A stretch of 64,000 bases of DNA from Rhodopseudomonas faecalis (lineage in GTDB: Bacteria; Pseudomonadota; Alphaproteobacteria; Rhizobiales; Xanthobacteraceae), in NCBI RefSeq assembly GCF_003217325.1, contig NZ_QJTI01000005.1:1-64000 (forward strand). The letters run 5' to 3'. This document shows, piece by piece, positions 1 through 64,000 of this stretch (positions are counted from its first letter, which is position 1; every line of letters begins with the position of its first letter). Below the pieces are notes generated by a model. It saw nothing but the letters and a program-made list of their open reading frames with translations. It was not told where the DNA came from and ran no database searches. A program made the translations under genes and the position numbers.

Positions 1-2
1 GC

Positions 3-176
3 CTCTGGCAGGTGCCACGCGCCTTGCGCGGCGAACGCCTCGCCGTGCGGCCGCTCGACCAGGACGGTCGCTATGGCATCTTCTTCGGATCGTGGCCAGT
101 CGCAACGATCGACTTGACCACGCCCAAAAGTGTCAGTGATGTCCCCGAACAGGTGTCCGACATGTCCCCGGGCTAA
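3..176 (+). CDS. IS481-type transposase, C-terminal end only (cut by the window edge)
   Basis: An open frame enters from the left edge and stops at 174-176, giving 57 residues. The segment reads LWQVPRALRGERLAVRP and then RYGIFFGSWPVATIDL, and it ends VPEQVSDMSPG. This resembles the region after the DDE catalytic core in IS481-family transposases (rve-type integrases), which commonly end in a short tail of this kind. The catalytic residues lie outside the window, so I cannot say whether the element is intact. It sits directly beside the nos block and is the only mobile-element trace seen there. The assignment rests on recalled family resemblance. Confidence 0.55.
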   Translation, partial: LWQVPRALRGERLAVRPLDQDGRYGIFFGSWPVATIDLTTPKSVSDVPEQVSDMSPG

Positions 177-262
177 ACAACAAGCGCGGGCATGACGAGT
201 CAATGGTAGGAGCCGTTGGTGTGAGCTGTGTCCCCGCTTGATGATCAGTCGATAACGCTTGC

Positions 263-1162
263 CTAGCTCGTGTTCGATGCCCGCCACGCCCGCAGCTTAG
301 CCATGCGCTTGATGGCGGTCGCAGCGAGGTTTTGCGCCAGATCGAGCGACGCCTGATCGTTCGCGCGCTCTGCTTCATCAAGGTAGATGGCGGCAAGCTG
401 CTCAGCGTAGCGGATCGCGCGCTGCGGGGCATGTTCAGGAGCGTTGGTGTCGGGCATGCGGAGCAACTCGACGTCGTCCGCCTCGGGGATCGCATAGCCG
501 GCTGCCGCGAACAATTGGTTCCGCTCAGCGTCAGCCAGCATCATCGACCACCGAACTACTTCCTTGAACAACAGGCTCTCGATCAACGCCGCCGACAACA
601 GATTTCCCGAACTCTGGCTGCCGCTTTCAGTGTTTATGGATTCACGTTCCGCCCGCCAGGCACGCCGACGCTCGTGACGAAGGATGCTGGCGTCGAACAG
701 TGCTTCGCGCGCGAAGCCTTCTGATTCCGATTGCACTGACGTCTCGATCGCATGTGCCGCAACGTAGGTCCAGAACACAAATTCACGTTGCCGGTGACGC
801 ACTGCCAATTGCCACACCTGGGATGGTGTCGACAGCGCCGAGTCCGCAATGTCGGACAGTTCCTTCGATGGAACGAGATTAGTAGCGGCGTCCGGCCAGG
901 ACCGCGCGAGCAGCGACTTGTCTGCAGAGTATTGACACCGTAATATAATCCTATCGCCGCGTGTTCGCTCGTGCTCGCACAGTAATTCGACGGCGTTGCG
1001 AACCTGAGCCATCGCACGATCCGCTGCGTTGGTCAGCGACATTGCAAGATCGCGGTACCTGCTGGTTGAGCGTTCCGCCTGCGCGATAGCGAGCGCGTAA
1101 AGTTCCGGCAAAGTTGTGACCACCTTGGTCGGAGGTGCAGTCAGAAGCGGAGTGTCACGCAT
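263..1162 (-). CDS. Uncharacterised alpha-helical protein divergent from nosR
   Basis: A 299-residue protein that I do not recognise. A TTG start at 1174 is possible, but the ATG at 1162 is preceded by a clear GGAGG (1168-1172 on the reverse strand) about 5 bases away, so I start there. The sequence is rich in Ala, Glu and Arg and looks almost wholly helical. It has no signal peptide or obvious membrane span. Histidine/glutamate pairs occur (CEHERT, VRHRQREF, AAHAIE), but no complete ferritin or hemerythrin ligand set can be asserted. The C-terminal third (AIRYAEQLAAIYLDEAERA) suggests a coiled or repeat-like helix pair. It is transcribed away from nosR, and a 24-bp palindrome separates the two starts, so co-regulation with N2O reduction is plausible but inferred. 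Confidence 0.6.
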   Translation of the reverse strand: MRDTPLLTAPPTKVVTTLPELYALAIAQAERSTSRYRDLAMSLTNAADRAMAQVRNAVELLCEHERTRGDRIILRCQYSADKSLLARSWPDAATNLVPSKELSDIADSALSTPSQVWQLAVRHRQREFVFWTYVAAHAIETSVQSESEGFAREALFDASILRHERRRAWRAERESINTESGSQSSGNLLSAALIESLLFKEVVRWSMMLADAERNQLFAAAGYAIPEADDVELLRMPDTNAPEHAPQRAIRYAEQLAAIYLDEAERANDQASLDLAQNLAATAIKRMAKLRAWRASNTS

Positions 1163-1196
1163 AGCAGCCTCCAAAACAGCCGCGTGAATTATGCTT

Positions 1197-1220
1197 CTTA
1201 TTTGCTCCGGAGCAAATAAG
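1197..1220. promoter_or_regulatory. Perfect 24-bp palindrome with FixK/FNR-type core in the nosR divergent promoter
   Basis: Bases 1197-1220 are a perfect inverted repeat with 12-base arms and no spacer. The core TTGCTCCGGAGCAA fits the CRP/FNR-superfamily pattern TTG(A/C)-N6-(T/G)CAA described for FixK2-like regulators of Bradyrhizobium, and loosely fits NnrR/DNR boxes. Its centre is about 75 bases before the TTG start chosen for nosR and about 46 bases before the start of the divergent gene. A class II site here would place the nosR transcription start near 1250. Which regulator binds cannot be read from the sequence. Confidence 0.7.
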
Positions 1221-1283
1221 CGCCTTCATCGACTGCTATTGAGAGTTCGACCACGCAACGCACAACAAGCTGGAAGTGGGCCG

Positions 1284-3548
1284 TTGAGAACATTGCGCGC
1301 CATCCTGGTCCTTCTGGTTGTCGTACTGCTCGGCACTGTTGAGGCAGACGCTGCCGGCCGGCTCGACCAGTTCCTGTCGCGGGCTGCTCCGGCTGAACTG
1401 GTTCCCGGCGCCGACCGGCTTGGTTCGCTCCAAGGTGATCCCGCGATTGCGCCAGCCTATCAAGGCGATCGGCTGTTGGGGTTTGTCTATCTCAACTCAG
1501 ATTTCGCCAATTCGGTCGGCTACTCCGGTAAACCCATTCACATGTTGGTGGGCATCACGCCAGCGGGGGTGATCACTGGCCTGAAGCTGGTCGAGCACAA
1601 AGAACCGATTGTCCTGATTGGCATTCCGGAAGCCAAGATCCTCGCTGCGGCCAACAAGCTGATCGGCGCTGATATTGCTCCGGTCGTGCACGGCCGGGGG
1701 TCGGCGCCGCAGGTCGATATTGTCAGCGGCGCGACGGTGACAATGCTGGTGATCGGCGACAGCATTGTGCGTTCGGCAACCAAGCTGATCCGAAGCGCGC
1801 GGATCGGCATGGGGGCGGAACAAGTCGTAAGCACGGCCGCGCCGCCCGTCGTGAAGACGATTGATCTTGAAAGGAGCGAGATACGCGAGTGGGAGGGGCT
1901 GCTGGCCGATGGTGCCGTGCGGCGGCTGGTGCTGACCAATGCCGATGTCAATCACGCGTTCGAAGCGTCGGGCAATGCCGAAGCTGCAAGCCGGCCTGAG
2001 CCAGGCGATCCGTCGGAAACCTTCATCGAGCTGTACGCCGCTGACGTTGCCGTTCCCACGATCGGGCGCAGCCTGCTCGGTGACACCGGCTATGCGCGGC
2101 TGTCGGCGCGTCTCAAGCCGGGGCAGCAGGCGCTGGTGATCGGCGGACGCGGCAATTATTCGTTCAAAGGCTCGGGCTATGTGCGCGGCGGCATCTTCGA
2201 TCGCATCGAGCTGATCCAGGACGGCAACAGCATCCGGTTCCGAGATCATGACCACACAAGGCTCGGCGATTTCTTGGCCGCCGGTTCGCCCGACCTGCCG
2301 GAGATTGGGCTGTTCGTCATTCCCAGCGATTTCGGCTTCGATCCCGTCGAGCCCTGGTCGTTGCGGCTGTTTGTGCAGCGCGCGACTGGCGTCCGGGATA
2401 AGGCGTTTCTGACGTTCGACCTCGGCTACACGCTCCCCGACGCTTTCATCAAGCGCGAGCAGCGCGCCGTGACGGTCAGCGAACCTGCCACGCTCCAGTC
2501 GGTACCCACGGCGGCGCCGAGCGGCTCCACGGCTGCGGAACAGGCTGCATTGCCTGATCTGCCACATGAGGAAGCGCTGTGGATTCGGATCTGGCGCGGC
2601 GACGTGATCAGGATCGGGCTGCTCAGCCTCGCGCTGGGAGCGCTGACTCTGATCTTCTTCTTCCAGAACCAGTTGGTGAGGCGGCCGACGCTGTATGTGT
2701 GGGTGCGGCGCGCCTATCTGGCGTTCATTCTGGTGTGGCTCGGCTGGTACGCGAACGCTCAGCTGTCGGTGGTCAACGTCCTGACCTTCACCAATTCGCT
2801 GATCACCGGCTTTAGCTGGGAGTATTTTTTGTCGGCGCCGCTGATCTTCGTGCTGTGGGCGTCAGTGGCGGCGGCGCTGCTGTTCTGGGGCCGGGGACCG
2901 TATTGCGGTTGGCTGTGCCCATTCGGCGCGCTGCAGGAACTGCTCAACAACGCCGCGCAGGCCCTGAAGGTGCCGCAGTTCCGAGTGCCGTGGGGGCTGC
3001 ATGAACGGCTGTGGCCGATCAAATACATCGTGTTTCTCGGTCTGTTTGGATTGTCGCTCTATTCGACGGCGGCGGCCGAGCATTTCGCCGAAGTTGAGCC
3101 GTTCAAGACCTCGATCATTCTAAAATTCGCGCGCGAATGGCCATTCGTGGTGTACGCGGCGACGCTATTGTCAATCGGTCTGTTCATCGAGCGGTTCTTC
3201 TGTCGCTATCTGTGTCCGCTCGGCGCCGCGCTCGCGATCCCTGGGCGCGTCCGGATGTTCGAATGGTTGCGGCGTTGGCCGGAATGCGGCTCGCCGTGCC
3301 AGCGCTGCGCCAATGAATGTCCGGTGCAGGCCATCCACCCCCAGGGGCATATCAACGTCAATGAGTGCATCTACTGCATGCATTGTCAGGAATTGTATTT
3401 CGACGATCATCGCTGCCCGCACATGATCCAGGTGCGCCTCAAGCGCGAGAAGCGGGAAGCGCTGTCGTCGACCTCGATGCGTAGCGGCAAGGGACCGGCG
3501 ACGGTGATCGTCGGCAGCGGCAGGCAGATCCACGGACCAGAACTCTGA
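1284..3548 (+). CDS. nosR: NosR, membrane flavo-iron-sulfur protein of nitrous-oxide respiration
   Basis: NosR is the inner-membrane protein that feeds electrons to periplasmic NosZ and is needed for nos expression in some species. The 754-residue product starts with a signal/TM segment ([13 protein letters not shown]) and a periplasmic FMN-binding domain. The SGAT motif near base 1730 is the usual site of covalent FMN attachment. A multi-TM domain follows with two CxxxCP loops ([11 protein letters not shown] and [10 protein letters not shown]). The C-terminal cytoplasmic part carries two 4Fe-4S motifs ([13 protein letters not shown] and CIYCMHC..CPH). I chose TTG at 1284 because GGAAG precedes it by 7 bases. 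The longer frame from ATG 1191 lacks a ribosome site and would place the palindrome inside the gene. Confidence 0.95.
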
Positions 3549-3592
3549 AACGTCAACCACTCGCCAAGGTCGAGAAACCGGAGGAAGACGAT

Positions 3593-5527
3593 ATGAGCGA
3601 TCAGGAACAGGGCAATCCGCTCAGCCGGCGAACGCTGCTCGCCACCAGCGCCGCGGCCGGCATTGGTCTGGTCGGCGGTGCAACACTGACCTCGCGCGGC
3701 GCCATGGTGCCGACCGCCGAAGCGCAGACTAGGCCCAGTGCGCCGGCACGGGCAGCGGTGCAGAAGACCGAAGTGCATCCCGGCGAGCTCGATGAGTACT
3801 ACGTCTTTGCATCATCCGGTCAGACCGGCGAGCTGCGTATTCTCGGGCTGCCGTCGATGCGTGAGCTGATGCGTGTGCCGGTGTTTAACCGCTGCAGCGC
3901 CACGGGATGGGGGCAGACCAACGAGAGCCTCAAAGTGCTCACCGAAGGTCTGCTGCCCGAAACCCGCGAGTTCCTGAAGACCCGCGGCGGCACCTATATG
4001 AATGGCGACCTTCACCATCCGCACGTCTCGTTCACCGAGGGCACGTATGATGGTCGCTACGCCTTCATGAACGACAAGGCCAACACCCGCGTCGCCCGGG
4101 TTCGGCTCGACGTGATGAAGTGCGACAAGATCATCCAACTGCCGAACCAGCATACCGTGCACGGCCTGCGCGTGCAGAAATATCCACGCACCGGCTACGT
4201 GTTCTGCAATGGCGAAGACCGCGTGCCGGTGCCGAATGACGGCCTGAATCTCACCAAGACCAAGGATTATCACGCGATCTTCACGGCGATCGACGGCGAC
4301 ACCATGAAAGTGGCCTGGCAGGTGATGGTCGACGGCAACCTCGACAACGTCGATGCCGACTATCAAGGCAAATACGCGTTCGCCACTTGCTACAATTCGG
4401 AGGAGGGCGTCACCGCCGCCGAGATGACCGCCAATGATCAGGATTGGGTGGTGATCTTCAATCTGAAGCGGATCGAAGAAGCGGTGAAGAAAGGCGACTT
4501 CAAGGAGATCAACGGCGTGCCGGTGATCGACGGTCGCAAGGGATCGCCCTGCACGCGTTACGTGCCGGTGTCGAACAGTCCGCACGGTATCAACACCGCG
4601 CCAGACGGCATTCATGTGGTCGCCAATGGCAAGCTGTCGCCGACCGTCACTGTGATGGACGTGCGCATGTTCGACCAGTTGTTCGACGACAAGATCAAGC
4701 CGCGCGAGGTGGTGGTCGCCGAACCGGAATTGGGGCTCGGGCCGCTGCACACGGCTTATGATGGCAGGGGCAATGCCTTTACGACGCTGTTCATCGACAG
4801 CCAGGTTTGCAAGTGGAACATCGATCTGGCGCGGCGCGCCTACAAGGGCGAGAAGGTCAATCCGATCGTCGACAAGCTTGATGTGCATTACCAGCCGGGC
4901 CACAACCACACCTCCATGGGGCAAACCAAGGAGGCAGACGGCAAATGGCTGATCTCGCTGAACAAGTTCTCCAAGGACCGGTTCCTGAACGTCGGGCCGC
5001 TGAAGCCTGAGAACGATCAACTGATCGATATCTCTGGCGACAAAATGAAGCTGGTCCACGACGGACCGAGCTTTGCCGAGCCGCACGACGCCACCATCGT
5101 GCATCGTTCCAAGATCAACCCGATCTCGGTCTGGGAGCGTGCCGACCCGATGTTCGCCGACGCAGTGAAGCAGGCCAAGGCGGACGGTGTCACGCTGGAA
5201 TCCGATTCCAAGGTGGTTCGCGATGGCGACAAGGTGCGCATCTACATGACCTCGAGCGCGCCAATGTTCAGCCTCACCGAATTTCAGGTGAAGCAGGGCG
5301 AACACGTCACCGTCTATGTCACCAACATCGACTCGATCGAAGACCTGACCCATGGCTTCTCGATCGTGAACTACGGCATCCAGATGGAAGTGGCGCCGCA
5401 AGCGACCGCGTCGGTGTCATTCACCGCCGATAAGCCCGGCGTCTATTGGTACTATTGTTCGTGGTTCTGTCACGCCATGCACATGGAGATGAAAGGCCGG
5501 ATGCTGGTCGAACCGAGGACCGCCTGA
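3593..5527 (+). CDS. nosZ: NosZ, TAT-exported (clade I) nitrous-oxide reductase
   Basis: NosZ reduces N2O to N2 in the periplasm. The 644-residue protein has a twin-arginine signal ([16 protein letters not shown] at 12-13), which marks the clade I enzymes. The seven-bladed propeller carries the CuZ histidine motifs DLHHPHVS (H141, H142, H144), GHNHTSMG and EPHDAT. The C-terminal cupredoxin domain holds the CuA ligands: H587 in DLTHGF, then C622, C626, H630 and M633 in [14 protein letters not shown]. All the ligands I looked for are present, so the enzyme should be functional. GGAGGAAG lies just before the ATG. It follows nosR by 44 bases and nosD starts 3 bases after its stop. Confidence 0.98.
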
Positions 5528-5529
5528 TC

Positions 5530-6897
5530 GTGGTGACAACGATGCGCGGACTTGCGACTGCGATGGCGGCGCTGCTGGTCGGCTCGGCGGGGGGCGCAGC
5601 TTCCGCCGCGCAGATCGACGTGGTGCCGGCATCGGATCTGCAGTCCGTGCTGAATGCGGCGAATGATGACGACGTGATCAGGCTTGCACCGGGCGATTAC
5701 CTCGGTCCGATCCGCATCGAGCGCAAGCTGACGCTGATCGGCCGGGCCGGCGCTGCGGTGATCGGCCAAGGACAAGGCAGCGTCATCACCGTGGCGGCGC
5801 CCGACGTGACGGTGCGCGGGCTGACGGTGCGCGGCTCGGGACGCGATCTGCAGGCGATGGATTCCGGCATTTTCCTGATGGAAAGCGCGGAACGCGCCGT
5901 GGTGGAGGGCAACGCTATTGTGGGCAATCTCTATGGCGTCAATGTCTATGGCGCGCGCGGTGCGCGCGTCAGCGCCAACGCCATCGACGGGTTGCGCGGC
6001 CTGCGTTTGAACGAGGCCGGCAACGGCGTCAGGGTCTGGAATGCACCGGGTGTGGTGGTGGACGGCAACACTATCCGTTACGGCCGAGACGGAATTTTTT
6101 CGATCACCAGCACCAAGGATCGTTTCACCAACAACCGCTTTGAAAAGCTGCGCTTTGCTGTCCACTACATGTACACCGACGACAGCGAGGTCAGCGGCAA
6201 TGTCTCGGTCGCCAATCACGGCGGCTTCGCGATCATGTATTCCAAGCGCCTGATCATTCGCGGCAACGTGTCCGAGCGCGATCGCGACTTTGGGCTGCTG
6301 TTCAACTACGCCAACTATGCCAGCGTCGACGGCAATCTGGTTGTTGGTGGTCCGTTGTCAGGCATCAGCGCCGATTTCGATGTCACTGACAACGAGAAGG
6401 GCATGGTGCCCAAGCAGGAGGCGTCGGGCACGGCCGATATCGGGCCGGGCAAATGTGTGTTCATCTACAACAGCAACAAGGGCCGGTTTCGCGACAACTG
6501 GTTTGAGTCCTGTGGCATCGGCGTGCATCTGACGGCGGGCTCCGAAGGCAACGAGATTGCCGGCAACGCCTTCGTCGCCAATCGCAACCAGGTGAAATAT
6601 GTTGGCACCCGCGACCTTGACTGGTCGAAGGGCGGGCGCGGCAATTATTGGAGCGACAATCCCGCTTTCGATCTTAACGGCGATGGCATTGCCGACACCG
6701 CTTATCGACCGAATGATCTGGTCGACCGCGTGCTGTGGACCGCGCCAACCGCGAAACTGTTGATCAACAGCCCAGCGGTGCAGGTGCTGCGCTGGGCGCA
6801 AAGCCAGTTTCCGGCGCTGTATCCGGGCGGTGTGGTCGACACCCACCCGCTGATTTCGCCGCCCAGCAAACCTTCTGCGCGCAGGATTGAGCCATGA
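5530..6897 (+). CDS. nosD: NosD, periplasmic copper-insertion protein (beta-helix repeats)
   Basis: NosD works with the NosFY ABC transporter in assembling the CuZ centre of NosZ. The protein (about 455 residues) has a cleavable signal (MRGLATAMAALLVGSAGG... ASAAQ). It continues with a right-handed parallel beta-helix of CASH/PbH1 repeats visible as recurring G-N-x-(I/V) turns (VVEGNAIVGN, VVDGNTI, SGNVSVAN, IRGNVSER). Three starts are possible: GTG 5530, GTG 5533 and ATG 5542. GAGGA near 5515 favours the GTG codons, but ATG gives an equally good signal peptide. The frame also runs open into nosZ, which is a shadow. The end overlaps nosF by 4 bases. Confidence 0.93.
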   Translation: MVTTMRGLATAMAALLVGSAGGAASAAQIDVVPASDLQSVLNAANDDDVIRLAPGDYLGPIRIERKLTLIGRAGAAVIGQGQGSVITVAAPDVTVRGLTVRGSGRDLQAMDSGIFLMESAERAVVEGNAIVGNLYGVNVYGARGARVSANAIDGLRGLRLNEAGNGVRVWNAPGVVVDGNTIRYGRDGIFSITSTKDRFTNNRFEKLRFAVHYMYTDDSEVSGNVSVANHGGFAIMYSKRLIIRGNVSERDRDFGLLFNYANYASVDGNLVVGGPLSGISADFDVTDNEKGMVPKQEASGTADIGPGKCVFIYNSNKGRFRDNWFESCGIGVHLTAGSEGNEIAGNAFVANRNQVKYVGTRDLDWSKGGRGNYWSDNPAFDLNGDGIADTAYRPNDLVDRVLWTAPTAKLLINSPAVQVLRWAQSQFPALYPGGVVDTHPLISPPSKPSARRIEP

Positions 6898-7799
6898 GCG
6901 CGACCGTCGCATTGCATGATGTCGCCAAGAGCTATCGCGCGGTGCGCGCGCTACGTGGCGTGTCGTTCGAACTGGCGCCGGGGCGGATCAGCGCGCTGGT
7001 CGGTCACAACGGCGCCGGCAAGACCACGCTGATCAAATTGATGCTCGGGCTGATCCAGCCCGATCGCGGCACCATCAGGGTGCTGGGCGAAGATCCGGCC
7101 GCGGGTGCGTTCGCCGGTCGCCGTGCGCTCGGCTTCCTGCCGGAAAACGTCGCCTTCAACGCCGCGCTGACCGGCAAGGAAACGCTGGCGTTTTACGCGC
7201 GGCTGAAGGGCATCAATCCGCGCGATGGTGCGGCGCTGCTCGACCGGGTCGGTCTTGGCGAGGCGTCGCGTCGCCGTGTCGGCACCTATTCCAAGGGCAT
7301 GCGTCAGCGGCTCGGTCTCGCGCAGGCGCTGCTCGGGTGGCCGCGCGTATTGTTGCTCGACGAGCCGACCACAGGGCTCGATCCGGCACTGCGGCAGAGT
7401 TTTTATGACATTCTCGATGAGCTGCGCCGCGACGGCGCCACCGTGCTGATCTCGTCGCACGCGCTCCATGAACTGGAAGACCGCGCCGAGCAGGTGTTGA
7501 TCATGAATCAGGGCTCGCTGGTCGCCGACGGCACGCTGGCCGAGCTTCGGGCGCTGTCGCGATTGCCGATCCGCATGACGCTCAAGCTCGCCGAACACGT
7601 TGCGCGGCCGGATTGGATCCCCAATCACGCCGCGCTGCGCGGCGGCGCATGCGAGGTCGACATCATCGATCCCAGCGACAAGATGCGGCTGCTGCGCAAG
7701 GCCGCGGCCGATCCCGCGGTGCAGGACATTGTGGTAACCGAGCCGACGCTCGATGAACTCTACGCGCATTTTCTGCGCGCGCAGGAGCAGGCGGCATGA
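6894..7799 (+). CDS. nosF: NosF, ABC transporter ATPase for NosZ maturation
   Basis: This is the cytoplasmic ATPase partner of NosY in the NosDFY complex. The 301-residue protein has Walker A GHNGAGKTT near residue 38, ABC signature YSKGMRQRLGLAQ, Walker B VLLLDEPTTGLDP and a switch histidine in VLISSHALHELE. A C-terminal accessory domain of about 90 residues follows the nucleotide-binding domain, as in other NosF/CcmA-like ATPases. ATG overlaps the nosD stop by 4 bases, and the end overlaps nosY in the same way, so the three are translationally coupled. Confidence 0.96.
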   Translation: MSATVALHDVAKSYRAVRALRGVSFELAPGRISALVGHNGAGKTTLIKLMLGLIQPDRGTIRVLGEDPAAGAFAGRRALGFLPENVAFNAALTGKETLAFYARLKGINPRDGAALLDRVGLGEASRRRVGTYSKGMRQRLGLAQALLGWPRVLLLDEPTTGLDPALRQSFYDILDELRRDGATVLISSHALHELEDRAEQVLIMNQGSLVADGTLAELRALSRLPIRMTLKLAEHVARPDWIPNHAALRGGACEVDIIDPSDKMRLLRKAAADPAVQDIVVTEPTLDELYAHFLRAQEQAA

Positions 7800-8623
7800 G
7801 GGCGATCCTGTTCATTGCGCTCAAGGAAATCCAGGAGGGCCTGCGCAATCGCTGGGTGCTGGCGGCGACGCTGCTGCTCGCGGGACTGTCGCTGTCGCTC
7901 ACGCTGCTCGGCAGCGCGCCGACTGGGCGGATCGGAGCCTCCGCGCTCGACGTGGTGATCGTCAGCCTGTCGAGCCTGACGATCTTCCTGCTGCCGCTGA
8001 TCGCGCTGCTGATCTCACACGATGCCATCGTCGGCGAGATGGAGCGCGGCACGATGATCCTGCTGCTCAGCTATCCGGTGTCGCGCGCCCATGTGGTGCT
8101 CGGCAAATTCTGTGGCCACATCGTGATCCTCGGCTTCGCCACGCTGATCGGCTATGGCGCCGCCGCGGCAGCGTTGGTGCTATCGGGCGCAGCGATCGCG
8201 CCGGAGAGCTGGCCGGCGTTCGCCTCGATGCTCGGCACCTCGGTGCTGCTCGGCGCGGTGTTCGTCGCCATCGGTTATGCGGTGTCGAGCCTGGTTCGAC
8301 AGCGCGGCACCGCGGCTGGCATCGCGATCGGCGTCTGGCTGCTGCTGGTCTTGGTGTTCGATATGGCGCTGCTCGGCGTGCTGGTGGTTGATCAGGGGCG
8401 GCTGATCACGGCTGGCGTGCTGGATGCGCTGCTATTCCTCAACCCGACCGATTTGTATCGGCTCAGCAATCTCAGCGGCACCAATGTCAGCCAGTTCGCC
8501 GGCATGGCCGGGCTCGCCGGATCGGTCGGGCACAGTTTCGGCGTGCTGATGGCGGCGATGGTCGTGTGGATCGCACTGCCGCTCGGCCTTGCCATCGTCG
8601 CCTTTGGCCGGAGGGACTTATGA
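7796..8623 (+). CDS. nosY: NosY, ABC transporter permease for NosZ maturation
   Basis: NosY forms the membrane channel of NosDFY, which supplies sulfur and/or copper for CuZ assembly. The 275-residue protein has about six hydrophobic spans, among them WVLAATLLLAGLSLSLTLLG near residue 20, LSSLTIFLLPLIALLI, IVILGFATLIGYGAA, LLGAVFVAIGYAVSS, and a last span near MVVWIALPLGLAIVAF. The motif EMERGTMILLLSYPVSR is typical of ABC-2-type permeases. It starts inside the nosF stop (ATGA) and ends inside the nosL start. Confidence 0.95.
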   Translation: MRAILFIALKEIQEGLRNRWVLAATLLLAGLSLSLTLLGSAPTGRIGASALDVVIVSLSSLTIFLLPLIALLISHDAIVGEMERGTMILLLSYPVSRAHVVLGKFCGHIVILGFATLIGYGAAAAALVLSGAAIAPESWPAFASMLGTSVLLGAVFVAIGYAVSSLVRQRGTAAGIAIGVWLLLVLVFDMALLGVLVVDQGRLITAGVLDALLFLNPTDLYRLSNLSGTNVSQFAGMAGLAGSVGHSFGVLMAAMVVWIALPLGLAIVAFGRRDL

Positions 8624-9138
8624 AAGCTTCGATCATCGCGGCAGTTCTGCTCGCCGCTATACTCGGCGGCTGCAACGATCGCAGCGGCAGCGCGGCGATG
8701 CCGCCGCCGGTCGCGCTCAATGCCGATGCCATGGGCGTGTTCTGCGGCATGAACTTGGCCGAGCACCCGGGCCCCAAGGGCCAGATCATCACCGCAAGCC
8801 GGATCGATCCGTATTGGTTCTCGTCGGCGCGCGACGCCTTGGCGTTCACCCACATGCCGGACCAGCCGCGCGACATCAAAGCGATCTACGTCTCCGATAT
8901 GGGCCGTGCCCAAAGCTGGGATCAGCCGGGCGAGACCAACTGGATCGACGCCAAACAGGCATACTACGTCATCGAGAGCCGCAAGCAGGGCGGTATGGGT
9001 GCGGCCGAGGCGGTGCCGTTCGGGGAGCGCACCGCGGCTGACACCTTTGCCGCCGCCAATGGCGGACGGGTGGTGCGGTTTGATCAGGTTCCGCAGAGCT
9101 ATCTGCTCGGCAGCGATACGTCGACGGCCGACGATTAG
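8620..9138 (+). CDS. nosL: NosL, outer-face lipoprotein copper chaperone
   Basis: NosL is a periplasmic lipoprotein that binds Cu(I) and delivers it for NosZ maturation. The 172-residue product has a short hydrophobic leader ending in the lipobox LGGC (Cys about residue 19). It is followed by the NosL core with FCGMNLAEHPGPKGQI, where the Cys and Met are the expected copper ligands, and by SAREALAF-like and MGAAEAVPF segments. The ATG at 8620 overlaps the nosY stop (ATGA). The frame is open further upstream inside nosY, but the lipobox position fixes the start at 8620. Confidence 0.95.
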   Translation: MKASIIAAVLLAAILGGCNDRSGSAAMPPPVALNADAMGVFCGMNLAEHPGPKGQIITASRIDPYWFSSARDALAFTHMPDQPRDIKAIYVSDMGRAQSWDQPGETNWIDAKQAYYVIESRKQGGMGAAEAVPFGERTAADTFAAANGGRVVRFDQVPQSYLLGSDTSTADD

Positions 9139-9179
9139 TCGCCGGCATTCACGACGAACCATCGATTGAAGAGGCGAAC

Positions 9180-10184
9180 ATGCCACAAGCCGCCATCACC
9201 CGCCGCCGGTTCATCACCATCGCCGCATCCGGAATGGCGATCGCGGCGCTCGGCAATGTGCGTGCGGCATGGACGCGTGACATTGCGCCGATGCGTTGGC
9301 GCGGCAGCGCGCTCGGCGCGCAGGTGTCGATCGAGATCCATCATCCGGACCCGCGCGCGGCGATGGAACTGGTCGACGCCAGCGTTCACATGGTGCGGCG
9401 GTTTGAACGCCTGTTCAGCCTTTACCGGTCGGATTCGGCGATCTGCGAGCTTAATCGCAGCGGCGTGCTGATCGCCCCCGAACCGGACATGGTCGAACTG
9501 CTGCGCGCGGCGCTGCGGCTATCACAGCTCACGGACGGCGCGTTCGATCCGACAGTGCAGCCGCTGTGGCAATGCTGCGAACGGCATTTCGCGCGTGCGG
9601 GTGCCGATGCCGCGGGGCCGCCGCCGCAGGAGCTTGCCGAAGCGCTGGCGAAGGTCGGCTATGCCGGGCTGCGGGTGTCCGATGATCGTATCGCGCTGGC
9701 GCGGCGCGGCGCTTCGATCACGCTCAACGGCATCGCGCAGGGCTATGCCACCGATCGCGTGGTCGAGCTGCTGCGGCGCGGCGGACTCTCGACCACGCTG
9801 GTCGATATTGGCGAGATCCGCGCGATCGGCGCGCGGCCGGACGGCACGCCGTGGCGGATTGGCCTGGCCGATGCGGACGCCGCAGGGCGAACATTCGCCA
9901 CCATCGATCTGATCGATCGCGCGGTTGCGACCTCGTCCGGATCGGGCTTCCGTTTTGATCGCGACGGAAAGTTCAATCATCTGTTCGATCCGGCGACCGG
10001 TCGAAGTTCTGCGCGCTATCGATCGGTCAGCGTGGTCGCTGCCACTGCGACCGAGGCTGACGCGCTGTCGACGGCGTTCAGCGTCATGAGCGAGCAGCAC
10101 ATCGCCGAGCTGGTGGCGGCGCGGCCCGGGCTGGAAGTGGTGTTGTCCAATGCAGCCGGACAGCTGCGGACGCTGCGCAGCTAG
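9180..10184 (+). CDS. nosX: NosX, ApbE-family FMN transferase (TAT signal)
   Basis: NosX transfers FMN from FAD onto the threonine of NosR, making NosR competent to feed NosZ. The 334-residue protein begins with a twin-arginine signal (ITRRRFITIAASG), as expected for a periplasmic ApbE homologue. ApbE-family landmarks include SITLNGIAQGYATDRVVELL, VDIGEIRAIG, a VATSSGSGFRF segment with HLFDPATG, and EADALSTAFSVM near the C terminus, which supplies Mg-binding Asp and Ser/Thr residues. It follows nosL after 41 bases and closes the core nos operon. Confidence 0.95.
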   Translation: MPQAAITRRRFITIAASGMAIAALGNVRAAWTRDIAPMRWRGSALGAQVSIEIHHPDPRAAMELVDASVHMVRRFERLFSLYRSDSAICELNRSGVLIAPEPDMVELLRAALRLSQLTDGAFDPTVQPLWQCCERHFARAGADAAGPPPQELAEALAKVGYAGLRVSDDRIALARRGASITLNGIAQGYATDRVVELLRRGGLSTTLVDIGEIRAIGARPDGTPWRIGLADADAAGRTFATIDLIDRAVATSSGSGFRFDRDGKFNHLFDPATGRSSARYRSVSVVAATATEADALSTAFSVMSEQHIAELVAARPGLEVVLSNAAGQLRTLRS

Positions 10185-10215
10185 TTGGACGAGTGCGGTG
10201 CTCGACTGGCCGACC

Positions 10216-10671
10216 ATGTTCCGCATCATCCACGTGCTCGCCGTGGTCCATTGGATCGGTGGGCTGCTGTTTGTCACGTTCGTGCTGCTGCCGAGCCTTT
10301 CGGAATTCGAGCCGGCACGCCGGCTGCCGCTGTTCGACGCGCTGGAGCGGCGGTTCGCACGGCAGGCGAGGGTGTCGACGCTGCTCGCCGGCATCTCCGG
10401 CTTCTACATGCTGTACGCCTATGACCATTGGAGCCGGGTGCTCGACCCGCGGTTCTGGTGGCTCGGCGCCATGCTCGCGCTGTGGGCGCTATTCACGGTC
10501 ATGCTGTTCGTTGCCGAGCCGCTGGTGCTGCACAGGTGGTTCAGCGCGGCGGCGAAGCGCAATCCCGATCGCGCGTTCCGGATCGCGCTTCGTGGCCACC
10601 GCGTGCTCAGCACGGCGGCGCTGATCACCGTGCTCGGCGCGGTCGGCGGCGCGCACGGCTTGTTCTTCTGA
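10216..10671 (+). CDS. Small membrane protein, CopD/DUF2269-like
   Basis: A protein of 151 residues with four hydrophobic spans: IIHVLAVVHWIGGLLFVTFVLL, VSTLLAGISGFYML, WWLGAMLALWALFTVMLFVA and STAALITVLGAVGGAHGLFF. The opening H-x5-HWIGG...LLP pattern resembles CopD/DUF2269-type membrane proteins, whose histidines may bind heme or copper. The start is uncertain: ATG 10216 has no clear ribosome site, while GTG 10198 follows a weak GGACGAG. It lies 31 bases after nosX on the same strand, so it may be part of the nos transcript. A copper or redox role is inferred only. Confidence 0.7.
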   Translation: MFRIIHVLAVVHWIGGLLFVTFVLLPSLSEFEPARRLPLFDALERRFARQARVSTLLAGISGFYMLYAYDHWSRVLDPRFWWLGAMLALWALFTVMLFVAEPLVLHRWFSAAAKRNPDRAFRIALRGHRVLSTAALITVLGAVGGAHGLFF

Positions 10672-10771
10672 TCGTCGGCTGAGCGCGGCTTTCGTTCGGG
10701 AGCTTGCTCCAGAACAACTTGCGCTTGGCGCCGCAGGCTAATTTGTCGGCCTTGGCAGGAGCAGGGCACGC

Positions 10772-11047
10772 ATGAGCAATCAGGCCGCGAGGGTGGATGA
10801 CAGCCAGCGTTGGCATGACGTCGACGGGCTCCACATCGACGTTCGCGGCCTGCCGTGCCCGGAACCGATGGTGACGGTGCTGCGCCTGATCGATAGCGGC
10901 ACGATCGAGGGACCGCTGCTGGCGCATATCGGCCAGGAGCCGCTGCTGCTCTATCCCGAACTCGACGCGCGCGGCTGGACTTATCAGTTGATCGCCGAAA
11001 GCGACGCTGACGGCGTGGTGCTGCAGATCACGCGGGCCGCGCCATGA
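10772..11047 (+). CDS. TusA/SirA-like sulfur-carrier family protein
   Basis: A 91-residue protein with the TusA-family signature HIDVRGLPCPEPMVTVLR. The Cys29-Pro-x-Pro motif carries the persulfide in authentic TusA proteins. The second half (GPLLAHIGQEPLLLYPELDARGW) departs from classical TusA and resembles the DUF2249 relatives found beside nitric-oxide and hemerythrin genes. It overlaps the following membrane gene by 4 bases (ATGA), so the two are translationally coupled. A role as sulfur donor or as redox/metal partner of the membrane protein is inferred. It lies about 100 bases after the previous gene. Confidence 0.75.
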   Translation: MSNQAARVDDSQRWHDVDGLHIDVRGLPCPEPMVTVLRLIDSGTIEGPLLAHIGQEPLLLYPELDARGWTYQLIAESDADGVVLQITRAAP

Positions 11048-12375
11048 ATGCCGGCGCCTTTCTCGGCTCGGCCAAAAGCCGGCTGTTGCCGGCCTCGGTG
11101 CCGTTCCGGTTCTTCATCGCCGCGCAGGCCTGCCACATCCTGCTGTGGGTGGCGCTGATAGTCGCAGCCGCCGATTTTACGCGCTTTCGCGGCGGTGCCG
11201 GCCCGGCGCTCGCCACGGTGCACCTCCTGACCATCGGCGTGCTGACGCTGACGGCGATCGGCGCCGCGGTGCAACTGCTGCCGGTCGCGACAGTGAAACC
11301 GCTGGCCGCGGTGTGGCCGATCAGGCTGGCGTTTTGGCTGCTGCTGCCGGGCGTGGCGGCGCTGATTGCCGGCATGGCGATCGTCGACGTCACGCTGATG
11401 ATCGGCGGCGCGCTCGCCTGCACGCTCGGGCTCGCTTTATTCGCGGCGCTGCTCGCCGCCAATTTGCGCCGCGCCGGCAGCATGCCGGTGGTGAGCGCCT
11501 ATGGCTGGGCGGCGTTTGGATCGCTGATCCTGCTGGTCGCGCTCGGCGTCGCGCTGGCGCTCGATAACAGCTCGGGCTTCCTGTCCGATCATGCCGGTGT
11601 CGCGCTCGCTCACATGATCCTCGGCGGCTTCGGTTTCATGGGCATGCTGGCGCTCGGGTTCAGCCACATCCTGGTGCCGATGTTCGCGTTGTCGAACGCG
11701 CCCAAAACATCGCTGGCCTGGAGCGGATTTGGTGCCGCCTTGGCCGCGCTCGTGCTCGGCGTGGCTGGCGCGCTGCTCGCGGTGCATGCGCTACTGATCG
11801 CGGCCTGCATGATCGGCGTGATCGCCGCGGCGCTTCATCTGTGGCTGATGCACACCGTGCTGATGAACGGCATGCGCAAACGGCTCGGGCTGTCGTTCGT
11901 GCTGGTGCGCGTGTCTTGGGCGATGCTGGCGGTGACCCCGTTGTTTGGCGTTGCCGCCGTGCAGGGCTGGGCCGGCGATGGCGCGCCGACGCTGTTCGGG
12001 CTGATCGTGCTCGGCGGCTGGCTGACGACGTTTCTGTTCGGCGTGCTGCAACGGATTCTGCCGTTCCTGGCGTCGATGCACGTCACCCGCACGAGCGGCG
12101 GCCCGCCGCTGCTAACCGACCTCGGCGGCGCGATGCCGCTGCGCATTCACGCCGTCTGCCATCTGGCCGCGTTGGCCGGCCTCGCGGCCGCGATCGCGAT
12201 CGATAGTCCGCCGCTCGCGGCGGTCGCGGCGCTGATCGGCCTGGGCGGCGCGCTGGCGTTCGCCGCCTATGTCGCCGGCATTTTGAAGGCACTGGTCGCC
12301 GCGCCGGTGCCGCGCTCAACACACAAGGGAGCCCGTCATGTTCGCCAACCGCATCAGCCAGACCCTGCACGATGA
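11044..12375 (+). CDS. Polytopic membrane protein, NnrS/heme-copper-oxidase-like
   Basis: A 443-residue protein made almost entirely of hydrophobic segments, roughly 12 spans. It opens with PFRFFIAAQACHILLWVAL and has membrane-embedded histidines in ATVHLLTIGVLTL, LAHMILGGFGFMGMLALGFSHILVP and LHLWLMHTVLMNG. This layout, with PFRFF near the start, recalls the NnrS family and distant heme-copper oxidase subunit I relatives that occur near denitrification genes. The match is by pattern only and I cannot exclude another family. It is coupled to the TusA-like gene upstream, and its last 38 bases overlap the hemerythrin gene. NnrS is linked in the literature to nitric-oxide tolerance. Confidence 0.75.
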   Translation: MNAGAFLGSAKSRLLPASVPFRFFIAAQACHILLWVALIVAAADFTRFRGGAGPALATVHLLTIGVLTLTAIGAAVQLLPVATVKPLAAVWPIRLAFWLLLPGVAALIAGMAIVDVTLMIGGALACTLGLALFAALLAANLRRAGSMPVVSAYGWAAFGSLILLVALGVALALDNSSGFLSDHAGVALAHMILGGFGFMGMLALGFSHILVPMFALSNAPKTSLAWSGFGAALAALVLGVAGALLAVHALLIAACMIGVIAAALHLWLMHTVLMNGMRKRLGLSFVLVRVSWAMLAVTPLFGVAAVQGWAGDGAPTLFGLIVLGGWLTTFLFGVLQRILPFLASMHVTRTSGGPPLLTDLGGAMPLRIHAVCHLAALAGLAAAIAIDSPPLAAVAALIGLGGALAFAAYVAGILKALVAAPVPRSTHKGARHVRQPHQPDPAR

Positions 12376-12841
12376 GCACCGCGCCACCATCGCCTTGATG
12401 GAACGGCTCGAGCGCGCCATCACCCGCCGCCAGCCGATCGACGTCGCCGACAGCGAGGGCCGGCGGCTGTTGGACGACCTTGCGGCGGCGATCGAAGCCG
12501 ACACGCTCCGCCATTTCGATTTTGAGGAAACCGAGCTGTTCACGCTGTTCGATTCAGTTGGTGATCAGTTGATCGGCGATCACCTGACCGAGGAACACAG
12601 TTTTATGCGGCCGCTCGGCCAGCAACTGGTGACGCTGGCGCGCCGTGCCTCGGCCGGCGGCTTCGACACTGACAGCTGGCACGAGTTCAGCCGGGCCGGT
12701 GCCGAACTGGTGCAGCGCATGGTGGTGCATGTGCAGAAAGAGGAAATGGCGCTGCTGCCGCTGCTCGATCAGACGCTCGACGACGCCACCGAAGCGCGGC
12801 TGCTCGACGCTTATCTCGGCACGGCAACCCCGGCGTCTTGA
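12338..12841 (+). CDS. Hemerythrin HHE-domain protein
   Basis: A 167-residue cytoplasmic protein with a hemerythrin-like four-helix bundle that should hold a di-iron site binding O2 or NO. Likely ligands fall in TLHDEHRATI, RHFDFEETELF, HLTEEHSFM and VHVQKEEMALLPLLD. The ATG at 12338 is preceded by AAGGGAG 6 bases away, although it lies inside the end of the preceding membrane gene in another frame. Its position last in the nos-linked tail fits a role in nitric-oxide or oxygen sensing or scavenging, or in repair of iron-sulfur centres, which is inferred. Confidence 0.88.
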   Translation: MFANRISQTLHDEHRATIALMERLERAITRRQPIDVADSEGRRLLDDLAAAIEADTLRHFDFEETELFTLFDSVGDQLIGDHLTEEHSFMRPLGQQLVTLARRASAGGFDTDSWHEFSRAGAELVQRMVVHVQKEEMALLPLLDQTLDDATEARLLDAYLGTATPAS

Positions 12842-12917
12842 GGCGGTGAGACGCGCCTAAGGCATTCGCGAGCTTGCTCGATGGCTCCTGCATCGCTGTC
12901 CAGTTCGGTATCTAGTT

Positions 12918-13397
12918 TCAAGAAGGGGAACGAGGAGTCTGCGTATCGATCCGATTCCGGATCGCGTCTGCGATGTGATTGGTTGAATAAATTACCACCG
13001 AAATCAGAGCGCTGGTGAAATAGATGATTGCCGCAAGCATTATGTCCATGATGGAGCGGCTGTTGAAAGCCAATGCGAAGCAGACCACTAGAGCGACAAC
13101 ACTGACAACGACCGTGAACAGATCGCCAGATCGCGCAGCAAAGATCAGAGGCGCAAGTGCTGTCAGCAGCAGGCAAATGGCGATGGCTAGTACCGCTACA
13201 ACCGAGCCTCCATTCGAAATGGATGGCATGAGCTGCTTAGCCAAGCTCGTAATGTCAGGAGCCGGCAAGTCTCCCATATAGATCAAGCTAATATATGCTC
13301 CGATGACGATCAAAATTGTCAGGGAACCGAGCAGTTTAACGGTGAACTTCACGTATTCCATTGACCGCGGTCTCTGTCTGCTGAGGACACGCGTCAT
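12918..13397 (-). CDS. Uncharacterised small membrane protein
   Basis: A 159-residue protein with about four hydrophobic spans (LLGSLTILIVIGAYISLIYM, VVAVLAIAICLLLTALAPLIF, LFTVVVSVVALVVCFALAF, IMLAAIIYFTSALISVVIY). I recognise no family. ATG 13397 and ATG 13361 are both possible and neither has a good ribosome site. Base composition here is visibly less G+C-rich than in the surrounding genes, and codon use is correspondingly relaxed. It lies between the nos tail and the tRNA-Lys gene, so it may be cargo of an inserted segment. Function unknown. Confidence 0.55.
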   Translation of the reverse strand: MTRVLSRQRPRSMEYVKFTVKLLGSLTILIVIGAYISLIYMGDLPAPDITSLAKQLMPSISNGGSVVAVLAIAICLLLTALAPLIFAARSGDLFTVVVSVVALVVCFALAFNSRSIMDIMLAAIIYFTSALISVVIYSTNHIADAIRNRIDTQTPRSPS

Positions 13398-13549
13398 TCA
13401 ACTATAAGCTGTAAGGAAAGGAAAGGTTGGTTGTATTTTGCTTGCGGCGAAACCGCCAACTTAAATCGGTCGCAAGGATGTGGTCGCCTGAACGCCCCCG
13501 AAAACGTTCGCTTAACCCGCGATCAAAATCTTTGCGCTTGCGGTAGATA

Positions 13550-13625
13550 TGGTGAGCGCGGAGGGACTCGAACCCTCGACCCCATGATTAAAAGTCACGT
13601 GCTCTACCGCCTGAGCTACGCGCTC
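13550..13625 (-). tRNA. tRNA-Lys (anticodon TTT)
   Basis: The reverse strand folds as a full 76-base tRNA. The acceptor GAGCGCG pairs with CGCGCTC, the D arm is GCTC..GAGC, and the anticodon stem CGTGA/TCATG closes the loop CTTTTAA with anticodon TTT. The T arm is GAGGG-TTCGAGT-CCCTC, the discriminator base is A, and CCA is encoded at 13552-13550. The 3' end faces the nos block, the side where integrases normally insert. Confidence 0.96.
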
Positions 13626-13718
13626 ACGTGAGGGCTGTGTAGGGGGCGGACCGCGCCGGGTCAAGCCTGCATGCAATCCTAGCCGGACCATTTCCGCAGC
13701 CAAATTGGCCGCGAAGGC

Positions 13719-13762
13719 CACGGGCTTACAGCTTTGTCTTCACCTTTAGCTGTAAGCCGCGT
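13719..13762 (-). terminator. Hairpin downstream of ndvB
   Basis: GGCTTACAGCT (13723-13733) and AGCTGTAAGCC (13748-13758) are perfect 11-base complements around a 14-base loop. Flanking CACG/CGTG pairs extend the stem with one bulge. It lies 19 bases past the ndvB stop codon. There is no strong T-run, so it could be a weak terminator or an mRNA-stabilising hairpin. Confidence 0.5.
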
Positions 13763-13780
13763 GGAGAGATTTTCCCGTTC

Positions 13781-16555
13781 TTACCGGACGCCGTCCTTGG
13801 GCAATTCCGAGCCGACCGGCTGCCGCGCCGGAATCGCGCCCGGCAGCCCCACCGGCCGCAGGCCGATCAGTTCGGCGGTGCGGATGCCGGTATTGCGCCA
13901 GAACGCGAACGAGTTGATGCGCGAGTTTTCCAGAATCGCGATCGCCACCGCGGCCAGGAACGGCAGGCTTTGCAGCACCAGCACGCCCGCGAAGATGTAG
14001 ATCTCATGGATCTCGCGATAGGCGTTGGAAGCCAGCAGCACCGCGGCGCCGACCAGCAGCAGCACGCCGATCACCGCTTCCCAAAACGCCTGGAACTCGA
14101 CCGACATCATGGTCAGGCCGCCCTTGGAGGTGCGGGCGAAGGCGAGGTGCTCGGTGATCAGGCCCTGCGCCACCGCGCGCGACACCGTCCATTGCACCGA
14201 CATCGCCGCGATCATGGCGCCGAGCATCTGCGGCACCTTGATGGCGACCCGCAGCCGGTACAGCACCAGGAAGTGCATCAGCGTCACCACGAACGAGGCA
14301 ATGATCGGCAGCGTCAGGATTTTGTCCGGGATCGCGATGTCGGCGAACGCCACGATCGGCACCCAGATCAAATTGAGCAATGCCACCACCACGCCGATGC
14401 TTTCGGCGCCGAGCCAGTTCAGCCAGCCGAGCGCGAATTCGCGCCTCTGATCGGGCGTCAGCCGGCTGGCACCGGGCATGAACCGGCGCCAGTGCTTCTT
14501 GATGATCTGGAATCCGCCATAGGCCCAGCGATGGCGCTGCTTCTTGAACGCCTCATAGGTGTCCGGCAGCAGGCCGAAGCCGTAGCGGGTGTTGGTGTAA
14601 TGGGTGAGCCAGCCGTGCTCCATGATCTCGAGGCCGAGGTCGCTGTCCTCGCAGATGGTGTCGCTCGACCAGCCGCCGGCCATGTCCATCGCCGCGCGCC
14701 GGATCAGGCACATGGTGCCGTGCACGATGATGCCGTTGACCTCGTTGCGCTGCACCATGCCGATGTCGAAGAACCCGGCATATTCGCCGTTCATGATGTA
14801 GTGCATCAGCGAGCGGTCGCCGTCGCGATGCTCCTGCGGCGCCTGCACCAGGCCGACCCGCGGGTCGTCGAACGCCGGCACCAGGTCCTTGAGCCAGTTC
14901 GGCGTCACCACATAGTCGGCGTCGATGATGCCGATGATCTCGGCGTCGGCCGCGGTGCGCTCCATGGCGATGCGCAGCGCGCCGGCCTTAAAGCCTTGCA
15001 CCTTTTCGGCGTTGATGAATTTGAAGCGCTCGCCGAGCTCGCGGCAGTGATCCTGGATCGGCTGGGTGAAGGCCGGGTCCGGAGTGTTGTTGATGATCAC
15101 CACGCATTCGAAATTCGGGTAGTCGAGCCGCGCCAGCGCGTCGAGCGTCTGCTTCAGCATCTCCGGCGGCTCAAAATAGGCCGGGATGTGGATCGACACC
15201 TTGGGCGGCAGCGGCGCTGCGGCGGGCTCCGGCTCGGCGGCCGGTGACAGCGGCGCATCGGCAGCGTCCGTGGCGGCGAGCGACTTGATCTCGGATGGCG
15301 CGGCGGCGGCGGGCAGGGCGGCCATGTCGGCGCTGGCTTCCGGCGCCTTCCACAGCCGGCGCGGACCGCGGCCAAAGGCGATCGCGGCGATTTCCTCGAT
15401 GCGCGCCATCGCGATCAGCACCAGCGGCACCAGCAGCGTCAGGCCGAGGGTGAGCGCGAATGCCGAGCCCCAGACGAAATAGTGCCCGGTCCAATAAGCG
15501 AACACGGTCGCGACCCAGGCGCCGACGCCATTGGCGGCCGCTGACAGCAGCAGCGCCTGCATCATGGTCGGCCGGGTCAGCCGGAAGATCGGGGTGGAGA
15601 GCAGGAAGCCGACCAGCAGCGCCACGGTCGCGAGCTTCCAGTAGTCCTTGTTCACCACCGGGCCGGTCCAGTTGAACTTTGGCTCGCGGGAGGCGTTCAG
15701 GATGCCCCAGTAAGGACCGACGCCGCCTTCAAAGAACTTCCAGGGCTGATCGATCGCTTCAACGATGTTGTATTCCATGCCGACCGCTTCGGCGCGGTGC
15801 ACGAAGTTGCGCAGCGTGACCGCCTGCTCGAACGGCCCGGGCATGGCCTTCTTGAGATTATAGCCGGCGCTCGGCCAGCCGAATTCCGCGATCACAATGC
15901 GCTTGCCGGGGAAGGCGTCGCGCAGCTTCTGATAGATGATCAGCGCCTGGTCGACCGCCTGCTTGTCCGAAAAACCTTCCCAGTACGGCAGGATGTGCGC
16001 GGCGATGAAGTCGACCGAGGACGCAAGCTCGGGGTGCTCGATCCAGATGTTCCAGATTTCGCCGGTCGTGACCGGTACGTTGACCTGGCCCTTCACGCGC
16101 TGGATCAGCTTGATCAGGTCTTCGACCTTCTGCTCACCGCGGTAGATGGTTTCGTTGCCGACAACGATGCCGTTGACGTTGTTGTTGCGCTTGGACAGCT
16201 CGATCGCCGCCTGCATTTCGCGTTCGTTGCGGTCGAGATTTTTGTCGATCCAGGCGCCGACCGTGACCTTGAGGCCAACCTCATTGGCGATCGGCGGGAC
16301 CAGTTCGACGCCGCCGGTCGACGAATACAACCGGATCGCCTTGCTCATCGGCGCCAGTGTTTTCAGGTCGGAGCGGATTCGTTCGGTGGTCGGAATATTG
16401 TCGACGTCCGGGTGTCCGGTGCCGTCAAACGGCGCGTAGGACACGCTCGGCAGCACGCCTCGGAAATCAGGCGCTGGTTGCGATTCTCTGAGGAGACCCC
16501 AGAGCCCAGCGTGAACAGCGGTGACGAAGATCAGAACAGCGACGACAGCGCGCAT
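13781..16555 (-). CDS. ndvB: NdvB-type beta-glucan synthase: GH17-like domain fused to GT2 glycosyltransferase
   Basis: This large inner-membrane enzyme (924 residues, about 102 kDa) corresponds to Bradyrhizobium NdvB, which builds periplasmic cyclic beta-(1,3)/(1,6)-glucans from UDP-glucose. After a membrane anchor (MRAVVAVLIFVTAVHAGLWG) comes a GH17-like domain with GIVVGNET (acid/base Glu near 133) and IVIAEFGWPSAG (nucleophile Glu near 222). A few membrane spans follow, then a GT2 domain with VSIHIPAYFEP (about 452), IIGIIDADY (about 541), TICEDSDLG (about 635) and the processive motif QRHRW (about 675), then further C-terminal spans. I start at ATG 16555 so that the membrane anchor is N-terminal. 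ATG 16582 is also open but has no ribosome site. Confidence 0.92.
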   Translation of the reverse strand: MRAVVAVLIFVTAVHAGLWGLLRESQPAPDFRGVLPSVSYAPFDGTGHPDVDNIPTTERIRSDLKTLAPMSKAIRLYSSTGGVELVPPIANEVGLKVTVGAWIDKNLDRNEREMQAAIELSKRNNNVNGIVVGNETIYRGEQKVEDLIKLIQRVKGQVNVPVTTGEIWNIWIEHPELASSVDFIAAHILPYWEGFSDKQAVDQALIIYQKLRDAFPGKRIVIAEFGWPSAGYNLKKAMPGPFEQAVTLRNFVHRAEAVGMEYNIVEAIDQPWKFFEGGVGPYWGILNASREPKFNWTGPVVNKDYWKLATVALLVGFLLSTPIFRLTRPTMMQALLLSAAANGVGAWVATVFAYWTGHYFVWGSAFALTLGLTLLVPLVLIAMARIEEIAAIAFGRGPRRLWKAPEASADMAALPAAAAPSEIKSLAATDAADAPLSPAAEPEPAAAPLPPKVSIHIPAYFEPPEMLKQTLDALARLDYPNFECVVIINNTPDPAFTQPIQDHCRELGERFKFINAEKVQGFKAGALRIAMERTAADAEIIGIIDADYVVTPNWLKDLVPAFDDPRVGLVQAPQEHRDGDRSLMHYIMNGEYAGFFDIGMVQRNEVNGIIVHGTMCLIRRAAMDMAGGWSSDTICEDSDLGLEIMEHGWLTHYTNTRYGFGLLPDTYEAFKKQRHRWAYGGFQIIKKHWRRFMPGASRLTPDQRREFALGWLNWLGAESIGVVVALLNLIWVPIVAFADIAIPDKILTLPIIASFVVTLMHFLVLYRLRVAIKVPQMLGAMIAAMSVQWTVSRAVAQGLITEHLAFARTSKGGLTMMSVEFQAFWEAVIGVLLLVGAAVLLASNAYREIHEIYIFAGVLVLQSLPFLAAVAIAILENSRINSFAFWRNTGIRTAELIGLRPVGLPGAIPARQPVGSELPKDGVR

Positions 16556-16637
16556 CGCGACACAACCATACGGGGCTAGCATGGCAGGGAAACGGACCCG
16601 TCCCCGAGGTCCGACCGATTAGAGATTGTGCTGCCGG

Positions 16638-16677
16638 ATCACGACACAATTCATATCACGACAACTCATATCACGAC
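16638..16677. repeat. Three ATCACGAC direct repeats upstream of ndvB
   Basis: The octamer ATCACGAC occurs at 16638, 16655 and 16670. Copies two and three are also both preceded by TCAT. The spacing is 17 and 15 bases, about one and a half helical turns. The array lies about 83-122 bases before the ndvB start, in the stretch between ndvB and the upstream gene on the same strand. It could be a regulator binding array, but no known consensus comes to mind. Confidence 0.5.
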
Positions 16678-16761
16678 GTGGCGAATTGAGGGCGGCGCGA
16701 ACGCCAACCCCGAATATTCGCCATCGTTCCGATCCGCACTGGCCAAGGCATGTGATCCGAC

Positions 16762-16802
16762 CCTTGATCCCAAAACCATTTTTGTAAGTCCTGGGGTCAA
16801 GG
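16762..16802 (-). terminator. Inverted repeat between the small ndv-linked gene and ndvB
   Basis: CCTTGATCCC (16762-16771) can pair with GGGGTCAAGG (16793-16802) with one G-T pair, around a 21-base loop containing TTTTT. It begins 30 bases past the stop of the upstream gene, so it may terminate or attenuate that transcript before ndvB. There is no T-run after the stem, and the call is weak. Confidence 0.3.
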
Positions 16803-16832
16803 TGTTGGTTCAAACCGAAGCCTTGCGGCGTC

Positions 16833-17384
16833 TTACTTGCCGGCCGGAGCCGGCGCCGGGGCCGGTGCCGGAGCCGCGGGTGCAGCCGGCGTCGCGGCGG
16901 CCTGCGGCTGGGCATTCGGATTGACCCAGCAGGCATGCACGCGGCCGCTCAGGCTTTCCGGCGCCTTCGGGTCGATGCCGCCGATTCGAACCAGGCAGCG
17001 GAAGGTGGCCTGGACATGGCCGCCCGGGCAGCCGAAGCGGTCATAAAGGTCGAGGTGACGGAAGGCGGTGTCGAGATCGTCACGCCACATCAGCCCGACC
17101 ACACGCCGGCCCAGCCAGACGCATTCCGGGTTGCCGGCCGGACCGTTGATCGCCTGCGCCGCTTCGACGAATTCGTCGGTCTTGCGCTGGTTGTCCTTGG
17201 CGGCATCGCTCGGCGCGGTCGCGGCCGGGGTGCTCGGATTGGCGGCTGGCGCTTTGCCCTGATCCTGGGGGCGCAGATCACCGCTCTGGGCGAGAGCGCC
17301 TCCGATTCCAAGGGTCAGCAGCAAGCCAGTTGCAGCTACGCAACGCACGACGGCAGTTTTGCGCTCGATCAGCAGTCCACGCAT
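16833..17384 (-). CDS. Secreted small protein linked to ndvB/ndvC, possible glucan-synthesis accessory
   Basis: A 183-residue protein with an N-terminal signal segment (VAATGLLLTLGIGGALAQ), then a Pro/Ala-rich linker. The cysteine-containing core (NPECVWLGRRVVGLMWRDD, DRFGCPGG, ATFRCLVRIGG, HACWVNP) has four Cys that could form two disulfides in the periplasm. It ends in a low-complexity Ala-Pro tail. GGGGA lies before ATG 17384. It sits between ndvB and ndvC, where Bradyrhizobium carries an accessory gene (ndvD). I recall proteins of this kind being labelled beta-1,3/1,6-glucan biosynthesis protein, but equivalence to NdvD is not established here. Confidence 0.7.
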   Translation of the reverse strand: MRGLLIERKTAVVRCVAATGLLLTLGIGGALAQSGDLRPQDQGKAPAANPSTPAATAPSDAAKDNQRKTDEFVEAAQAINGPAGNPECVWLGRRVVGLMWRDDLDTAFRHLDLYDRFGCPGGHVQATFRCLVRIGGIDPKAPESLSGRVHACWVNPNAQPQAAATPAAPAAPAPAPAPAPAGK

Positions 17385-17581
17385 GAAGTCCCCGATTATC
17401 TCTGGCCTTCCCGATCAGCCATCACAGCTCTTGATGGCCTTCATTGGTCCTGAAATCGGCCAAGGCCCGGCAGATTCCCATGACTGACATTTTCAGCTTT
17501 GTCCAGCGAAGGCGATTACCTCTTGTAACATGACTGGCAGGTGAACAGCGCGTTGCTGAACGGCTAGCCTTTAGGAGGGAT

Positions 17582-19330
17582 TTGCCATGTTCATTCCGGC
17601 CTTGGCAGATCGGCGGTGAACGGCTATCGACGGTCCGCCTTTTGCGGAGGACGGAACCCATTTCTTATCGGACGCCACTGGCGCTTCTCCTGGTCTCGCT
17701 CAGCCTCATCGTTGCCGCGTGGTGGTGGCTTGCCACTCCCGTGTCGCTGAGCCGTGCCCCCATCGATCCGAGCGATAAGCTCGAATGCGTGTCCTATGCC
17801 CCGTTCCGCGGGAGCCAGACGCCTTTGATCGCCTCGACACAGATCGCCGCGGAGCAGATCGCGGAAGATCTGGCGCAGCTTGCGAAAATCTCGAAATGCG
17901 TGCGCACTTATTCGATCCAGAACGGCATGGATAAGGTGCCGGAGCTGGCCGAGAAGGTCGGGCTGAAAGTGATGCTCGGCATCTGGCTGGGCGGCGACCG
18001 CTACAAGAACGCCGCCGAGATCGCCGGCGCCGCCGCTCTCGCCAAGGAATATCCCGGCGTGATCACCGCGGTGGTGGTCGGCAACGAGGTGCTGCTGCGC
18101 GGCGAAATGACTGCCGCCGATCTGGCTGCGACGATTCGCCAGGTGAAGCCCAAGGTCAAAGTGCCGGTCACCTATGCCGACGTCTGGGAATATTGGCTGC
18201 GGCATCGCGACGTCTATGACGCGGTCGATTTCGTCACCATTCACATCCTGCCTTATTGGGAAGACCTGCCGGTGCGCGCCCGCTACGCCGCCGCCCATGT
18301 CGATTCGATCCGCAAACGCGTTGCGGTGGCGTTCCCGAACAAGGAAATCCTGATCGGCGAGACCGGCTGGCCGAGCGCCGGGCGGATGCGCGAAGGCGCG
18401 CTGCCCTCGCGCGCCAATCAGGCGCGGGTGGTGTCGGAAATTCTCAGCCTGGCAAAGCGCGAGAACTACCGCGTCAATCTGATCGAAGCCTATGACCAGC
18501 CGTGGAAGCGGCAGCTGGAAGGCACGGTCGGCGGCTATTGGGGTCTGATCGACGCCGACCAACGGGCGTTGAAATATCCGGCGGGTCAGCCGGTCAGCAA
18601 TTATCCGTTGTGGAAGATCTATCTCGGCTGCGGCCTTGGGCTTAGCGTGCTGGTGTTCGGCGCGGCGATGCTGACCGCGCGGCGCCGGCCGTGGTCGCCG
18701 CGCTTCTTGTCGTGGCTGGCGGTCGGGGTCTCGGCGACCGCGTCCGGCGTGCTGTTTGGCATCGCCGTCGACAAGATGATCTATGAAAGCCTCGGCTATG
18801 GCGGCTGGGCGATGTGGGGGCTGCTGCTGGCGGCCGGTACGCTGGCGCCGATTCTGGGCGCGAGCGCGCTGATCGCGGGCCGGGCGCTGCCGAGTTTCCT
18901 CGAACTGATCGGACCGCGCGAGGGCCGCACCAAATCCTGGCTGGCGCGTGGTTTGGTGCTGTGCTTCGGCGTCACCACCGTGATTGGGGCGATGACCGCG
19001 CTCGGCTTCACCTTCGACCCGCGCTATCGCGACTTCCCGTTCGCGTCGCTGACCATGGCGGTGCTGCCGTTCCTGGCGCTGGCGCTGCTCAACCGGCCGA
19101 CGCATGGCACGCGGCCTATCGCCGAAGCGGTGTTTGCCGGGGTGTTTGCCGTGACCGCGATCTATACCGGCTTCAATGAGGGGCCGAAGAACTGGCAGGC
19201 GCTGTGGACGGTCGCGGCCTATCTGATGATGGCGGTGACGCTGTGGCGGGCGCGGGGCGAGCAGCCCCACGACGACAATAACCGGCCGGCGCAGTCCGAG
19301 CCGAGGCTGGACGCTGCCGCCGCCCTGTAA
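17582..19330 (+). CDS. ndvC: NdvC-like protein: GH17 domain with polytopic membrane tail
   Basis: The counterpart of Bradyrhizobium NdvC (about 62 kDa), implicated in the beta-(1,6) linkages of the cyclic glucan. An N-terminal membrane anchor (PLALLLVSLSLIVAAWWWL) precedes a GH17 domain with VSYAPFRG, AVVVGNEVLLRGE (acid/base Glu near 167) and ILIGETGWPSAG (nucleophile Glu near 260). About eight membrane spans fill the C-terminal half. No GT2 motifs are present, unlike NdvB. The start is unsettled. The frame opens at TTG 17582, only 3 bases from a strong AGGAGG, and an in-frame TTG 17642 lacks a ribosome site. The same AGGAGG is ideally spaced for an out-of-frame ATG at 17587. Confidence 0.85.
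   Translation: MPCSFRPWQIGGERLSTVRLLRRTEPISYRTPLALLLVSLSLIVAAWWWLATPVSLSRAPIDPSDKLECVSYAPFRGSQTPLIASTQIAAEQIAEDLAQLAKISKCVRTYSIQNGMDKVPELAEKVGLKVMLGIWLGGDRYKNAAEIAGAAALAKEYPGVITAVVVGNEVLLRGEMTAADLAATIRQVKPKVKVPVTYADVWEYWLRHRDVYDAVDFVTIHILPYWEDLPVRARYAAAHVDSIRKRVAVAFPNKEILIGETGWPSAGRMREGALPSRANQARVVSEILSLAKRENYRVNLIEAYDQPWKRQLEGTVGGYWGLIDADQRALKYPAGQPVSNYPLWKIYLGCGLGLSVLVFGAAMLTARRRPWSPRFLSWLAVGVSATASGVLFGIAVDKMIYESLGYGGWAMWGLLLAAGTLAPILGASALIAGRALPSFLELIGPREGRTKSWLARGLVLCFGVTTVIGAMTALGFTFDPRYRDFPFASLTMAVLPFLALALLNRPTHGTRPIAEAVFAGVFAVTAIYTGFNEGPKNWQALWTVAAYLMMAVTLWRARGEQPHDDNNRPAQSEPRLDAAAAL
17587..17619 (+). CDS. Possible 10-codon leader ORF overlapping the ndvC start
   Basis: ATG 17587 sits 8 bases after AGGAGG (17573-17578), the best ribosome site in this region, and reads MFIPALADRR before TGA at 17617. 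It overlaps the first codons of the ndvC frame. It may be a leader peptide coupling translation to an ndvC start a few codons later. It may also point to a sequencing shift that hides the true ndvC start. Confidence 0.3.
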   Translation: MFIPALADRR

Positions 19331-19357
19331 AGGCGACAGCGAGACCTGACGACAAGC

Positions 19358-19396
19358 GCGCGCTGCGGTTCTGATCACACCAGAGCCGCAGCGCGC
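19358..19396 (+). terminator. Strong hairpin after ndvC
   Basis: GCGCGCTGCGGTTCTG (19358-19373) pairs with CAGAGCCGCAGCGCGC (19381-19396) over 16 positions with one G-T pair and a 7-base loop. It starts 28 bases after the ndvC stop. A CTTTTT run occurs 15 bases beyond the stem. It is probably the ndvC transcription end. The rest of the interval to 19600 shows no gene. Confidence 0.65.
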
Positions 19397-19600
19397 TGCG
19401 TTTGGGCGGGCTTTTTGGGGTGTGGCTGCGCTGGTTGCCGCGAGCCTGCCGGAGGGCCTCGCCGCCCAACAGGTGGTCTCGCACGCAAAAGCGTTCCGTG
19501 CGCTCACACAGCTGCGGCGACCATTATTTGCTGAATCGTCGGGAAGCGACGGAGCGGTGGCCGGCGCTGGTGAGCAGCGCCGCCACTTGAGCGATTGCCG

Positions 19601-19981
19601 CTACGCCGTTTCCGGCGCGGGGCGGGCAAAGCCGAGGATCAAAAGGCCGATCGCCACGCCCGACAGCGCCACATTGTAGAGCACAATGCCGAAGCCCGCG
19701 GCCACCAGGCCCGCGGTGAGCAGCACGATCGACGGCCGGATCACGTGCAGAACCGCGATCACCAGCGCGGCAATGCCGAACACCGAATGGCGGAACAGAT
19801 AGGTCATCAGCGATCGGGTCTGGCACAGCATGCTCTGCTGGCCGGCCTCGCAGGCCAGCGACACGGTCGAGAATTCGATCGCGAGATAGCGAAGGTAGAG
19901 CGCATAGCCGACCGTCGTGAAGCCGACGATCAACAGCCACTGCACCTGATAAGGCGTCAGCCGAAAGGGATGTTTCTTCAT
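19601..19981 (-). CDS. Uncharacterised four-span membrane protein
   Basis: A 126-residue protein beginning MKKHPFRLTPYQVQW. It has hydrophobic segments at WLLIVGFTTVGYALYL, SVFGIAALVIAVLHVI, IVLLTAGLVAAGFGIVLYNV and AIGLLILGF. A short loop between the first two carries two cysteines (SLACEAGQQSMLCQTR) that could form a periplasmic disulfide. No family is recognised. It is followed by ndvC on the opposite strand (convergent), and the upstream gene on its own strand is the SPOR-like protein, 72 bases away. Confidence 0.6.
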   Translation of the reverse strand: MKKHPFRLTPYQVQWLLIVGFTTVGYALYLRYLAIEFSTVSLACEAGQQSMLCQTRSLMTYLFRHSVFGIAALVIAVLHVIRPSIVLLTAGLVAAGFGIVLYNVALSGVAIGLLILGFARPAPETA

Positions 19982-20053
19982 CTCGTAATTATGCGGCGAT
20001 TTGCGACCAAGAACAACCGCGACGGACGGCGCAAGCTTTGGCGAAAGTCCCGT

Positions 20054-21415
20054 TCAGCGCAGGCCGAACAGCGAGTTGAGCGATGACGGCTGCAGCGACG
20101 AATGCGGCGGCGGTGTCGGCGGGTTTTGCGGCTGCGGCGGCACGTGCTCCGGCTCGGGCTCGGGCGAAAACCGGGCGCTGGTGCGCTTTTTGGTGGTGGT
20201 CGGCTGCGGCTGCGGCGGCGGCGCGGGCGTCGCCCGTTTGGTCGACAGCCGCTGGCCGTCATACATCGCGGTTTCGCAATACTGATCGGCCGCGGTCAGC
20301 CCGGCGCACAATTTGGCGGCGGTCGCGGCGTCGGTGATCGGCCCGGCGATCAACCGCAACTGGGTGCTGGAGCCGCGCTCTTTGACCGTTACGACCGGGG
20401 TCAGAGCGCTCAGCGTCTTGTGGGTTTTGATCATGCGCGCCCACATCACCCGCAGATTGTCGAGCGAGTTGCCGCCGCCAAGATCAATGCCGAATTCGGT
20501 GCGCGGCACCGGAACGCTCGGCTGCTTTGGCTCGGCCGCCGCCGGTTCCGGCTCCTGGGTGGTGCTGACCACCGCCGGTGGCGCCATTGGGCGCGGCGCC
20601 GCGACCAGGCTTGCGCGCGAGGCTAGATGCGGGTCGGTCGGCGACGCCGTGGCGGCAGCCGGCGTGGTCGCAGCGGCGGGGTCGATCAGCCGCCCGGCGG
20701 CGGGATCGGGCGGCCCCAGCATTGCTCGCGAGATCACCACTTCCGGTTTGGAGGGGGCGGACGGCGGCGCGGACGGGGTCGCGGCAGCTCCGGCGGCCGC
20801 CGGGGCAGGCGTTTCGGCAGGCTTGGGCGCTCCGGTCTCAATTTCCGGTCGGGACGCGGGCACCGGCACTGGTTCCGCCGCGGGGGACGCCGGCCGCGCG
20901 GCTTCGGCGACGGTTTTGTCGCCGTCCTGCGCCGGTCCTGGAGCCGGGGGCGTGGCCCGTGCGGCTGATTTCGGCGCTGGGTGGGCAGGCTGAGCGGCCA
21001 CCACCGGCAGATGCGGCGGGAAGGCGGCCGCGCCCCTGGCGATCGATCCGGTGACCGATTCCAGGTTCTGCTCCATCATAGTGACCCGGGTGAACAGCCG
21101 GTCGCGATCGCTGTTCAGGGTTTCGATCGCGGCGCCGAGCCGGGACAGCTCGCTCTGGGCCTCCTTGGTCAGGCGCTGGATCTGCTGGGCCTGGCGTGCC
21201 AGATCGGCAGAGACCATTTGGCCGTGCTGGTCCTGCCCGGAGGATTGGCTGACCAGGATCGCCAGCACCAATGCACCGACCGCGCTCACCGCCCATGAGC
21301 CGAGCCGCCACAGCGCGCGCTGATCCAAATCCTCTTCCTCGGCCAAAACGCCGAACAGACCCCGATCGGGGTCGGTATGCAGGCGTTCCGCCAAATCAGC
21401 GTGTTTGGTGGTCAT
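20054..21415 (-). CDS. Single-pass membrane protein with coiled coil and C-terminal SPOR-like domain
   Basis: A 453-residue protein. It has a cytoplasmic N terminus ([19 protein letters not shown]) and one TM helix near residue 45 ([16 protein letters not shown]). A coiled coil follows ([20 protein letters not shown] to about residue 115), then some 230 residues of low-complexity Pro/Ala linker. The C-terminal 90-residue region ([41 protein letters not shown]) is laid out like a SPOR peptidoglycan-binding domain. This architecture resembles cell-division or envelope proteins. The frame is open far upstream, but ATG 21415 gives the natural start. It diverges from glmU. Confidence 0.75.
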
Positions 21416-21582
21416 ACGATCTCTGCCGGCCCCTTCGCGGCGCGAATCATGGGCCAAGGATATCAGGGAAAGCGAACTGCATCGTGGCTGATGGTATCCC
21501 CGGACGAGGCGGCAAGGTTTGCAGAACCGCCGAAAGGCATTATGAAAACCTTCCCCGCCGCCTGAGGATCGTGACCGAATCC

Positions 21583-22950
21583 ATGTCTGCCCGCACCAGC
21601 CTAACCATTGTGCTCGCCGCTGGCGAAGGTACGCGAATGCGTTCGTCCTTGCCGAAGGTGCTACATCGCGTCGCAGGTGAGACCCTGCTGGCGCATGTGC
21701 TGAAGGCCGCGCCGGGCGGCGATGGCGCTGCGCTCGCCGTGGTGATCGGTCCCGATCACGCCGCGGTCGCCGAGGAGGCGCAGCGCGTCCGTCCGCAGGC
21801 CGAAACTTTTGTGCAGAGCGAGCGGCTTGGCACCGCGCATGCCGTGCTGGCGGCGCGCGCCGCGCTCGAACGCGACGCCGACGACGTGCTGATCGCGTTT
21901 GGCGATACCCCGCTGATTTCTGCCGAGACGTTTGCGCAACTGCGCCAGCCGCTGGCGCAGGGCGCGGCGCTGGTGGTGCTTGGTTTCCGGCCCAACGATC
22001 CGACCGGCTACGGCCGGCTGCTGGTCGAAAACGGCGCCCTGGTCGCAATCCGCGAACATGCCGACGCCTCCGAGCAGGAGCGCGCCATCGGATTGTGCAA
22101 TGCCGGCTTGATGGCGATCCGGGGCGATGTGGCGCTGTCGATCCTGGAGCGGATCGGCAATGCCAATGCCAAGGGCGAGTACTACCTCACCGACGCGATC
22201 GCGATCGTCCGCGAGCGCGGCCTTCAATCGATCGTGGTCGAAGCCGACGAAGACGAAGTACGCGGCATCAACACCAAGGCGCAGCTCGCCGAGGCGGAAG
22301 CGGTGATGCAGGCCCGGCTGCGCCGCGCCGCGCTCGACGCTGGCGTCACCATGATCGCGCCGGAAACGGTGTTTTTGGCGGCTGATACTGTTTTTGGAAA
22401 GGACGTCACCATCGAGCCGTTTGTGGTGATCGGCGAGCGCGTCTCGATTGGCGACGGCGCGGTGATTCACGCCTTCTCGCATCTGGCGCAGGCGGTGGTC
22501 GGCAAGGACGCCTCGGTCGGTCCTTATGCGCGGCTGCGGCCCGGCACTTTGCTCGGCGACGGCGCCAAGATCGGCAATTTCGTCGAGACCAAAGCGGCGC
22601 AGATCGATGCCGGCGCCAAGGTCAATCACCTGACTTACATTGGCGACGCCCATATCGGCAGCAAAGCCAATATCGGCGCCGGGACCATCACCTGCAATTA
22701 CGACGGCTACGGCAAGCACAAGACCGAAATCGGCGCTGGCGCCTTTGTCGGCTCGAACACTTCGCTGGTAGCGCCGGTCAAGATCGGCGCCGGAGCCTAT
22801 GTCGGCTCGGGCTCGGTGATCACCCGCGAGGTGCCGGATGACGCGCTGGCGCTCGAGCGCGCCGAGCAATCGGTGCGGGAGGGCTGGGCCAAGCGCTATC
22901 GCGACGCCAAGACCCGCGCCAAATCCAAAGATAAGTCACATCGCGCGTGA
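21583..22950 (+). CDS. glmU: GlmU, bifunctional GlcN-1-P acetyltransferase / GlcNAc-1-P uridyltransferase
   Basis: GlmU makes UDP-N-acetylglucosamine, the precursor of peptidoglycan and lipid A. The N-terminal pyrophosphorylase domain shows [22 protein letters not shown]. The C-terminal left-handed beta-helix has hexapeptide repeats, with [20 protein letters not shown] and [20 protein letters not shown] in the acetyltransferase site. The length of 455 residues matches E. coli GlmU (456). ATG 21583 is chosen; GTG 21571 is an alternative slightly nearer GAGGAT. It is followed by glmS, which makes its pathway precursor, after 144 bases that may hold a promoter. Confidence 0.97.
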
Positions 22951-23094
22951 GCCGTGACCGGCAGCGGTTGCGACCCACGCGATCGCTTGTCTTAGTTCGC
23001 AATGAATATTGATTATCTGCGATTGTAGAGAACCCAGTAAGACACGCGAGACGTTTGGGGCTGTCTGCATTCGATTCTGGAGTAGTTGATCCGC

Positions 23095-24921
23095 ATGTGC
23101 GGCATTGTCGGCATTTTGGGGCAGGGTCCGGTCGCGGATCTGCTGGTGGATTCGCTGAAGCGGCTGGAATATCGCGGCTATGATTCAGCAGGTGTGGCCA
23201 CGCTGGAAGGCGAGCATATCGAGCGGCGCCGCGCCGAGGGCAAGCTGCGCAATCTTGAGGCGCGCCTGAAGGATGCGCCGCTGCAGGGGCGCGTTGGCAT
23301 CGGCCATACCCGCTGGGCGACGCATGGCAAGCCCACTGAAAACAACGCCCATCCGCACGCCACGGAGCGCGTCGCGGTGGTGCATAACGGCATCATCGAG
23401 AACTTTCGCGAGCTGCGTCAGCAGCTCGAAAGCACCGGTGCGCAATTCACCAGCGACACCGACACCGAGGTGGTGGCGCATCTGGTCAACTCCTATCTGG
23501 AGCAGGGCCAGTCGCCCGAACAAGCGGTGCGGCTATCGCTGCCGCAGCTGCGCGGCGCGTTCGCGCTCGCGTTCCTGTTCACCGGCCATGATGATCTGAT
23601 GATCGGCGCCCGCAAGGGATCGCCGCTTGCGATCGGTTATGGCGACAGTGAAATGTATCTCGGCTCGGATGCGATCGCTTTGGCGCCGTTCACCGACACG
23701 ATCAGCTATCTCGAAGACGGCGATTGGGTGGTGCTGACCCGCACCGGCGCGGTGATCCGCAACGCCGATGGCGAGGTGGTGAAGCGCGAAACGCTGAAAT
23801 CCGGCGCGTCGTCATTCGTGGTCGACAAGGCCAATTTCCGCCACTTCATGGCCAAGGAAATTCACGAACAGCCCGAAGTGGTCGGCCATACGCTGGCGCG
23901 CTACATCGACATGGCGACCGAGCGCGCGGTGCTGCCCGCCGAGCTGCCGTTCGATTTCCGCGACATTCAGCGCGTCTCGATCACCGCTTGCGGCACGGCG
24001 AACTACGCCGGCCACGTTGCCAAATACTGGTTCGAGCGTTTTGCGCGGCTGCCGGTCGAAATCGACGTCGCGTCCGAATTCCGCTACCGCGAAGCGCCGC
24101 TGTGCCGCGGCGATCTTGCGATCGTGATCTCGCAATCGGGCGAGACCGCCGACACGCTGGCCGCGCTGCGCTACGCCAAGGAGCAGGGGCTGCATACGTT
24201 GTCGGTGGTCAATGTGCCGACCTCGACCATCGCCCGCGAAAGCGAGGTGGTGATGCCGACCCTGGCCGGGCCGGAGATCGGCGTAGCGTCCACCAAAGCC
24301 TTCACCTGTCAGCTGATGGTGCTGGCGGCGCTGGCGGTGGCAGCCGGGCGGGCGCGTGGCGAATTGTCGGAGGCCGACGAAACCAAGCTGGTCCATGGCC
24401 TGATCGAAGTGCCGCGGCTGATGTCGGCGGCGCTCGCCACCGAGCCGCAGATCGAACGGCTGGCGCGCGACATCGCCAAGCGCCAGGACGTGCTCTATCT
24501 CGGCCGCGGCACCAGCTATCCGCTGGCGCTGGAAGGCGCGCTGAAGCTGAAGGAAATCTCCTACATCCACGCCGAAGGCTATGCCGCCGGCGAGCTGAAG
24601 CATGGCCCGATCGCGCTGATCGACGAGAATATGCCGGTGGTGGTGATCGCGCCCTTCGACCGGGTGTTTGAAAAGACCGTGTCGAATATGCAGGAAGTGG
24701 CGGCGCGCGGCGGCAACATCATTTTGATGACCGATGCCAAGGGCGCGGCGGAAGCCAGCGTCGAGGCGCTGGTCAACATCGTCTTGCCCGACATGCCGTC
24801 GGCGTTCACGCCGATCGTCTATGCGATCCCGGTGCAGTTACTTGCCTATCACACGGCCGTCGTGATGGGCACCGACGTCGACCAGCCGCGCAATCTGGCG
24901 AAATCGGTGACCGTGGAATAA
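23095..24921 (+). CDS. glmS: GlmS, glutamine-fructose-6-phosphate aminotransferase (isomerising)
   Basis: GlmS forms glucosamine-6-phosphate from fructose-6-phosphate and glutamine, the committed step of amino-sugar synthesis. The 608-residue protein has the N-terminal nucleophile Cys2 (MCGIVGILG), glutaminase motifs HTRWATHGKP and HNGIIEN, and two SIS sugar-isomerase domains (ITACGTANYAG, ISQSGETADTL, STKAFTCQL, GRGTSYPLALEGALKLKE). It ends in the typical QPRNLAKSVTVE. Position 2 must be Cys, which fixes ATG 23095 as the start although the frame opens slightly earlier. I see no glmS ribozyme in the leader, as expected outside Firmicutes. Confidence 0.98.
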   Translation: MCGIVGILGQGPVADLLVDSLKRLEYRGYDSAGVATLEGEHIERRRAEGKLRNLEARLKDAPLQGRVGIGHTRWATHGKPTENNAHPHATERVAVVHNGIIENFRELRQQLESTGAQFTSDTDTEVVAHLVNSYLEQGQSPEQAVRLSLPQLRGAFALAFLFTGHDDLMIGARKGSPLAIGYGDSEMYLGSDAIALAPFTDTISYLEDGDWVVLTRTGAVIRNADGEVVKRETLKSGASSFVVDKANFRHFMAKEIHEQPEVVGHTLARYIDMATERAVLPAELPFDFRDIQRVSITACGTANYAGHVAKYWFERFARLPVEIDVASEFRYREAPLCRGDLAIVISQSGETADTLAALRYAKEQGLHTLSVVNVPTSTIARESEVVMPTLAGPEIGVASTKAFTCQLMVLAALAVAAGRARGELSEADETKLVHGLIEVPRLMSAALATEPQIERLARDIAKRQDVLYLGRGTSYPLALEGALKLKEISYIHAEGYAAGELKHGPIALIDENMPVVVIAPFDRVFEKTVSNMQEVAARGGNIILMTDAKGAAEASVEALVNIVLPDMPSAFTPIVYAIPVQLLAYHTAVVMGTDVDQPRNLAKSVTVE

Positions 24922-25029
24922 GGGCAGGGCACGGCTAGGTCGCGGAGTGCACCGCCCGGTTGCACCGCGGCCACAATTTCCCGATAAGCTTTGGACAATT
25001 CTGGCCAGCGGCGATTGCGCCCGCGCCGT

Positions 25030-25045
25030 TGGCACCAGATATGCA
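25030..25045 (+). promoter_or_regulatory. Sigma-54-like -24/-12 promoter element
   Basis: TGGCACCAGATATGCA carries GG at 25031-25032 and GC at 25043-25044, exactly 10 bases apart, with the TGGCAC -24 box intact and ATGC in place of TTGC. It lies about 98 bases before the DUF502 gene and is read in the same direction. A chance match is possible; no activator site was identified. Confidence 0.35.
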
Positions 25046-25142
25046 ATACTCCAGCTGCGCGTGCGGATTCTCTCGCGGTGTCCGGCACTGGCGGCTAGCG
25101 CGAGTGTTCATGACTGAACTGCATGACTGACCTGGATGCCCA

Positions 25143-25922
25143 ATGACCGGCGACGATAAATCCCTGCAGCCCGCCATCGACAACAAGACGGAGCCGCCAC
25201 GCGGCTTCGCGGGACGCATCCGCAACTACTTTCTGACCGGCATCATCGTCGCTGGCCCGATCGCCATCACCTTCTATCTGACCTGGGGTTTCGTAAACTG
25301 GGTCGACAGTTTTGTGCGCCCGTTCGTCCCGGTGGATTACCGGCCCGAAACCTATCTGCCGTTCGCCGTGCCGGGGTCAGGTCTGGTGGTGGCGTTTGTG
25401 GCGCTGACGCTGCTCGGCTTTCTGACCGCCAATTTGATCGGCCGCACCTTGGTCGATTTCGGCGAACGGCTTTTGGGCCGGATGCCCGTGGTGCGGGCGA
25501 TCTATCGCGGCCTCAAGCAGGTGTTCGAGACGCTGTTCTCGGCAACCGGGTCGAGTTTCCGAAAAGTCGGTCTGGTCGAGTTTCCGGCGCCGGGTATGTG
25601 GTCGATCGTGCTGATCTCGCAGCCGCCGAGCGTTGAAGTGTCGTCAAAATTGCCGGGGCGTGAGGAGCACATCTCGGTGTTTCTGCCCTGTGCGCCGAAC
25701 CCGACCACCGGCTTCTTCTTCTACGTTCCCAAGAGCAAGATCATCGAAGTCGATATGACCGCGGACGCTGCGGCGACGCTGATCATGTCGGCAGGCGTGG
25801 TGCAGCCGGGCTCCGATCCGCAGAAGAAGATCGCGGCGCTGGCTGGTTCGGTGATCGCGGCGCGCGCCGCGGCCGATCAGCCGGAATCGGCGTTTTCGCG
25901 CCGCCGCGTCAAAGCGGACTGA
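25143..25922 (+). CDS. DUF502 family inner-membrane protein
   Basis: A 259-residue protein with two membrane spans, YFLTGIIVAGPIAITFYLTW near residue 30 and LVVAFVALTLLGFLTANLIG near residue 85. A conserved soluble domain follows (GERLLGRMPVVRAIYRGLKQ, FVPCAPNPTTGFFF-like segment, STAGV-type turn SAGVVQPG). This is the DUF502 family, widespread but of unknown function. The ATG at 25143 follows CCCA with no clear ribosome site. It ends exactly where recG ends on the other strand, the TGATCA serving as stop for both genes. Confidence 0.85.
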   Translation: MTGDDKSLQPAIDNKTEPPRGFAGRIRNYFLTGIIVAGPIAITFYLTWGFVNWVDSFVRPFVPVDYRPETYLPFAVPGSGLVVAFVALTLLGFLTANLIGRTLVDFGERLLGRMPVVRAIYRGLKQVFETLFSATGSSFRKVGLVEFPAPGMWSIVLISQPPSVEVSSKLPGREEHISVFLPCAPNPTTGFFFYVPKSKIIEVDMTADAAATLIMSAGVVQPGSDPQKKIAALAGSVIAARAAADQPESAFSRRRVKAD

Positions 25923-28022
25923 TCAGCCGGCGCCGAGCAGCGGCAGCGCTTCGTCGCGCTCATAGAGATAGAGCAGGCAGCGCAGCGCTTCGCCGCGCGG
26001 GCCCTGCAGCTTGGGATCTTCCTTGAGGATGGTCAGCGCTTCGTCGCGCGCCTGCGCGATCAGCTGGGCGTGCACCTCGGAACGCGCGATCCGGTAGCCG
26101 GGCAGGCCGCTCTGCCGCGTGCCGAGCACGTCGCCTTCGCCGCGCAGCTTCAAATCCTCTTCGGCGATCCGAAAACCATCGGTGGTTTCACGGATCACCT
26201 TGAGGCGCGCCGCCGACATCTCGCCCAGCGGCTCGCGATACAGCAGCAGGCAGGTCGAAGCCTCCGAGCCACGGCCGATCCGGCCGCGCAGCTGATGGAG
26301 CTGCGCGAGGCCAAAGCGCTCGGCATTCTCGATCACCATAATGGTTGCGTCCGGCACGTCGACGCCGACTTCGACCACCGTGGTTGCGACCAGCACGCTG
26401 ATCTGCCGGCCGGCGAATTCGGCCATCACCCGGTCTTTCTCGGTGCCGCGCATCCGGCCATGGACCAGTCCGACCTGATCGCCATAGCGCTCGCGCAGGC
26501 TCTCGAAACGCTGTTCAGCGTCGGTCAGATTGACCGCCTCGGATTCCTCGACCAGCGGGCAGATCCAATAGACCAGCTTGCCGGCGGCGATCGCGCGGCC
26601 GACCGCATCCATCACTTCGGCCAGCCGGCTGCTCGGGATGGCGCGGGTGTCGATCGCCTGGCGGCCAGCTGGCTTTTGGCGCAGTTCGGAAACATCCATG
26701 TCGCCGAAATAGGTGAGCACCAGAGTGCGCGGGATCGGCGTTGCGCTCAGCACCAGCACATCGACGCTGGCTCCCTTGGAGGTCAGCGCCAGCCGCTCGC
26801 GCACGCCAAAGCGGTGCTGCTCGTCGACAATCGCCAGCGCGAGGTCGTGGAACACCACGTCGTCCTGAATCAGCGCGTGGGTGCCGATCACGATGTTGAG
26901 CTCGCCGCTGGCGAGCTGCTGCAAAATCTCGCGGCGCTCCTTGCCCTTTTCGCGGCCGGTGAGAATGGCGGTGCGCAAGCCCGCGGCGGCGGCGAGCGGC
27001 GCGATGGTCTTGGCATGCTGCCGCGCCAAGATTTCGGTCGGCGCCATCAGCGCGGCCTGTTTGCCGACTTCCGCCACGGCAGCGGCGGCCAGCAGCGCCA
27101 CCACGGTCTTGCCGGCGCCGACGTCGCCCTGCAGCAGCCGCAACATGCGCACCGGCTGGCGCAAATCCTCGGCGATCGCCGCAATTGCGTCGTGCTGAGA
27201 GGCGGTCAGTTCATAAGGTAGCGCTTCGATCACGCGGCGGCGCAGCGCACCGTCGCCGGCATTGCGGCTGCCGGCCGGGCGGCGCAACTGCGCGCGCACC
27301 AAGGCCAGTGCCAATTGCCCGGCGAGCAGTTCGTCGTAGGCGAGGCGTGACCAATACGGGCTGGCCGGCAGCGCATCGCTGGGCTCGACCGGGCGATGGA
27401 CGCGCTGCAACGCCTCGGCGAGCGGCGGAAACTGGCAGCGCCGCAGCACCTCGGGGCTGATCCATTCCGGCAGCTCCGGCAGTTTGCCGAGCGCTTGCGC
27501 GATCGCGCGGCGCAGCGAGCCGAGCGCCAGGCCCTCGGTGAGCGGATAGACCGGATCGATGCCGGTGAATTGCGCCAGACCCGCTTCATCGACGACGCGG
27601 TCGGGATGCACGATCTGCAGCGTGCCGTCGAACAGCTGCGCGGTGCCGGACACGTAACGCTTGGTGCCGACCGGCAGCAGCTGTTCCACATAGCCGGGCT
27701 TGGCGCGGAAATAGGTCAGCACCACGTCGCCGGTGTCGTCGCTGGCATAGACGAGGTGCGGCGCGCGCGAGCGGCCGGGCGGGGCCGGGCGATGGCGATC
27801 GATAGTGACTTCCAGCGTCACCACCGTGCCCGGCACGGCGTCGCGGATTTTGGGCCGGGCGCGGCGGTCGATCACGTTGGACGGCAGATGCAGCAACAGA
27901 TCGACCAGCCGCGGCGTCTGGTCGCGATCCAGCAGATAGCGGAACAGTTTGTCTTGCTTCGGGCCGACGCCATTCAGGCTGGTGACCGGCACGAATAAGG
28001 GATTGAGGCGTTCTGGACGCAT
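25923..28022 (-). CDS. recG: RecG, ATP-dependent DNA helicase
   Basis: RecG remodels stalled replication forks and Holliday junctions. The 699-residue protein has an N-terminal wedge/OB region (LNGVGPKQDKLFRYLL, VTLEVTIDRH), Walker A GDVGAGKTVVALLAA, the DEQH box IVDEQHRFGVRE, LVLSATPIPRTL (motif III), VATTVVEVGVDVP, and QLHQLRGRIGRG (motif VI). The frame extends 59 codons further upstream, but family length and the start MRPERLNPLFVPV place ATG at 28022. It is divergent from sdhE-mfd, another repair locus, over 161 bases. Confidence 0.97.
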   Translation of the reverse strand: MRPERLNPLFVPVTSLNGVGPKQDKLFRYLLDRDQTPRLVDLLLHLPSNVIDRRARPKIRDAVPGTVVTLEVTIDRHRPAPPGRSRAPHLVYASDDTGDVVLTYFRAKPGYVEQLLPVGTKRYVSGTAQLFDGTLQIVHPDRVVDEAGLAQFTGIDPVYPLTEGLALGSLRRAIAQALGKLPELPEWISPEVLRRCQFPPLAEALQRVHRPVEPSDALPASPYWSRLAYDELLAGQLALALVRAQLRRPAGSRNAGDGALRRRVIEALPYELTASQHDAIAAIAEDLRQPVRMLRLLQGDVGAGKTVVALLAAAAVAEVGKQAALMAPTEILARQHAKTIAPLAAAAGLRTAILTGREKGKERREILQQLASGELNIVIGTHALIQDDVVFHDLALAIVDEQHRFGVRERLALTSKGASVDVLVLSATPIPRTLVLTYFGDMDVSELRQKPAGRQAIDTRAIPSSRLAEVMDAVGRAIAAGKLVYWICPLVEESEAVNLTDAEQRFESLRERYGDQVGLVHGRMRGTEKDRVMAEFAGRQISVLVATTVVEVGVDVPDATIMVIENAERFGLAQLHQLRGRIGRGSEASTCLLLYREPLGEMSAARLKVIRETTDGFRIAEEDLKLRGEGDVLGTRQSGLPGYRIARSEVHAQLIAQARDEALTILKEDPKLQGPRGEALRCLLYLYERDEALPLLGAG

Positions 28023-28183
28023 CCGCCGACTCAGGGGTTGCTCAAGCTGTGCGTGGCTGTTGGCTTGGATGCATTTTGTGGCGAATGCAATGCACAGGCT
28101 GAGGCTGACAGCGCCGCCCGACACCGCTATATCGGGCGGGCCCGGCACCGTCCGGGCTTTTGGCGTTGAAGCGGATGGTGACA

Positions 28184-28474
28184 ATGACGGGAACGACACG
28201 ATCGAGCGGTGGGCTCGACGACCGGCGCAAGCGGCTGCTGTTTCGCTGCTGGCATCGTGGCACGCGCGAAATGGATCTGATCCTCGGTCAGTTTGCCGAT
28301 GCCGAGATCGGCAGCCTGACGGACGCCGAGCTCGATGAATTGGAGCGGCTGATCGAGGTCAACGATCACGATCTCTATGCCGCCGTGTCCGGCGGCGGCA
28401 AACTGCCGCCGGAATTCGAGGGCGGTCTGTTCGAGCGGATCAAGCGCTACGGCAATTGGGATCGCGACGCATGA
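28184..28474 (+). CDS. sdhE: SdhE, succinate dehydrogenase flavinylation factor
   Basis: SdhE (DUF339, YgfY/Sdh5) promotes FAD attachment to the succinate dehydrogenase flavoprotein. The 96-residue protein carries the family signature RKRLLFRCWHRGTREMDLIL, with the RGxxExD-type motif, and later LERLIEVNDHDLY. Starts are possible at ATG 28175 and ATG 28184 as well as an upstream TTG; I prefer 28184, which gives the usual short N terminus. Its stop overlaps the mfd start (ATGA), so the two are co-translated. Confidence 0.93.
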   Translation: MTGTTRSSGGLDDRRKRLLFRCWHRGTREMDLILGQFADAEIGSLTDAELDELERLIEVNDHDLYAAVSGGGKLPPEFEGGLFERIKRYGNWDRDA

Positions 28475-31400
28475 AGGCCCCGCACCGTTCGCCTGCCGAT
28501 CTTCTAAATCCGGGGCAGCCGCTGACCTTCGCCAATGTGGCGGAAGGTGCGGAAGGTCTGATCATTTCCGATCTGGCCCGGACGGTGGCGGCGAAAGCCA
28601 AGCCGCCGGCGGTCAGCCTGGCGGTGATCTGTCGCGACGGCTCGCGCATGCAGCAATTGGCGCGTGCGCTGGAATTCTTCGCGCCCGATCTGGCGGTGAT
28701 GCAATTTCCAGCCTGGGACTGTCAGCCCTATGACCGGGTGTCGCCGCATGGCGGCATCCTGGCGCAGCGGCTCACAGCCTTGGCGCGGCTGTCGCGGCTG
28801 ACCGGCAGCGACAAGCCGCTGATCGTGCTGACCACGGTCAACGCCGTGGTGCAGCGCGTGCCGGCGCGCGAGCAGGTGGCGGCGCAGGCGCTGTCGGTGG
28901 CGCCGGGCAATGTCGTGCCAATGGACTCGATCGTCGCCTGGCTCGAGCACAATGGCTACAACCGCGCCTCGACCGTGCGTGAGCCCGGCGAATATGCGGT
29001 GCGCGGCGGCATTCTCGATCTGTTTCCGGCCGGCCTCGATCAGCCGGTGCGCTTTGATTTCTTCGGCGATCAGCTGGAATCGATCCGCACGTTTGACGCC
29101 GAGACCCAGCGCACGCTGCATGCGATGCGCGGCCTCGATCTCGTGCCGGTGTCGGAGTTTCAGCTGGTCACCGAAACCATTCGCCGGTTCCGGATGGGCT
29201 ATGTCGCCGAATTCGGCGCGCCGACCCGCGATGACGGGCTCTATGAAGCGGTCAGCGAAGGCCGGCGCTATCCAGGCATGGAGCACTGGCTGCCGCTGTT
29301 CCAGGATCGCATGGACACGCTGTTCGATTATCTCGACGGCACGCCGGTTGCGATCGAACCGCAGAGCGAAGACGCCGCGCGCGAACGCTTAAAACAGATC
29401 GCCGATTACTATCTGGCGCGGAAGGAAGCACGCGACCTGCCCGGCAGCGGCGCGATCTACAATCCGTTGCCGCCGGACCGGCTCTATCTTTCCGAGGACG
29501 AATGGGACAAGCGGTTGCAGGGCCGGGCGCTGGCGCGGCTGACGCCGTTCGCGATGCCCGAACAGGGCGGCGCGGTGATCGACGCCGGCGCCAAGCAAGG
29601 CCGCAATTTCGCGCCGGAGCGTGCTGATAGTTCGGTCAATGTGTTCGAGGCCTTGGTCGCGCATATTAATAGCCTGCAGGCCGCGCGCAAAAAGGTGGTG
29701 GTGACGCTGTGGAGCGAAGGCTCGCGCGAGCGCATGGCGAGCATGCTGGCCGACCACAAGCTGCACAACATCACCAGCGTCAACACCTGGCGCATGGTGC
29801 AGGCCACGCCGCGCAACGAGACCATGCTGGCGGTGCTCGGCATGGAGTCCGGTTTCGAGACCGACGCCTTTGCGGTGATCAGCGAGCAGGACATTCTCGG
29901 CGACCGTTTGGTGCGGCCGCGGCGCGCCAGCCGCAAGCTCGACAATTTCATTTCCGAAGTCACCAGCCTGACGACCGGCGACATCGTGGTGCATGTCGAG
30001 CACGGCATCGGCCGCTTTGTCGGGCTGCAGACACTCGAGGTCGGCGGCGCGCCGCATGACTGCCTCGAACTGCATTACGCCGGTGATACCAAGCTGTTTC
30101 TGCCGGTCGAAAACATCGAGCTGTTGTCGCGTTATGGCTCGGACAGCGCCACGGTCGAGCTCGACCGGCTCGGCGGCTCGGGCTGGCAGGCGCGCAAGGC
30201 CAAGCTCAAGAACCGCATCCGCGAGATGGCGGGCGAGCTGATCAAGATCGCCGCCGAGCGTCATCTGCGCGAAACGCCCAAAATCGTGTTGCAGCCCTCG
30301 CTCTATGACGAGTTCTGCGCGCGCTTCCCCTATGAGGAGACCGAGGATCAGCTCGGCGCCATCAACGCCGCGCTGCACGATCTGGAAAGCGGCAAGCCGA
30401 TGGACCGCCTGGTGTGCGGCGACGTCGGCTTCGGCAAGACCGAAGTGGCACTGCGCGCCGCCTTTGCGGTGGCGATGGAAGGCAAGCAGGTCGCCGTGGT
30501 GGTGCCGACCACGCTGCTCGCGCGCCAGCACGCCAAGACCTTCACGGAGCGGTTCCGCGGTCTGCCAGTCACGGTCGGTCAGGCGTCGCGGCTGGTGACG
30601 CCAAAGGAGCTGTCGCAGGTCAAGAAGGGCATCGCCGACGGTTCGATCGACATCGTGGTCGGCACCCACGCGCTGCTCGGCAAGGCCATCAAGTTCAAGG
30701 ACCTCGGCCTGTTGGTGGTCGACGAGGAGCAGCATTTCGGCGTCACCCACAAGGAACGTCTCAAGCAGCTGCGCGCCGAAGTGCACGTGCTGACGCTGAG
30801 CGCGACGCCGATCCCGCGCACGCTGCAATTGGCGCTCACCGGGGTGCGCGATCTGTCGATCATCGCCTCGGCGCCGGTTGATCGGCTGGCGGTACGCACC
30901 TTCGTGGCGCCGCACGATCCGCTGATGATCCGCGAGGCACTGCTGCGCGAGCGCTATCGCGGCGGCCAGGCGTTTTATGTGGTGCCGCGCATCGACGATC
31001 TCGCCGGCGTCAAGGAGTTCCTCGACAAGAACGTGCCGGAAATGAAGGTCGCGGTGGCGCATGGCCAGATGCCGCCGACCGTGATCGAAGACATCATGTC
31101 GGCGTTCTATGACGGCAAATACGACATCCTGCTCTCGACCACGATCGTCGAGTCCGGTCTCGATATTCCCAACGCCAACACCTTGATCGTGCACCGCGCC
31201 GACATGTTTGGCCTCGCCCAGCTCTATCAGCTGCGCGGCCGGGTCGGGCGCTCCAAGCTGCGCGCCTATGCGCTGTTCACGCTGCCGTCGCAGCACAAGA
31301 TCACCGCGCAGGCCGAGCGCCGCCTCAAGGTGCTGCAATCGCTGGAAACGCTCGGCGCCGGTTTCCAGCTCGCCTCGCACGACCTCGACATCCGCGGTTC

Positions 31401-31989
31401 CGGCAATCTGCTCGGCGAAGAACAGTCCGGCCACATCAAGGAAGTCGGCTTCGAGCTCTATCAATCGATGCTGGAAGAGGCGATCACCAACCTCAAGGCC
31501 GGCGTGGTCGAGCCGGTCGCCGATCGTTGGTCGCCGCAGATCACCATCGGCATGCCGGTGTTGATCCCGGAAGAATTCGTCTCCGATCTGTCAGTGCGGC
31601 TGTCGCTGTATCGCCGGTTGGCTGATCTCGACACCGAGGACGAGATCGACGGCTTTGCGGCCGAACTGCGCGACCGTTTTGGCCCGCTGCCGGACGAGGT
31701 GCGCTATCTGTTCAAGGTCGCGACCATCAAGTCCTATTGCCGGCGCGCCAATGTCGAGAAGGTCGATGCCGGTCCGAAGGGCGCGGTGATCGCGTTTCGC
31801 GACAATGCGTTCGCGCATCCGGAGAAGCTGGTCGGCTTCATCAAGATGCACGGCCAGGCCGCCAAGGTGCGGCCGGATATGAAGGTGGTGTTCCTGCAGC
31901 ACTGGGCGACGCCGGAAGAACGGCTGGCCGGCACCACCGACATTCTCAAGCAGCTCGCCAATCTCGCCGACGGCCGCAAGGCGGCCTGA
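28471..31989 (+). CDS. mfd: Mfd, transcription-repair coupling factor
   Basis: Mfd releases RNA polymerase stalled at lesions and recruits UvrA. The 1172-residue protein has the UvrB-like N-terminal region (FPAWDCQPYDRVSPHGGI, VREPGEYAVRGGILDLFP) and the CarD-like RNA-polymerase interaction domain near residue 505 (GDIVVHVEHGIGRFVGLQ). Helicase motors follow with Walker A GDVGFGKTEVALRAAF, DEEQ box VVDEEQHFGV, LSATPIPRTLQ, TTIVESGLDIPNANT and QLYQLRGRVGRS, then the C-terminal TRCF domain (RLSLYRRLADL). The ATG overlaps the sdhE stop by 4 bases. Confidence 0.98.
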   Translation: MKAPHRSPADLLNPGQPLTFANVAEGAEGLIISDLARTVAAKAKPPAVSLAVICRDGSRMQQLARALEFFAPDLAVMQFPAWDCQPYDRVSPHGGILAQRLTALARLSRLTGSDKPLIVLTTVNAVVQRVPAREQVAAQALSVAPGNVVPMDSIVAWLEHNGYNRASTVREPGEYAVRGGILDLFPAGLDQPVRFDFFGDQLESIRTFDAETQRTLHAMRGLDLVPVSEFQLVTETIRRFRMGYVAEFGAPTRDDGLYEAVSEGRRYPGMEHWLPLFQDRMDTLFDYLDGTPVAIEPQSEDAARERLKQIADYYLARKEARDLPGSGAIYNPLPPDRLYLSEDEWDKRLQGRALARLTPFAMPEQGGAVIDAGAKQGRNFAPERADSSVNVFEALVAHINSLQAARKKVVVTLWSEGSRERMASMLADHKLHNITSVNTWRMVQATPRNETMLAVLGMESGFETDAFAVISEQDILGDRLVRPRRASRKLDNFISEVTSLTTGDIVVHVEHGIGRFVGLQTLEVGGAPHDCLELHYAGDTKLFLPVENIELLSRYGSDSATVELDRLGGSGWQARKAKLKNRIREMAGELIKIAAERHLRETPKIVLQPSLYDEFCARFPYEETEDQLGAINAALHDLESGKPMDRLVCGDVGFGKTEVALRAAFAVAMEGKQVAVVVPTTLLARQHAKTFTERFRGLPVTVGQASRLVTPKELSQVKKGIADGSIDIVVGTHALLGKAIKFKDLGLLVVDEEQHFGVTHKERLKQLRAEVHVLTLSATPIPRTLQLALTGVRDLSIIASAPVDRLAVRTFVAPHDPLMIREALLRERYRGGQAFYVVPRIDDLAGVKEFLDKNVPEMKVAVAHGQMPPTVIEDIMSAFYDGKYDILLSTTIVESGLDIPNANTLIVHRADMFGLAQLYQLRGRVGRSKLRAYALFTLPSQHKITAQAERRLKVLQSLETLGAGFQLASHDLDIRGSGNLLGEEQSGHIKEVGFELYQSMLEEAITNLKAGVVEPVADRWSPQITIGMPVLIPEEFVSDLSVRLSLYRRLADLDTEDEIDGFAAELRDRFGPLPDEVRYLFKVATIKSYCRRANVEKVDAGPKGAVIAFRDNAFAHPEKLVGFIKMHGQAAKVRPDMKVVFLQHWATPEERLAGTTDILKQLANLADGRKAA

Positions 31990-32006
31990 TCGGCGGCGCG
32001 GCGCCG

Positions 32007-33245
32007 TCAGCCGGCGGCGACCGCGCGCTCTGGCGGCGGCTGCAGCCGCGCCAATAGCGACTTGGCGGAATCGCCGGGCGCCAGCGACGCGATCGCGATG
32101 TCCGGATCGATCCGGGCCTCGCGCCGGGTGCCGTGCGAGGTCTGTTTCATCACGCTGGCGAGCCGGCGCGTGATCGATTGCGCGCTGCGCTGATCGGCGC
32201 CGATCAGGACCAGCAGCAGCGAGCCGTCATCCTGCAAGGTGCCGAAATCCATGCGCCGCATCAGCCGGCTGGCGATCAGCGCGGCGTCGGTGCGCACCCG
32301 CAGTTCCTTGTGTTCGAAGGTGAAGCGCGCCACTGACAGCCCGCCGCCGCGCGCCTGGGTCTGATACACCGCGGTCGCAAAATCGCGCTCAAAGGCGGAT
32401 GGGGTCAGCAGGCCGGTGCGCGGGTCGATCAGGCCGCCCTGGTCGAGCGATTGCAGTGTGCGATTGAGCCGCGCGGCAAAGGCGTGCTGCCGGAACAGCG
32501 CCAGCGCATCCGCGGCAATGCATTCCGGGTCGCCAAGCGCGATTTCCATGTTGGGCAGTTCGCTCGCCACGGTCGCGCCCGGCACGGTGACGATGATCGG
32601 CAGGTGCCGGAACCGGGAATCCTCGGCCATCACCGTCAAAAACGCTTCCACCACGCGCGGGCTAAAACCGTCGCCAAGCACGATGCCGTCGAGCTCGCGG
32701 CTGTTGAGATGTTTGGCGGCGCCCTCGATGCTCAAGGTGCCGACCACGCCGACCCGCTCGCCAAGCGCGACCGACAGCGCGGCATAGCCGCCGCCGCGGC
32801 CGAGCAGCAGCACGGTGGCGTCGGTGCGCGGATCGGTGGCTTGCAGCGAGGTCCGCAGCGTCAGGTCGTTGCCGATGCGGCGCAGCACGGTGTCATGCAG
32901 GCTGCGAACCCGCAGCGCCGCTTTGAGCCGCGGCACCAGCCGCTGATAGCGACCGTCGATCGGGTTGAAGGCGATTGCGGTGCTGGGCAGCGTATCGCGC
33001 GGCTCGACCACGATCAGCGGCACATAGGGCTCGCAGCTTGCCACCCGGCGCGCCAGTTCGTGCAGATGATGGTTCTGATCGGGGGCGGCGACGATCACCG
33101 CGGCCGGCTGCAATTGCTGCACGCTGTCCAATGCGTCGCGCCAGCCGGCTTCGAGCACCGGAGACAGTCCGGCTTCTGACAGGGTTTCTGTCACTCTCGA
33201 CTGCAGCGCGGACGACACCAGGACGATCGGACCAGGGTGCGACAT
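32007..33245 (-). CDS. Degenerate GGDEF-like protein with receiver-like regions
   Basis: A 412-residue cytoplasmic protein. The N-terminal part (GPIVLVSSALQSRVTETL, AAVIVAAPDQ) and the middle part (TVLLLGRGGGYAALSVAL, GIVLGDGFSP) look like two response-regulator-type folds without clear phospho-acceptor sites. The C-terminal 140 residues (DPRTGLLTPSAFERDFATAV, LSVARFTFEH, FGTLQDDGSLLLVLIGAD) follow the layout of a diguanylate cyclase domain. The GGDEF signature is absent, so it is probably catalytically dead or acts as a receptor or scaffold. ATG 33245 is used. It is the last gene of a minus-strand trio with the two genes upstream. Confidence 0.7.
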   Translation of the reverse strand: MSHPGPIVLVSSALQSRVTETLSEAGLSPVLEAGWRDALDSVQQLQPAAVIVAAPDQNHHLHELARRVASCEPYVPLIVVEPRDTLPSTAIAFNPIDGRYQRLVPRLKAALRVRSLHDTVLRRIGNDLTLRTSLQATDPRTDATVLLLGRGGGYAALSVALGERVGVVGTLSIEGAAKHLNSRELDGIVLGDGFSPRVVEAFLTVMAEDSRFRHLPIIVTVPGATVASELPNMEIALGDPECIAADALALFRQHAFAARLNRTLQSLDQGGLIDPRTGLLTPSAFERDFATAVYQTQARGGGLSVARFTFEHKELRVRTDAALIASRLMRRMDFGTLQDDGSLLLVLIGADQRSAQSITRRLASVMKQTSHGTRREARIDPDIAIASLAPGDSAKSLLARLQPPPERAVAAG

Positions 33246-33295
33246 CAATCACCGGAACAGAGCGTTGAACACGCTTCTGTTCTAGCCGCGCCGGC

Positions 33296-34825
33296 TTAAT
33301 GCACTGTCAACGTCGCTTGCCGTTCATCGGCCTGTGAAGAACTGTCTCTAAAGGCCTCAACCATAAGAGGATTCAGGCCAAGTTCAGAGAGCGCTTCCCG
33401 CGCCTTGGAATTGTCGGCGGCGCGGCCGGCCAGCCGGTAGCCGCTCAGTTTGTCGGGCAGGGCGGTCAGCAGCGCGCCATGTCCGAGCCGCTTGGCCCAT
33501 TCTAGCAGGTCCTGCGACAGGAACCGATAACCGCCTACGGTGATGATGCCCGGCGGCGGCGCGGTGATGCACAGCGCGCCGGTGGCCCGGTCGGTGCGTG
33601 CCGCATAGCCGGTGTCGACATAGTCGGGCGGAGCGGAATCGATGTCCATCCGGCTGGGAGCGTCCGGCGCATAGGCCGCGATCGGCACCATCGGGCCACG
33701 CAGGCCGAGCGTGCCGTTGCTGGTCAGCAGCGTCTCGCCCGCGGTCGAAGACGACGCGGCCTCGCGCGGCACGCCATGCACGCCAAGCTTGATCGGCAGC
33801 GGGGCGCCATTGTCGGGGCGGCGCGCCGCCAGCAATCCGGCCTCGCCGAAAAGATAGACGTCGGTCAGCGCGGCCGACGCCTCACCCCATTGCGGGCTGG
33901 AAAACACTTGTTCGGGCGTGCGCCAATGCGCCAGCACGCTTTGCAGCCGCGGCGCGCCGGCGAGCACACCGGCTTCCGACAGCCGCATCGCCAGCCCGGC
34001 CGGGATGCTGAGCGCATCGCAGCCAAGCTCGTTGATCTGGCGTTCCAGCACTTCGATGTCGAACGGATGATGCAGCGCCAGCGTGCCGCCGCTCAGCAGC
34101 CAGGCGACCAGCGACGACGCCAGCCCGGCAAAAGAGGTCGGCGCCATCGCCGACAACAAGGTGGCGCGTTGCGGCAGCCGGCTTTCCAGCGCCAGCACCA
34201 GCCCGCCGGCGGCCATGTGCAGATGGGTGCGCGGGATCGGCCGAAAACCCTGGGCGGTGACGTCAAAGGTCACGATCGCCGCGCGCCGGGAATCCTGGCG
34301 GGCCGCGGTTTCGATGATCGGCGGCGCCGCCATCACGTCGTCAAGCGGCGCCATGCCTTCCGGCAGATTGCTGCCGAAGCCGGCGACGTAGCGGATCGAA
34401 AATGCCTCGGCGGCGGCGGCCATCGCCAGGTCGGCATGGTTGACGCCGTCAATGCGGCTGGTGGTGACGATCGCGCGCGCGCCGGTGCGGTTCAGCGCCA
34501 TGGTCAGCTCGGCCTGGCGCCACAATTGCGGGAGCAGCGCTACCACCAGTCCGGCGCGGTGCGCGGCCAAGATGGTCAGAAACAGCTCGATGCAATTGGG
34601 CATTTGCACGGCGATCACCGCGTTGACCGGCAACCCGGCCGCGGTGAAATGCGCCGCCAGCGCCGCGATCGCGCGGTCCGCCTCGGCATAGGTCAGGCGC
34701 TGCGGGGCCTGGCCGGTGATCCGCATCTTGTCGGCCGGATCGATCAGCGCCATCAGGCCGGGCTCGCGCGCCACAATCCGGCGGAACATGTCATCGAGCG
34801 TCGGCGACGCGGCGTTCTGGCTCAC
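33296..34825 (-). CDS. AMP-binding (acyl-CoA synthetase-like) protein with eroded active-site motifs
   Basis: A 509-residue protein built like an ANL-superfamily adenylating enzyme (TYAEADRAIAALAAHF, IAVQMPNCIELFLTILAAHR, PLLPQLWRQAELTMAL). The key motifs are altered. The phosphate loop normally reading TSGTTGxPK is VTFDVTAQGFRPIPR, the YGxTE motif is LFGEAGLLA, and the TGD motif is replaced by DTGYAARTD. I see no C-terminal catalytic PxTxxGK lysine. It is therefore likely a pseudo-enzyme or a very divergent ligase. GTG 34825 is preceded by AAAGGTGA 6 bases away. It lies 4 bases after the stop of the peptide-binding-protein gene, so the two are coupled. Confidence 0.78.
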   Translation of the reverse strand: MSQNAASPTLDDMFRRIVAREPGLMALIDPADKMRITGQAPQRLTYAEADRAIAALAAHFTAAGLPVNAVIAVQMPNCIELFLTILAAHRAGLVVALLPQLWRQAELTMALNRTGARAIVTTSRIDGVNHADLAMAAAAEAFSIRYVAGFGSNLPEGMAPLDDVMAAPPIIETAARQDSRRAAIVTFDVTAQGFRPIPRTHLHMAAGGLVLALESRLPQRATLLSAMAPTSFAGLASSLVAWLLSGGTLALHHPFDIEVLERQINELGCDALSIPAGLAMRLSEAGVLAGAPRLQSVLAHWRTPEQVFSSPQWGEASAALTDVYLFGEAGLLAARRPDNGAPLPIKLGVHGVPREAASSSTAGETLLTSNGTLGLRGPMVPIAAYAPDAPSRMDIDSAPPDYVDTGYAARTDRATGALCITAPPPGIITVGGYRFLSQDLLEWAKRLGHGALLTALPDKLSGYRLAGRAADNSKAREALSELGLNPLMVEAFRDSSSQADERQATLTVH

Positions 34826-34829
34826 GGGA

Positions 34830-36695
34830 TCACCTTTGCGATGGTCGAGGCGGCGCAAACCACCACGTCTCGGGCAGGACGCCGGAGAGGGCGGTACTGG
34901 ACGGCATTTGTATCCGATTCCAGCGGGCGATCCATTGTTCAGGCACGTTATAGGCTGGAATCGCATAGAAACCGGCGATCAGCACCCGGTCGAGCGCGCG
35001 CACCGCGCTGACGAACTCCTCGCGGTCGCGGGCCTCCAGCATCGCTGCGATCATGGCGTCGATCGCCGGGTCCTTGGCGCCCATGTAGTTGCGGGTGCCA
35101 AGCACCTCGGCCGCGGCGCTGCCCCAGTAGAACGCCTGCTCATTGCCCGGCGACAGCGACTGATCCCAGCGGTTCTGGATCATGTCGAACGCGTAGCTGA
35201 GCCGGCGCTGGTCGAATTGCACGCCGTCCACGGCGCGAATCTCGGCTTCGATGCCGGCGCGTTTCAGATCGCGGGCATAGGCCAGCGCGATCCGCTCCTG
35301 ATCGCGGGTGGTGACCAGGATTTCAAAGCGCAGCGGCTGCCCGGTGTCTTGGTGTTTCAGGATGCCGCTATCGAGCGCAAAACCGGCCTCTGCCAGCAGC
35401 GCCAAGGCGCGCCGCAGGGCGTCGCGGTCGCGTCCCGAGCCGTCGCCAGCCGCCAGGCGGAAGCTGCCGTCGATGATCTCGGCCGGCAGACGGTTGAGAT
35501 AAGGCGCCAGCAACTGCCGTTCGCGATCATCGGCCGGGCGCTGATAGGCCGAGAGCTGCGAGCCGGGGAAATAGCCGGCAACCCGGCCATAGAGCCCGAA
35601 GAAGTAGTTGCGGTTGATCCAATCGAAATCGAACAGCAAGGTCAGCGCCTCGCGTACCCTGATGTCGGCAAACACCGGCCGGCGGGTGTTGAACACCAGA
35701 TATTCGGTCGGCTGCGGCAGTCCGGTCTTGATGGTGTCGCGCCGCACCTCGCCGTGTTTCACGGCCGCGAATTTGTAGCCCTCGTGCCAGCGCAGCGGCT
35801 CGTGCTCGATCCGGGCGTCATACAGGCCGCGCTTGAAGGCTTCGAACTGGCCATTGGCCTCGCGATAGAAGTCGAGCCGGACCTCGTCAAAATTCCACAA
35901 GCCGCGGTTCAGCGGCAGGTCGCGGCCCCAATAATCGGGATTGCGGGTCAAGGTCACGCTCGCGGTGGGACGGACCGCCGTGACCTGATAGGGCCCCGAT
36001 CCGAGCGGCGCGCTGAGTGTGGTTTCCTCAAACTTCTCGGGATCGACCGCGTGCTTGGCCAGGATCGGCATCAGCCCGAGAATCAGCGGCAATTCGCGGT
36101 CGGCGGCGCCGCCGAAATCGAAGCGGATGGTGCGCGCGTCGATAATCTCGGCCTTGGTGACCTTGGCGTAGTACAGCCGGTAGTTCGGCCGGCCCTTGTC
36201 GCGCAAGAGCTGCCAGGAGAATAGCACGTCCTCGGCGGTGACCGGGCGGCCATCGGCAAAGCGCGCCTGCGGCCGCAGCCGGAAGGTGACGTAGCTGCGC
36301 GCCTCGTCGGTCTCGACGCTCTCGGCGAGCAACCCGTACAGCGTAAAAGCCTCGTCATGACCGCGGGTCAGCAGGCTCTCGATCACATAGCCGCGCATCT
36401 GCGGCACGGCGATGCCTTTGACGATGAACGGATTGAGGCTGTCGAAGGTGCCGGAAAGCCCGAGAATCAGCCGCCCGCCTTTCGGCGCGGCTGGGTTGGC
36501 ATAGGGCAGGTGGCTGAAGTCCGCGGGCAGCGCCGGGGTGCCGTGCATGGCCAGCGCATGGGCCGGGCCGGGCTTCTGTTCGGCAGCGGCCCCGGATAGT
36601 GCCTGAAACAGGCAAAAAGCCAACCCCGCGGCCAATTTGGCCGCCCAAAGCAGGGACTTGCCCCGTTTGCAGCGCGGTGATTCGATCAACGGCAC
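34830..36695 (-). CDS. Extracellular solute-binding protein family 5 (YejA-like peptide/oligomer transport)
   Basis: A 621-residue periplasmic binding protein with a signal peptide (LLWAAKLAAGLAFCLFQALSGAAA). Family 5 landmarks include SHLPYANPAAPKGGRL, SGTFDSLNPFIVKG, FRLRPQARFADGRPVTAEDV and VREALTLLFDFDWINRNYFFG. These match YejA, the binding protein of the YejABEF microcin C/peptide importer, rather than DppA. No permease or ATPase gene is adjacent, so it is an orphan receptor here. The GTG at 36695 follows a GAGATGGG. It leads a three-gene minus-strand unit with an acyl-CoA-synthetase-like and a GGDEF-like gene. Confidence 0.88.
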   Translation of the reverse strand: MPLIESPRCKRGKSLLWAAKLAAGLAFCLFQALSGAAAEQKPGPAHALAMHGTPALPADFSHLPYANPAAPKGGRLILGLSGTFDSLNPFIVKGIAVPQMRGYVIESLLTRGHDEAFTLYGLLAESVETDEARSYVTFRLRPQARFADGRPVTAEDVLFSWQLLRDKGRPNYRLYYAKVTKAEIIDARTIRFDFGGAADRELPLILGLMPILAKHAVDPEKFEETTLSAPLGSGPYQVTAVRPTASVTLTRNPDYWGRDLPLNRGLWNFDEVRLDFYREANGQFEAFKRGLYDARIEHEPLRWHEGYKFAAVKHGEVRRDTIKTGLPQPTEYLVFNTRRPVFADIRVREALTLLFDFDWINRNYFFGLYGRVAGYFPGSQLSAYQRPADDRERQLLAPYLNRLPAEIIDGSFRLAAGDGSGRDRDALRRALALLAEAGFALDSGILKHQDTGQPLRFEILVTTRDQERIALAYARDLKRAGIEAEIRAVDGVQFDQRRLSYAFDMIQNRWDQSLSPGNEQAFYWGSAAAEVLGTRNYMGAKDPAIDAMIAAMLEARDREEFVSAVRALDRVLIAGFYAIPAYNVPEQWIARWNRIQMPSSTALSGVLPETWWFAPPRPSQR

Positions 36696-36912
36696 GGCCC
36701 ATCTCTAGCACATCTGCCGGGGGCTTCGATTGGGGTTGGTAATGGCAAGCCGGCATTGATCTTTTCAACCGCCGCTGTATTGAATGCCCCCACATTGACC
36801 ATGCCGCGAGGCCTGCCACGTATCCGCCGCAATCGGTTTCGAGACAGGCGCCGGCGAGATGTCGGCCTCCGCTGCATTTTGGGGGCGCTACCGTTCAGAA
36901 AGGGTCTCCGCA

Positions 36913-37683
36913 ATGAATTTCCGTCTCTTGGCCGCGTCGGCTCTGCCGCGCGGGGGAGCTATCGCCCTGCTGGCGGCGACGTTGACCGCCATGACCGCGA
37001 TCCCGGCGGCGCAGGCGCAGCAGGCTCCTGCCGCGCAGGGTGCGCAGCCTCAGGGTGCGCAACCGAAGGCCAAGGCTGCCCCGGCGCCCGCTCCGGCGCA
37101 GAAGGGTGCCGCGCCGCAGCAGGCAACGCCGCCCGCCGATCAGCAGGTGCAGCTCATTTACGCGCCCTGGACCAAGTTCTGCCTGAAGGGCCAGGAAGCC
37201 AACGCCAAGCAGGTGTGCTTCACCGGCAAGGACGGCCGCATTGAATCCGGCCAGCCGGTGATCGCTGCCGTGATCATCGAGCCGGAAGGCGAGCCAAAGA
37301 AGATTTTGCGCGTGACGCTGCCGCTCGGCATGCAGCTCGTGCACGGCACCCGCGTGATCGTCGACAGTAACCAGCCGATGCAGAGCCCCTATGTGATCTG
37401 CTTCGCCAATGGCTGTATGTCGGACTACGAAGTGACGCCCGATCTGCTGTCCAACCTGAAGAAGGGCCAGAACCTGATCGTGCAGGCGATCAACGCCAAT
37501 GGCGCGCCGCTGACGCTGCCGCTGCCGCTGGCTGAGTTCGCCAAGGCCTATGACGGCCCGCCGACCGACCCGAAGCAGTTCGAAGAAACCCAGAAGAAGC
37601 TGCAGGAAGAACTGCAGAAGCGGGCCGAAGAGCAGCGCAAGAAGCTCGAGGCTCAGCAGCAGGCCAATCCGGCCGCCAAGTAA
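36913..37683 (+). CDS. Invasion-associated locus B (IalB) family secreted protein
   Basis: A 256-residue exported protein. The signal segment (AIALLAATLTAMTAIPAAQAQ) is followed by a 45-residue Ala/Pro/Gln-rich linker, the IalB domain (QLIYAPWTKFCLKGQEANAKQ, CFTGKDGRIESGQP, RVTLPLGMQLVHGTRVIVD, CFANGCMSDYEVTPDLL), and a charged helical tail rich in Glu, Lys and Gln. Four Cys can pair as in the family. IalB proteins are periplasmic, known from Bartonella invasion and common in soil Rhizobiales with no proven role. AAAGGG lies 8 bases before ATG 36913. It diverges from the YejA-like gene. Confidence 0.88.
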   Translation: MNFRLLAASALPRGGAIALLAATLTAMTAIPAAQAQQAPAAQGAQPQGAQPKAKAAPAPAPAQKGAAPQQATPPADQQVQLIYAPWTKFCLKGQEANAKQVCFTGKDGRIESGQPVIAAVIIEPEGEPKKILRVTLPLGMQLVHGTRVIVDSNQPMQSPYVICFANGCMSDYEVTPDLLSNLKKGQNLIVQAINANGAPLTLPLPLAEFAKAYDGPPTDPKQFEETQKKLQEELQKRAEEQRKKLEAQQQANPAAK

Positions 37684-37703
37684 TCCGCGCAAGCAACATG
37701 ACC

Positions 37704-37729
37704 AAGGGGAGCCCAATCGGCTCCCCTTT
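37704..37729 (+). terminator. Rho-independent terminator after the IalB-family gene
   Basis: AAGGGGAGCC (37704-37713) pairs perfectly with GGCTCCCCTT (37719-37728) around a 5-base loop, and a short T-rich stretch TTTGTTG follows. It sits 20 bases past the stop codon. Confidence 0.85.
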
Positions 37730-37819
37730 GTTGATCTGGACTTCTTTTGTCTGAAGTTCCGTGCTTGAGAGCCGATCACGCGCAGAGCTGATCGCTGCCT
37801 GCGCGGTTCGCTCAGGTGG

Positions 37820-38152
37820 TCAGTTCAGCGACGAATTGCGCGGCCGGTAGCAGCCGGACTTGTCGCGCACAAAGATCTCCGACACCTGCGAATGCCGGAT
37901 CGGCTCGCTCGAGTCGTCCGCCACCAGATTCTACTCCGAGACATAGGCGACATATTCGGTGTCGGCATTTTCGGCGAGCAGATGATAAAACGGCTGATCC
38001 TTGTGCGGTCGAACGTCCTCGGGGATCGACAGCCACCATTCTTCGGTGTTGTCGAACACCGGATCGATGTCGAAGATCACGCCCCGGAACGAAAACACCC
38101 GATGGCGAACGATCTGTCCAATCTGGAAACGGGCAGTCCTGATCTTGATCAT
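37820..38152 (-). pseudogene. hspQ: hspQ interrupted by one in-frame amber codon
   Basis: HspQ is a small heat-shock and protease-specificity factor of about 105-115 residues. The first 73 residues are clearly HspQ (KIRTARFQIGQIVRHRVFSF, WWLSIPEDVRPHKDQPFYHL, AENADTEYVAYVSE), then comes TAG (reverse of 37931-37933). The same frame continues without a shift for 36 more codons (NLVADDSSEPIRHSQVSEIF, DKSGCYRPRNSS) to TGA at 37822-37820. That gives the normal length of 110 codons with one stop where the family has Gln. A single C-to-T change (CAG to TAG) explains it. It is either a recent pseudogene, a truncated but functional protein, or a sequencing error. Confidence 0.85.
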
Positions 38153-38247
38153 CCCACGTCGAATAAACCAGGAAGAGCCGCGAGGCTAGAGCCGGCGCGC
38201 GGCGCCGGCGTAGATCGGACGCGAACAAAAATAACAAATAAAATTCA

Positions 38248-39210
38248 ATGATCGAGATCCTGAACCTGGCGCTTCCTTACTTCGGCCTGATCTTCATCGG
38301 CTTTGCCTGCGGCCGCTGGCAGCGGTTGCCGGAAAACGGCCTCGCCTGGATGAATTTCTTCCTGCTGTACGTGTCGCTGCCGGCGCTGTTCTTCCGGATC
38401 ATGTCGAAGACGCCGTTCGAGGAACTCAACAATTTGCCATTCGTGGTCGCGACCACGCTTGGCACCATGATCGCGTTCACGCTGGCGGCGCTGGTGGCGT
38501 GGCTGCTCGGCGGCCTGAAACTGCGCGACACCGCGATCGCGGCGCTGGCCGGTGGCTATGGCAATATCGGCTATATGGGCCCGGGGCTGGCGCTGGCGGT
38601 GCTGGGCAGCAAGGCGGCGGTGCCGACCGCGCTGATCTTCTGCTTCGACAGCATTTTTCTGTTCTCGATCGTGCCGATCCTGATGGCGCTGGCCGGCGGC
38701 GATGGCCGGCCGGTGTGGGTCACGGTCGGCCAGATGCTGCGCGCCATCATCTTCCACCCGCTGATCGTGTCCGCCTATTGCGGGGCGCTGGCCGCGGCGC
38801 TGCATCTGCAATTGCCGGCGGCGGTCGATAACACCTTGCAGTTTTTGCAAAACGCCGCGGCGCCGGTGGCGCTGTTCGTGCTCGGTGTCACGGTGGCGCT
38901 GCGGCCGTTCGGGCGGGTGCCGTGGGAAATCCCGGCGCTGATCAGCATCAAGCTGGTGCTGCATCCGCTGATCGTGTTTGGGCTGATGATCGCGTTCGGG
39001 CCGTTCAGCTATGAATGGGCGGCGACCGCGGTGCTGATGGCCTCGCTGCCGCCGGCGCTCAACGTGTTTGTGATCGGCCGGCAGTATAACAGCTGGGTGG
39101 AGCCGGCCTCGGTGGCGGTGCTGACCGGCACCTTCGTGTCAGTCATCACGCTGACCAGCGTGATGTGGCTGCTGCGCAATGGCGCGATCGTATTTCCGAC
39201 CCTGAACTGA
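38248..39210 (+). CDS. AEC family transporter (auxin efflux carrier-like)
   Basis: A 320-residue inner-membrane protein with about ten spans in the 5+5 arrangement of AEC/PIN-like carriers. It begins IEILNLALPYFGLIFIGFAC, with the family motif NFFLLYVSLPALFFRIM near residue 40 and GGYGNIGYMGPGLAL near residue 110. The second half repeats the pattern (AAPVALFVLGVTVALRPFG, SLPPALNVFVIGRQY). The substrate is unknown; relatives carry malate or other organic anions. The ATG follows an A-rich stretch without an obvious ribosome site. Confidence 0.9.
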   Translation: MIEILNLALPYFGLIFIGFACGRWQRLPENGLAWMNFFLLYVSLPALFFRIMSKTPFEELNNLPFVVATTLGTMIAFTLAALVAWLLGGLKLRDTAIAALAGGYGNIGYMGPGLALAVLGSKAAVPTALIFCFDSIFLFSIVPILMALAGGDGRPVWVTVGQMLRAIIFHPLIVSAYCGALAAALHLQLPAAVDNTLQFLQNAAAPVALFVLGVTVALRPFGRVPWEIPALISIKLVLHPLIVFGLMIAFGPFSYEWAATAVLMASLPPALNVFVIGRQYNSWVEPASVAVLTGTFVSVITLTSVMWLLRNGAIVFPTLN

Positions 39211-39262
39211 TCGCGCGACAGGCCCAATACCCAATATAGACTTGACGAGACGGGCGGGCGGC

Positions 39263-40465
39263 TTAACGCCGCCCGGGCCGCCACGCCATCGCCAGTCCCT
39301 CGCGCATCGCCAGCCGCCGCAGCACGCCGACGCCGCTGAGCAGGTGCAGGCCGAACGCGCGCGCCGCCTGCACCGGCAACAGGTCGCTGAGCAGCGAGCG
39401 ATTGACGAGGTCGATCACCATCGAACGGCCGTTAATATCGCCGCGCCGCGCGCTCTCAAAGCGCTGTAGCACCGCCGGGCTGCCGAGATCGTCGCCGCGC
39501 TCGCGCGCCTCGCGCACGATGTCCGCGAGCGCACCGGCGTCGCGCAGCCCCATGTTCAGCCCTTGGGCGCCGATCGGCGGCACCACATGGGCCGCTTCGC
39601 CGACCAGCGCGATGCGCTTGCTGGCGAAGTGCTGCGGCCGCTCGAACGACAGCGGAAACAGGTTGCGGCCGGGCTGCACGGTGATCTTGCCGAGGATCGA
39701 ATGCGACTGCTTTTCCGCGGCGGCCGCCAGCTCGTCATCGCTGAGCGCCAGCATCCGTTCGGCGTCGCGCGGCTGCATCACCCAGACCACGCTGGAATTG
39801 CGTCCCGGCAGCGGCACGAACACGCACGGGCCGGCGCTGGTGTGGAATTCGGTCGAGACGTTACGGTGCGGCCGGTTGTGGCTGACATTGAAGGTCAGCG
39901 CCGCCTGCGGCAGCAACTTGCGCGACACCGAAATGCCGGCGGCGTCGCGGCATAGCGATTTGCGGCCATCGGCGCCGACCACCAGCGCCGCCGACAACAG
40001 CCGGCCTTGCCGGGTGCTGACCGCCACCGCGGTTTCTTCCGGGCTGACGATCTCCGCTTCGTCGTCGAACCGGATCAGATGCGGCAGTTCGTCGGCGCGC
40101 TCCTCGAGCGCCACCATCAGATGGCGGTTCTCGATATTGTAGCCGAACGCGTCGAGGCCGATTTCCTCAGCGCGGAATGCCACTTCGGGCGCCCGGATCA
40201 GGCGGTCGGTATCATCCACCAGACGCATCACCCGCAGCGCCGCGGACTTGCTGGTGCAGCGCCGCCAGACGTCGATCCGGTCGAGCAGGTCGATCGAATC
40301 GCCGAGCAGAGCGGTGGTGCGGTTGTCGCCATAGGGCAGTCGCCGCGCGATCAGCGCGGTCGAGGCCCCGGTGGATGCAATGGCAATGGCGGCGGCGACG
40401 CCGGCCGGACCGCCGCCGATCACCATGACATCGAAATGGTCGGGCTGGGGAAGAATGTCGCTCAT
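39263..40465 (-). CDS. FAD-dependent ubiquinone-type hydroxylase (UbiH/UbiF/VisC family)
   Basis: A 400-residue flavin monooxygenase, probably acting in ubiquinone ring hydroxylation. The Rossmann motif is VIGGGPAGVAAAIAIA near residue 18, the DG motif is VVGADGRKSLCRD, and the third FAD motif is ALVGEAAHVVPPIGAQGLNMG. The last normally reads GDAAH, so Asp is replaced by Glu, a conservative but noticeable change at an FAD-ribityl contact. ATG 40465 and ATG 40474 are both possible. Which ring carbon it hydroxylates cannot be told from sequence. It diverges from pcs, and a GC-rich hairpin (39255-39275) covers its stop. Confidence 0.85.
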   Translation of the reverse strand: MSDILPQPDHFDVMVIGGGPAGVAAAIAIASTGASTALIARRLPYGDNRTTALLGDSIDLLDRIDVWRRCTSKSAALRVMRLVDDTDRLIRAPEVAFRAEEIGLDAFGYNIENRHLMVALEERADELPHLIRFDDEAEIVSPEETAVAVSTRQGRLLSAALVVGADGRKSLCRDAAGISVSRKLLPQAALTFNVSHNRPHRNVSTEFHTSAGPCVFVPLPGRNSSVVWVMQPRDAERMLALSDDELAAAAEKQSHSILGKITVQPGRNLFPLSFERPQHFASKRIALVGEAAHVVPPIGAQGLNMGLRDAGALADIVREARERGDDLGSPAVLQRFESARRGDINGRSMVIDLVNRSLLSDLLPVQAARAFGLHLLSGVGVLRRLAMREGLAMAWRPGRR

Positions 40466-40571
40466 GCCACACATTTGACGCCGCCGCCGACTTTTTCAAG
40501 TGCCACGCTGCCGCGTCCGGTTCCGGTCCTGGTAGGCAGGGGCCGGTCATTCCTGATAAGCACGATTCCTC

Positions 40572-41306
40572 ATGACGATGCCTGATCCGCCAGCACCGCC
40601 GTCCGATTCGCGCACCATGCGCGCGGCGGCGCTTGCCGTGCACTGGCTGACCGCGTTCGGCGCCGGGTTGGCGCTGCTGGCGCTGTTCGAGGCGGTGCGG
40701 GCCCATTGGGTCGGCATGTTCGTCTGGCTCGGCGTGGCGCTCCTGGTCGATGGCATCGACGGGCCGCTGGCGCGCTGGCTCAATGTGCAGCGCTTGCAGC
40801 CGAACTGGTCGGGCGAGGTGCTCGACCTGGTGGTCGATTTCCTCACTTACGTGTTCGTGCCCGCTTACGCGATCGTCGCCAGCGGCTTGCTGCTGCCGAT
40901 CATCGGGCCGCTGCTCGGGGTCGGTATCGTGGTGACCAGCGCGATGTATTTCGCCGATCAGCGCATGAAATGTGACGACCACCATTTCCGCGGTTTCCCG
41001 GCGCTGTGGAACGCGGCGGCGTTCTACCTGTTCCTGCTGCAGCCGCCGCCGGTGGCGGCCAGTGTTGCGATCGCCGCTTTGATCGTGCTGACCTTCGTGC
41101 CGTTTCATGTGATTCACCCGGTCCGCGTGCAACGCTGGCGCTGGCTCAATCTGGCGCTGATCGCGATCTGGGCTTTGCTCGCCGGGTGGACCATGTTCAA
41201 GGATTTTGAGGTCGGTGCGCCGGTGCAGATCGTGCTGTGCTCGATCGCGCTGTACGTGATGTTTGCCGACCTCGTGATACGCATGCTGAAAGGCCGCCGC
41301 CAATGA
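40572..41306 (+). CDS. pcs: Phosphatidylcholine synthase (CDP-diacylglycerol + choline)
   Basis: Pcs condenses choline with CDP-diacylglycerol to form phosphatidylcholine in one step, a route found in rhizobia and relatives. The 244-residue membrane protein has the CDP-alcohol phosphotransferase signature in the Pcs variant: VDGIDGPLARWLNVQRL, then WSGEVLDLVVDFLTYVF, giving the DG..AR..G...D...D pattern. About eight hydrophobic spans are visible. The ATG at 40572 or at the second Met (40578) may be used. Its stop overlaps the terC-family start (ATGA). Confidence 0.92.
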   Translation: MTMPDPPAPPSDSRTMRAAALAVHWLTAFGAGLALLALFEAVRAHWVGMFVWLGVALLVDGIDGPLARWLNVQRLQPNWSGEVLDLVVDFLTYVFVPAYAIVASGLLLPIIGPLLGVGIVVTSAMYFADQRMKCDDHHFRGFPALWNAAAFYLFLLQPPPVAASVAIAALIVLTFVPFHVIHPVRVQRWRWLNLALIAIWALLAGWTMFKDFEVGAPVQIVLCSIALYVMFADLVIRMLKGRRQ

Positions 41307-42061
41307 TGGAACTACTGACCAGCCCGGAAGCTTGGGCTGCGCTCCTGACGCTGACGGCGCTGGAAATCGTGCTCGGCATCGACAATGTCATCTTCCTGTC
41401 GGTGATCGTGGCGCGGATTCCGCCGCGGCAGGCCAAGCGGGCGCGGCAGATCGGGCTGACGCTGGCGCTGGTGTTCCGGATCGCGCTGCTCAGTGTGCTG
41501 GTCTGGCTGATCGGTCTCACCGAGGATGTGATCCGGATCGGCGAGTATGGTTTCTCCTGGCGCGACATCATCCTGATTGCCGGCGGCCTGTTCCTGATCG
41601 CCAAGGCGACCCACGAAATCCACGCCGAAGTCGATGCCGATGACGATGAGCCGGCGCCCAGCACCGGACGCACCGCGTTCATGTTGGTGCTCGCGCAGAT
41701 TGTGGTGATCGATCTGGTGTTCTCGGTCGACTCGATCATCACCGCGATCGGCATGGCACGCGACCTGCCGATCATGATCGCCGCGGTGATCATCGCCATG
41801 GTGGTGATGTACCTGTCGTCCGGGCCGGTCGCGCGGTTTGTCAGCAATCATCCCACCACCAAGATGCTGGCGCTGGCGTTTCTGGTGATGATCGGCGTGG
41901 CGCTGGTTGCGGACGGTTTCAAATTCCACATCCCGCGCGCTTACATCTATTTCGCGATCGCGTTCTCGGTCTCGGTTGAATTCTTCAACGTGCTGGCGAG
42001 TCGCAACCGCAAGCGAGCACGGCAACGTCAGCAGCAGACCAGCACGGCGCCGTCCGAGTGA
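41303..42061 (+). CDS. TerC family membrane protein
   Basis: A 252-residue integral membrane protein with about seven spans and the TerC hallmarks EIVLGIDNVIFLSVIVARIP near residue 20 and VVIDLVFSVDSIITAIGMA near residue 140. The paired Asp residues lie within membrane segments and are typical of metal-ion (Mn2+) exporters of this family. A charged loop (DADDDEPAPS) separates the halves. The ATG at 41303 overlaps the pcs stop. The tail is Arg/Gln-rich (RNRKRARQRQQQ). Confidence 0.92.
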   Translation: MMELLTSPEAWAALLTLTALEIVLGIDNVIFLSVIVARIPPRQAKRARQIGLTLALVFRIALLSVLVWLIGLTEDVIRIGEYGFSWRDIILIAGGLFLIAKATHEIHAEVDADDDEPAPSTGRTAFMLVLAQIVVIDLVFSVDSIITAIGMARDLPIMIAAVIIAMVVMYLSSGPVARFVSNHPTTKMLALAFLVMIGVALVADGFKFHIPRAYIYFAIAFSVSVEFFNVLASRNRKRARQRQQQTSTAPSE

Positions 42062-42114
42062 GTTGACAACCAAGCGGCGATGGCTTTGGCTCCGACGATC
42101 GCAGGAGGGACGGA

Positions 42115-43089
42115 ATGACGAAGGCGGTGCAGGTCCACAAGGTCGGAGGACCGGAGGCTCTGGTCTATGAGGCAATCGATTTGCCAGAGCCGGGGCCTGG
42201 CGAGGTGCGCATCAAGCAGCACGCGGTCGGCCTCAACTTCATCGACGTCTACTACCGCACCGGGCTGTATAAGGCGCCCGGACTGCCGTTCATCGTCGGC
42301 AATGAAGCCGCGGGCGAGGTGACCGAGGTCGGGCCCGGCGTCACCAATTTTCATCCGGGCGACCGGGTCGCCTATTACACTAATCTCGGCGCCTATGCCA
42401 CGCAGCGCAACATCGCCGCCGACCGGCTGGTGAAGCTGCCCGACCACATCACCTATGAGCAGGGCGCGGTGTTGATGCTGAAGGGCCTCACCGTCTGGTA
42501 TCTGCTGCACAAAACCTTTCAGGTCGGCCCCGGCCATCGCGTGCTGATCCATGCCGCGGCGGGCGGCATCGGCCTGCTGGCGTGCCAATGGGCGCGGGCG
42601 CTCGGCGCCCATGTGATCGGCACGGTCGGCTCGCGCGCCAAGGCTGAAATGGCGGAAGCCGCCGGCTGCGATCACGTGATCGTCTATACCGAAGAAGATT
42701 TCGTGGCGCGGGTGAAGCAGATCAGCCGCAACGAATTGTGCGACGTGGTCTATGACGGCGTCGGCAAAACCACGTTCCCCGGCTCATTGTCCTGCATCCG
42801 GCCGCGCGGTCTGTTCGTATCGTTCGGCAATGCGTCCGGCCCGGTGCCGCCATTCGCGCTCGCCGAGCTGAACACGCACGGCTCGCTGTTTGCGACCCGG
42901 CCAAAACTCAACGATTACATCGGCACCCGCGCCGAACTGATCGAAGGCGCCGACACGCTGTTTTCGGCGATCATCGGCGGAAAACTGCGCATCCAGATCA
43001 ACCATGCCTATGCGCTGAAAGACGCGGCCAAGGCCCATATCGATCTGGAAAGCCGCGCCACCACCGGCGCCTCGATCCTCAAGCCGTAA
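42115..43089 (+). CDS. NADPH:quinone oxidoreductase (zeta-crystallin type)
   Basis: A 324-residue medium-chain dehydrogenase/reductase of the quinone oxidoreductase branch, without the catalytic zinc site. It shows the N-terminal GroES-like region (HAVGLNFIDVYYRTGLYK, GNEAAGEVTEVGPGV), the NADPH-binding motif HAAAGGIGLLACQWARALG near residue 145, and the family's VYDGVGKTTFPGSL. The enzyme likely reduces small quinones by one or two electrons. A GGAGGGA lies 6 bases before the ATG. It is 53 bases after the terC-family gene and may be co-transcribed. Confidence 0.92.
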   Translation: MTKAVQVHKVGGPEALVYEAIDLPEPGPGEVRIKQHAVGLNFIDVYYRTGLYKAPGLPFIVGNEAAGEVTEVGPGVTNFHPGDRVAYYTNLGAYATQRNIAADRLVKLPDHITYEQGAVLMLKGLTVWYLLHKTFQVGPGHRVLIHAAAGGIGLLACQWARALGAHVIGTVGSRAKAEMAEAAGCDHVIVYTEEDFVARVKQISRNELCDVVYDGVGKTTFPGSLSCIRPRGLFVSFGNASGPVPPFALAELNTHGSLFATRPKLNDYIGTRAELIEGADTLFSAIIGGKLRIQINHAYALKDAAKAHIDLESRATTGASILKP

Positions 43090-43160
43090 CGGTTCGACAC
43101 CACGCGCTGGGCCATGGCGCCAGCGCGTGATGCTGTTAGTGCGAGGCGCGTGCGACCGCC

Positions 43161-44486
43161 TCAGAAACCCGACACAGTGCCGTACAGATCGTAAGCGTCG
43201 GCGCGCTCGATCTTGGCGGTGACGATCTCGCCGACCCGCAGCGGGCGGCGGCTGCTGAGAAAGACGTTGCCGTCGATCTCCGGCGCATCGGCCTTGGAGC
43301 GGCCTTTGGCGCCGCTGGGACCGACTTCGTCCACAATCACTTGCTGGCGCGTGCCGACCTTGCGCTTCATGCGCCGCGCCGAAATCTTCTGCTGGCGCGC
43401 CATCAGCGCGTTCCAGCGCTCGCTCTTGACCTCGTCGCTGACCTGATCGGGCAGAGCGTTGGACGCCGCGCCGGCCACCGGCTCATATTTGAACGCGCCG
43501 AGCCGGTCGATCTCGACTTCCTCGAGCCAGTCGAGCAGTTCGGCAAATTCCTGTTCGGTCTCGCCGGGAAAGCCGACGATGAAGGTCGAGCGCAGCGTCA
43601 GATCGGGGCAGGCCGCGCGCCAGGCCTTGATGCGCTGCAGCGTCTTGTCCTGCGCGGCCGGCCGCTTCATCCGCGTCAGTACCGAGGTCGAGGCGTGCTG
43701 GAACGGGATGTCGAGATAGGGCAGCACCTTGCCCGCGGTCATCAGCTCGATCACCTCATCGACATGCGGGTAGGGGTAGACGTATTGCAGCCGCACCCAA
43801 GCACCGAGTTCCCCAAGCTCGCGCGCCAGATCGAAGAAGCGCGCGCGCACCTCGCGGTCCTGCCACGGGCTGGTCGCGTATTTCAGATCGACGCCATAGG
43901 CCGAGGTGTCCTGCGACACCACCAGCAATTCCTTGACGCCGGCCGCCACCAGCTTCTCCGCCTCGCGCAGCACCTCGGCCGCGGGGCGGGACACCAGATC
44001 GCCGCGCAGCTTTGGGATGATGCAGAACATGCAGCGGTTGTTGCAGCCTTCGGAAATCTTCAAATACGCGTAGTGCCGCGGCGTCAGCTTGATGCCCTGC
44101 GGCGGCAAAAGATCGAGATGCGGATCATGGCGCGGCGGCAGCGCGCGGTGCACGGCCTGCAGCACGTTTTCATATTGCTGCGGCCCGGTGATCGACAGCA
44201 CATTCGGATAGGCGGCTTCGATCTGCTCGGGCTCGGCGCCCATACAGCCGGTGACGATCACCTTGCCGTTTTCGGCCATCGCCGCGCCGATCGCCTCCAG
44301 CGACTCTTTCTTGGCGCTGTCGAGAAAGCCGCAGGTGTTGACGATCACCAAATCGGCGCCGTTGTGCTTGCGGGCCAGCTCATAGCCTTCGGCGCGCAGC
44401 CTTGTAATGATGCGCTCGGAATCCACCAAGGCCTTGGGGCATCCGAGCGAGACGAAGCTGACTTTGGGCGCGGCCGCCTGTTCCAT
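43161..44486 (-). CDS. rimO: RimO, ribosomal protein S12 methylthiotransferase
   Basis: RimO adds a methylthio group to Asp of ribosomal protein S12. The 441-residue radical-SAM enzyme has the N-terminal UPF0004 domain with its cluster Cys ([31 protein letters not shown]), the radical-SAM motif [14 protein letters not shown] near residue 150, [10 protein letters not shown], and a C-terminal TRAM domain ([19 protein letters not shown]). [12 protein letters not shown] and FLDSAKKES distinguish RimO from MiaB. The frame opens earlier, but [15 protein letters not shown] from ATG 44486 is the natural start. Confidence 0.96.
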
Positions 44487-44717
44487 GATCTGTTCTGTCC
44501 GGGTTGATCGGCAGCAGCTAGCCTTGATCACCGCGCTTGACAAGGGCATCGCCGCCTTTTGACCGGCGAAGGATTTTGCTGCGCCGGGGCCGCCTCGGGA
44601 AAGAAATCCCCCAAAAAGCGAACCTTGGCAGGGGTGGCGTCGTTATTTTTCCGCAGCGATTGCCGGAGCCTGCAATCCGCTGTTGTTGTGGCCTGGAAAC
44701 CGCACCGGAGCAGGATC

Positions 44718-44864
44718 ATGCGCCAGACATCGCTGGAGATCAGTTCTGATTGGGCTGGCCGCGCCGCTTGGCTGCGCAGGCAGGTCGATTGGCTGCTGCC
44801 TTATGCAGCGCTCGCGGTGATCGCCGCGATCGCGTTCGGCATGCCGTCGCCGCATTCGTTCTAA
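44718..44864 (+). CDS. Possible 48-residue membrane microprotein
   Basis: A short frame starting at ATG 44718, with GGAG 7 bases before it. It encodes MRQTSLEISSDWAGRAAWLR, one hydrophobic helix (WLLPYAALAVIAAIAFGM) and the tail PSPHSF. The frame is open upstream to 44559, but that part looks non-coding. It lies between rimO and pxpA, both on the other strand. No family is recognised. The ribosome site and clean TM helix argue for a real gene; the short length makes this tentative. Confidence 0.45.
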   Translation: MRQTSLEISSDWAGRAAWLRRQVDWLLPYAALAVIAAIAFGMPSPHSF

Positions 44865-44893
44865 GCTGGCTGATAAGCTGGCTGCGCCGAGGC

Positions 44894-45664
44894 TCACGGC
44901 CGGGCGAATGGCGCCACCGTCACACCAGCCTGCTGCAAGCGCTGCCGCAATTGCCGGGCGATCTCGATCGCGCCATCGGTATCGCCATGGATGCAGACCG
45001 TGTCGGCGCGCAGCTTGATCTCCTTGCCGGTCACGGTCACCACGCTGCCGTGTTGCACCATGCGCAGCACGCGCTCGGCAATCAGCTCAGGATCATGCAA
45101 CACCGCGCCCGGCTTCTTGCGCGACACCAGCGTGGCGTCATCCTCATAGGCGCGGTCAGCGAATACTTCATGGGCCAGCGTCAGCCCGGCCGCTTCCCCG
45201 GCGCTTGCCAATTTAGAACTCGCCAGCACCACGAAGACCAGATTGCGATCAACCGCCTTGATCGCCGCAGCGATCGCGCGCGCGGTCATATCGTCCTCGC
45301 AGGCGACATTGGACAGCGCGCCATGCGCTTTGACATGGGTGACCTGATAGCCGGCGAGCGCGGCCACCGCCTGCAACGCGCCGACCTGATAAGCGACCAG
45401 ATTCTCGATCTCGGCGGCGGTGATGCCGGGCACCGGCCGGCGGCCAAAGCCGTGCAGATCGCGGAAACCGGGATGAGCGCCAACGCTGACGCCGCGTGCC
45501 TTCGCCAGTTTTACGGTGCGATGCATGATGTCGGCGTCGCCGGCATGGAAACCGCAGGCGACATTGACGCTGGTGGCGAGTTTGATCATCGCCGCGTCGT
45601 TGCCCATCTCCCAGGGCCCAAACCCTTCGCCGAGATCGCAGTTCAGATCGATGGTGGTGCTCAT
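44894..45664 (-). CDS. pxpA: PxpA, 5-oxoprolinase subunit A (LamB/YcsF family)
   Basis: PxpA acts with PxpB and PxpC in ATP-dependent opening of 5-oxoproline (pyroglutamate) to glutamate, removing a damage product of glutamine. The 256-residue protein has the family opening [49 protein letters not shown], and VKAHGALSN. These hold the conserved Asp/His residues of the presumed active site. It lies 90 bases downstream of pxpC on the same strand, completing a B-C-A order. Confidence 0.95.
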
Positions 45665-45754
45665 GCCGTCGAATCCATCCCAAAGTAACCACGCAGCTTG
45701 GCTGCAGGTTCAGCAGTTAAAGTCGCGCATAGCGCGCAACCATATCAGTCATGA

Positions 45755-46759
45755 TCAATCGTCGAAGGCGCTAATGGCCATGCCCGCCACATTGGCGTGA
45801 TGCAGCGCTTCGAGATTGAACGCGGCTCGCACGGGTTGCAGCTGGGAAGGCAGCGCGCGGATCAGCCGCATCATGGCCCGGTAGTGTTGCTGAGCCGTTG
45901 CGATCTCCACCGCTTCAAACCGGAACTTGCAGCCCGGCGGGATCTGTGCCAGCCGGCCGAGATCGGCGCTGATCACCGTGGCGATTTTGGGGTAGCCGCC
46001 GGTGGTGCCGCGGTCGGGCATCAGCACGATCGGCTGGCCGTTGCCGGGCACCTGAATGCTGCCATTGACGGTGCCGTCGGACACGATGTTGTGGCCGTGA
46101 TGATGGCTGAGTGTCGGGCCTTCCAGCCGGTAGCCCATCCGGTCGGACGCCGCCGACACCGTCCATTCGCTGTCCAGCAGCAGCGGCACCGCGTCGCTGA
46201 ATTCATCGTGCTGCGGGCCGAGCACGATCCGGATCGGCGCTTCCGGAGCTTGCGGCCAGTTCAGCGTCAGTTCCGCCCGAGGGAGTGCATCAGGCGCGTC
46301 GATACTATCGCCGCTCTGCAAAGGCCGCGGATACGGCGAGCCGAGCCCGGCGCGCGCATGGACCGCGAGGCTGCCAAAACTTGGCTCGCCCACAATGCCG
46401 CCTTCGATCGCGAGATACGAAAACACCCCGCCGCGCGCCGCGCCGAGTTTGAGGCTTTCGCCGGGCTTGAGCATCACGCTGCGCGGCATGATCACCGGCT
46501 GGCCGGCCAGCTCCACCGCGCGCGCTGCACCCGCGATCGCAACCCGCACGGCGCCATCCTGCGCGGTGAAGGTGGCGCCGAGCGGTCCGATTTCGATCGC
46601 CGCCGCGAACGGCGCATTGCCGAGCAGCGTGTTGGCGACCGCCAGAGACAGCAGATCCATGGCGCCGCTTGGCGGCAGGCCATAGCGCTGCGCGCCGGGC
46701 CGCCCGGCATCCTGCACCGAACTCGCCGGACCGATACTGTCGATCACCAGCCGGCTCAT
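45755..46759 (-). CDS. pxpC: PxpC, 5-oxoprolinase subunit C (biotin-dependent carboxyltransferase-like)
   Basis: The larger partner of the prokaryotic 5-oxoprolinase, of the KipA/AHS2 family. The 334-residue protein shows GPASSVQDAGRPGAQRYGLP, SGAMDLLSLAVANTLLGN, VLGPQHDEF, SDRMGYRLEGP and the GQPIVLMPDRGTTGGYPKIA segment typical of AHS2 domains. Its start overlaps the pxpB stop by 4 bases (ATGA), so the B and C subunits are translationally coupled. The name follows the E. coli PxpABC work. Confidence 0.94.
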   Translation of the reverse strand: MSRLVIDSIGPASSVQDAGRPGAQRYGLPPSGAMDLLSLAVANTLLGNAPFAAAIEIGPLGATFTAQDGAVRVAIAGAARAVELAGQPVIMPRSVMLKPGESLKLGAARGGVFSYLAIEGGIVGEPSFGSLAVHARAGLGSPYPRPLQSGDSIDAPDALPRAELTLNWPQAPEAPIRIVLGPQHDEFSDAVPLLLDSEWTVSAASDRMGYRLEGPTLSHHHGHNIVSDGTVNGSIQVPGNGQPIVLMPDRGTTGGYPKIATVISADLGRLAQIPPGCKFRFEAVEIATAQQHYRAMMRLIRALPSQLQPVRAAFNLEALHHANVAGMAISAFDD

Positions 46760-47490
46760 GGCTTGATCCGCTCCGCGACCTGTTCGCCCGCCGCCGCCGC
46801 GCGGTCGAGCTCATCGAATCGCTTGGCATCGATTGGCACAAAATGGATGGCATCGCCCGGTTCGAGCAGGAACACCGGCGTGCGCTGTAACTGATAGGTG
46901 CGCACCGGCGTGCGACCTAACAAATGCCAGCCGCTCGGTCCGGCGAGACATTGGATGCCCGCTTGCACGCCGCCGATCGACACCGCGCCAGCGGGCGTCG
47001 CGAGCCGCGGATTCTGGTGGCGCGGCAGTGCCAGCGTGGGATCAAGGCCCGAGAGATAGGACCAGCCCGGCGTAAAACCGATCATCGCCACCTGATAATG
47101 TCCGGCGGCATGGCGCCGGATCAGCTCGTCAGCAGCAAGGCCGAGCTTCTGTGCCGCAGGTTCGAGATCGATGCCATGCTCGCCGCCGTAGCACACCGGA
47201 ATGCGCCAATGCCGTGTGTCATTGGCTGCGGAGATCGGGGGCGCCTGGGCCAACGCGGTCAGCTTGGCGCTGAGCTCATCGAATGCGATCAGTTCGGGAT
47301 CGTAATGCACCAGCAGCGAGCGATAAGTCGGCACCGTCTCGCGCACGCCGGCAATCGGCTGCGCACTGAGCGCGCGGTCGAGCGCCAGCACGCGCTGATT
47401 GGCAGCGAAATCGATCGTGCGGCCGAACTCGACCGTCACCGCGGTATCACCGCTGAGCAGGATGCGAGGTGGAGCAAGCGGTGCGGTCAT
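46756..47490 (-). CDS. pxpB: PxpB, 5-oxoprolinase subunit B (AHS1 domain)
   Basis: A KipI/AHS1-family subunit of 5-oxoprolinase. The 244-residue product has DTAVTVEFG near the start, the VHYDP motif (SLLVHYDPELIAFD), IPVCYGGEHGIDL, and the AHS1 core IGFTPGWSYLSGLDPTLALPR, SIGGVQAGI and GPSGWHLLGRTP. GGAG lies 5 bases before ATG 47490, which I prefer to the longer open frame from 47559. It is first in the pxpBCA unit. Confidence 0.95.
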   Translation of the reverse strand: MTAPLAPPRILLSGDTAVTVEFGRTIDFAANQRVLALDRALSAQPIAGVRETVPTYRSLLVHYDPELIAFDELSAKLTALAQAPPISAANDTRHWRIPVCYGGEHGIDLEPAAQKLGLAADELIRRHAAGHYQVAMIGFTPGWSYLSGLDPTLALPRHQNPRLATPAGAVSIGGVQAGIQCLAGPSGWHLLGRTPVRTYQLQRTPVFLLEPGDAIHFVPIDAKRFDELDRAAAAGEQVAERIKP

Positions 47491-47729
47491 AAAACTCCAG
47501 CGCGTTGGGATCAGTTCTCTTAGCTGGTTTCGCGAGGCCGCAAAATCCAGATCGCACATGGCGTGAACAACGCGCTGTGGGCATAAGTGCGCAGCGAGGT
47601 TAGCGATAAGCCGCGCTGATAGATGCCCGTATGATCAGTTTCGAGCGATGGCTTCGACCGGATGCGGCTTGACGCCGCGACGGCGCCGGTGAAGATGCCG
47701 CGCCCACAGTTCGGATCGGGAGACCATCC

Positions 47730-48434
47730 ATGCCGCTGTCCGCCGAAGCCAAGGCCATCCTCACGCGCGTTTCCACCGCCACCATCACCACGGTGCTGCT
47801 CAAGAAAGGACTACGCAATGTCTGGATGCGCGGCGCGCGGCCGCTCCGTCCCGGGCAACCGCGCCTGGTCGGCGAGGCGTTCACGCTGCGCTTCGTGCCG
47901 GCGCGCGAAGATCTCGCCACGCCAGAATCCTGGTCGTCGCCGATCTCGACCCGGGCGGCGATCGAAGCGATGCCGGAGGGCGCGATCGCCGTGGTCGATG
48001 CCATGGGCGTCAGCGACGCCGGCATCTTTGGTGACATCCTGTGCGCGCGCATGGTGAAGCGCGGCATTGCTGCCTTGGTCACCGACGGCGTGGTGCGCGA
48101 TCTGGAGGGCGTGCTCGGCACCGGGCTGCCGGTGTGGTGCAATGGCGCCGCGGCGCCGCCCTCGGTTGCCGGGCTGACCTTTGTCGGCTGGGGTGAGCCG
48201 ATCGGCTGCGGCGGTGTGGCGGTGCTTCCGAACGACGTGGTGGTCGCCGATCAGGACGGCGTGGTGCTGATTCCGCAGGCCTTGCTCGACTATGTGGTCG
48301 CCGAGGGCGAGGAGCAGGAGCGCATGGAGGCCTGGATCGTCGGCGAGGTCAACGCCGGTGCCATGCTGCCGGGTCTGTACCCCATGAACGCCGAGACCAA
48401 GGCGCGCTATGCCGCCTGGAAGGCCAAAGGCTGA
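47730..48434 (+). CDS. RraA-like / 4-hydroxy-4-methyl-2-oxoglutarate aldolase family protein
   Basis: A 234-residue protein of the RraA fold. The substrate/metal motif GDILCARMVKRGIAALVTDG followed by VRDLEG (G-D-x20-R-D) marks the class II pyruvate aldolase relatives. PNDVVVADQDGVVLIPQ is the second family signature. Proteins with this motif may cleave 4-hydroxy-4-carboxy-2-oxo acids, while true RraA inhibits RNase E. The GD...RD signature and 234-residue length fit the aldolase-like group slightly better. Its neighbour dapA handles pyruvate chemistry too, but no pathway link is shown. Confidence 0.85.
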   Translation: MPLSAEAKAILTRVSTATITTVLLKKGLRNVWMRGARPLRPGQPRLVGEAFTLRFVPAREDLATPESWSSPISTRAAIEAMPEGAIAVVDAMGVSDAGIFGDILCARMVKRGIAALVTDGVVRDLEGVLGTGLPVWCNGAAAPPSVAGLTFVGWGEPIGCGGVAVLPNDVVVADQDGVVLIPQALLDYVVAEGEEQERMEAWIVGEVNAGAMLPGLYPMNAETKARYAAWKAKG

Positions 48435-48552
48435 TCCGGCTGCGGCCGACAGGACCTTTCGTCGCCGCACCAGACTCGGTATGACACGCCCAACACACAG
48501 CAGCACGCGACGACGGCTTGTCCAGGCCGCGAATTGAGTCAGGAGAACAGCT

Positions 48553-49443
48553 TTGGCCGACACCAGCAGAATCCGGGGGTCTTTCACCGCCCTGGTCACG
48601 CCTTTCAAGAATGGTTCGCTCGATGAAGAGGCGTTCCGCAAGCTGGTCAACTGGCAGATCGAGCAGGGGACCCATGGCCTGGTGCCGGTCGGCACCACTG
48701 GCGAGAGCCCAACGCTGAGCCACGAGGAACACCACAAGGTGGTGGAGTGGTGCATCGAGGAGGCCAAGGGCCGGGTGCCGGTGATCGCCGGCGCCGGATC
48801 GAACTCGACCCGCGAGGCGATCGAACTGGCGCGCCATGCTGATCGCGCCGGCGCCGACGCCGCGCTGGTGGTGACGCCGTACTACAACAAGCCGACCCAG
48901 GAAGGCATGTACCAGCACTTCAAGGCGGTGAACGACGCGATCGGCATTCCGATCATCATCTACAACATTCCGCCGCGTTCGGTGGTCGACATGTCGGTCG
49001 ACACCATGAGCCGGCTGTTCGAACTGAAGAACATTGTCGGCGTCAAGGACGCCACCGGCAATCTCGCCCGGGTGTCGCAGCAGCGTCAGGCGATGGGGCC
49101 GGATTTCATCCAGATGTCCGGTGAGGACATGACCGCGCTGGCCTACATGGCGGCTGGCGGCCATGGCTGCATTTCGGTGGTGTCCAACATCGCCCCAAAA
49201 CTGTGCTCGGAGCTGATGACTGCGGTCGCCAAGGGCGACTATGCCGGCGCGTTGCAGATCCAGGACCGGTTGGTGCCGCTGCATGATGCAGTGTTCAAGG
49301 AGCCGGGTCTGGCTGGCGCCAAGCATGGCCTCGCGCTGCTCGGCCGCCTCAAGGAAGAGGTGCGGCTGCCGCTCTTGCCGGTCACCGAGCCGACCGGCAA
49401 GGTGATCCGGGCCGCCATGGTCGATGCCGGGTTGATCAACTGA
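48553..49443 (+). CDS. dapA: DapA, 4-hydroxy-tetrahydrodipicolinate synthase (TTG start)
   Basis: DapA condenses pyruvate with aspartate semialdehyde, the first step towards diaminopimelate and lysine. The 296-residue protein has [36 protein letters not shown], the catalytic Tyr in [14 protein letters not shown] (Y about 134, R about 139) and the Schiff-base Lys in [13 protein letters not shown] (K about 162). The start is TTG 48553, preceded by AGGAGA 7 bases away; no ATG near the N terminus would keep the beta-barrel whole. Confidence 0.97.
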
Positions 49444-49575
49444 TCAACCTTGGCCCGCCGCCCGCACCGCCGGCCAGAGGCGGGCGCTTGAGCCAACAGA
49501 GCTGTGCTGGTGCCCGCGGCGTTGACCGCCGCGGCGATGCGCCTACATTGAGCCGACACCCGTAAGCCGAGTGCG

Positions 49576-50049
49576 ATGGCCGAGAAAAACGAACGCCCCA
49601 TCAAAGTGGTCGCCGAGAATCGCAAGGCGCGGTTCAATTATGCGATCGACGATACCGTCGAGGCCGGCATCGAGCTGACCGGCACCGAGGTCAAGTCGGT
49701 TCGCGGCGGCAAGAGCACGATCGCGGAATCCTATGCCGATTCCCGCAACGGCGAGATTTGGCTGATCAACGCGAATATTCCGGAATATCTACAGGCCAAC
49801 CGCTTCAACCACGAGCCGAAGCGGCCGCGCAAACTGCTGCTGCACCGCAAGCAGATCAACAAGCTGATGGCGGCGGTCGAGCGCGAGGGCATGACGCTGA
49901 TTCCGCTCAAGCTGTATTTCAACGAGCGTGGCCGGGCCAAGCTGCTGCTGGCGCTCGCCAAGGGTAAGAAGCTGCACGACAAGCGCGAGACCGCCAAGAA
50001 GCGCGACTGGGGCCGCGAAAAGGGCCGGCTGTTGCGGGCGAGGGGCTGA
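49576..50049 (+). CDS. smpB: SmpB, tmRNA-binding protein
   Basis: SmpB delivers tmRNA to stalled ribosomes. The 157-residue protein contains [20 protein letters not shown], the SmpB motif [33 protein letters not shown] and the basic tail [17 protein letters not shown]. The extended, positively charged C terminus is the part that enters the mRNA channel. It is 132 bases after dapA. The ssrA gene itself is not in the window as far as I can see. Confidence 0.97.
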
Positions 50050-50078
50050 GCGCAAGAGGTGCTCGGCCGCTGCGCCGT

Positions 50079-50741
50079 TCAGCGCTCCAGATCGGCGCGC
50101 ACCTTGGAAAACACCGCTCGGAACATGGCCGGGGTCAATACCCCGGTATTGGTGTTGTAGCGCGAGCAGTGGTAGCTGTCATATAACCGGTAGTGGCCGG
50201 CGTCATGGACCGCGCCGTGGCCGAACGGCGCCTCTTTGGCGCGCAGATTGAGCGCTTTCACCGTGGAATCATGGGCGATCCGGCCGAGCGCCACGATCGC
50301 GCGCAGCTTGGCCATGCCGGCGATGGTCTGCGTCAAAAACTGGCGGCAGGTGTTGATTTCCAGCGGCAGCGGCTTGTTCTGAGGCGGCACGCAGCGCACC
50401 GCATTGCTGATCCGGCAGCCGAGCAGTTTCAGCCCGTCATCGGGCCGCGCCTGATACTGCCCGGCGGCAAATCCGTATTCCAGCAAGGTCGCGTACAGCA
50501 GGTCGCCGGCATAGTCGCCGGTGAACGGCCGCCCAGTACGATTCGCGCCCTGCAGCCCCGGTGCCAGCCCGACGATCAACAGCCGGGCATCGGCGTCGCC
50601 AAAGGACGGCACCGGCGCGTTGAACCAGCCCGGTTCGCGCTGGCGCGCTTCCTCACGGAAGGCGGCCAGACGCGGACAAAGCGGACAATCGCGGCCCGGC
50701 TCGCATAAGGCGGCCGGGCAAGCCGAGGATTTGGCAGTCAT
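50079..50741 (-). CDS. Uracil-DNA glycosylase, family 5 (UDGb) type
   Basis: A 220-residue iron-sulfur DNA glycosylase that removes uracil or deaminated purines. Cysteines CEPGRDCPLC at the N terminus, with further Cys in LLGCRISNAVRCVPPQNKPL and EINTC, would hold the 4Fe-4S cluster. Motif 1 is VGLAPGLQGANRTGRPFTGD, which lacks the catalytic polar residue of family 4 and so indicates family 5. Motif 2 is DSYHCSRYNTNTG. The ATG at 50741 is used. It is convergent with smpB, with 29 bases between the stops. Confidence 0.9.
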   Translation of the reverse strand: MTAKSSACPAALCEPGRDCPLCPRLAAFREEARQREPGWFNAPVPSFGDADARLLIVGLAPGLQGANRTGRPFTGDYAGDLLYATLLEYGFAAGQYQARPDDGLKLLGCRISNAVRCVPPQNKPLPLEINTCRQFLTQTIAGMAKLRAIVALGRIAHDSTVKALNLRAKEAPFGHGAVHDAGHYRLYDSYHCSRYNTNTGVLTPAMFRAVFSKVRADLER

Positions 50742-50779
50742 GATGAGGCCAGATTGGCGGCAAGCGCCGGCGGAGGCAA

Positions 50780-51406
50780 TCAGTCCTCGAATTCGTCCTC
50801 AACCTGGCGGGTCGGAACGGTGGCGGGCCGCTGCAGGAATTGCGGCGTGTGGTGGCGCGGTTCACGCGGTGCCGGCCGTTCGGCGGGATCGCGGCCGAGC
50901 TTGGACTGCAATTCGACCAAATCGGTGAACACGTCGGCCTGACGGCGCAGTTCATCGGCGATCATCGGCGGCTGGCTGGCAATGGTCGAGATCACCGTGA
51001 CGCGCACGCCGCGGCGCTGCACCGCTTCGACCAGCGAACGGAAATCGCCATCGCCGGAGAACAGCACCATCTGGTCAATGTGCTCGGCGAGCTCCATGGC
51101 GTCGACCGCCAGCTCGATGTCCATGTTGCCTTTGACCTTGCGGCGGCCGGAGGCGTCGATGAATTCCTTGGTGGCCTTGGTGACCACGGTGTAGCCGTTA
51201 TAGTCGAGCCAGTCGATCAGCGGCCGGATCGACGAATATTCCTGATCTTCGATGATCGCGGTGTAGTAGAACGCCCGGACCAGCGTGCCGCGGCTCTGAA
51301 ATTCCTTGAGAAGACGCTTGTAATCGATGTCAAAACCGAGAGTTTTCGCGGTTGCGTAAAGATTTGCTCCATCAATGAAGAGTGCGATTTTATTAGAAGC
51401 AGACAT
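50780..51406 (-). CDS. NYN-domain (LabA/DUF88) putative ribonuclease
   Basis: A 208-residue protein with a PIN-like NYN domain: IALFIDGANLYATAKTLG near the start, VKGNMDIELAVDAMELA, and VLFSGDGDFRSLVEAVQRRG. The Asp residues in these motifs are the metal-binding set of the fold, so RNA cleavage is expected. A proline- and arginine-rich tail (RDPAERPAPREPRHHTPQFL) follows and may bind partners. ATG 51406 is used. It diverges from rpoZ across about 350 bases. Its cellular target is unknown. Confidence 0.88.
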   Translation of the reverse strand: MSASNKIALFIDGANLYATAKTLGFDIDYKRLLKEFQSRGTLVRAFYYTAIIEDQEYSSIRPLIDWLDYNGYTVVTKATKEFIDASGRRKVKGNMDIELAVDAMELAEHIDQMVLFSGDGDFRSLVEAVQRRGVRVTVISTIASQPPMIADELRRQADVFTDLVELQSKLGRDPAERPAPREPRHHTPQFLQRPATVPTRQVEDEFED

Positions 51407-51758
51407 CAAGTTTTCTCACGTTTGTTGTAGGTTTTTGGCACGGCAGCAAGCCGGCATTCCAAAATGGGAACGGCAGTGTTGTTATTGATGCGCGTAATCG
51501 CTCAGCACATTGATCGCGGATCGAGCGTCGCTAGCAAATAACTTTACCGTTGTTTACCCGTCTCGCCTTCGGTTTTGATCAAATCCACACCGGGGCGCTT
51601 CGTCGCAGGGGCCGTCCAACATTGCGCACCCGCGATCGGCCGCCTGAAAGGGGACTTGGGGCGCTGGGGCAAATTGGTTCTTGCGCATTTCGTTGTCCCT
51701 CTATACCTAGCGGAGATAACCCGCATATTCGGTCCCTGACTTAACGGAGCGACAGTCG
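51407..51758. other. Intergenic interval between the NYN gene and rpoZ (no gene seen)
   Basis: This 352-base stretch separates two divergent genes and is less G+C-rich than its surroundings. No convincing coding frame is present. A loose promoter candidate for rpoZ is TTGCGC (about 51683) with TATACC 15 bases later, a spacer shorter than usual. GGAG lies 9 bases before the rpoZ ATG. No repeat or hairpin of note was seen. Confidence 0.5.
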
Positions 51759-52151
51759 ATGGCGCGCGTCACCGTGGAAGATTGTATTGACAAGGTCGAC
51801 AACCGGTTCGACCTGGTTCTTCTGGCTGCGCACCGCGCTCGGATGATCTCGTCGGGTTCGCCGCTGACGATCGACCGAGACAATGACAAAAATCCGGTCG
51901 TTTCGTTGCGAGAAATCGCCGAACAGACGATTTCGCCGGAAGACCTGCGCGAAGAGCTGGTGCATTCGCTGCAGAAGTTCGTGGAAGTCGATGAGCCCGA
52001 GCCGGACACCGTGCCGCTGATCGGCTCCGCCGGCGCCACCGTCGATGCCGACGACACCGAGGTTGCGGTCGATCGCATGACCGAGGAAGAGTTGCTGCGC
52101 GGCCTGGAAGGACTGACGCCGCCGGAAGAGCAGCCCGAGGAAGACGAGTAG
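51759..52151 (+). CDS. rpoZ: RpoZ, RNA polymerase omega subunit
   Basis: Omega helps fold and assemble the beta-prime subunit. The 130-residue protein has the family's opening [20 protein letters not shown], then [13 protein letters not shown] and [14 protein letters not shown]. An acidic C-terminal extension (EEQPEEDE) is typical of alphaproteobacterial omega. Its position before rsh follows the widely conserved rpoZ-spoT order, although here a strong terminator and about 340 bases separate them. Confidence 0.97.
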
Positions 52152-52180
52152 GGCGCTCGCTCTCATCCAAGAATTCAACA

Positions 52181-52215
52181 ACGGTCCGGAAACCCTCCGG
52201 GCCGTTTTGTTTTTC
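52181..52215 (+). terminator. Rho-independent terminator after rpoZ
   Basis: ACGGTCCGGA (52181-52190) pairs with TCCGGGCCGT (52196-52205) with one G-T pair around a 5-base loop, and the stem is followed by TTTTGTTTTT. It begins 29 bases after the rpoZ stop. Confidence 0.9.
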
Positions 52216-52550
52216 GGCGTCGGGAACCTGGTTGGCAGCGCGGCGATCGCGGTGTCGGTCCGGTTTTGCTGCGATGCGGTGCGGCCATCTCACTCAACCG
52301 CGAGGTTTTGATGCGAAACGGCTTCACATCACCGCAAAACGTTTTACTGTTGGAACATTCGCATTCGCCGCTGCCGGCCGATCGGCCCGCCGGCGGAACG
52401 CGCGTCATAATCGCCGAAGGCATTGACTTTGCTTCATTTTGGTTGAGCGCCCGCGTGTCGGTCGCGCTCACGGCCAACGGGAAGTCCTCAATCGGCCAGC
52501 CGGCACAATCCGCGGTTCCATGCGGAACGCGGTGATGAGGTAGTGATTCG
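52216..52550 (+). other. rpoZ-rsh intergenic interval with one doubtful ORF
   Basis: These 335 bases follow the rpoZ terminator and must hold the rsh promoter. A frame from 52266 to 52535 (or from ATG 52311, 74 residues: MRNGFTSPQNVLLLEHSHSP, VIIAEGIDFASFWLS) is open, but it has no ribosome site and no family that I recognise, so I do not call it a gene. GAGG at about 52537 serves the rsh start. No clear -35/-10 pair stands out. Confidence 0.4.
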
Positions 52551-54812
52551 ATGGCGTCATCGCGCCGCAACAACAAGCAGATGGAAGCTGCTGCAGATGC
52601 CGCGGCGCAACCCGCGGCGGCCAAGCGTGCCTCGCGGCCGAAAATGATGCGGCAATACGATCTGGTCGATCGGGTGCGGTCCTACAATCCGAACACCGAC
52701 GAAGACCTGCTGAACCGCGCTTATGTCTACGCCATGATGGCCCATGGCGAGCAGACCCGGGCCTCGGGCGACCCGTATTTCTCCCATCCGCTCGAAGTCG
52801 CGGCGATTCTCACCACTCTCAAGCTGGACGACGCCACCATCGTCGCCGCGCTGCTGCACGACACCATCGAGGACACCGAGGCCACCCGCACCGAGATCGA
52901 CAACATCTTCGGTCAGGAGATCGGTGCGCTGGTCGAGGGGCTGACCAAGCTCAAGCGGCTGGAACTGGTGTCGCGCGAAGCCAAGCAGGCCGAAAACCTG
53001 CGCAAGCTGCTGCTCGCCATCTCCAACGACGTCCGGGTGCTGCTGATCAAGCTCGCCGACCGGCTGCACAATATGCGCACGCTGGAATTCGTGCCGCCGG
53101 CCTCGCGGCAGCGGATCGCGGAGGAGACGCTCGATATCTATGCCCCGCTCGCCGCGCGCATGGGTATGCACGAGATACGCGAGGAGCTGGAGGATCTGGC
53201 GTTCCGCACGCTCAATCCTGAAGCCTATACGGTGGTGATGCAGCGACTGGACGCGCTCGCCGACCGCAACCGCAATCTGATCGGCGAGATCGAAAGCCAG
53301 CTCACCGCCAATCTCCTGCAGAACGGCATCACCGCCCGGGTGTTCGGTCGGCGCAAACGACCATTCTCGATCTGGACCAAGATGGAGCGTAAATCGGTCG
53401 GCTTCGAGCAATTGTCCGACATCTATGGGTTTCGCGTCATCCTCAAGGATATCGAGGCCTGCTACCGCGCGCTCGGGGTGGTGCACACCACCTGGCCGGT
53501 CGTGCCCGGCCGCTTCAAGGACTACATCTCGACCCCGAAGCAGAACGATTATCGCTCGATCCACACCACGGTGATCGGCCCGACCCAGCAGCGCGTCGAA
53601 CTGCAGCTGCGCACCGAGGAGATGGACCAGATCGCCGAGATCGGCATCGCCGCCCACGCCCTGTACAAGGACGGGGCCGGCTCGCCGACCGAACTGTTGA
53701 AGCGCGAATCGAACGCCTTCGCCTGGCTGCGCCGTACCATCGAACTGCTGTCGGAAGCCTCCAATCCGGAAGAGTTTTTGGAGCACACCAAGCTCGAACT
53801 GTTCCACGACCAGGTGTTCTGCTTCACCCCCAAGGGCAAGCTGATCGCGCTGCCACGGCACGCCAACATCATCGACTTCGCCTATGCGGTGCATACCGAT
53901 GTCGGCAACTCGGCGGTTGGCGGCAAGATCAACGGCAAGTTCGCGCCGCTCGCTTCCGAGCTGCAGAACGGCGACGAAGTGGAAGTCTTGACCTCGTCGG
54001 CGCAGTCGGCGCCGCCCTCGGCCTGGGAAACGCTGGCGGTCACCGGCAAGGCGCGCGCCGCGATCCGCCGTGCCACCCGAGCGGCGGTGCGCGATCAGTT
54101 CGCTGCGCTCGGCCGCCGGATCGTCGAGCGGCTGTTTGCGCGCGTGAAGATCGAATACGCCGACGACAAGCTGAAGGGCGCGCTGCCGCGCCTGGCACGC
54201 AGCTCGATCGAAGAGGTGATGGCCTCGGTCGGTCGCGGCGAACTGCGCGCTGCCGACGTCGCCCGCGCCATGTATCCAGACTACAAGGAAGAACGGGTCG
54301 GCCGCTTCGCCGGCAAGAAAGACGCCTCAACCGACAAGGTGCTGCCGCCGCGCGCGCCTTCGGTGGTCCCGATCCTGGGGATCAACTCCAGCCTTCCGGT
54401 CAAATTCGCGCCCAATGGCGGCGCGGTGCCCGGCGATCGCATCGTCGGCATCGTGACCCCGGGCGAGGGCATCACCATCTATCCGATCCAATCTCCGGCG
54501 CTGAAAGATTTCGAGGAGATGCCGGAACGCTGGATCGACGTGAAATGGGATATTGACGAAACCACGCCGCAGCGCTTCCCGGCGCGGCTGTTTGTGCAAA
54601 ACGTCAATGAGCCCGGCAGCCTGGCACAGATCGCCAGCGTGATCGCCGAACACGACGGCAATATCGATAATATCAATATGAGCCGGCGCTCGCCCGATTT
54701 CACCGAACTCACCATCGACCTTGAAGTCTACGATCTGAAGCATCTGAGCGCGATCATCGCCCAGCTCCGTGCCAAGGACGTGGTCGCCCAGGTCGAGCGT
54801 GTGAACGGCTAA
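52551..54812 (+). CDS. rsh: Rsh, bifunctional (p)ppGpp synthetase/hydrolase (RelA/SpoT)
   Basis: The single long Rsh of alphaproteobacteria makes and degrades (p)ppGpp in the stringent response. The 753-residue protein has the HD hydrolase domain ([37 protein letters not shown]), the synthetase domain ([46 protein letters not shown]), a TGS domain ([19 protein letters not shown]), and a C-terminal ACT domain ([20 protein letters not shown]). Both active sites look complete. ATG 52551 has GAGG about 10 bases upstream; a later Met near residue 32 is possible. Confidence 0.96.
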
Positions 54813-54852
54813 GTCTTCCTACTCTTCCAAAATAGCCTGCCGCGAGTCTGCC

Positions 54853-55620
54853 ATGCCGAAAGCTCCCGCGCTCCGTCTCGGAGTCAACGTCGATCACATC
54901 GCCACGCTGCGCAATGCACGCGGCGGCAAGCATCCGGATCCGGTGCGCGCGGCGCTGGCGGCGATCGAGGCCGGTGCCGACGGCATCACCGCCCATCTGC
55001 GCGAGGACCGTCGCCATATCCGCGACGCCGACATGGCGCGCCTCAAGGCGGAGATTTCCAAGCCGCTCAATTTCGAGATGGGCGTGACCGACGAGATGGT
55101 GGCGATCGCGCTCAAAACCAAACCGCACGCGGTCTGCCTCGTGCCGGAGCGACGCCAGGAACTGACCACCGAAGGCGGGCTCGACGTGGTCGGCCAGCGC
55201 GATCATCTCGCGCCCGCGATTGCCCGTTTCAACGATGCCGGCATCCGGGTGTCGCTGTTCATCGCCGCCGATCCGGCGCAGATCGAGACCGCCGCCGCGG
55301 TGAAAGCGCCGGTGATCGAGATTCATACCGGAACCTGGTGCGATGCCATCGACAGCGGCAATCGCGCCAAGGCGGAAGCCGAGTGGCAGCGCATCGTCGC
55401 TGGCGCCGCGCTGGCGCAGAGCGTCGGGCTCGAAGTCCATGCCGGCCATGGTCTCGACTACGCTACCGCGGAGCAGATCGCCGCGCTGCCGCAGATCGCG
55501 GAACTCAATATCGGCTTCCACATCATGGGCGAGGCGCTGTTCATCGGTCTTGGCAATAGCGTGCGTCTGATGCGCGCGGCGATGGATCGCGGCCGTGCCA
55601 CGCTCGAGGCGTCGGCATGA
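54853..55620 (+). CDS. pdxJ: PdxJ, pyridoxine 5'-phosphate synthase
   Basis: PdxJ closes the pyridoxine ring from 1-deoxyxylulose-5-phosphate and 3-amino-2-oxopropyl phosphate, in the DXP-dependent vitamin B6 route. The 255-residue TIM barrel shows [72 protein letters not shown] and [20 protein letters not shown]. All family landmarks are present. It overlaps the acpS start by 4 bases. Confidence 0.98.
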
Positions 55621-56066
55621 TCATCGGCATCGGCTCCGACCTGATCGACATCCGCCGGGTCGGGCAGGTGATCGAGCGCCATGGCGAGCGCTTCCTGAAC
55701 CGGGTGTTCACGCCGCAGGAACAGGCCAAGGCGGCCAGACGCGCCGCCAACGACAAAATGGTGGTGGCGACCTACGCCAAGCGCTTCGCCGCCAAGGAGG
55801 CCTGTGCCAAGGCGCTCGGCACCGGCATCCGCCATGGGGTGTGGTGGCGCGATATGGGGGTGGTCAACCTGCCGGGCGGCCGGCCGACCATGCAACTGAC
55901 CGGCGGTGCCAAGGCGCGGCTTGATGCCTTGACCCCGCCCGGTTGCGAGGCCCGCATTGATTTGTCGATCACCGATGATTGGCCGCTGGCGCAAGCCTTT
56001 GTGATCATTTCGGCGGTGCCCGCGGCAACGGCCGTCACCGCTACCGGCCCCGGGCCACAGTCATAA
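55617..56066 (+). CDS. acpS: AcpS, holo-[acyl-carrier-protein] synthase
   Basis: AcpS transfers 4'-phosphopantetheine from CoA to acyl carrier protein. The 149-residue protein has [20 protein letters not shown] (metal-binding Asp), [31 protein letters not shown] (catalytic Glu/Lys) and [17 protein letters not shown]. It is about 20 residues longer than typical AcpS because of an Ala/Thr-rich tail. The ATG lies within the pdxJ stop (ATGA). The pdxJ-acpS-lepB-rnc-era order is standard in alphaproteobacteria. Confidence 0.97.
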
Positions 56067-56287
56067 ACGACTGATATGCCATGCAGTTGCGGTCACCTCG
56101 CGTCAGCCTTGATTGCGCGGTGACCCGCAACAGTCTAAAACCCGCGGGAATCTGGGCGAGCCAGGTTCGGCGACAACCGGCGCCCGCGGGCGAAGGTATT
56201 CGCCCCGTTCACCCTCTCATCGCGAAGCAATTGGCTTCTGTTGAGAATTTTGGCGCTGCGCGGCGACGCGACAGGAATCGGAAAGCG

Positions 56288-57046
56288 ATGAGCGTGAGTT
56301 CCGGGACGAAATCAGAAGGCGGCTTCGGCGAAACCATCCGCGTCATCATCCACGCTTTGATCATCGCGCTGGTGATCCGCACCGTACTGTTCCAGCCGTT
56401 CAACATTCCGTCCGGCTCGATGAAATCGACGCTGCTGGTCGGCGACTATCTGTTCGTCTCCAAATACACCTATGGATACAGCCGCTATTCGATGCCGCTG
56501 TCGCCGCCGTTGTTCTCGGGACGCATCTTTGGCTCGGAGCCGAACCGCGGCGACGTGGTGGTGTTCCGGCTGCCGAAGGACGACTCCACCGATTACATCA
56601 AGCGCGTGATCGGCTTGCCGGGCGACCGCATCCAGATGCGCGAAGGCCAGCTCTACATCAACGAAGCCCCGGTGGCGCGCGAGCGGCTCACCGACTATGT
56701 CGGCGAAGATCCGTGCGGCAGCGACATCAACGCGAGGGTGCGGCGCTGGAAGGAAACGCTGCCGAACGGCGTCAGCTACGAAACGCTCGATTGCGTTGAT
56801 AACGGCTTTTACGACAACACCAATGTCTACACCGTGCCGCCCGGCCATTTCTTCATGATGGGCGACAACCGTGACAATTCCACCGACAGCCGGGTGCTGT
56901 CGGCGGTCGGCTACGTGCCGTTCGACAACATCATCGGCCGTGCGCAGATGATCTTCTTCTCGATCGCGGAGGGCGAACAAGCCTGGCAGATCTGGCGCTG
57001 GCCGGTTGCGGTGCGCTGGAATCGGTTGTTCACCATCGTGCGATGA
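56288..57046 (+). CDS. lepB: LepB, signal peptidase I
   Basis: LepB cleaves signal peptides on the outer face of the inner membrane. The 252-residue protein has one N-terminal TM helix (VIIHALIIALVIRTVLFQ), the catalytic Ser in NIPSGSMKSTLLVGDYLF (about residue 45), the general-base Lys in YIKRVIGLPGDRIQ, and the GDNRDNSTDSR box. The frame is open for another 69 codons upstream, but MSVSSGTKSEGGFGET from ATG 56288 directly precedes the TM helix. About 220 bases separate it from acpS. It overlaps rnc by 4 bases. Confidence 0.97.
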   Translation: MSVSSGTKSEGGFGETIRVIIHALIIALVIRTVLFQPFNIPSGSMKSTLLVGDYLFVSKYTYGYSRYSMPLSPPLFSGRIFGSEPNRGDVVVFRLPKDDSTDYIKRVIGLPGDRIQMREGQLYINEAPVARERLTDYVGEDPCGSDINARVRRWKETLPNGVSYETLDCVDNGFYDNTNVYTVPPGHFFMMGDNRDNSTDSRVLSAVGYVPFDNIIGRAQMIFFSIAEGEQAWQIWRWPVAVRWNRLFTIVR

Positions 57047-57852
57047 CGGCGGGCCCGACCACTATCGATCCCGATGCGAGCCTAGAACAGACGCCGAGCG
57101 CCGAGGCCGCACTGGGTGAAGCGGCTGCCGGCCGCAACAAGCGCCGCAGCAAGGCTGACGCCAAAGCGGCGATGGCTGCGATCGAAGGCCGGATCGGCCA
57201 TGCGTTCAAGGACCCGGCGCTGCTGGCGACCGCCTTCACCCATGTGTCGGCGCTGCGCTCATCCGGCAATCGCTACGACAGCTATCAGCGGCTGGAATTT
57301 CTCGGCGACCACGTGCTCGGGCTCGTGGTATCCGACATGCTGTACCGGGCCTTTCCAAAGGCCGACGAGGGCGAGCTGTCGAAACGGCTCGCTGAACTGG
57401 TGCGCAAGGAAACCTGCGCCGATGTCGCGCAGTCGCTCGGCCTGTTGGAAGCGATCAAGCTTGGCGCGGTTGGCGCCGGCGCGGGCGCGCGCCTGCGCAA
57501 ATCCGTGCTTGGCGACATTTGCGAGGCGGTGATCGGCGCGGTCTATCTCGACGGTGGCTATGCGGTCGCCGCGGAGTTTATCGAGCGCAACTGGATTGAA
57601 CGGATGCGCAAGCCGTCACGGCCGCTGCGCGATCCGAAAACCATGCTGCAGGAATGGGCGCAAGCGCAGGGTCTGCCGACGCCGGTCTATCGCGAAGTCG
57701 AGCGCACCGGGCCGGATCACGATCCCAGGTTCCGCGTTGCCGTCGAACTGCCCGGGCTGATGCCCGCGGAAGGAATCGGCAGCAGCAAGCGCGTCGCAGA
57801 AAAAGAGGCAGCGTCAGCGATGTTGGCGCGGGAAGGGGTCAGCAGTGGCTGA
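57043..57852 (+). CDS. rnc: Rnc, ribonuclease III
   Basis: RNase III cuts double-stranded RNA in rRNA maturation. The 269-residue protein carries a longer than usual N-terminal extension of about 45 residues, then the signature QRLEFLGDHVLGLVVSDMLY (usually LGDxVLxL), the second metal-site region LGDICEAVIGAVYLDGGY, and a C-terminal dsRNA-binding domain (DPKTMLQEWAQAQG, GIGSSKRVAEKEAASAML). The ATG overlaps the lepB stop and the end overlaps era by 8 bases. Confidence 0.97.
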   Translation: MTAGPTTIDPDASLEQTPSAEAALGEAAAGRNKRRSKADAKAAMAAIEGRIGHAFKDPALLATAFTHVSALRSSGNRYDSYQRLEFLGDHVLGLVVSDMLYRAFPKADEGELSKRLAELVRKETCADVAQSLGLLEAIKLGAVGAGAGARLRKSVLGDICEAVIGAVYLDGGYAVAAEFIERNWIERMRKPSRPLRDPKTMLQEWAQAQGLPTPVYREVERTGPDHDPRFRVAVELPGLMPAEGIGSSKRVAEKEAASAMLAREGVSSG

Positions 57853-58786
57853 AGATACCAACGACACCGACACCAGCGGTGCCAACACCGCCGAAACGCG
57901 CTGCGGCTTCGTCGCCCTGATCGGCGCGCCCAATGTCGGCAAGTCGACGCTGGTCAACGCCCTGGTCGGCTCCAAGGTCACCATCGTGTCGCGCAAGGTG
58001 CAGACTACGCGCGCGCTGATCCGCGGCATCGTGATCGAGGACAATTGCCAGATCATTCTGGTCGATACGCCCGGCATTTTTCAGCCCAAGCGCCGGCTCG
58101 ACCGCGCCATGGTCAACACCGCCTGGAGCGGCGCCTATGACGCCGACATGGTGTGCGTGCTGCTCGACGCCCGCGCCGGCATCAATGATGAGGCCGATGC
58201 GATCCTGACCAAGCTCGCCGAGGTCAAGCATCCCAAATTCCTGGTGCTCAACAAGATCGATCTGGTGCCGCGCGACAAGCTCTTGGCGCTGGCGCAGAAA
58301 GCCAATGAGCGGCTCGATTTCGAGCAGACTTTTATGATCTCGGCGCTGTCGGGCGATGGCGTTGACGATCTGCGCGGCGCGCTCGCCAAGCGGCTGCCGC
58401 CCGGGCCGTTCCATTATCCGGAAGACCAGATGTCGGACGCGCCGATGCGCCAGCTCGCCGCCGAGATCACCCGTGAGAAGATCTATCGGTTTTTGCACCA
58501 GGAGCTGCCGTATCAGTCCACGGTCGAAACCGATACGTGGCAGGACCGCAATGACGGCTCGGTGCGGATCGAGCAGACCATCTTTGTCGAGCGCGACAGC
58601 CAGCGCAAAATCGTGCTCGGCAAGGGCGGCGCCACCATCAAGGCGATCGGCGCCGAAGCGCGTAAGGAACTTGCGGAAATCCTGGAACAGCCGGTGCATC
58701 TGTTCCTGTTCGTCAAAGTGCGTGAGAATTGGGGCGACGATCCCAGCCGCTATCGCGAGATGGGGCTGGAATTCCCGAAGGATTAG
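57845..58786 (+). CDS. era: Era, GTPase in 16S rRNA maturation
   Basis: Era binds the 3' end of 16S rRNA and checks small-subunit assembly. The 313-residue protein has G1 GAPNVGKSTLVNALVG, G3 DTPGI, G4 NKID and a C-terminal KH domain (RKIVLGKGGATIKAIGAEAR). The start is GTG 57845, inside the end of rnc, an 8-base overlap that implies coupled translation. The order rnc-era-recO is conserved, here with one small gene between era and recO. Confidence 0.97.
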   Translation: MAEDTNDTDTSGANTAETRCGFVALIGAPNVGKSTLVNALVGSKVTIVSRKVQTTRALIRGIVIEDNCQIILVDTPGIFQPKRRLDRAMVNTAWSGAYDADMVCVLLDARAGINDEADAILTKLAEVKHPKFLVLNKIDLVPRDKLLALAQKANERLDFEQTFMISALSGDGVDDLRGALAKRLPPGPFHYPEDQMSDAPMRQLAAEITREKIYRFLHQELPYQSTVETDTWQDRNDGSVRIEQTIFVERDSQRKIVLGKGGATIKAIGAEARKELAEILEQPVHLFLFVKVRENWGDDPSRYREMGLEFPKD

Positions 58787-58788
58787 CG

Positions 58789-59169
58789 ATGCCGCTTCCC
58801 CGGAATGTGCGTCTGTTTGCAGCGTTGCTGTACGCCTCGCTCGGTCTCGACGCGCTGTCGGTGGCGTTTCAGGATCGCACGCCGACCGCGACGATCGGCA
58901 GCGACGTGATCATGATGGCGCATCTGATCGCCGCGGCGTTGATCCTGACGCTGGTCTATCTGGTGCGGATCGCCTCCGAGGATCGGCGCAACTGGGCGCG
59001 CTGGCTGCTGGTGGTGTCGCTGGCACTGTCGGTGCTGTCGCTGTTCCAGTTGATCAGCGACAGCGGGCTGCAACTCGACAATCTGATCGAGACCATTTCC
59101 TGCGCGCTGACCGGCGCTGGCCTGTATTATTCCTTCACCGGCGACGCCCGCGGCTGGTTCGACCGCTAG
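58789..59169 (+). CDS. Uncharacterised four-span membrane protein between era and recO
   Basis: A 126-residue protein with four hydrophobic segments (LFAALLYASLGLDALSVAF, VIMMAHLIAAALILTLVYLV, WARWLLVVSLALSVLSLF, IETISCALTGAGLYYSF). I recognise no family beyond a general small-membrane-protein pattern. AAGGA lies 8 bases before ATG 58789, and the start is only 2 bases after the era stop, so it belongs to the same operon. The location next to ribosome-assembly and repair genes gives no clear hint of its role. Confidence 0.75.
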   Translation: MPLPRNVRLFAALLYASLGLDALSVAFQDRTPTATIGSDVIMMAHLIAAALILTLVYLVRIASEDRRNWARWLLVVSLALSVLSLFQLISDSGLQLDNLIETISCALTGAGLYYSFTGDARGWFDR

Positions 59170-59218
59170 CCGGCCGAGCCGCGGCGGCGCGCACGCCCGT
59201 TTCGGATCGTTTTGACCG

Positions 59219-59977
59219 ATGGAATGGACCGACGACGGCATCGTGCTCGGAGTGCGGCGGCATGGCGAGAGCAGCGCCATTGTCGAGCTGCTGACGCGCG
59301 AGCATGGCCGCCATCTCGGCCTGGTGCGCGGCGGCGCTTCGTCACGGCTGCGGCCGATCCTGCAGCCCGGCAACAGCGTGCAGGCGGTGTGGCGGGCGCG
59401 GCTTGAGGACCATCTCGGCATGTATGCGCTGGAGGGCGTCCGGCTGCGCGCCGCGACTCTGCTGGCGGTGCCGCATGCCGCCTATGGCATCACCCACCTG
59501 GCGTCGCTGGTGCGGCTTTTGCCGGAGCGCGATCCGCATCCCATGATGTTCGCCACGGTCGGCGCCATTTTGGACGATTTTGACGACGCGCTCAGCGCTG
59601 GCGCCCATCTGGTGCGGCTGGAACTGGCGATGCTGGCGGAACTCGGCTTCGGATTGGAACTGTCGGCCTGTGTGGCGACCGGCGCCACCTCCGAGCTGAT
59701 TTACGTGTCGCCGAAATCGGGCGGGGCGGTATCGAGGTCCGCTGGCGAGCCGTGGCGCGACCGGCTGCTGCGATTGCCGCCGTTTTTGCGCGACGAGGAG
59801 CTGGATGCCCCCTATACCGCCGAGGACCTGCGTGACGGCTTTGCTTTGACCGGCCGGTTCCTGCTGCGCGATGTGCTGGAACCGCGCGGGCAGGGCCATT
59901 CCGATGCCCGCGAGGGGTTTATCAATGCGGTCACCGGGCGTAGTTCACTGCGCTCCGGGTCCGTGGAACCGGCCTAG
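59219..59977 (+). CDS. recO: RecO, DNA repair and recombination mediator
   Basis: RecO helps load RecA on single-stranded DNA coated with SSB. The 252-residue protein has the N-terminal OB-fold region ([39 protein letters not shown]), the helical core ([20 protein letters not shown]) and a C-terminal region ending in [16 protein letters not shown] 59219 directly starts the family's ME(W/F)xDxGIVL opening. No zinc-finger cysteines are seen, as usual in alphaproteobacteria. Confidence 0.95.
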
Positions 59978-60036
59978 GTGCGCCTAGGTGCCGCTCGCAG
60001 CTTGTCCGCGCCGCCGTCAGAGGATAACCCGACCCC

Positions 60037-62298
60037 ATGGGAAAACGATTGATTCCGCCGGAGCCGGCCGAAATCCACGAGGTCCAGCTGCGCGAGGCGC
60101 TGGAAGAGCGCTATCTCGCTTATGCGCTGTCGACCATCATGCACCGCGCGCTGCCGGATGCGCGCGATGGCCTCAAGCCCGTTCATCGCCGCATTCTATA
60201 CGGCATGCGGCTGCTGCGGCTTGAGCCGGGCGCCGCGTTCAAGAAATCGGCCAAAATCGTCGGCGACGTGATGGGTTCGTTCCATCCGCACGGCGACCAG
60301 TCGATCTATGACGCCTTGGTGCGGCTCGCCCAGGATTTCGCCGCGCGCTACCCGCTGGTCGATGGCCAGGGCAATTTTGGCAATATCGACGGCGATAACG
60401 CCGCGGCCTATCGCTACACCGAAGCGCGCATGACCGATGTCGCGCGGCTGTTGCTCGATGGCATCGACGAGGACGGCGTCGCGTTCCGCGCCAATTACGA
60501 CGGCCAGTCGAAAGAGCCGGTGGTGCTGCCGGGCGGCTTTCCCAACCTGCTCGCCAATGGCGCGCAGGGCATCGCGGTTGGCATGGCGACCGCAATCCCG
60601 CCGCACAACGCCGCCGAATTGTGCGACGCCGCGCTGCATCTGATCGAAAAGCCCGACGCCAAATCGAAGGCGCTGCTGAAATGGGTCAAGGGGCCCGATT
60701 TCCCGACCGGCGGCGTGATCATCGACTCGCGTGAAAGCATCGCCGAGGCCTACACCACCGGGCGCGGCGCGTTCCGCACCCGCGCCAAGTGGCATCAGGA
60801 AGACGGCGCGCGCGGCACTTTTAGCGTGGTGATCACCGAGATCCCGTGGCTGGTGCAGAAGTCGCGGCTGATCGAAAAGATCGCCGACCTGCTCAACGAC
60901 AAGAAGCTGCCGCTGGTCGGCGATGTCCGCGATGAATCCGCCGAAGACATCCGGCTGGTGATCGAGCCGAAATCGCGCTCGGTCGATCCGGCGCTGATGA
61001 TGGAATCGCTGTTCCGGCTGACCGAGCTCGAGAGCCGGATTCCGCTCAACCTCAATGTGCTGGTGGGGGGCCGGATTCCCAAGGTGCTCGGGCTCGCCGA
61101 AGCCTTGCGCGAATGGCTCGACCATCTGCGCGACGTGCTGCTGCGCCGCAGCCAGTATCGCAAGGCGCAGATCGAGCACCGCCTGGAAGTGCTCGGCGGC
61201 TATCTGATCGCCTATCTGAACCTCGACAAGGTCATCAAGATCATCCGCACCGAGGACGAGCCGAAGCCGGTGCTGATGAAGGCCTTCAATCTCACCGAGA
61301 TTCAGGCCGAAGCGATTCTCAACATGCGGCTGCGCAGTTTGCGCAAGCTGGAAGAGATGGAGATCCGCACCGAGGACAAGAATTTGCGGGCGGAGCTGAA
61401 GGACATCAACGCGGTGCTCGGCTCGGAGCAGCTGCAATGGGCCAAGGTCGGCGAGCAGGTGCGCAAGGTGCGCGAGCTGTTCGGGCCGAAGACGCCGCTC
61501 GGCAAGCGCCGCACCAGTTTTGCGGACGCGCCTGAGCATGATCTTGCCGCGATCGAAGAAGCGTTCGTCGAGCGCGAGCCGGTCACCGTGGTGGTGTCCG
61601 ACAAGGGCTGGGTGCGCACGCTGAAAGGGCAGGTCGCCGATCTGTCCGGATTGTCGTTCAAGCAGGACGATAAGCTCGGCTTTGCGTTCTTCGCCGAAAC
61701 CACCTCAAAACTGCTGCTGTTCGCCACCAACGGCCGGTTCTACTCGCTTGACGTCGCCAAGCTGCCCGGCGGGCGCGGCCATGGCGAGCCGATCCGGATG
61801 TTCATCGATCTCGATCAGGACGCGGCGATCGTCTCGCTGTTCGTGCATAGCGGTGGCCGCAAATTCCTGGTGGCCAGCCATGACGGCCAGGGTTTTGTGG
61901 TCAACGAGGATGATTGCGTCGGCAACACCCGCAAGGGCAAGCAGGTGCTCAATGTCGAGATGCCGAACGAGGCGCGGGCGCTGACGCTGGTCGGCGAGGG
62001 TGCCGACACCGTGGCAGTGATCGGCGACAACCGCAAAATGCTGCTGTTTCCGCTCGACCAGGTGCCGGAAATGGCGCGCGGCCGCGGCGTGCGGCTGCAG
62101 AAATACAAGGATGGTGGCCTGTCGGACATCATCACCTTCAACGCCAAGGAAGGGCTGACTTGGCGCGACTCCGCCGGCCGCGAGTTCAACGTCAGCATCA
62201 AGGAGCTGGCCGAATGGCGCGGCAATCGCGCCGATGCCGGCCGGCTGCCGCCGAAGGGATTTCCCAAATCCAACAAATTCGGCCACAGCCTCGGATGA
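60037..62298 (+). CDS. parC: ParC, DNA topoisomerase IV subunit A
   Basis: ParC is the breakage-reunion subunit that unlinks replicated chromosomes together with ParE. The 753-residue protein opens [20 protein letters not shown] and [18 protein letters not shown], has the catalytic Tyr in [18 protein letters not shown] (near residue 128), and a C-terminal beta-pinwheel ([34 protein letters not shown]). In the quinolone-determining region [18 protein letters not shown], the usual Ser after HPHGD is Gln. Length and the short pinwheel mark ParC rather than GyrA. parE is not in the window. Confidence 0.96.
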
Positions 62299-62363
62299 TG
62301 CACCCCGCCTGCGCGCTGCCGTGCAGGTGGGGTTTCGCTGTTCAACTCTGCTGAAAGGAACCG

Positions 62364-63794
62364 ATGACCGGACGCTGGCTGCGCTGCTACCGCCTGCTGA
62401 TCATGATCGTGATCGTTGCGCTATTACCGGGAGTCGCGCAGGCGGCGGAGCTGGATGGCGCCGCGCTCGGCTGGGTCTGGGGCATGCCCTTTGCTGGCAT
62501 TCTGCTATCGATCGCGCTCGGGCCGCTGCTGTTTCCGAAAATCTGGCACACGCATTACGGCAAGATCGCCGCTGGCTGGGCGCTGCTGACCTTATTGCCG
62601 ATCACCCTGGTCTATGGCTGGCAGACCGCGCTGGCGGCGGCCATTCACGCGCTGCTCGGCGAGTATCTCAGCTTCATCGTGCTGCTATTTGCGCTGTTCA
62701 CGGTGTCCGGCGGCATTCTCGTCACCGGCACCATGCGCGGCACGCCGCTGCTCAACACCATGCTGCTGGCGCTCGGCACCGTGTTTGCCAGCTTGATCGG
62801 CACCACTGGCGCCGCGATGGTGCTGATCCGGCCGCTGATCCGCGCCAATATCGGCCGGCAGCACAATGTCCACGTCATCGTGTTCTTCATCATCCTGGTC
62901 GCCAATGTCGGCGGTGCGCTGTCGCCGCTTGGCGATCCGCCGCTATTTGTCGGCTTCCTGCGCGGCGTCGATTTCTTCTGGCCGCTGCAGCAGCTTTGGC
63001 CGCAGACCCTGATCGTGGCCGGCCTGCTGCTGGTGCTGTTCTTCCTGGTCGACCTGTGGTTTGCGCGCCATGAGCCGCGTTCCAGCACACGGCCGGAGCC
63101 GCTCGGATTTCGCGGCGGCATCAATTTCGTGCTGATCGCGGCGATCATCGCCATGATCCTGCTGTCGGCGGAATGGCAGCCGGGAATCGTGTTCGATGTC
63201 TATGGCACCAAGGTCGCGCTGCAGAATCTGGTGCGCGACGTCGCGTTGGTGCTGATCGCGCTATTGTCGCTGTGGCTGACCGCCGACGAGCATCGCTCCG
63301 CCAATGATTTCGCCTGGGAGCCGATCCGCGAGGTCGCCAAACTGTTTGCCGGCATTTTCATCGCGATCATTCCGGTGCTGGCGATGCTCGGCGCCGGCAA
63401 GCACGGCCTGTTCGCGCCGCTGCTTGAAGTGGTGACCGCGCCGGATGGCACGCCGCGCGAAGTGCCGTATTTCTGGATGACCGGACTGTTGTCGGCGGTG
63501 CTCGACAATGCGCCGACCTATCTGGTGTTCTTCGAGCTGGCCGGCGGCCATGCCGCCGAACTCACCGGCCCACTGGCGGGCACGCTCGGCGCGATCTCGA
63601 TGGGCGCGGTCTATATGGGCGCGCTGACCTATATCGGCAATGCGCCGAACTTCATGGTCTATGCGATCGCAACTGAGCGCGGCATCAAAATGCCGGGCTT
63701 CTTCGGCTATGCGCTGTGGGCGAGTGCGGTGCTGATCCCGCTGTTCCTGCTGCTGACCTATCTGCCGATCGTGCCCAACCTGCGGCTGGATTGA
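62364..63794 (+). CDS. Sodium:proton antiporter / citrate-transporter-like membrane protein
   Basis: A 476-residue inner-membrane protein with a signal-like first helix (LLIMIVIVALLPGVAQAA) and about eleven further spans. The ion-transporter superfamily motifs include FASLIGTTGAAMVLIRPLIR near residue 155, NVGGALSPLGDPPLFVGFLR near residue 190, and SAVLDNAPTYLVFFELAG near residue 375. These match the NhaD/CitMHS-like antiporter group. The transported ion is not certain; Na+/H+ exchange is the usual annotation. AAAGGA lies 6 bases before the ATG. It follows parC after 65 bases. Confidence 0.85.
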   Translation: MTGRWLRCYRLLIMIVIVALLPGVAQAAELDGAALGWVWGMPFAGILLSIALGPLLFPKIWHTHYGKIAAGWALLTLLPITLVYGWQTALAAAIHALLGEYLSFIVLLFALFTVSGGILVTGTMRGTPLLNTMLLALGTVFASLIGTTGAAMVLIRPLIRANIGRQHNVHVIVFFIILVANVGGALSPLGDPPLFVGFLRGVDFFWPLQQLWPQTLIVAGLLLVLFFLVDLWFARHEPRSSTRPEPLGFRGGINFVLIAAIIAMILLSAEWQPGIVFDVYGTKVALQNLVRDVALVLIALLSLWLTADEHRSANDFAWEPIREVAKLFAGIFIAIIPVLAMLGAGKHGLFAPLLEVVTAPDGTPREVPYFWMTGLLSAVLDNAPTYLVFFELAGGHAAELTGPLAGTLGAISMGAVYMGALTYIGNAPNFMVYAIATERGIKMPGFFGYALWASAVLIPLFLLLTYLPIVPNLRLD

Positions 63795-63819
63795 AGCCGC
63801 GCCGGATCAGGCGACGCTG

Positions 63820-64000
63820 CTACTTGGCCACGGGCGCGCTGCTGGTGGTCGCCGGCACCAGCCCGGGATGCCGGTTCGGCTTGAGCGAGCCGACATAGAA
63901 CGACACGCCGCCGATCAGCACCACGGCGACAAAATACGCCAGATAGGCTTGCGGCGGGGTCATCAGCCAGCGGATCAGGCCGGGGCGGCTCGGCTGCTCT
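63820..64000 (-). CDS. C-terminal end of an unidentified membrane protein (cut by the window edge)
   Basis: A reverse-strand frame enters from the right edge and stops at 63822-63820, giving 59 visible residues. It reads PSRPGLIRWLMTPPQAY, one hydrophobic helix (LAYFVAVVLIGGVSFYVG), and a short tail ending TTSSAPVAK. No start codon upstream of the helix is visible. The family cannot be named from this fragment. It is convergent with the antiporter gene, with 25 bases between them. Confidence 0.55.
   Translation of the reverse strand, partial: EQPSRPGLIRWLMTPPQAYLAYFVAVVLIGGVSFYVGSLKPNRHPGLVPATTSSAPVAK

Follow-up and report, generated by a model that had tools for sequence, protein, structure and literature searches.

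The window analysed here is a 64,000-nucleotide stretch of the Rhodopseudomonas faecalis genome (contig NZ_QJTI01000005.1, positions 1 to 64,000), in which a nos operon is followed on the same strand by four further genes (Table 1). As the preliminary description had stated, these four open reading frames lie downstream of nosX, with overlaps of 4 bases (11044–11047) and 38 bases (12338–12375). The 4-base overlap between the DUF2249 and membrane protein genes is kept in 40 of the 51 loci measured; the 38-base overlap is not conserved, the membrane protein and hemerythrin genes being 9–18 bases apart in L017, L021 and L022 (starts chosen by script), and one in-frame stop occurs in three copies from the same genus (G358, G359 and G360) matched to query residue 428–443. 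An Rfam scan of positions 1–16000 returned nothing besides tRNA. A search of a viral fold library gave no match at E ≤ 0.001.

Table 1. Coordinates of the nos operon, the genes that follow it and their candidate regulatory sites in the window.
Feature	Position	Strand	Remark
nosRZDFYLX (nosZ clade I, TAT type)	1191..10184	+	nosF and nosY identified by sequence and gene order
22-base perfect palindrome TTATTTGCTCCGGAGCAAATAA	1198..1219	.	candidate site of the Crp/Fnr family for nos
nosX	9180-10184		upstream of the CopD-like gene
CopD/HemJ-like small membrane protein	10216..10671	+	below all family cut-offs
Crp/Fnr-type core TTG-N8-CAA (TTGCTCCAGAACAA)	10704..10717	+	candidate module promoter element, 68 bases before the DUF2249 start
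DUF2249 protein, 91 aa, TusA-like fold	10772..11047	+	PF10006 above cut-off
12-TM membrane protein, HCO subunit I fold, non-canonical His set	11044..12375	+	AF2 model
RIC/YtfE-type di-iron hemerythrin-domain protein, 167 aa	12338..12841	+	PF01814 above cut-off

The last three genes, encoding the DUF2249, HCO-fold 12-TM and RIC-type hemerythrin proteins, constitute a self-standing module that adjoins the nos operon. The related loci considered were the best-scoring 80 of 99, with flanks of up to 10 kb, and the query alignment took in five relatives, all adjoining aromatic reductase genes. Within these best 80 of 99, the membrane protein gene is accompanied by both the DUF2249 and the hemerythrin gene at 63 loci, and the CopD-like gene is present at four, all of them Rhodopseudomonas nos loci. 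Relatives of the CopD-like protein in 11 other genomes of the family had no detectable nos or module gene in their flanks (up to 1.5 kb a side, with a contig end cutting that of G344). One four-gene unit, as originally proposed, is ruled out by this different distribution, and the claim of a single set stands for three of the genes; the CopD-like gene probably belongs to the Rhodopseudomonas nos operon. As for its name, the CopD-like protein scores under every cut-off (23.9 bits against 34.2 for UPF0093, and 17.2 bits against 195 for NCBIfam CopD). Like the preliminary description, we found no defined name for the gene combination.

The first module protein, previously labelled TusA-like, is a member of DUF2249 (PF10006, 40.9 bits against a gathering cut-off of 29.5, covering the whole model, 1–70) and scores below the cut-off for TusA (PF01206, 21.1 against 28.6 bits). 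The top PDB matches of its model (pLDDT 80.7) include TsuB, SirA-like and TusA structures, none at E ≤ 0.001. The reported CPxP motif is present, as CPEP with Cys29. Among 36 family members, the window protein included, this position is Cys in 9, Pro in 21 and Ala in 6, and the Cys is found in the Rhodopseudomonas and Rhodoblastus copies. Earlier work connects COG4309/DUF2249 with nitrate respiration and with nor genes (PMC1274295, PMC6282519, PMC11218638), the nor linkage being reported by Rodionov 2005. In Thermus, the DUF2249 proteins DrpA and DrpB alter nar/dnr transcription, and DrpA is located in the periplasm (excerpts of PMC6282519), so DUF2249 may act on either side of the membrane. 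The Thermus proteins and COG4309 proteins encoded beside norB share the Pfam family and anaerobic or denitrification contexts with the module's DUF2249, but the latter is paired with an HCO-fold protein and lies mostly near aromatic reductases. None of the papers searched mentions both DUF2249 and benzoyl-CoA.

Twelve TM helices are predicted for the membrane protein, in agreement with the preliminary description, but its designation as NnrS-like had to be rejected, as the protein has no Pfam match at E ≤ 0.1, PF05940 (NnrS) included. PF05940 matches 3 of its 55 relatives at E ≤ 0.01 (best 0.0026). Both proteins are multi-span and His-bearing, and NnrS adjoins the module in one locus (L092); a true NnrS is, however, encoded elsewhere in the window's genome. 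The AF2 model of the membrane protein (pLDDT 92.6) instead has the fold of HCO subunit I, superposing on CcoN (8smr_E) with Z 35.0 and 3.0 Å across 388 aligned residues, and on NorB (4xyd_A) with Z 33.3 and 3.0 Å across 377. With CcoN of cbb3 and NorB of cNOR it shares the 12-TM fold over its whole length and conserved His residues on TM2 and TM6, but it is only 10–13% identical to them, has extra conserved His residues on TM1 and TM11, and is encoded in a module that has no cytochrome c subunit. In the family, H60, H190 and H373 are present in 55 of 55 sequences, and H31 and H369 in 53 of 55. Canonical HCO subunit I carries ligand His residues on TM2 and TM6, two on TM7 and two on TM10. With helices matched by order, the membrane protein has those of TM2 and TM6, whereas TM7 lacks any conserved His and TM10 has one only as its end residue, H346 (kept in 47 of 55), which makes a catalytic site doubtful. 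The position of H190 + 4, a conserved Glu in NorB, is Gly or Ala in the six membrane-family sequences compared. A PDB profile search with the family sequences gave no match at E ≤ 1, and profile comparison with NorB paired TM1–4 with TM9–12 at negligible probability, so that it yields no sequence-based ligand map. The HCO-homologous families of Pei et al. (Protein Sci 23:1220, 2014) are a further point of comparison, since PMC11218638 credits that study with linking DUF2249 to the HCO superfamily.

The hemerythrin domain of the third protein was recognised as claimed (54.2 bits against a Pfam cut-off of 25.3). The di-iron ligand pattern of RIC/YtfE is H, HxxxE, H, HxxxE, and this full set is present as H14, H59, E63, H87, H131 and E135, invariant in 27 of 27 sequences. 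YtfE, the Fe-S repair protein, is the closest solved structure (profile E 9e-9); H59xxxE63, H87 and H131xxxE135 align with its His and Glu residues, and H14 lies beyond the aligned stretch. No further domain was found in the protein, and it scores far below the RIC/YtfE equivalog (TIGR03652, 20.5 against 204.7 bits). In PMC6449761, a hemerythrin in benzoate clusters is guessed to store or scavenge oxygen.

The genes had been described as the tail of the nos operon, a view that conflicts with the conserved Crp/Fnr-type site of the DUF2249 gene itself and with the presence of nos genes near the module in 5 of the best 80 of 99 loci. The core, TTG-N8-CAA, stands 65–86 bases before DUF2249 in eight of nine Rhodopseudomonas and Rhodoblastus loci, whether or not they adjoin nos (the window, L016, L018, L019, L020, L021, L051 and L022), and 151 bases before it in the ninth (L017). 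When the first seven loci named (up to L051) were aligned, only TTG and CAA formed runs of invariant neighbouring columns. The core at 10704 and the palindrome at 1198..1219 have TTGCTCC in common, and TTG-N8-CAA is also close to the nosR start in L016, L019, L021 and L022. Crp/Fnr-type cores occur in 3 of 4 nos, 6 of 11 other and 2 of 36 aromatic loci, counts matched by 0, 0 and 110 of 500 shuffles, respectively. An FNR-type consensus scan of the whole window (up to two mismatches) gave 33 matches against 11.9 expected, among them the sites at 1202 and 10704; an NnrR-type scan gave 40 against 46 expected. Because the core is kept beside nos and elsewhere, the module is probably driven by its own anaerobic promoter, a candidate of the Crp/Fnr type.

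Among the best 80 of 99 loci, the commonest neighbours of the module encode benzoyl-CoA and 4-hydroxybenzoyl-CoA reductases: genes for the class I form of the former or for the latter lie near it at 53 (flanks of up to 10 kb; calls at identities of at least 65% for bcrA–D and 61% for hcrA). Frequent neighbours in the aromatic clusters are Rrf2 and Crp/Fnr-type genes, and a hemN cluster member adjoins the module in three loci. In the genus sample, the module is near nosZ in 8 of 9 carriers. bcrB is present in 35 of 50 carrier genomes and, in the order sample, in 5 of 6 carriers against 12 of 243 non-carriers (p = 4.6e-6, relatedness ignored). The proposed association with nosZ was also borne out, by clade I nosZ in the order sample (4 of 6 carriers against 38 of 243 non-carriers, p = 0.008, relatedness ignored) and by nosZ in the genus sample (9 of 9 against 3 of 7, p = 0.019, relatedness ignored). 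G171 (29% identity, E 1.3e-6), taken to be a distant paralogue, does not count in the order test; counting it would put bcrB in 5 of 7 carriers and clade I nosZ in 4 of 7. The module is missing from 12 of 17 bcrB genomes in the order sample, and so is not essential to benzoyl-CoA reductase. At the thresholds used, nosZ went undetected in 22 of 50 carrier genomes and both nosZ and norB in 16, which partly undercuts the suggested co-occurrence with nos and nor; by hand count, however, bcrB or one or more N-oxide genes (nosZ, norB, NirK or cytochrome-d1 family) are present in 47 of 50 carriers, which keeps a link to NO possible. Both bcrB and nosZ are missing from the four Rhodoblastus carriers tested; three of these have NirK and cNOR, and the fourth (G253) neither.

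Few enzymes of anaerobic life are as sensitive to oxygen as benzoyl-CoA reductase and N2O reductase. Since the module in relatives lies mostly beside oxygen-sensitive benzoate-degrading enzymes, its role is probably to guard or monitor fragile enzymes of anaerobic metabolism, not to build NosZ. Specifically, the module may act at the membrane as a scavenger or sensor of O2/NO that has a di-iron partner and shields labile anaerobic metalloenzymes, a reading drawn mainly from co-localisation to which we give an even chance. The Crp/Fnr-type core would act as an anaerobic promoter, and the membrane protein, binding heme or another metal, would catch or report O2 and/or NO at the membrane and pass electrons or a signal to its DUF2249 and hemerythrin partners, which could scavenge the gas or repair the damage it causes. 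Protection would be needed when a cell living anaerobically is exposed to traces of O2 or NO, and would extend to the O2- or NO-labile benzoyl-CoA and 4-hydroxybenzoyl-CoA reductases and, in Rhodopseudomonas, to NosR/NosZ. This guard role is supported by the complete di-iron ligand set with YtfE as closest solved relative, the HCO fold, the 4-base overlap, the bcrB association, the L092 and hemN neighbours, and cores found where the module is alone or beside nos and seldom in aromatic clusters. It is weakened by the Rhodoblastus carriers, by the bcrB genomes without the module and by the undetected NirK, cytochrome-d1 protein and NorB of the window's genome, and, with the canonical catalytic site missing, the membrane protein is less likely to turn over gas. 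More tentatively, and somewhat below even chance, we propose that a perhaps unrecognised HCO superfamily branch with relocated His residues, in one gene set with di-iron repair-type and TusA-fold proteins, acts as a portable guard of, or gas sensor for, anaerobic enzymes that are oxygen-labile; many Proteobacteria would have recruited it next to class I benzoyl-CoA reductase, and Rhodopseudomonas next to nos. If true, a three-gene guard common to both pathways would offer a testable answer to how facultative bacteria shield these enzymes, the HCO fold would gain a non-canonical member, and the tempting reading of these genes as NosZ sulfur assembly would be corrected.

The strongest alternative, although rather unlikely, is a sensing or regulatory role: the HCO-fold protein and the hemerythrin would respond to NO, O2 or redox state, and DUF2249 would pass this on to transcription of adjacent anaerobic genes, by analogy with what PMC6282519 proposes for DrpA/DrpB. 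The doubtful catalytic site and the adjoining Rrf2 and Crp/Fnr-type genes would suit such a regulator, but no DNA-binding or kinase domain was found among the module proteins, and the preceding Crp/Fnr-type core makes the module resemble a regulated gene set. Still less probable, in our view, is a role in NO detoxification, with the HCO-fold protein acting as a divergent NO reductase or NnrS-like NO tolerance protein alongside a RIC-type hemerythrin. The preliminary suggestion of NO handling holds to the extent that a di-iron hemerythrin and a His-bearing 12-TM protein could handle NO or O2, and several observations agree with it: the fold match to cNOR, the NnrS beside the distant homologue in L014, the module's position in L092, where NnrS and two Crp/Fnr regulators flank it on one side and a norCB-like pair on the other, the presence of NirK or a cytochrome-d1-family protein (NirS, NirN or NirF) in 34 of 51 genomes, and at least one N-oxide gene in 12 of the 15 carriers without bcrB (hand count). 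Against it stand TM7 without a conserved His, the Gly or Ala in place of the NorB Glu, the predominance of aromatic reductases as neighbours, and the 17 of 51 genomes with neither NirK nor a cd1 protein; these include the window's own, where NirK, cytochrome-d1 protein and NorB were all undetected at the thresholds used and self-made NO from denitrification is unlikely. Delivery of sulfide to CuZ by the TusA-like protein, suggested by the position behind nosX, the fold and the CPxP Cys of the Rhodopseudomonas and Rhodoblastus copies, is highly improbable, since that Cys is replaced in most of the family and retained in Rhodoblastus genomes without detected nosZ, many carriers lack a detected nosZ, and 38 of 42 clade I nosZ genomes of the order sample lack the module.

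Four genes follow nosRZDFYLX on one strand of the contig, part of a 4.07 Mb genome, with overlaps of 4 and 38 bases, exactly as the preliminary description had it. Its names for three of them did not hold. Family searches assign the 'TusA-like' protein to DUF2249, the 'NnrS-like' membrane protein has no Pfam or NCBIfam match at E ≤ 0.1 (a true NnrS is encoded elsewhere in the genome), and the 'CopD-like' protein, a label we retain for convenience, falls below every family cut-off. Among the matches listed, the closest named relative of the membrane protein is from Rhodopseudomonas palustris JSC-3b (94% identity). In that locus (L016), the membrane gene's frame is broken by an assembly gap (a run of N), which is no evidence of a frameshift.

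Features at the nos locus and in three relatives' loci
Sequence	Feature	Position	Strand	Remark
Window	nosRZDFYLX	1191-10184	+	gene calls and family searches; 1191 is the mechanical nosR start
Window	perfect 22-base palindrome	1198-1219
Window	CopD-like gene	10216-10671	+
Window	DUF2249 gene	10772-11047	+	module
Window	membrane protein gene	11044-12375	+	module; 12 TM helices
Window	hemerythrin gene	12338-12841	+	module
Window	tRNA-Lys (TTT)	13550-13625	-	downstream of module; possible integration landmark
L092	nnrS, two Crp/Fnr regulators, module, 5-aminolevulinate synthase, bacteriohemerythrin, norC-like cytochrome c gene, norB	2000-11474
L017	IS66-family transposase gene piece	8396-9022		R. 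pseudopalustris; adjoins module
L014	distant homologue of membrane protein with nnrS	9149-11678		same-family genome

A scan of genome contigs, queried by an alignment of the window's membrane protein and five proteins related to it (L009–L013; six sequences in all), gave 99 relatives, of which the best 80 loci (L016–L095) were retained. Within these best 80 of 99, DUF2249 occurs in 73, hemerythrin in 70 and both in 63. The 4-base overlap between the DUF2249 and membrane genes recurs in 40 of the 51 loci measured, which suggests translational coupling; the hemerythrin gene was located in 58 loci and is on the other strand in 15 of them. The four genes had been taken as one set, but the unit is three genes (the module), as the CopD-like protein appears in just 4 of the same best 80 of 99 loci, every one a Rhodopseudomonas nos locus. 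Across the family, it is present in 13 of 61 genomes and, within the short flanks of those 13, adjoins nos or module genes only in the window's genome and one other of the genus.

Neighbouring genes were called and clustered, and cluster representatives were identified as benzoyl-CoA reductase subunits A–D, 4-hydroxybenzoyl-CoA reductase alpha and beta subunits, dienoyl-CoA hydratase, a YfhL-type ferredoxin and an Rrf2 regulator. By tblastn in the best 80 of 99 loci, benzoyl-CoA reductase (bcr) genes occur in 38 (two or more in 35 of those), 4-hydroxybenzoyl-CoA reductase (hcr) genes in 39, either in 53, nos genes in five (L016, L019, L021, L022 and L092), norB in one (L092) and none of the four in 22; the counts of loci with such genes are lower bounds, since 30 of the loci are shorter than 15 kb, and the proportions differ from those of a random sample, as the best loci were kept and L009–L013 all adjoin such aromatic genes. 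The lowest identities to the references were 66–70% for bcrA–D, 61% for hcrA and 48% for hcrB. In the aromatic loci among L016–L095, GNAT acetyltransferases and an Rrf2 regulator (neighbour families 7, 13, 15 and 9), which we take to be BadL-like and BadM-like, respectively, often adjoin the module. In L017 the module, placed away from nosZ by genome positions, adjoins a transposase gene piece, hinting at mobility.

In a hand-chosen sample of 50 of the 80 carrier genomes, mostly with longer contigs, bcrB exceeded its cut-off in 35 and clade I nosZ in 21, with lower, clade II-like or split nosZ matches above 280 bits in seven more. With the window's genome added (51 genomes), NorB-like proteins (E ≤ 1e-20) were found in 21, NirK over cut-off in 10, cytochrome-d1 family proteins (E ≤ 1e-40; NirS, NirN or NirF) in 28, either of the last two in 34 and neither in 17, including the window's genome. 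By hand count, nosZ and norB were both unseen in 16 of the 50 carriers, at least one N-oxide gene was present in 12 of the 15 lacking bcrB, and three (G253, G279 and G287) had neither bcrB nor any N-oxide gene tested; absences in this sample are soft, many of its genomes being metagenome bins. Among 249 genomes of the order, at least two of them also in the carrier sample, six carry the module (seven with a distant 29% match), 17 have bcrB over cut-off and 42 clade I nosZ; ignoring kinship, bcrB is present in 5 of 6 carriers against 12 of 243 non-carriers (p = 4.6e-6) and nosZ in 4 of 6 against 38 of 243 (p = 0.008). Of 16 genomes of the genus, nine have the module and 12 nosZ, including all nine carriers (p = 0.019, kinship ignored); the two lie near each other in eight carriers and on different contigs in one (G366), and three nosZ genomes lack the module. 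The suggested association with nosZ thus stands in part: carriers are richer in nosZ in the order and genus samples, but none was seen in 22 of the 50 sampled carriers, again a soft absence. The window's genome has nosZ and NnrS, with NirK, cytochrome-d1 protein and NorB not found at the thresholds used; judged by gene content, the organism is probably an N2O-only reducer.

In a tree of 74 membrane protein rows, the four Rhodopseudomonas nos-linked rows form one clade (99/88), nested in a Rhodopseudomonas and Rhodoblastus clade of eight rows (100/100) and this in a clade of 26 (100/99) in which the remaining 18 rows are aromatic-linked. Two changes are needed for the nos label, so by these sequences the position near nos would have arisen at least twice (in Rhodopseudomonas, and in L092 with nos genes further off), and it looks derived in Rhodopseudomonas on a tree whose root was placed for drawing only.

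The AlphaFold2 model of the membrane protein (55 sequences; pLDDT 92.6, pTM 0.90) resembles cbb3 CcoN (Foldseek E 2.5e-6, TM-score 0.70; VIA-align Z 35.0, 3.0 Å over 388, 13% identity) and cNOR (Foldseek E 5.8e-5; VIA-align to NorB Z 33.3, 3.0 Å over 377). Pfam matches within the family are few: COX1 in 3/55 (best 1.4e-5) and NnrS in 3/55 (0.0026). Conserved histidines are H31 on TM1 (53/55), H60 on TM2 and H190 on TM6 (both 55/55), H346 at the end of TM10 (47/55), and H369 (53/55) and H373 (55/55) on TM11, with H208 (38/55), H265 (37/55) and H183 (34/55) less so and none conserved on TM7 in the 55 sequences. His 53, 186, 237, 326 and 328 are invariant in 20 NorB-type sequences of the same genome set, which are cNOR and qNOR-like. 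When helices are paired by their order, the histidines on TM2 and TM6 are the only ones with counterparts; the protein therefore probably lacks the canonical binuclear site, and any cofactors that it has would be different ones. In L014, the gene for the distant homologue (29% identity) and the 3′ end of a true nnrS overlap, and this pair of NnrS with a heme-copper oxidase (HCO) fold is worth study.

We give about even weight to the module being a membrane-bound scavenger or sensor of O2 or NO: the membrane protein would act at the membrane, with the di-iron hemerythrin and DUF2249 as partners, and would protect labile anaerobic metalloenzymes. The hemerythrin keeps H14, H59, E63, H87, H131 and E135 in 27/27, and its profile comes closest to YtfE (E 9e-9), which repairs Fe-S clusters. 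We count three contexts as support: L092, where the module sits between nnrS with two Crp/Fnr regulators and the run ending in norB (named from its 4xyd match, E 1.3e-221), with nosX and nosR beyond; L069, L073 and L075, where a hemN cluster member (identified in L075) adjoins it; and L090, where it lies beside a DMSO-reductase-type molybdoenzyme that is below its own family cut-off. Against this reading, NirK and cNOR occur without bcrB in three of the four Rhodoblastus carriers, a pattern that suits an NO role no less than one with O2. A sensor role is possible, though we favour it distinctly less, and an NO-detoxifying enzyme seems unlikely. Sulfur supply to CuZ by DUF2249, as first proposed, is very improbable: the model (pLDDT 80.7) has a TusA-like fold, with TsuB, SirA-like and TusA among its top seven PDB matches (E 0.03–0.06; none at E ≤ 0.001), but the CPxP cysteine position is Cys in 9/36, Pro in 21/36 and Ala in 6/36, while H21 (30/36), D23 (34/36), H52 (29/36), E63 (35/36) and W69 (36/36) are far better kept.

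Published reports link COG4309 with nor genes (PMC1274295), describe DrpA/DrpB, DrpA being periplasmic (PMC6282519), record DUF2249 induction together with denitrification genes, citing Pei 2014 for a DUF2249–HCO link (PMC11218638), and find hemerythrin, which may store or scavenge oxygen, in benzoate clusters of Rhodocyclales under BenR/AphS/BoxR control (PMC6449761). In the literature searched, with few subscription papers, DUF2249 appears in two papers and never together with benzoyl-CoA, while benzoyl-CoA reductase and hemerythrin appear together in four; the portions available gave no name for the gene combination.

Of the nine Rhodopseudomonas and Rhodoblastus loci having DUF2249, eight show a Crp/Fnr-type core, TTG-N8-CAA, 65–86 bases upstream of that gene, both beside nos (the window, L016, L019, L021 and L022) and away from it (L018, L020 and L051); in the ninth, L017, it lies 151 bases before. 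The module is therefore probably expressed from a promoter of its own. TTG and CAA are the sole runs of adjacent invariant columns in an alignment of seven of these regions. Within 120 bases upstream, the core is present in 3/4 nos (window and L022 left out), 6/11 other and 2/36 aromatic loci, counts that take in related, non-independent rows and were reached by 0, 0 and 110 of 500 dinucleotide shuffles, respectively. Since the window holds 10 copies of the motif where 9.9 are expected, the evidence is its conserved position, not the motif itself. It also lies near the nosR start in all four nos-linked relatives, and TTGCTCC is common to the module's site and the palindrome around the start of the window's nosR. 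Because the mechanical nosR start precedes this palindrome, translation probably begins downstream of it. The NnrR consensus of PMC1274295 is compatible with the window's nosR site; NnrR, FixK and Fnr types are candidate regulators. Across the whole window (1–64000), the FNR-type pattern TTGATNNNNATCAA occurs 33 times with up to two mismatches, against 11.9 expected.
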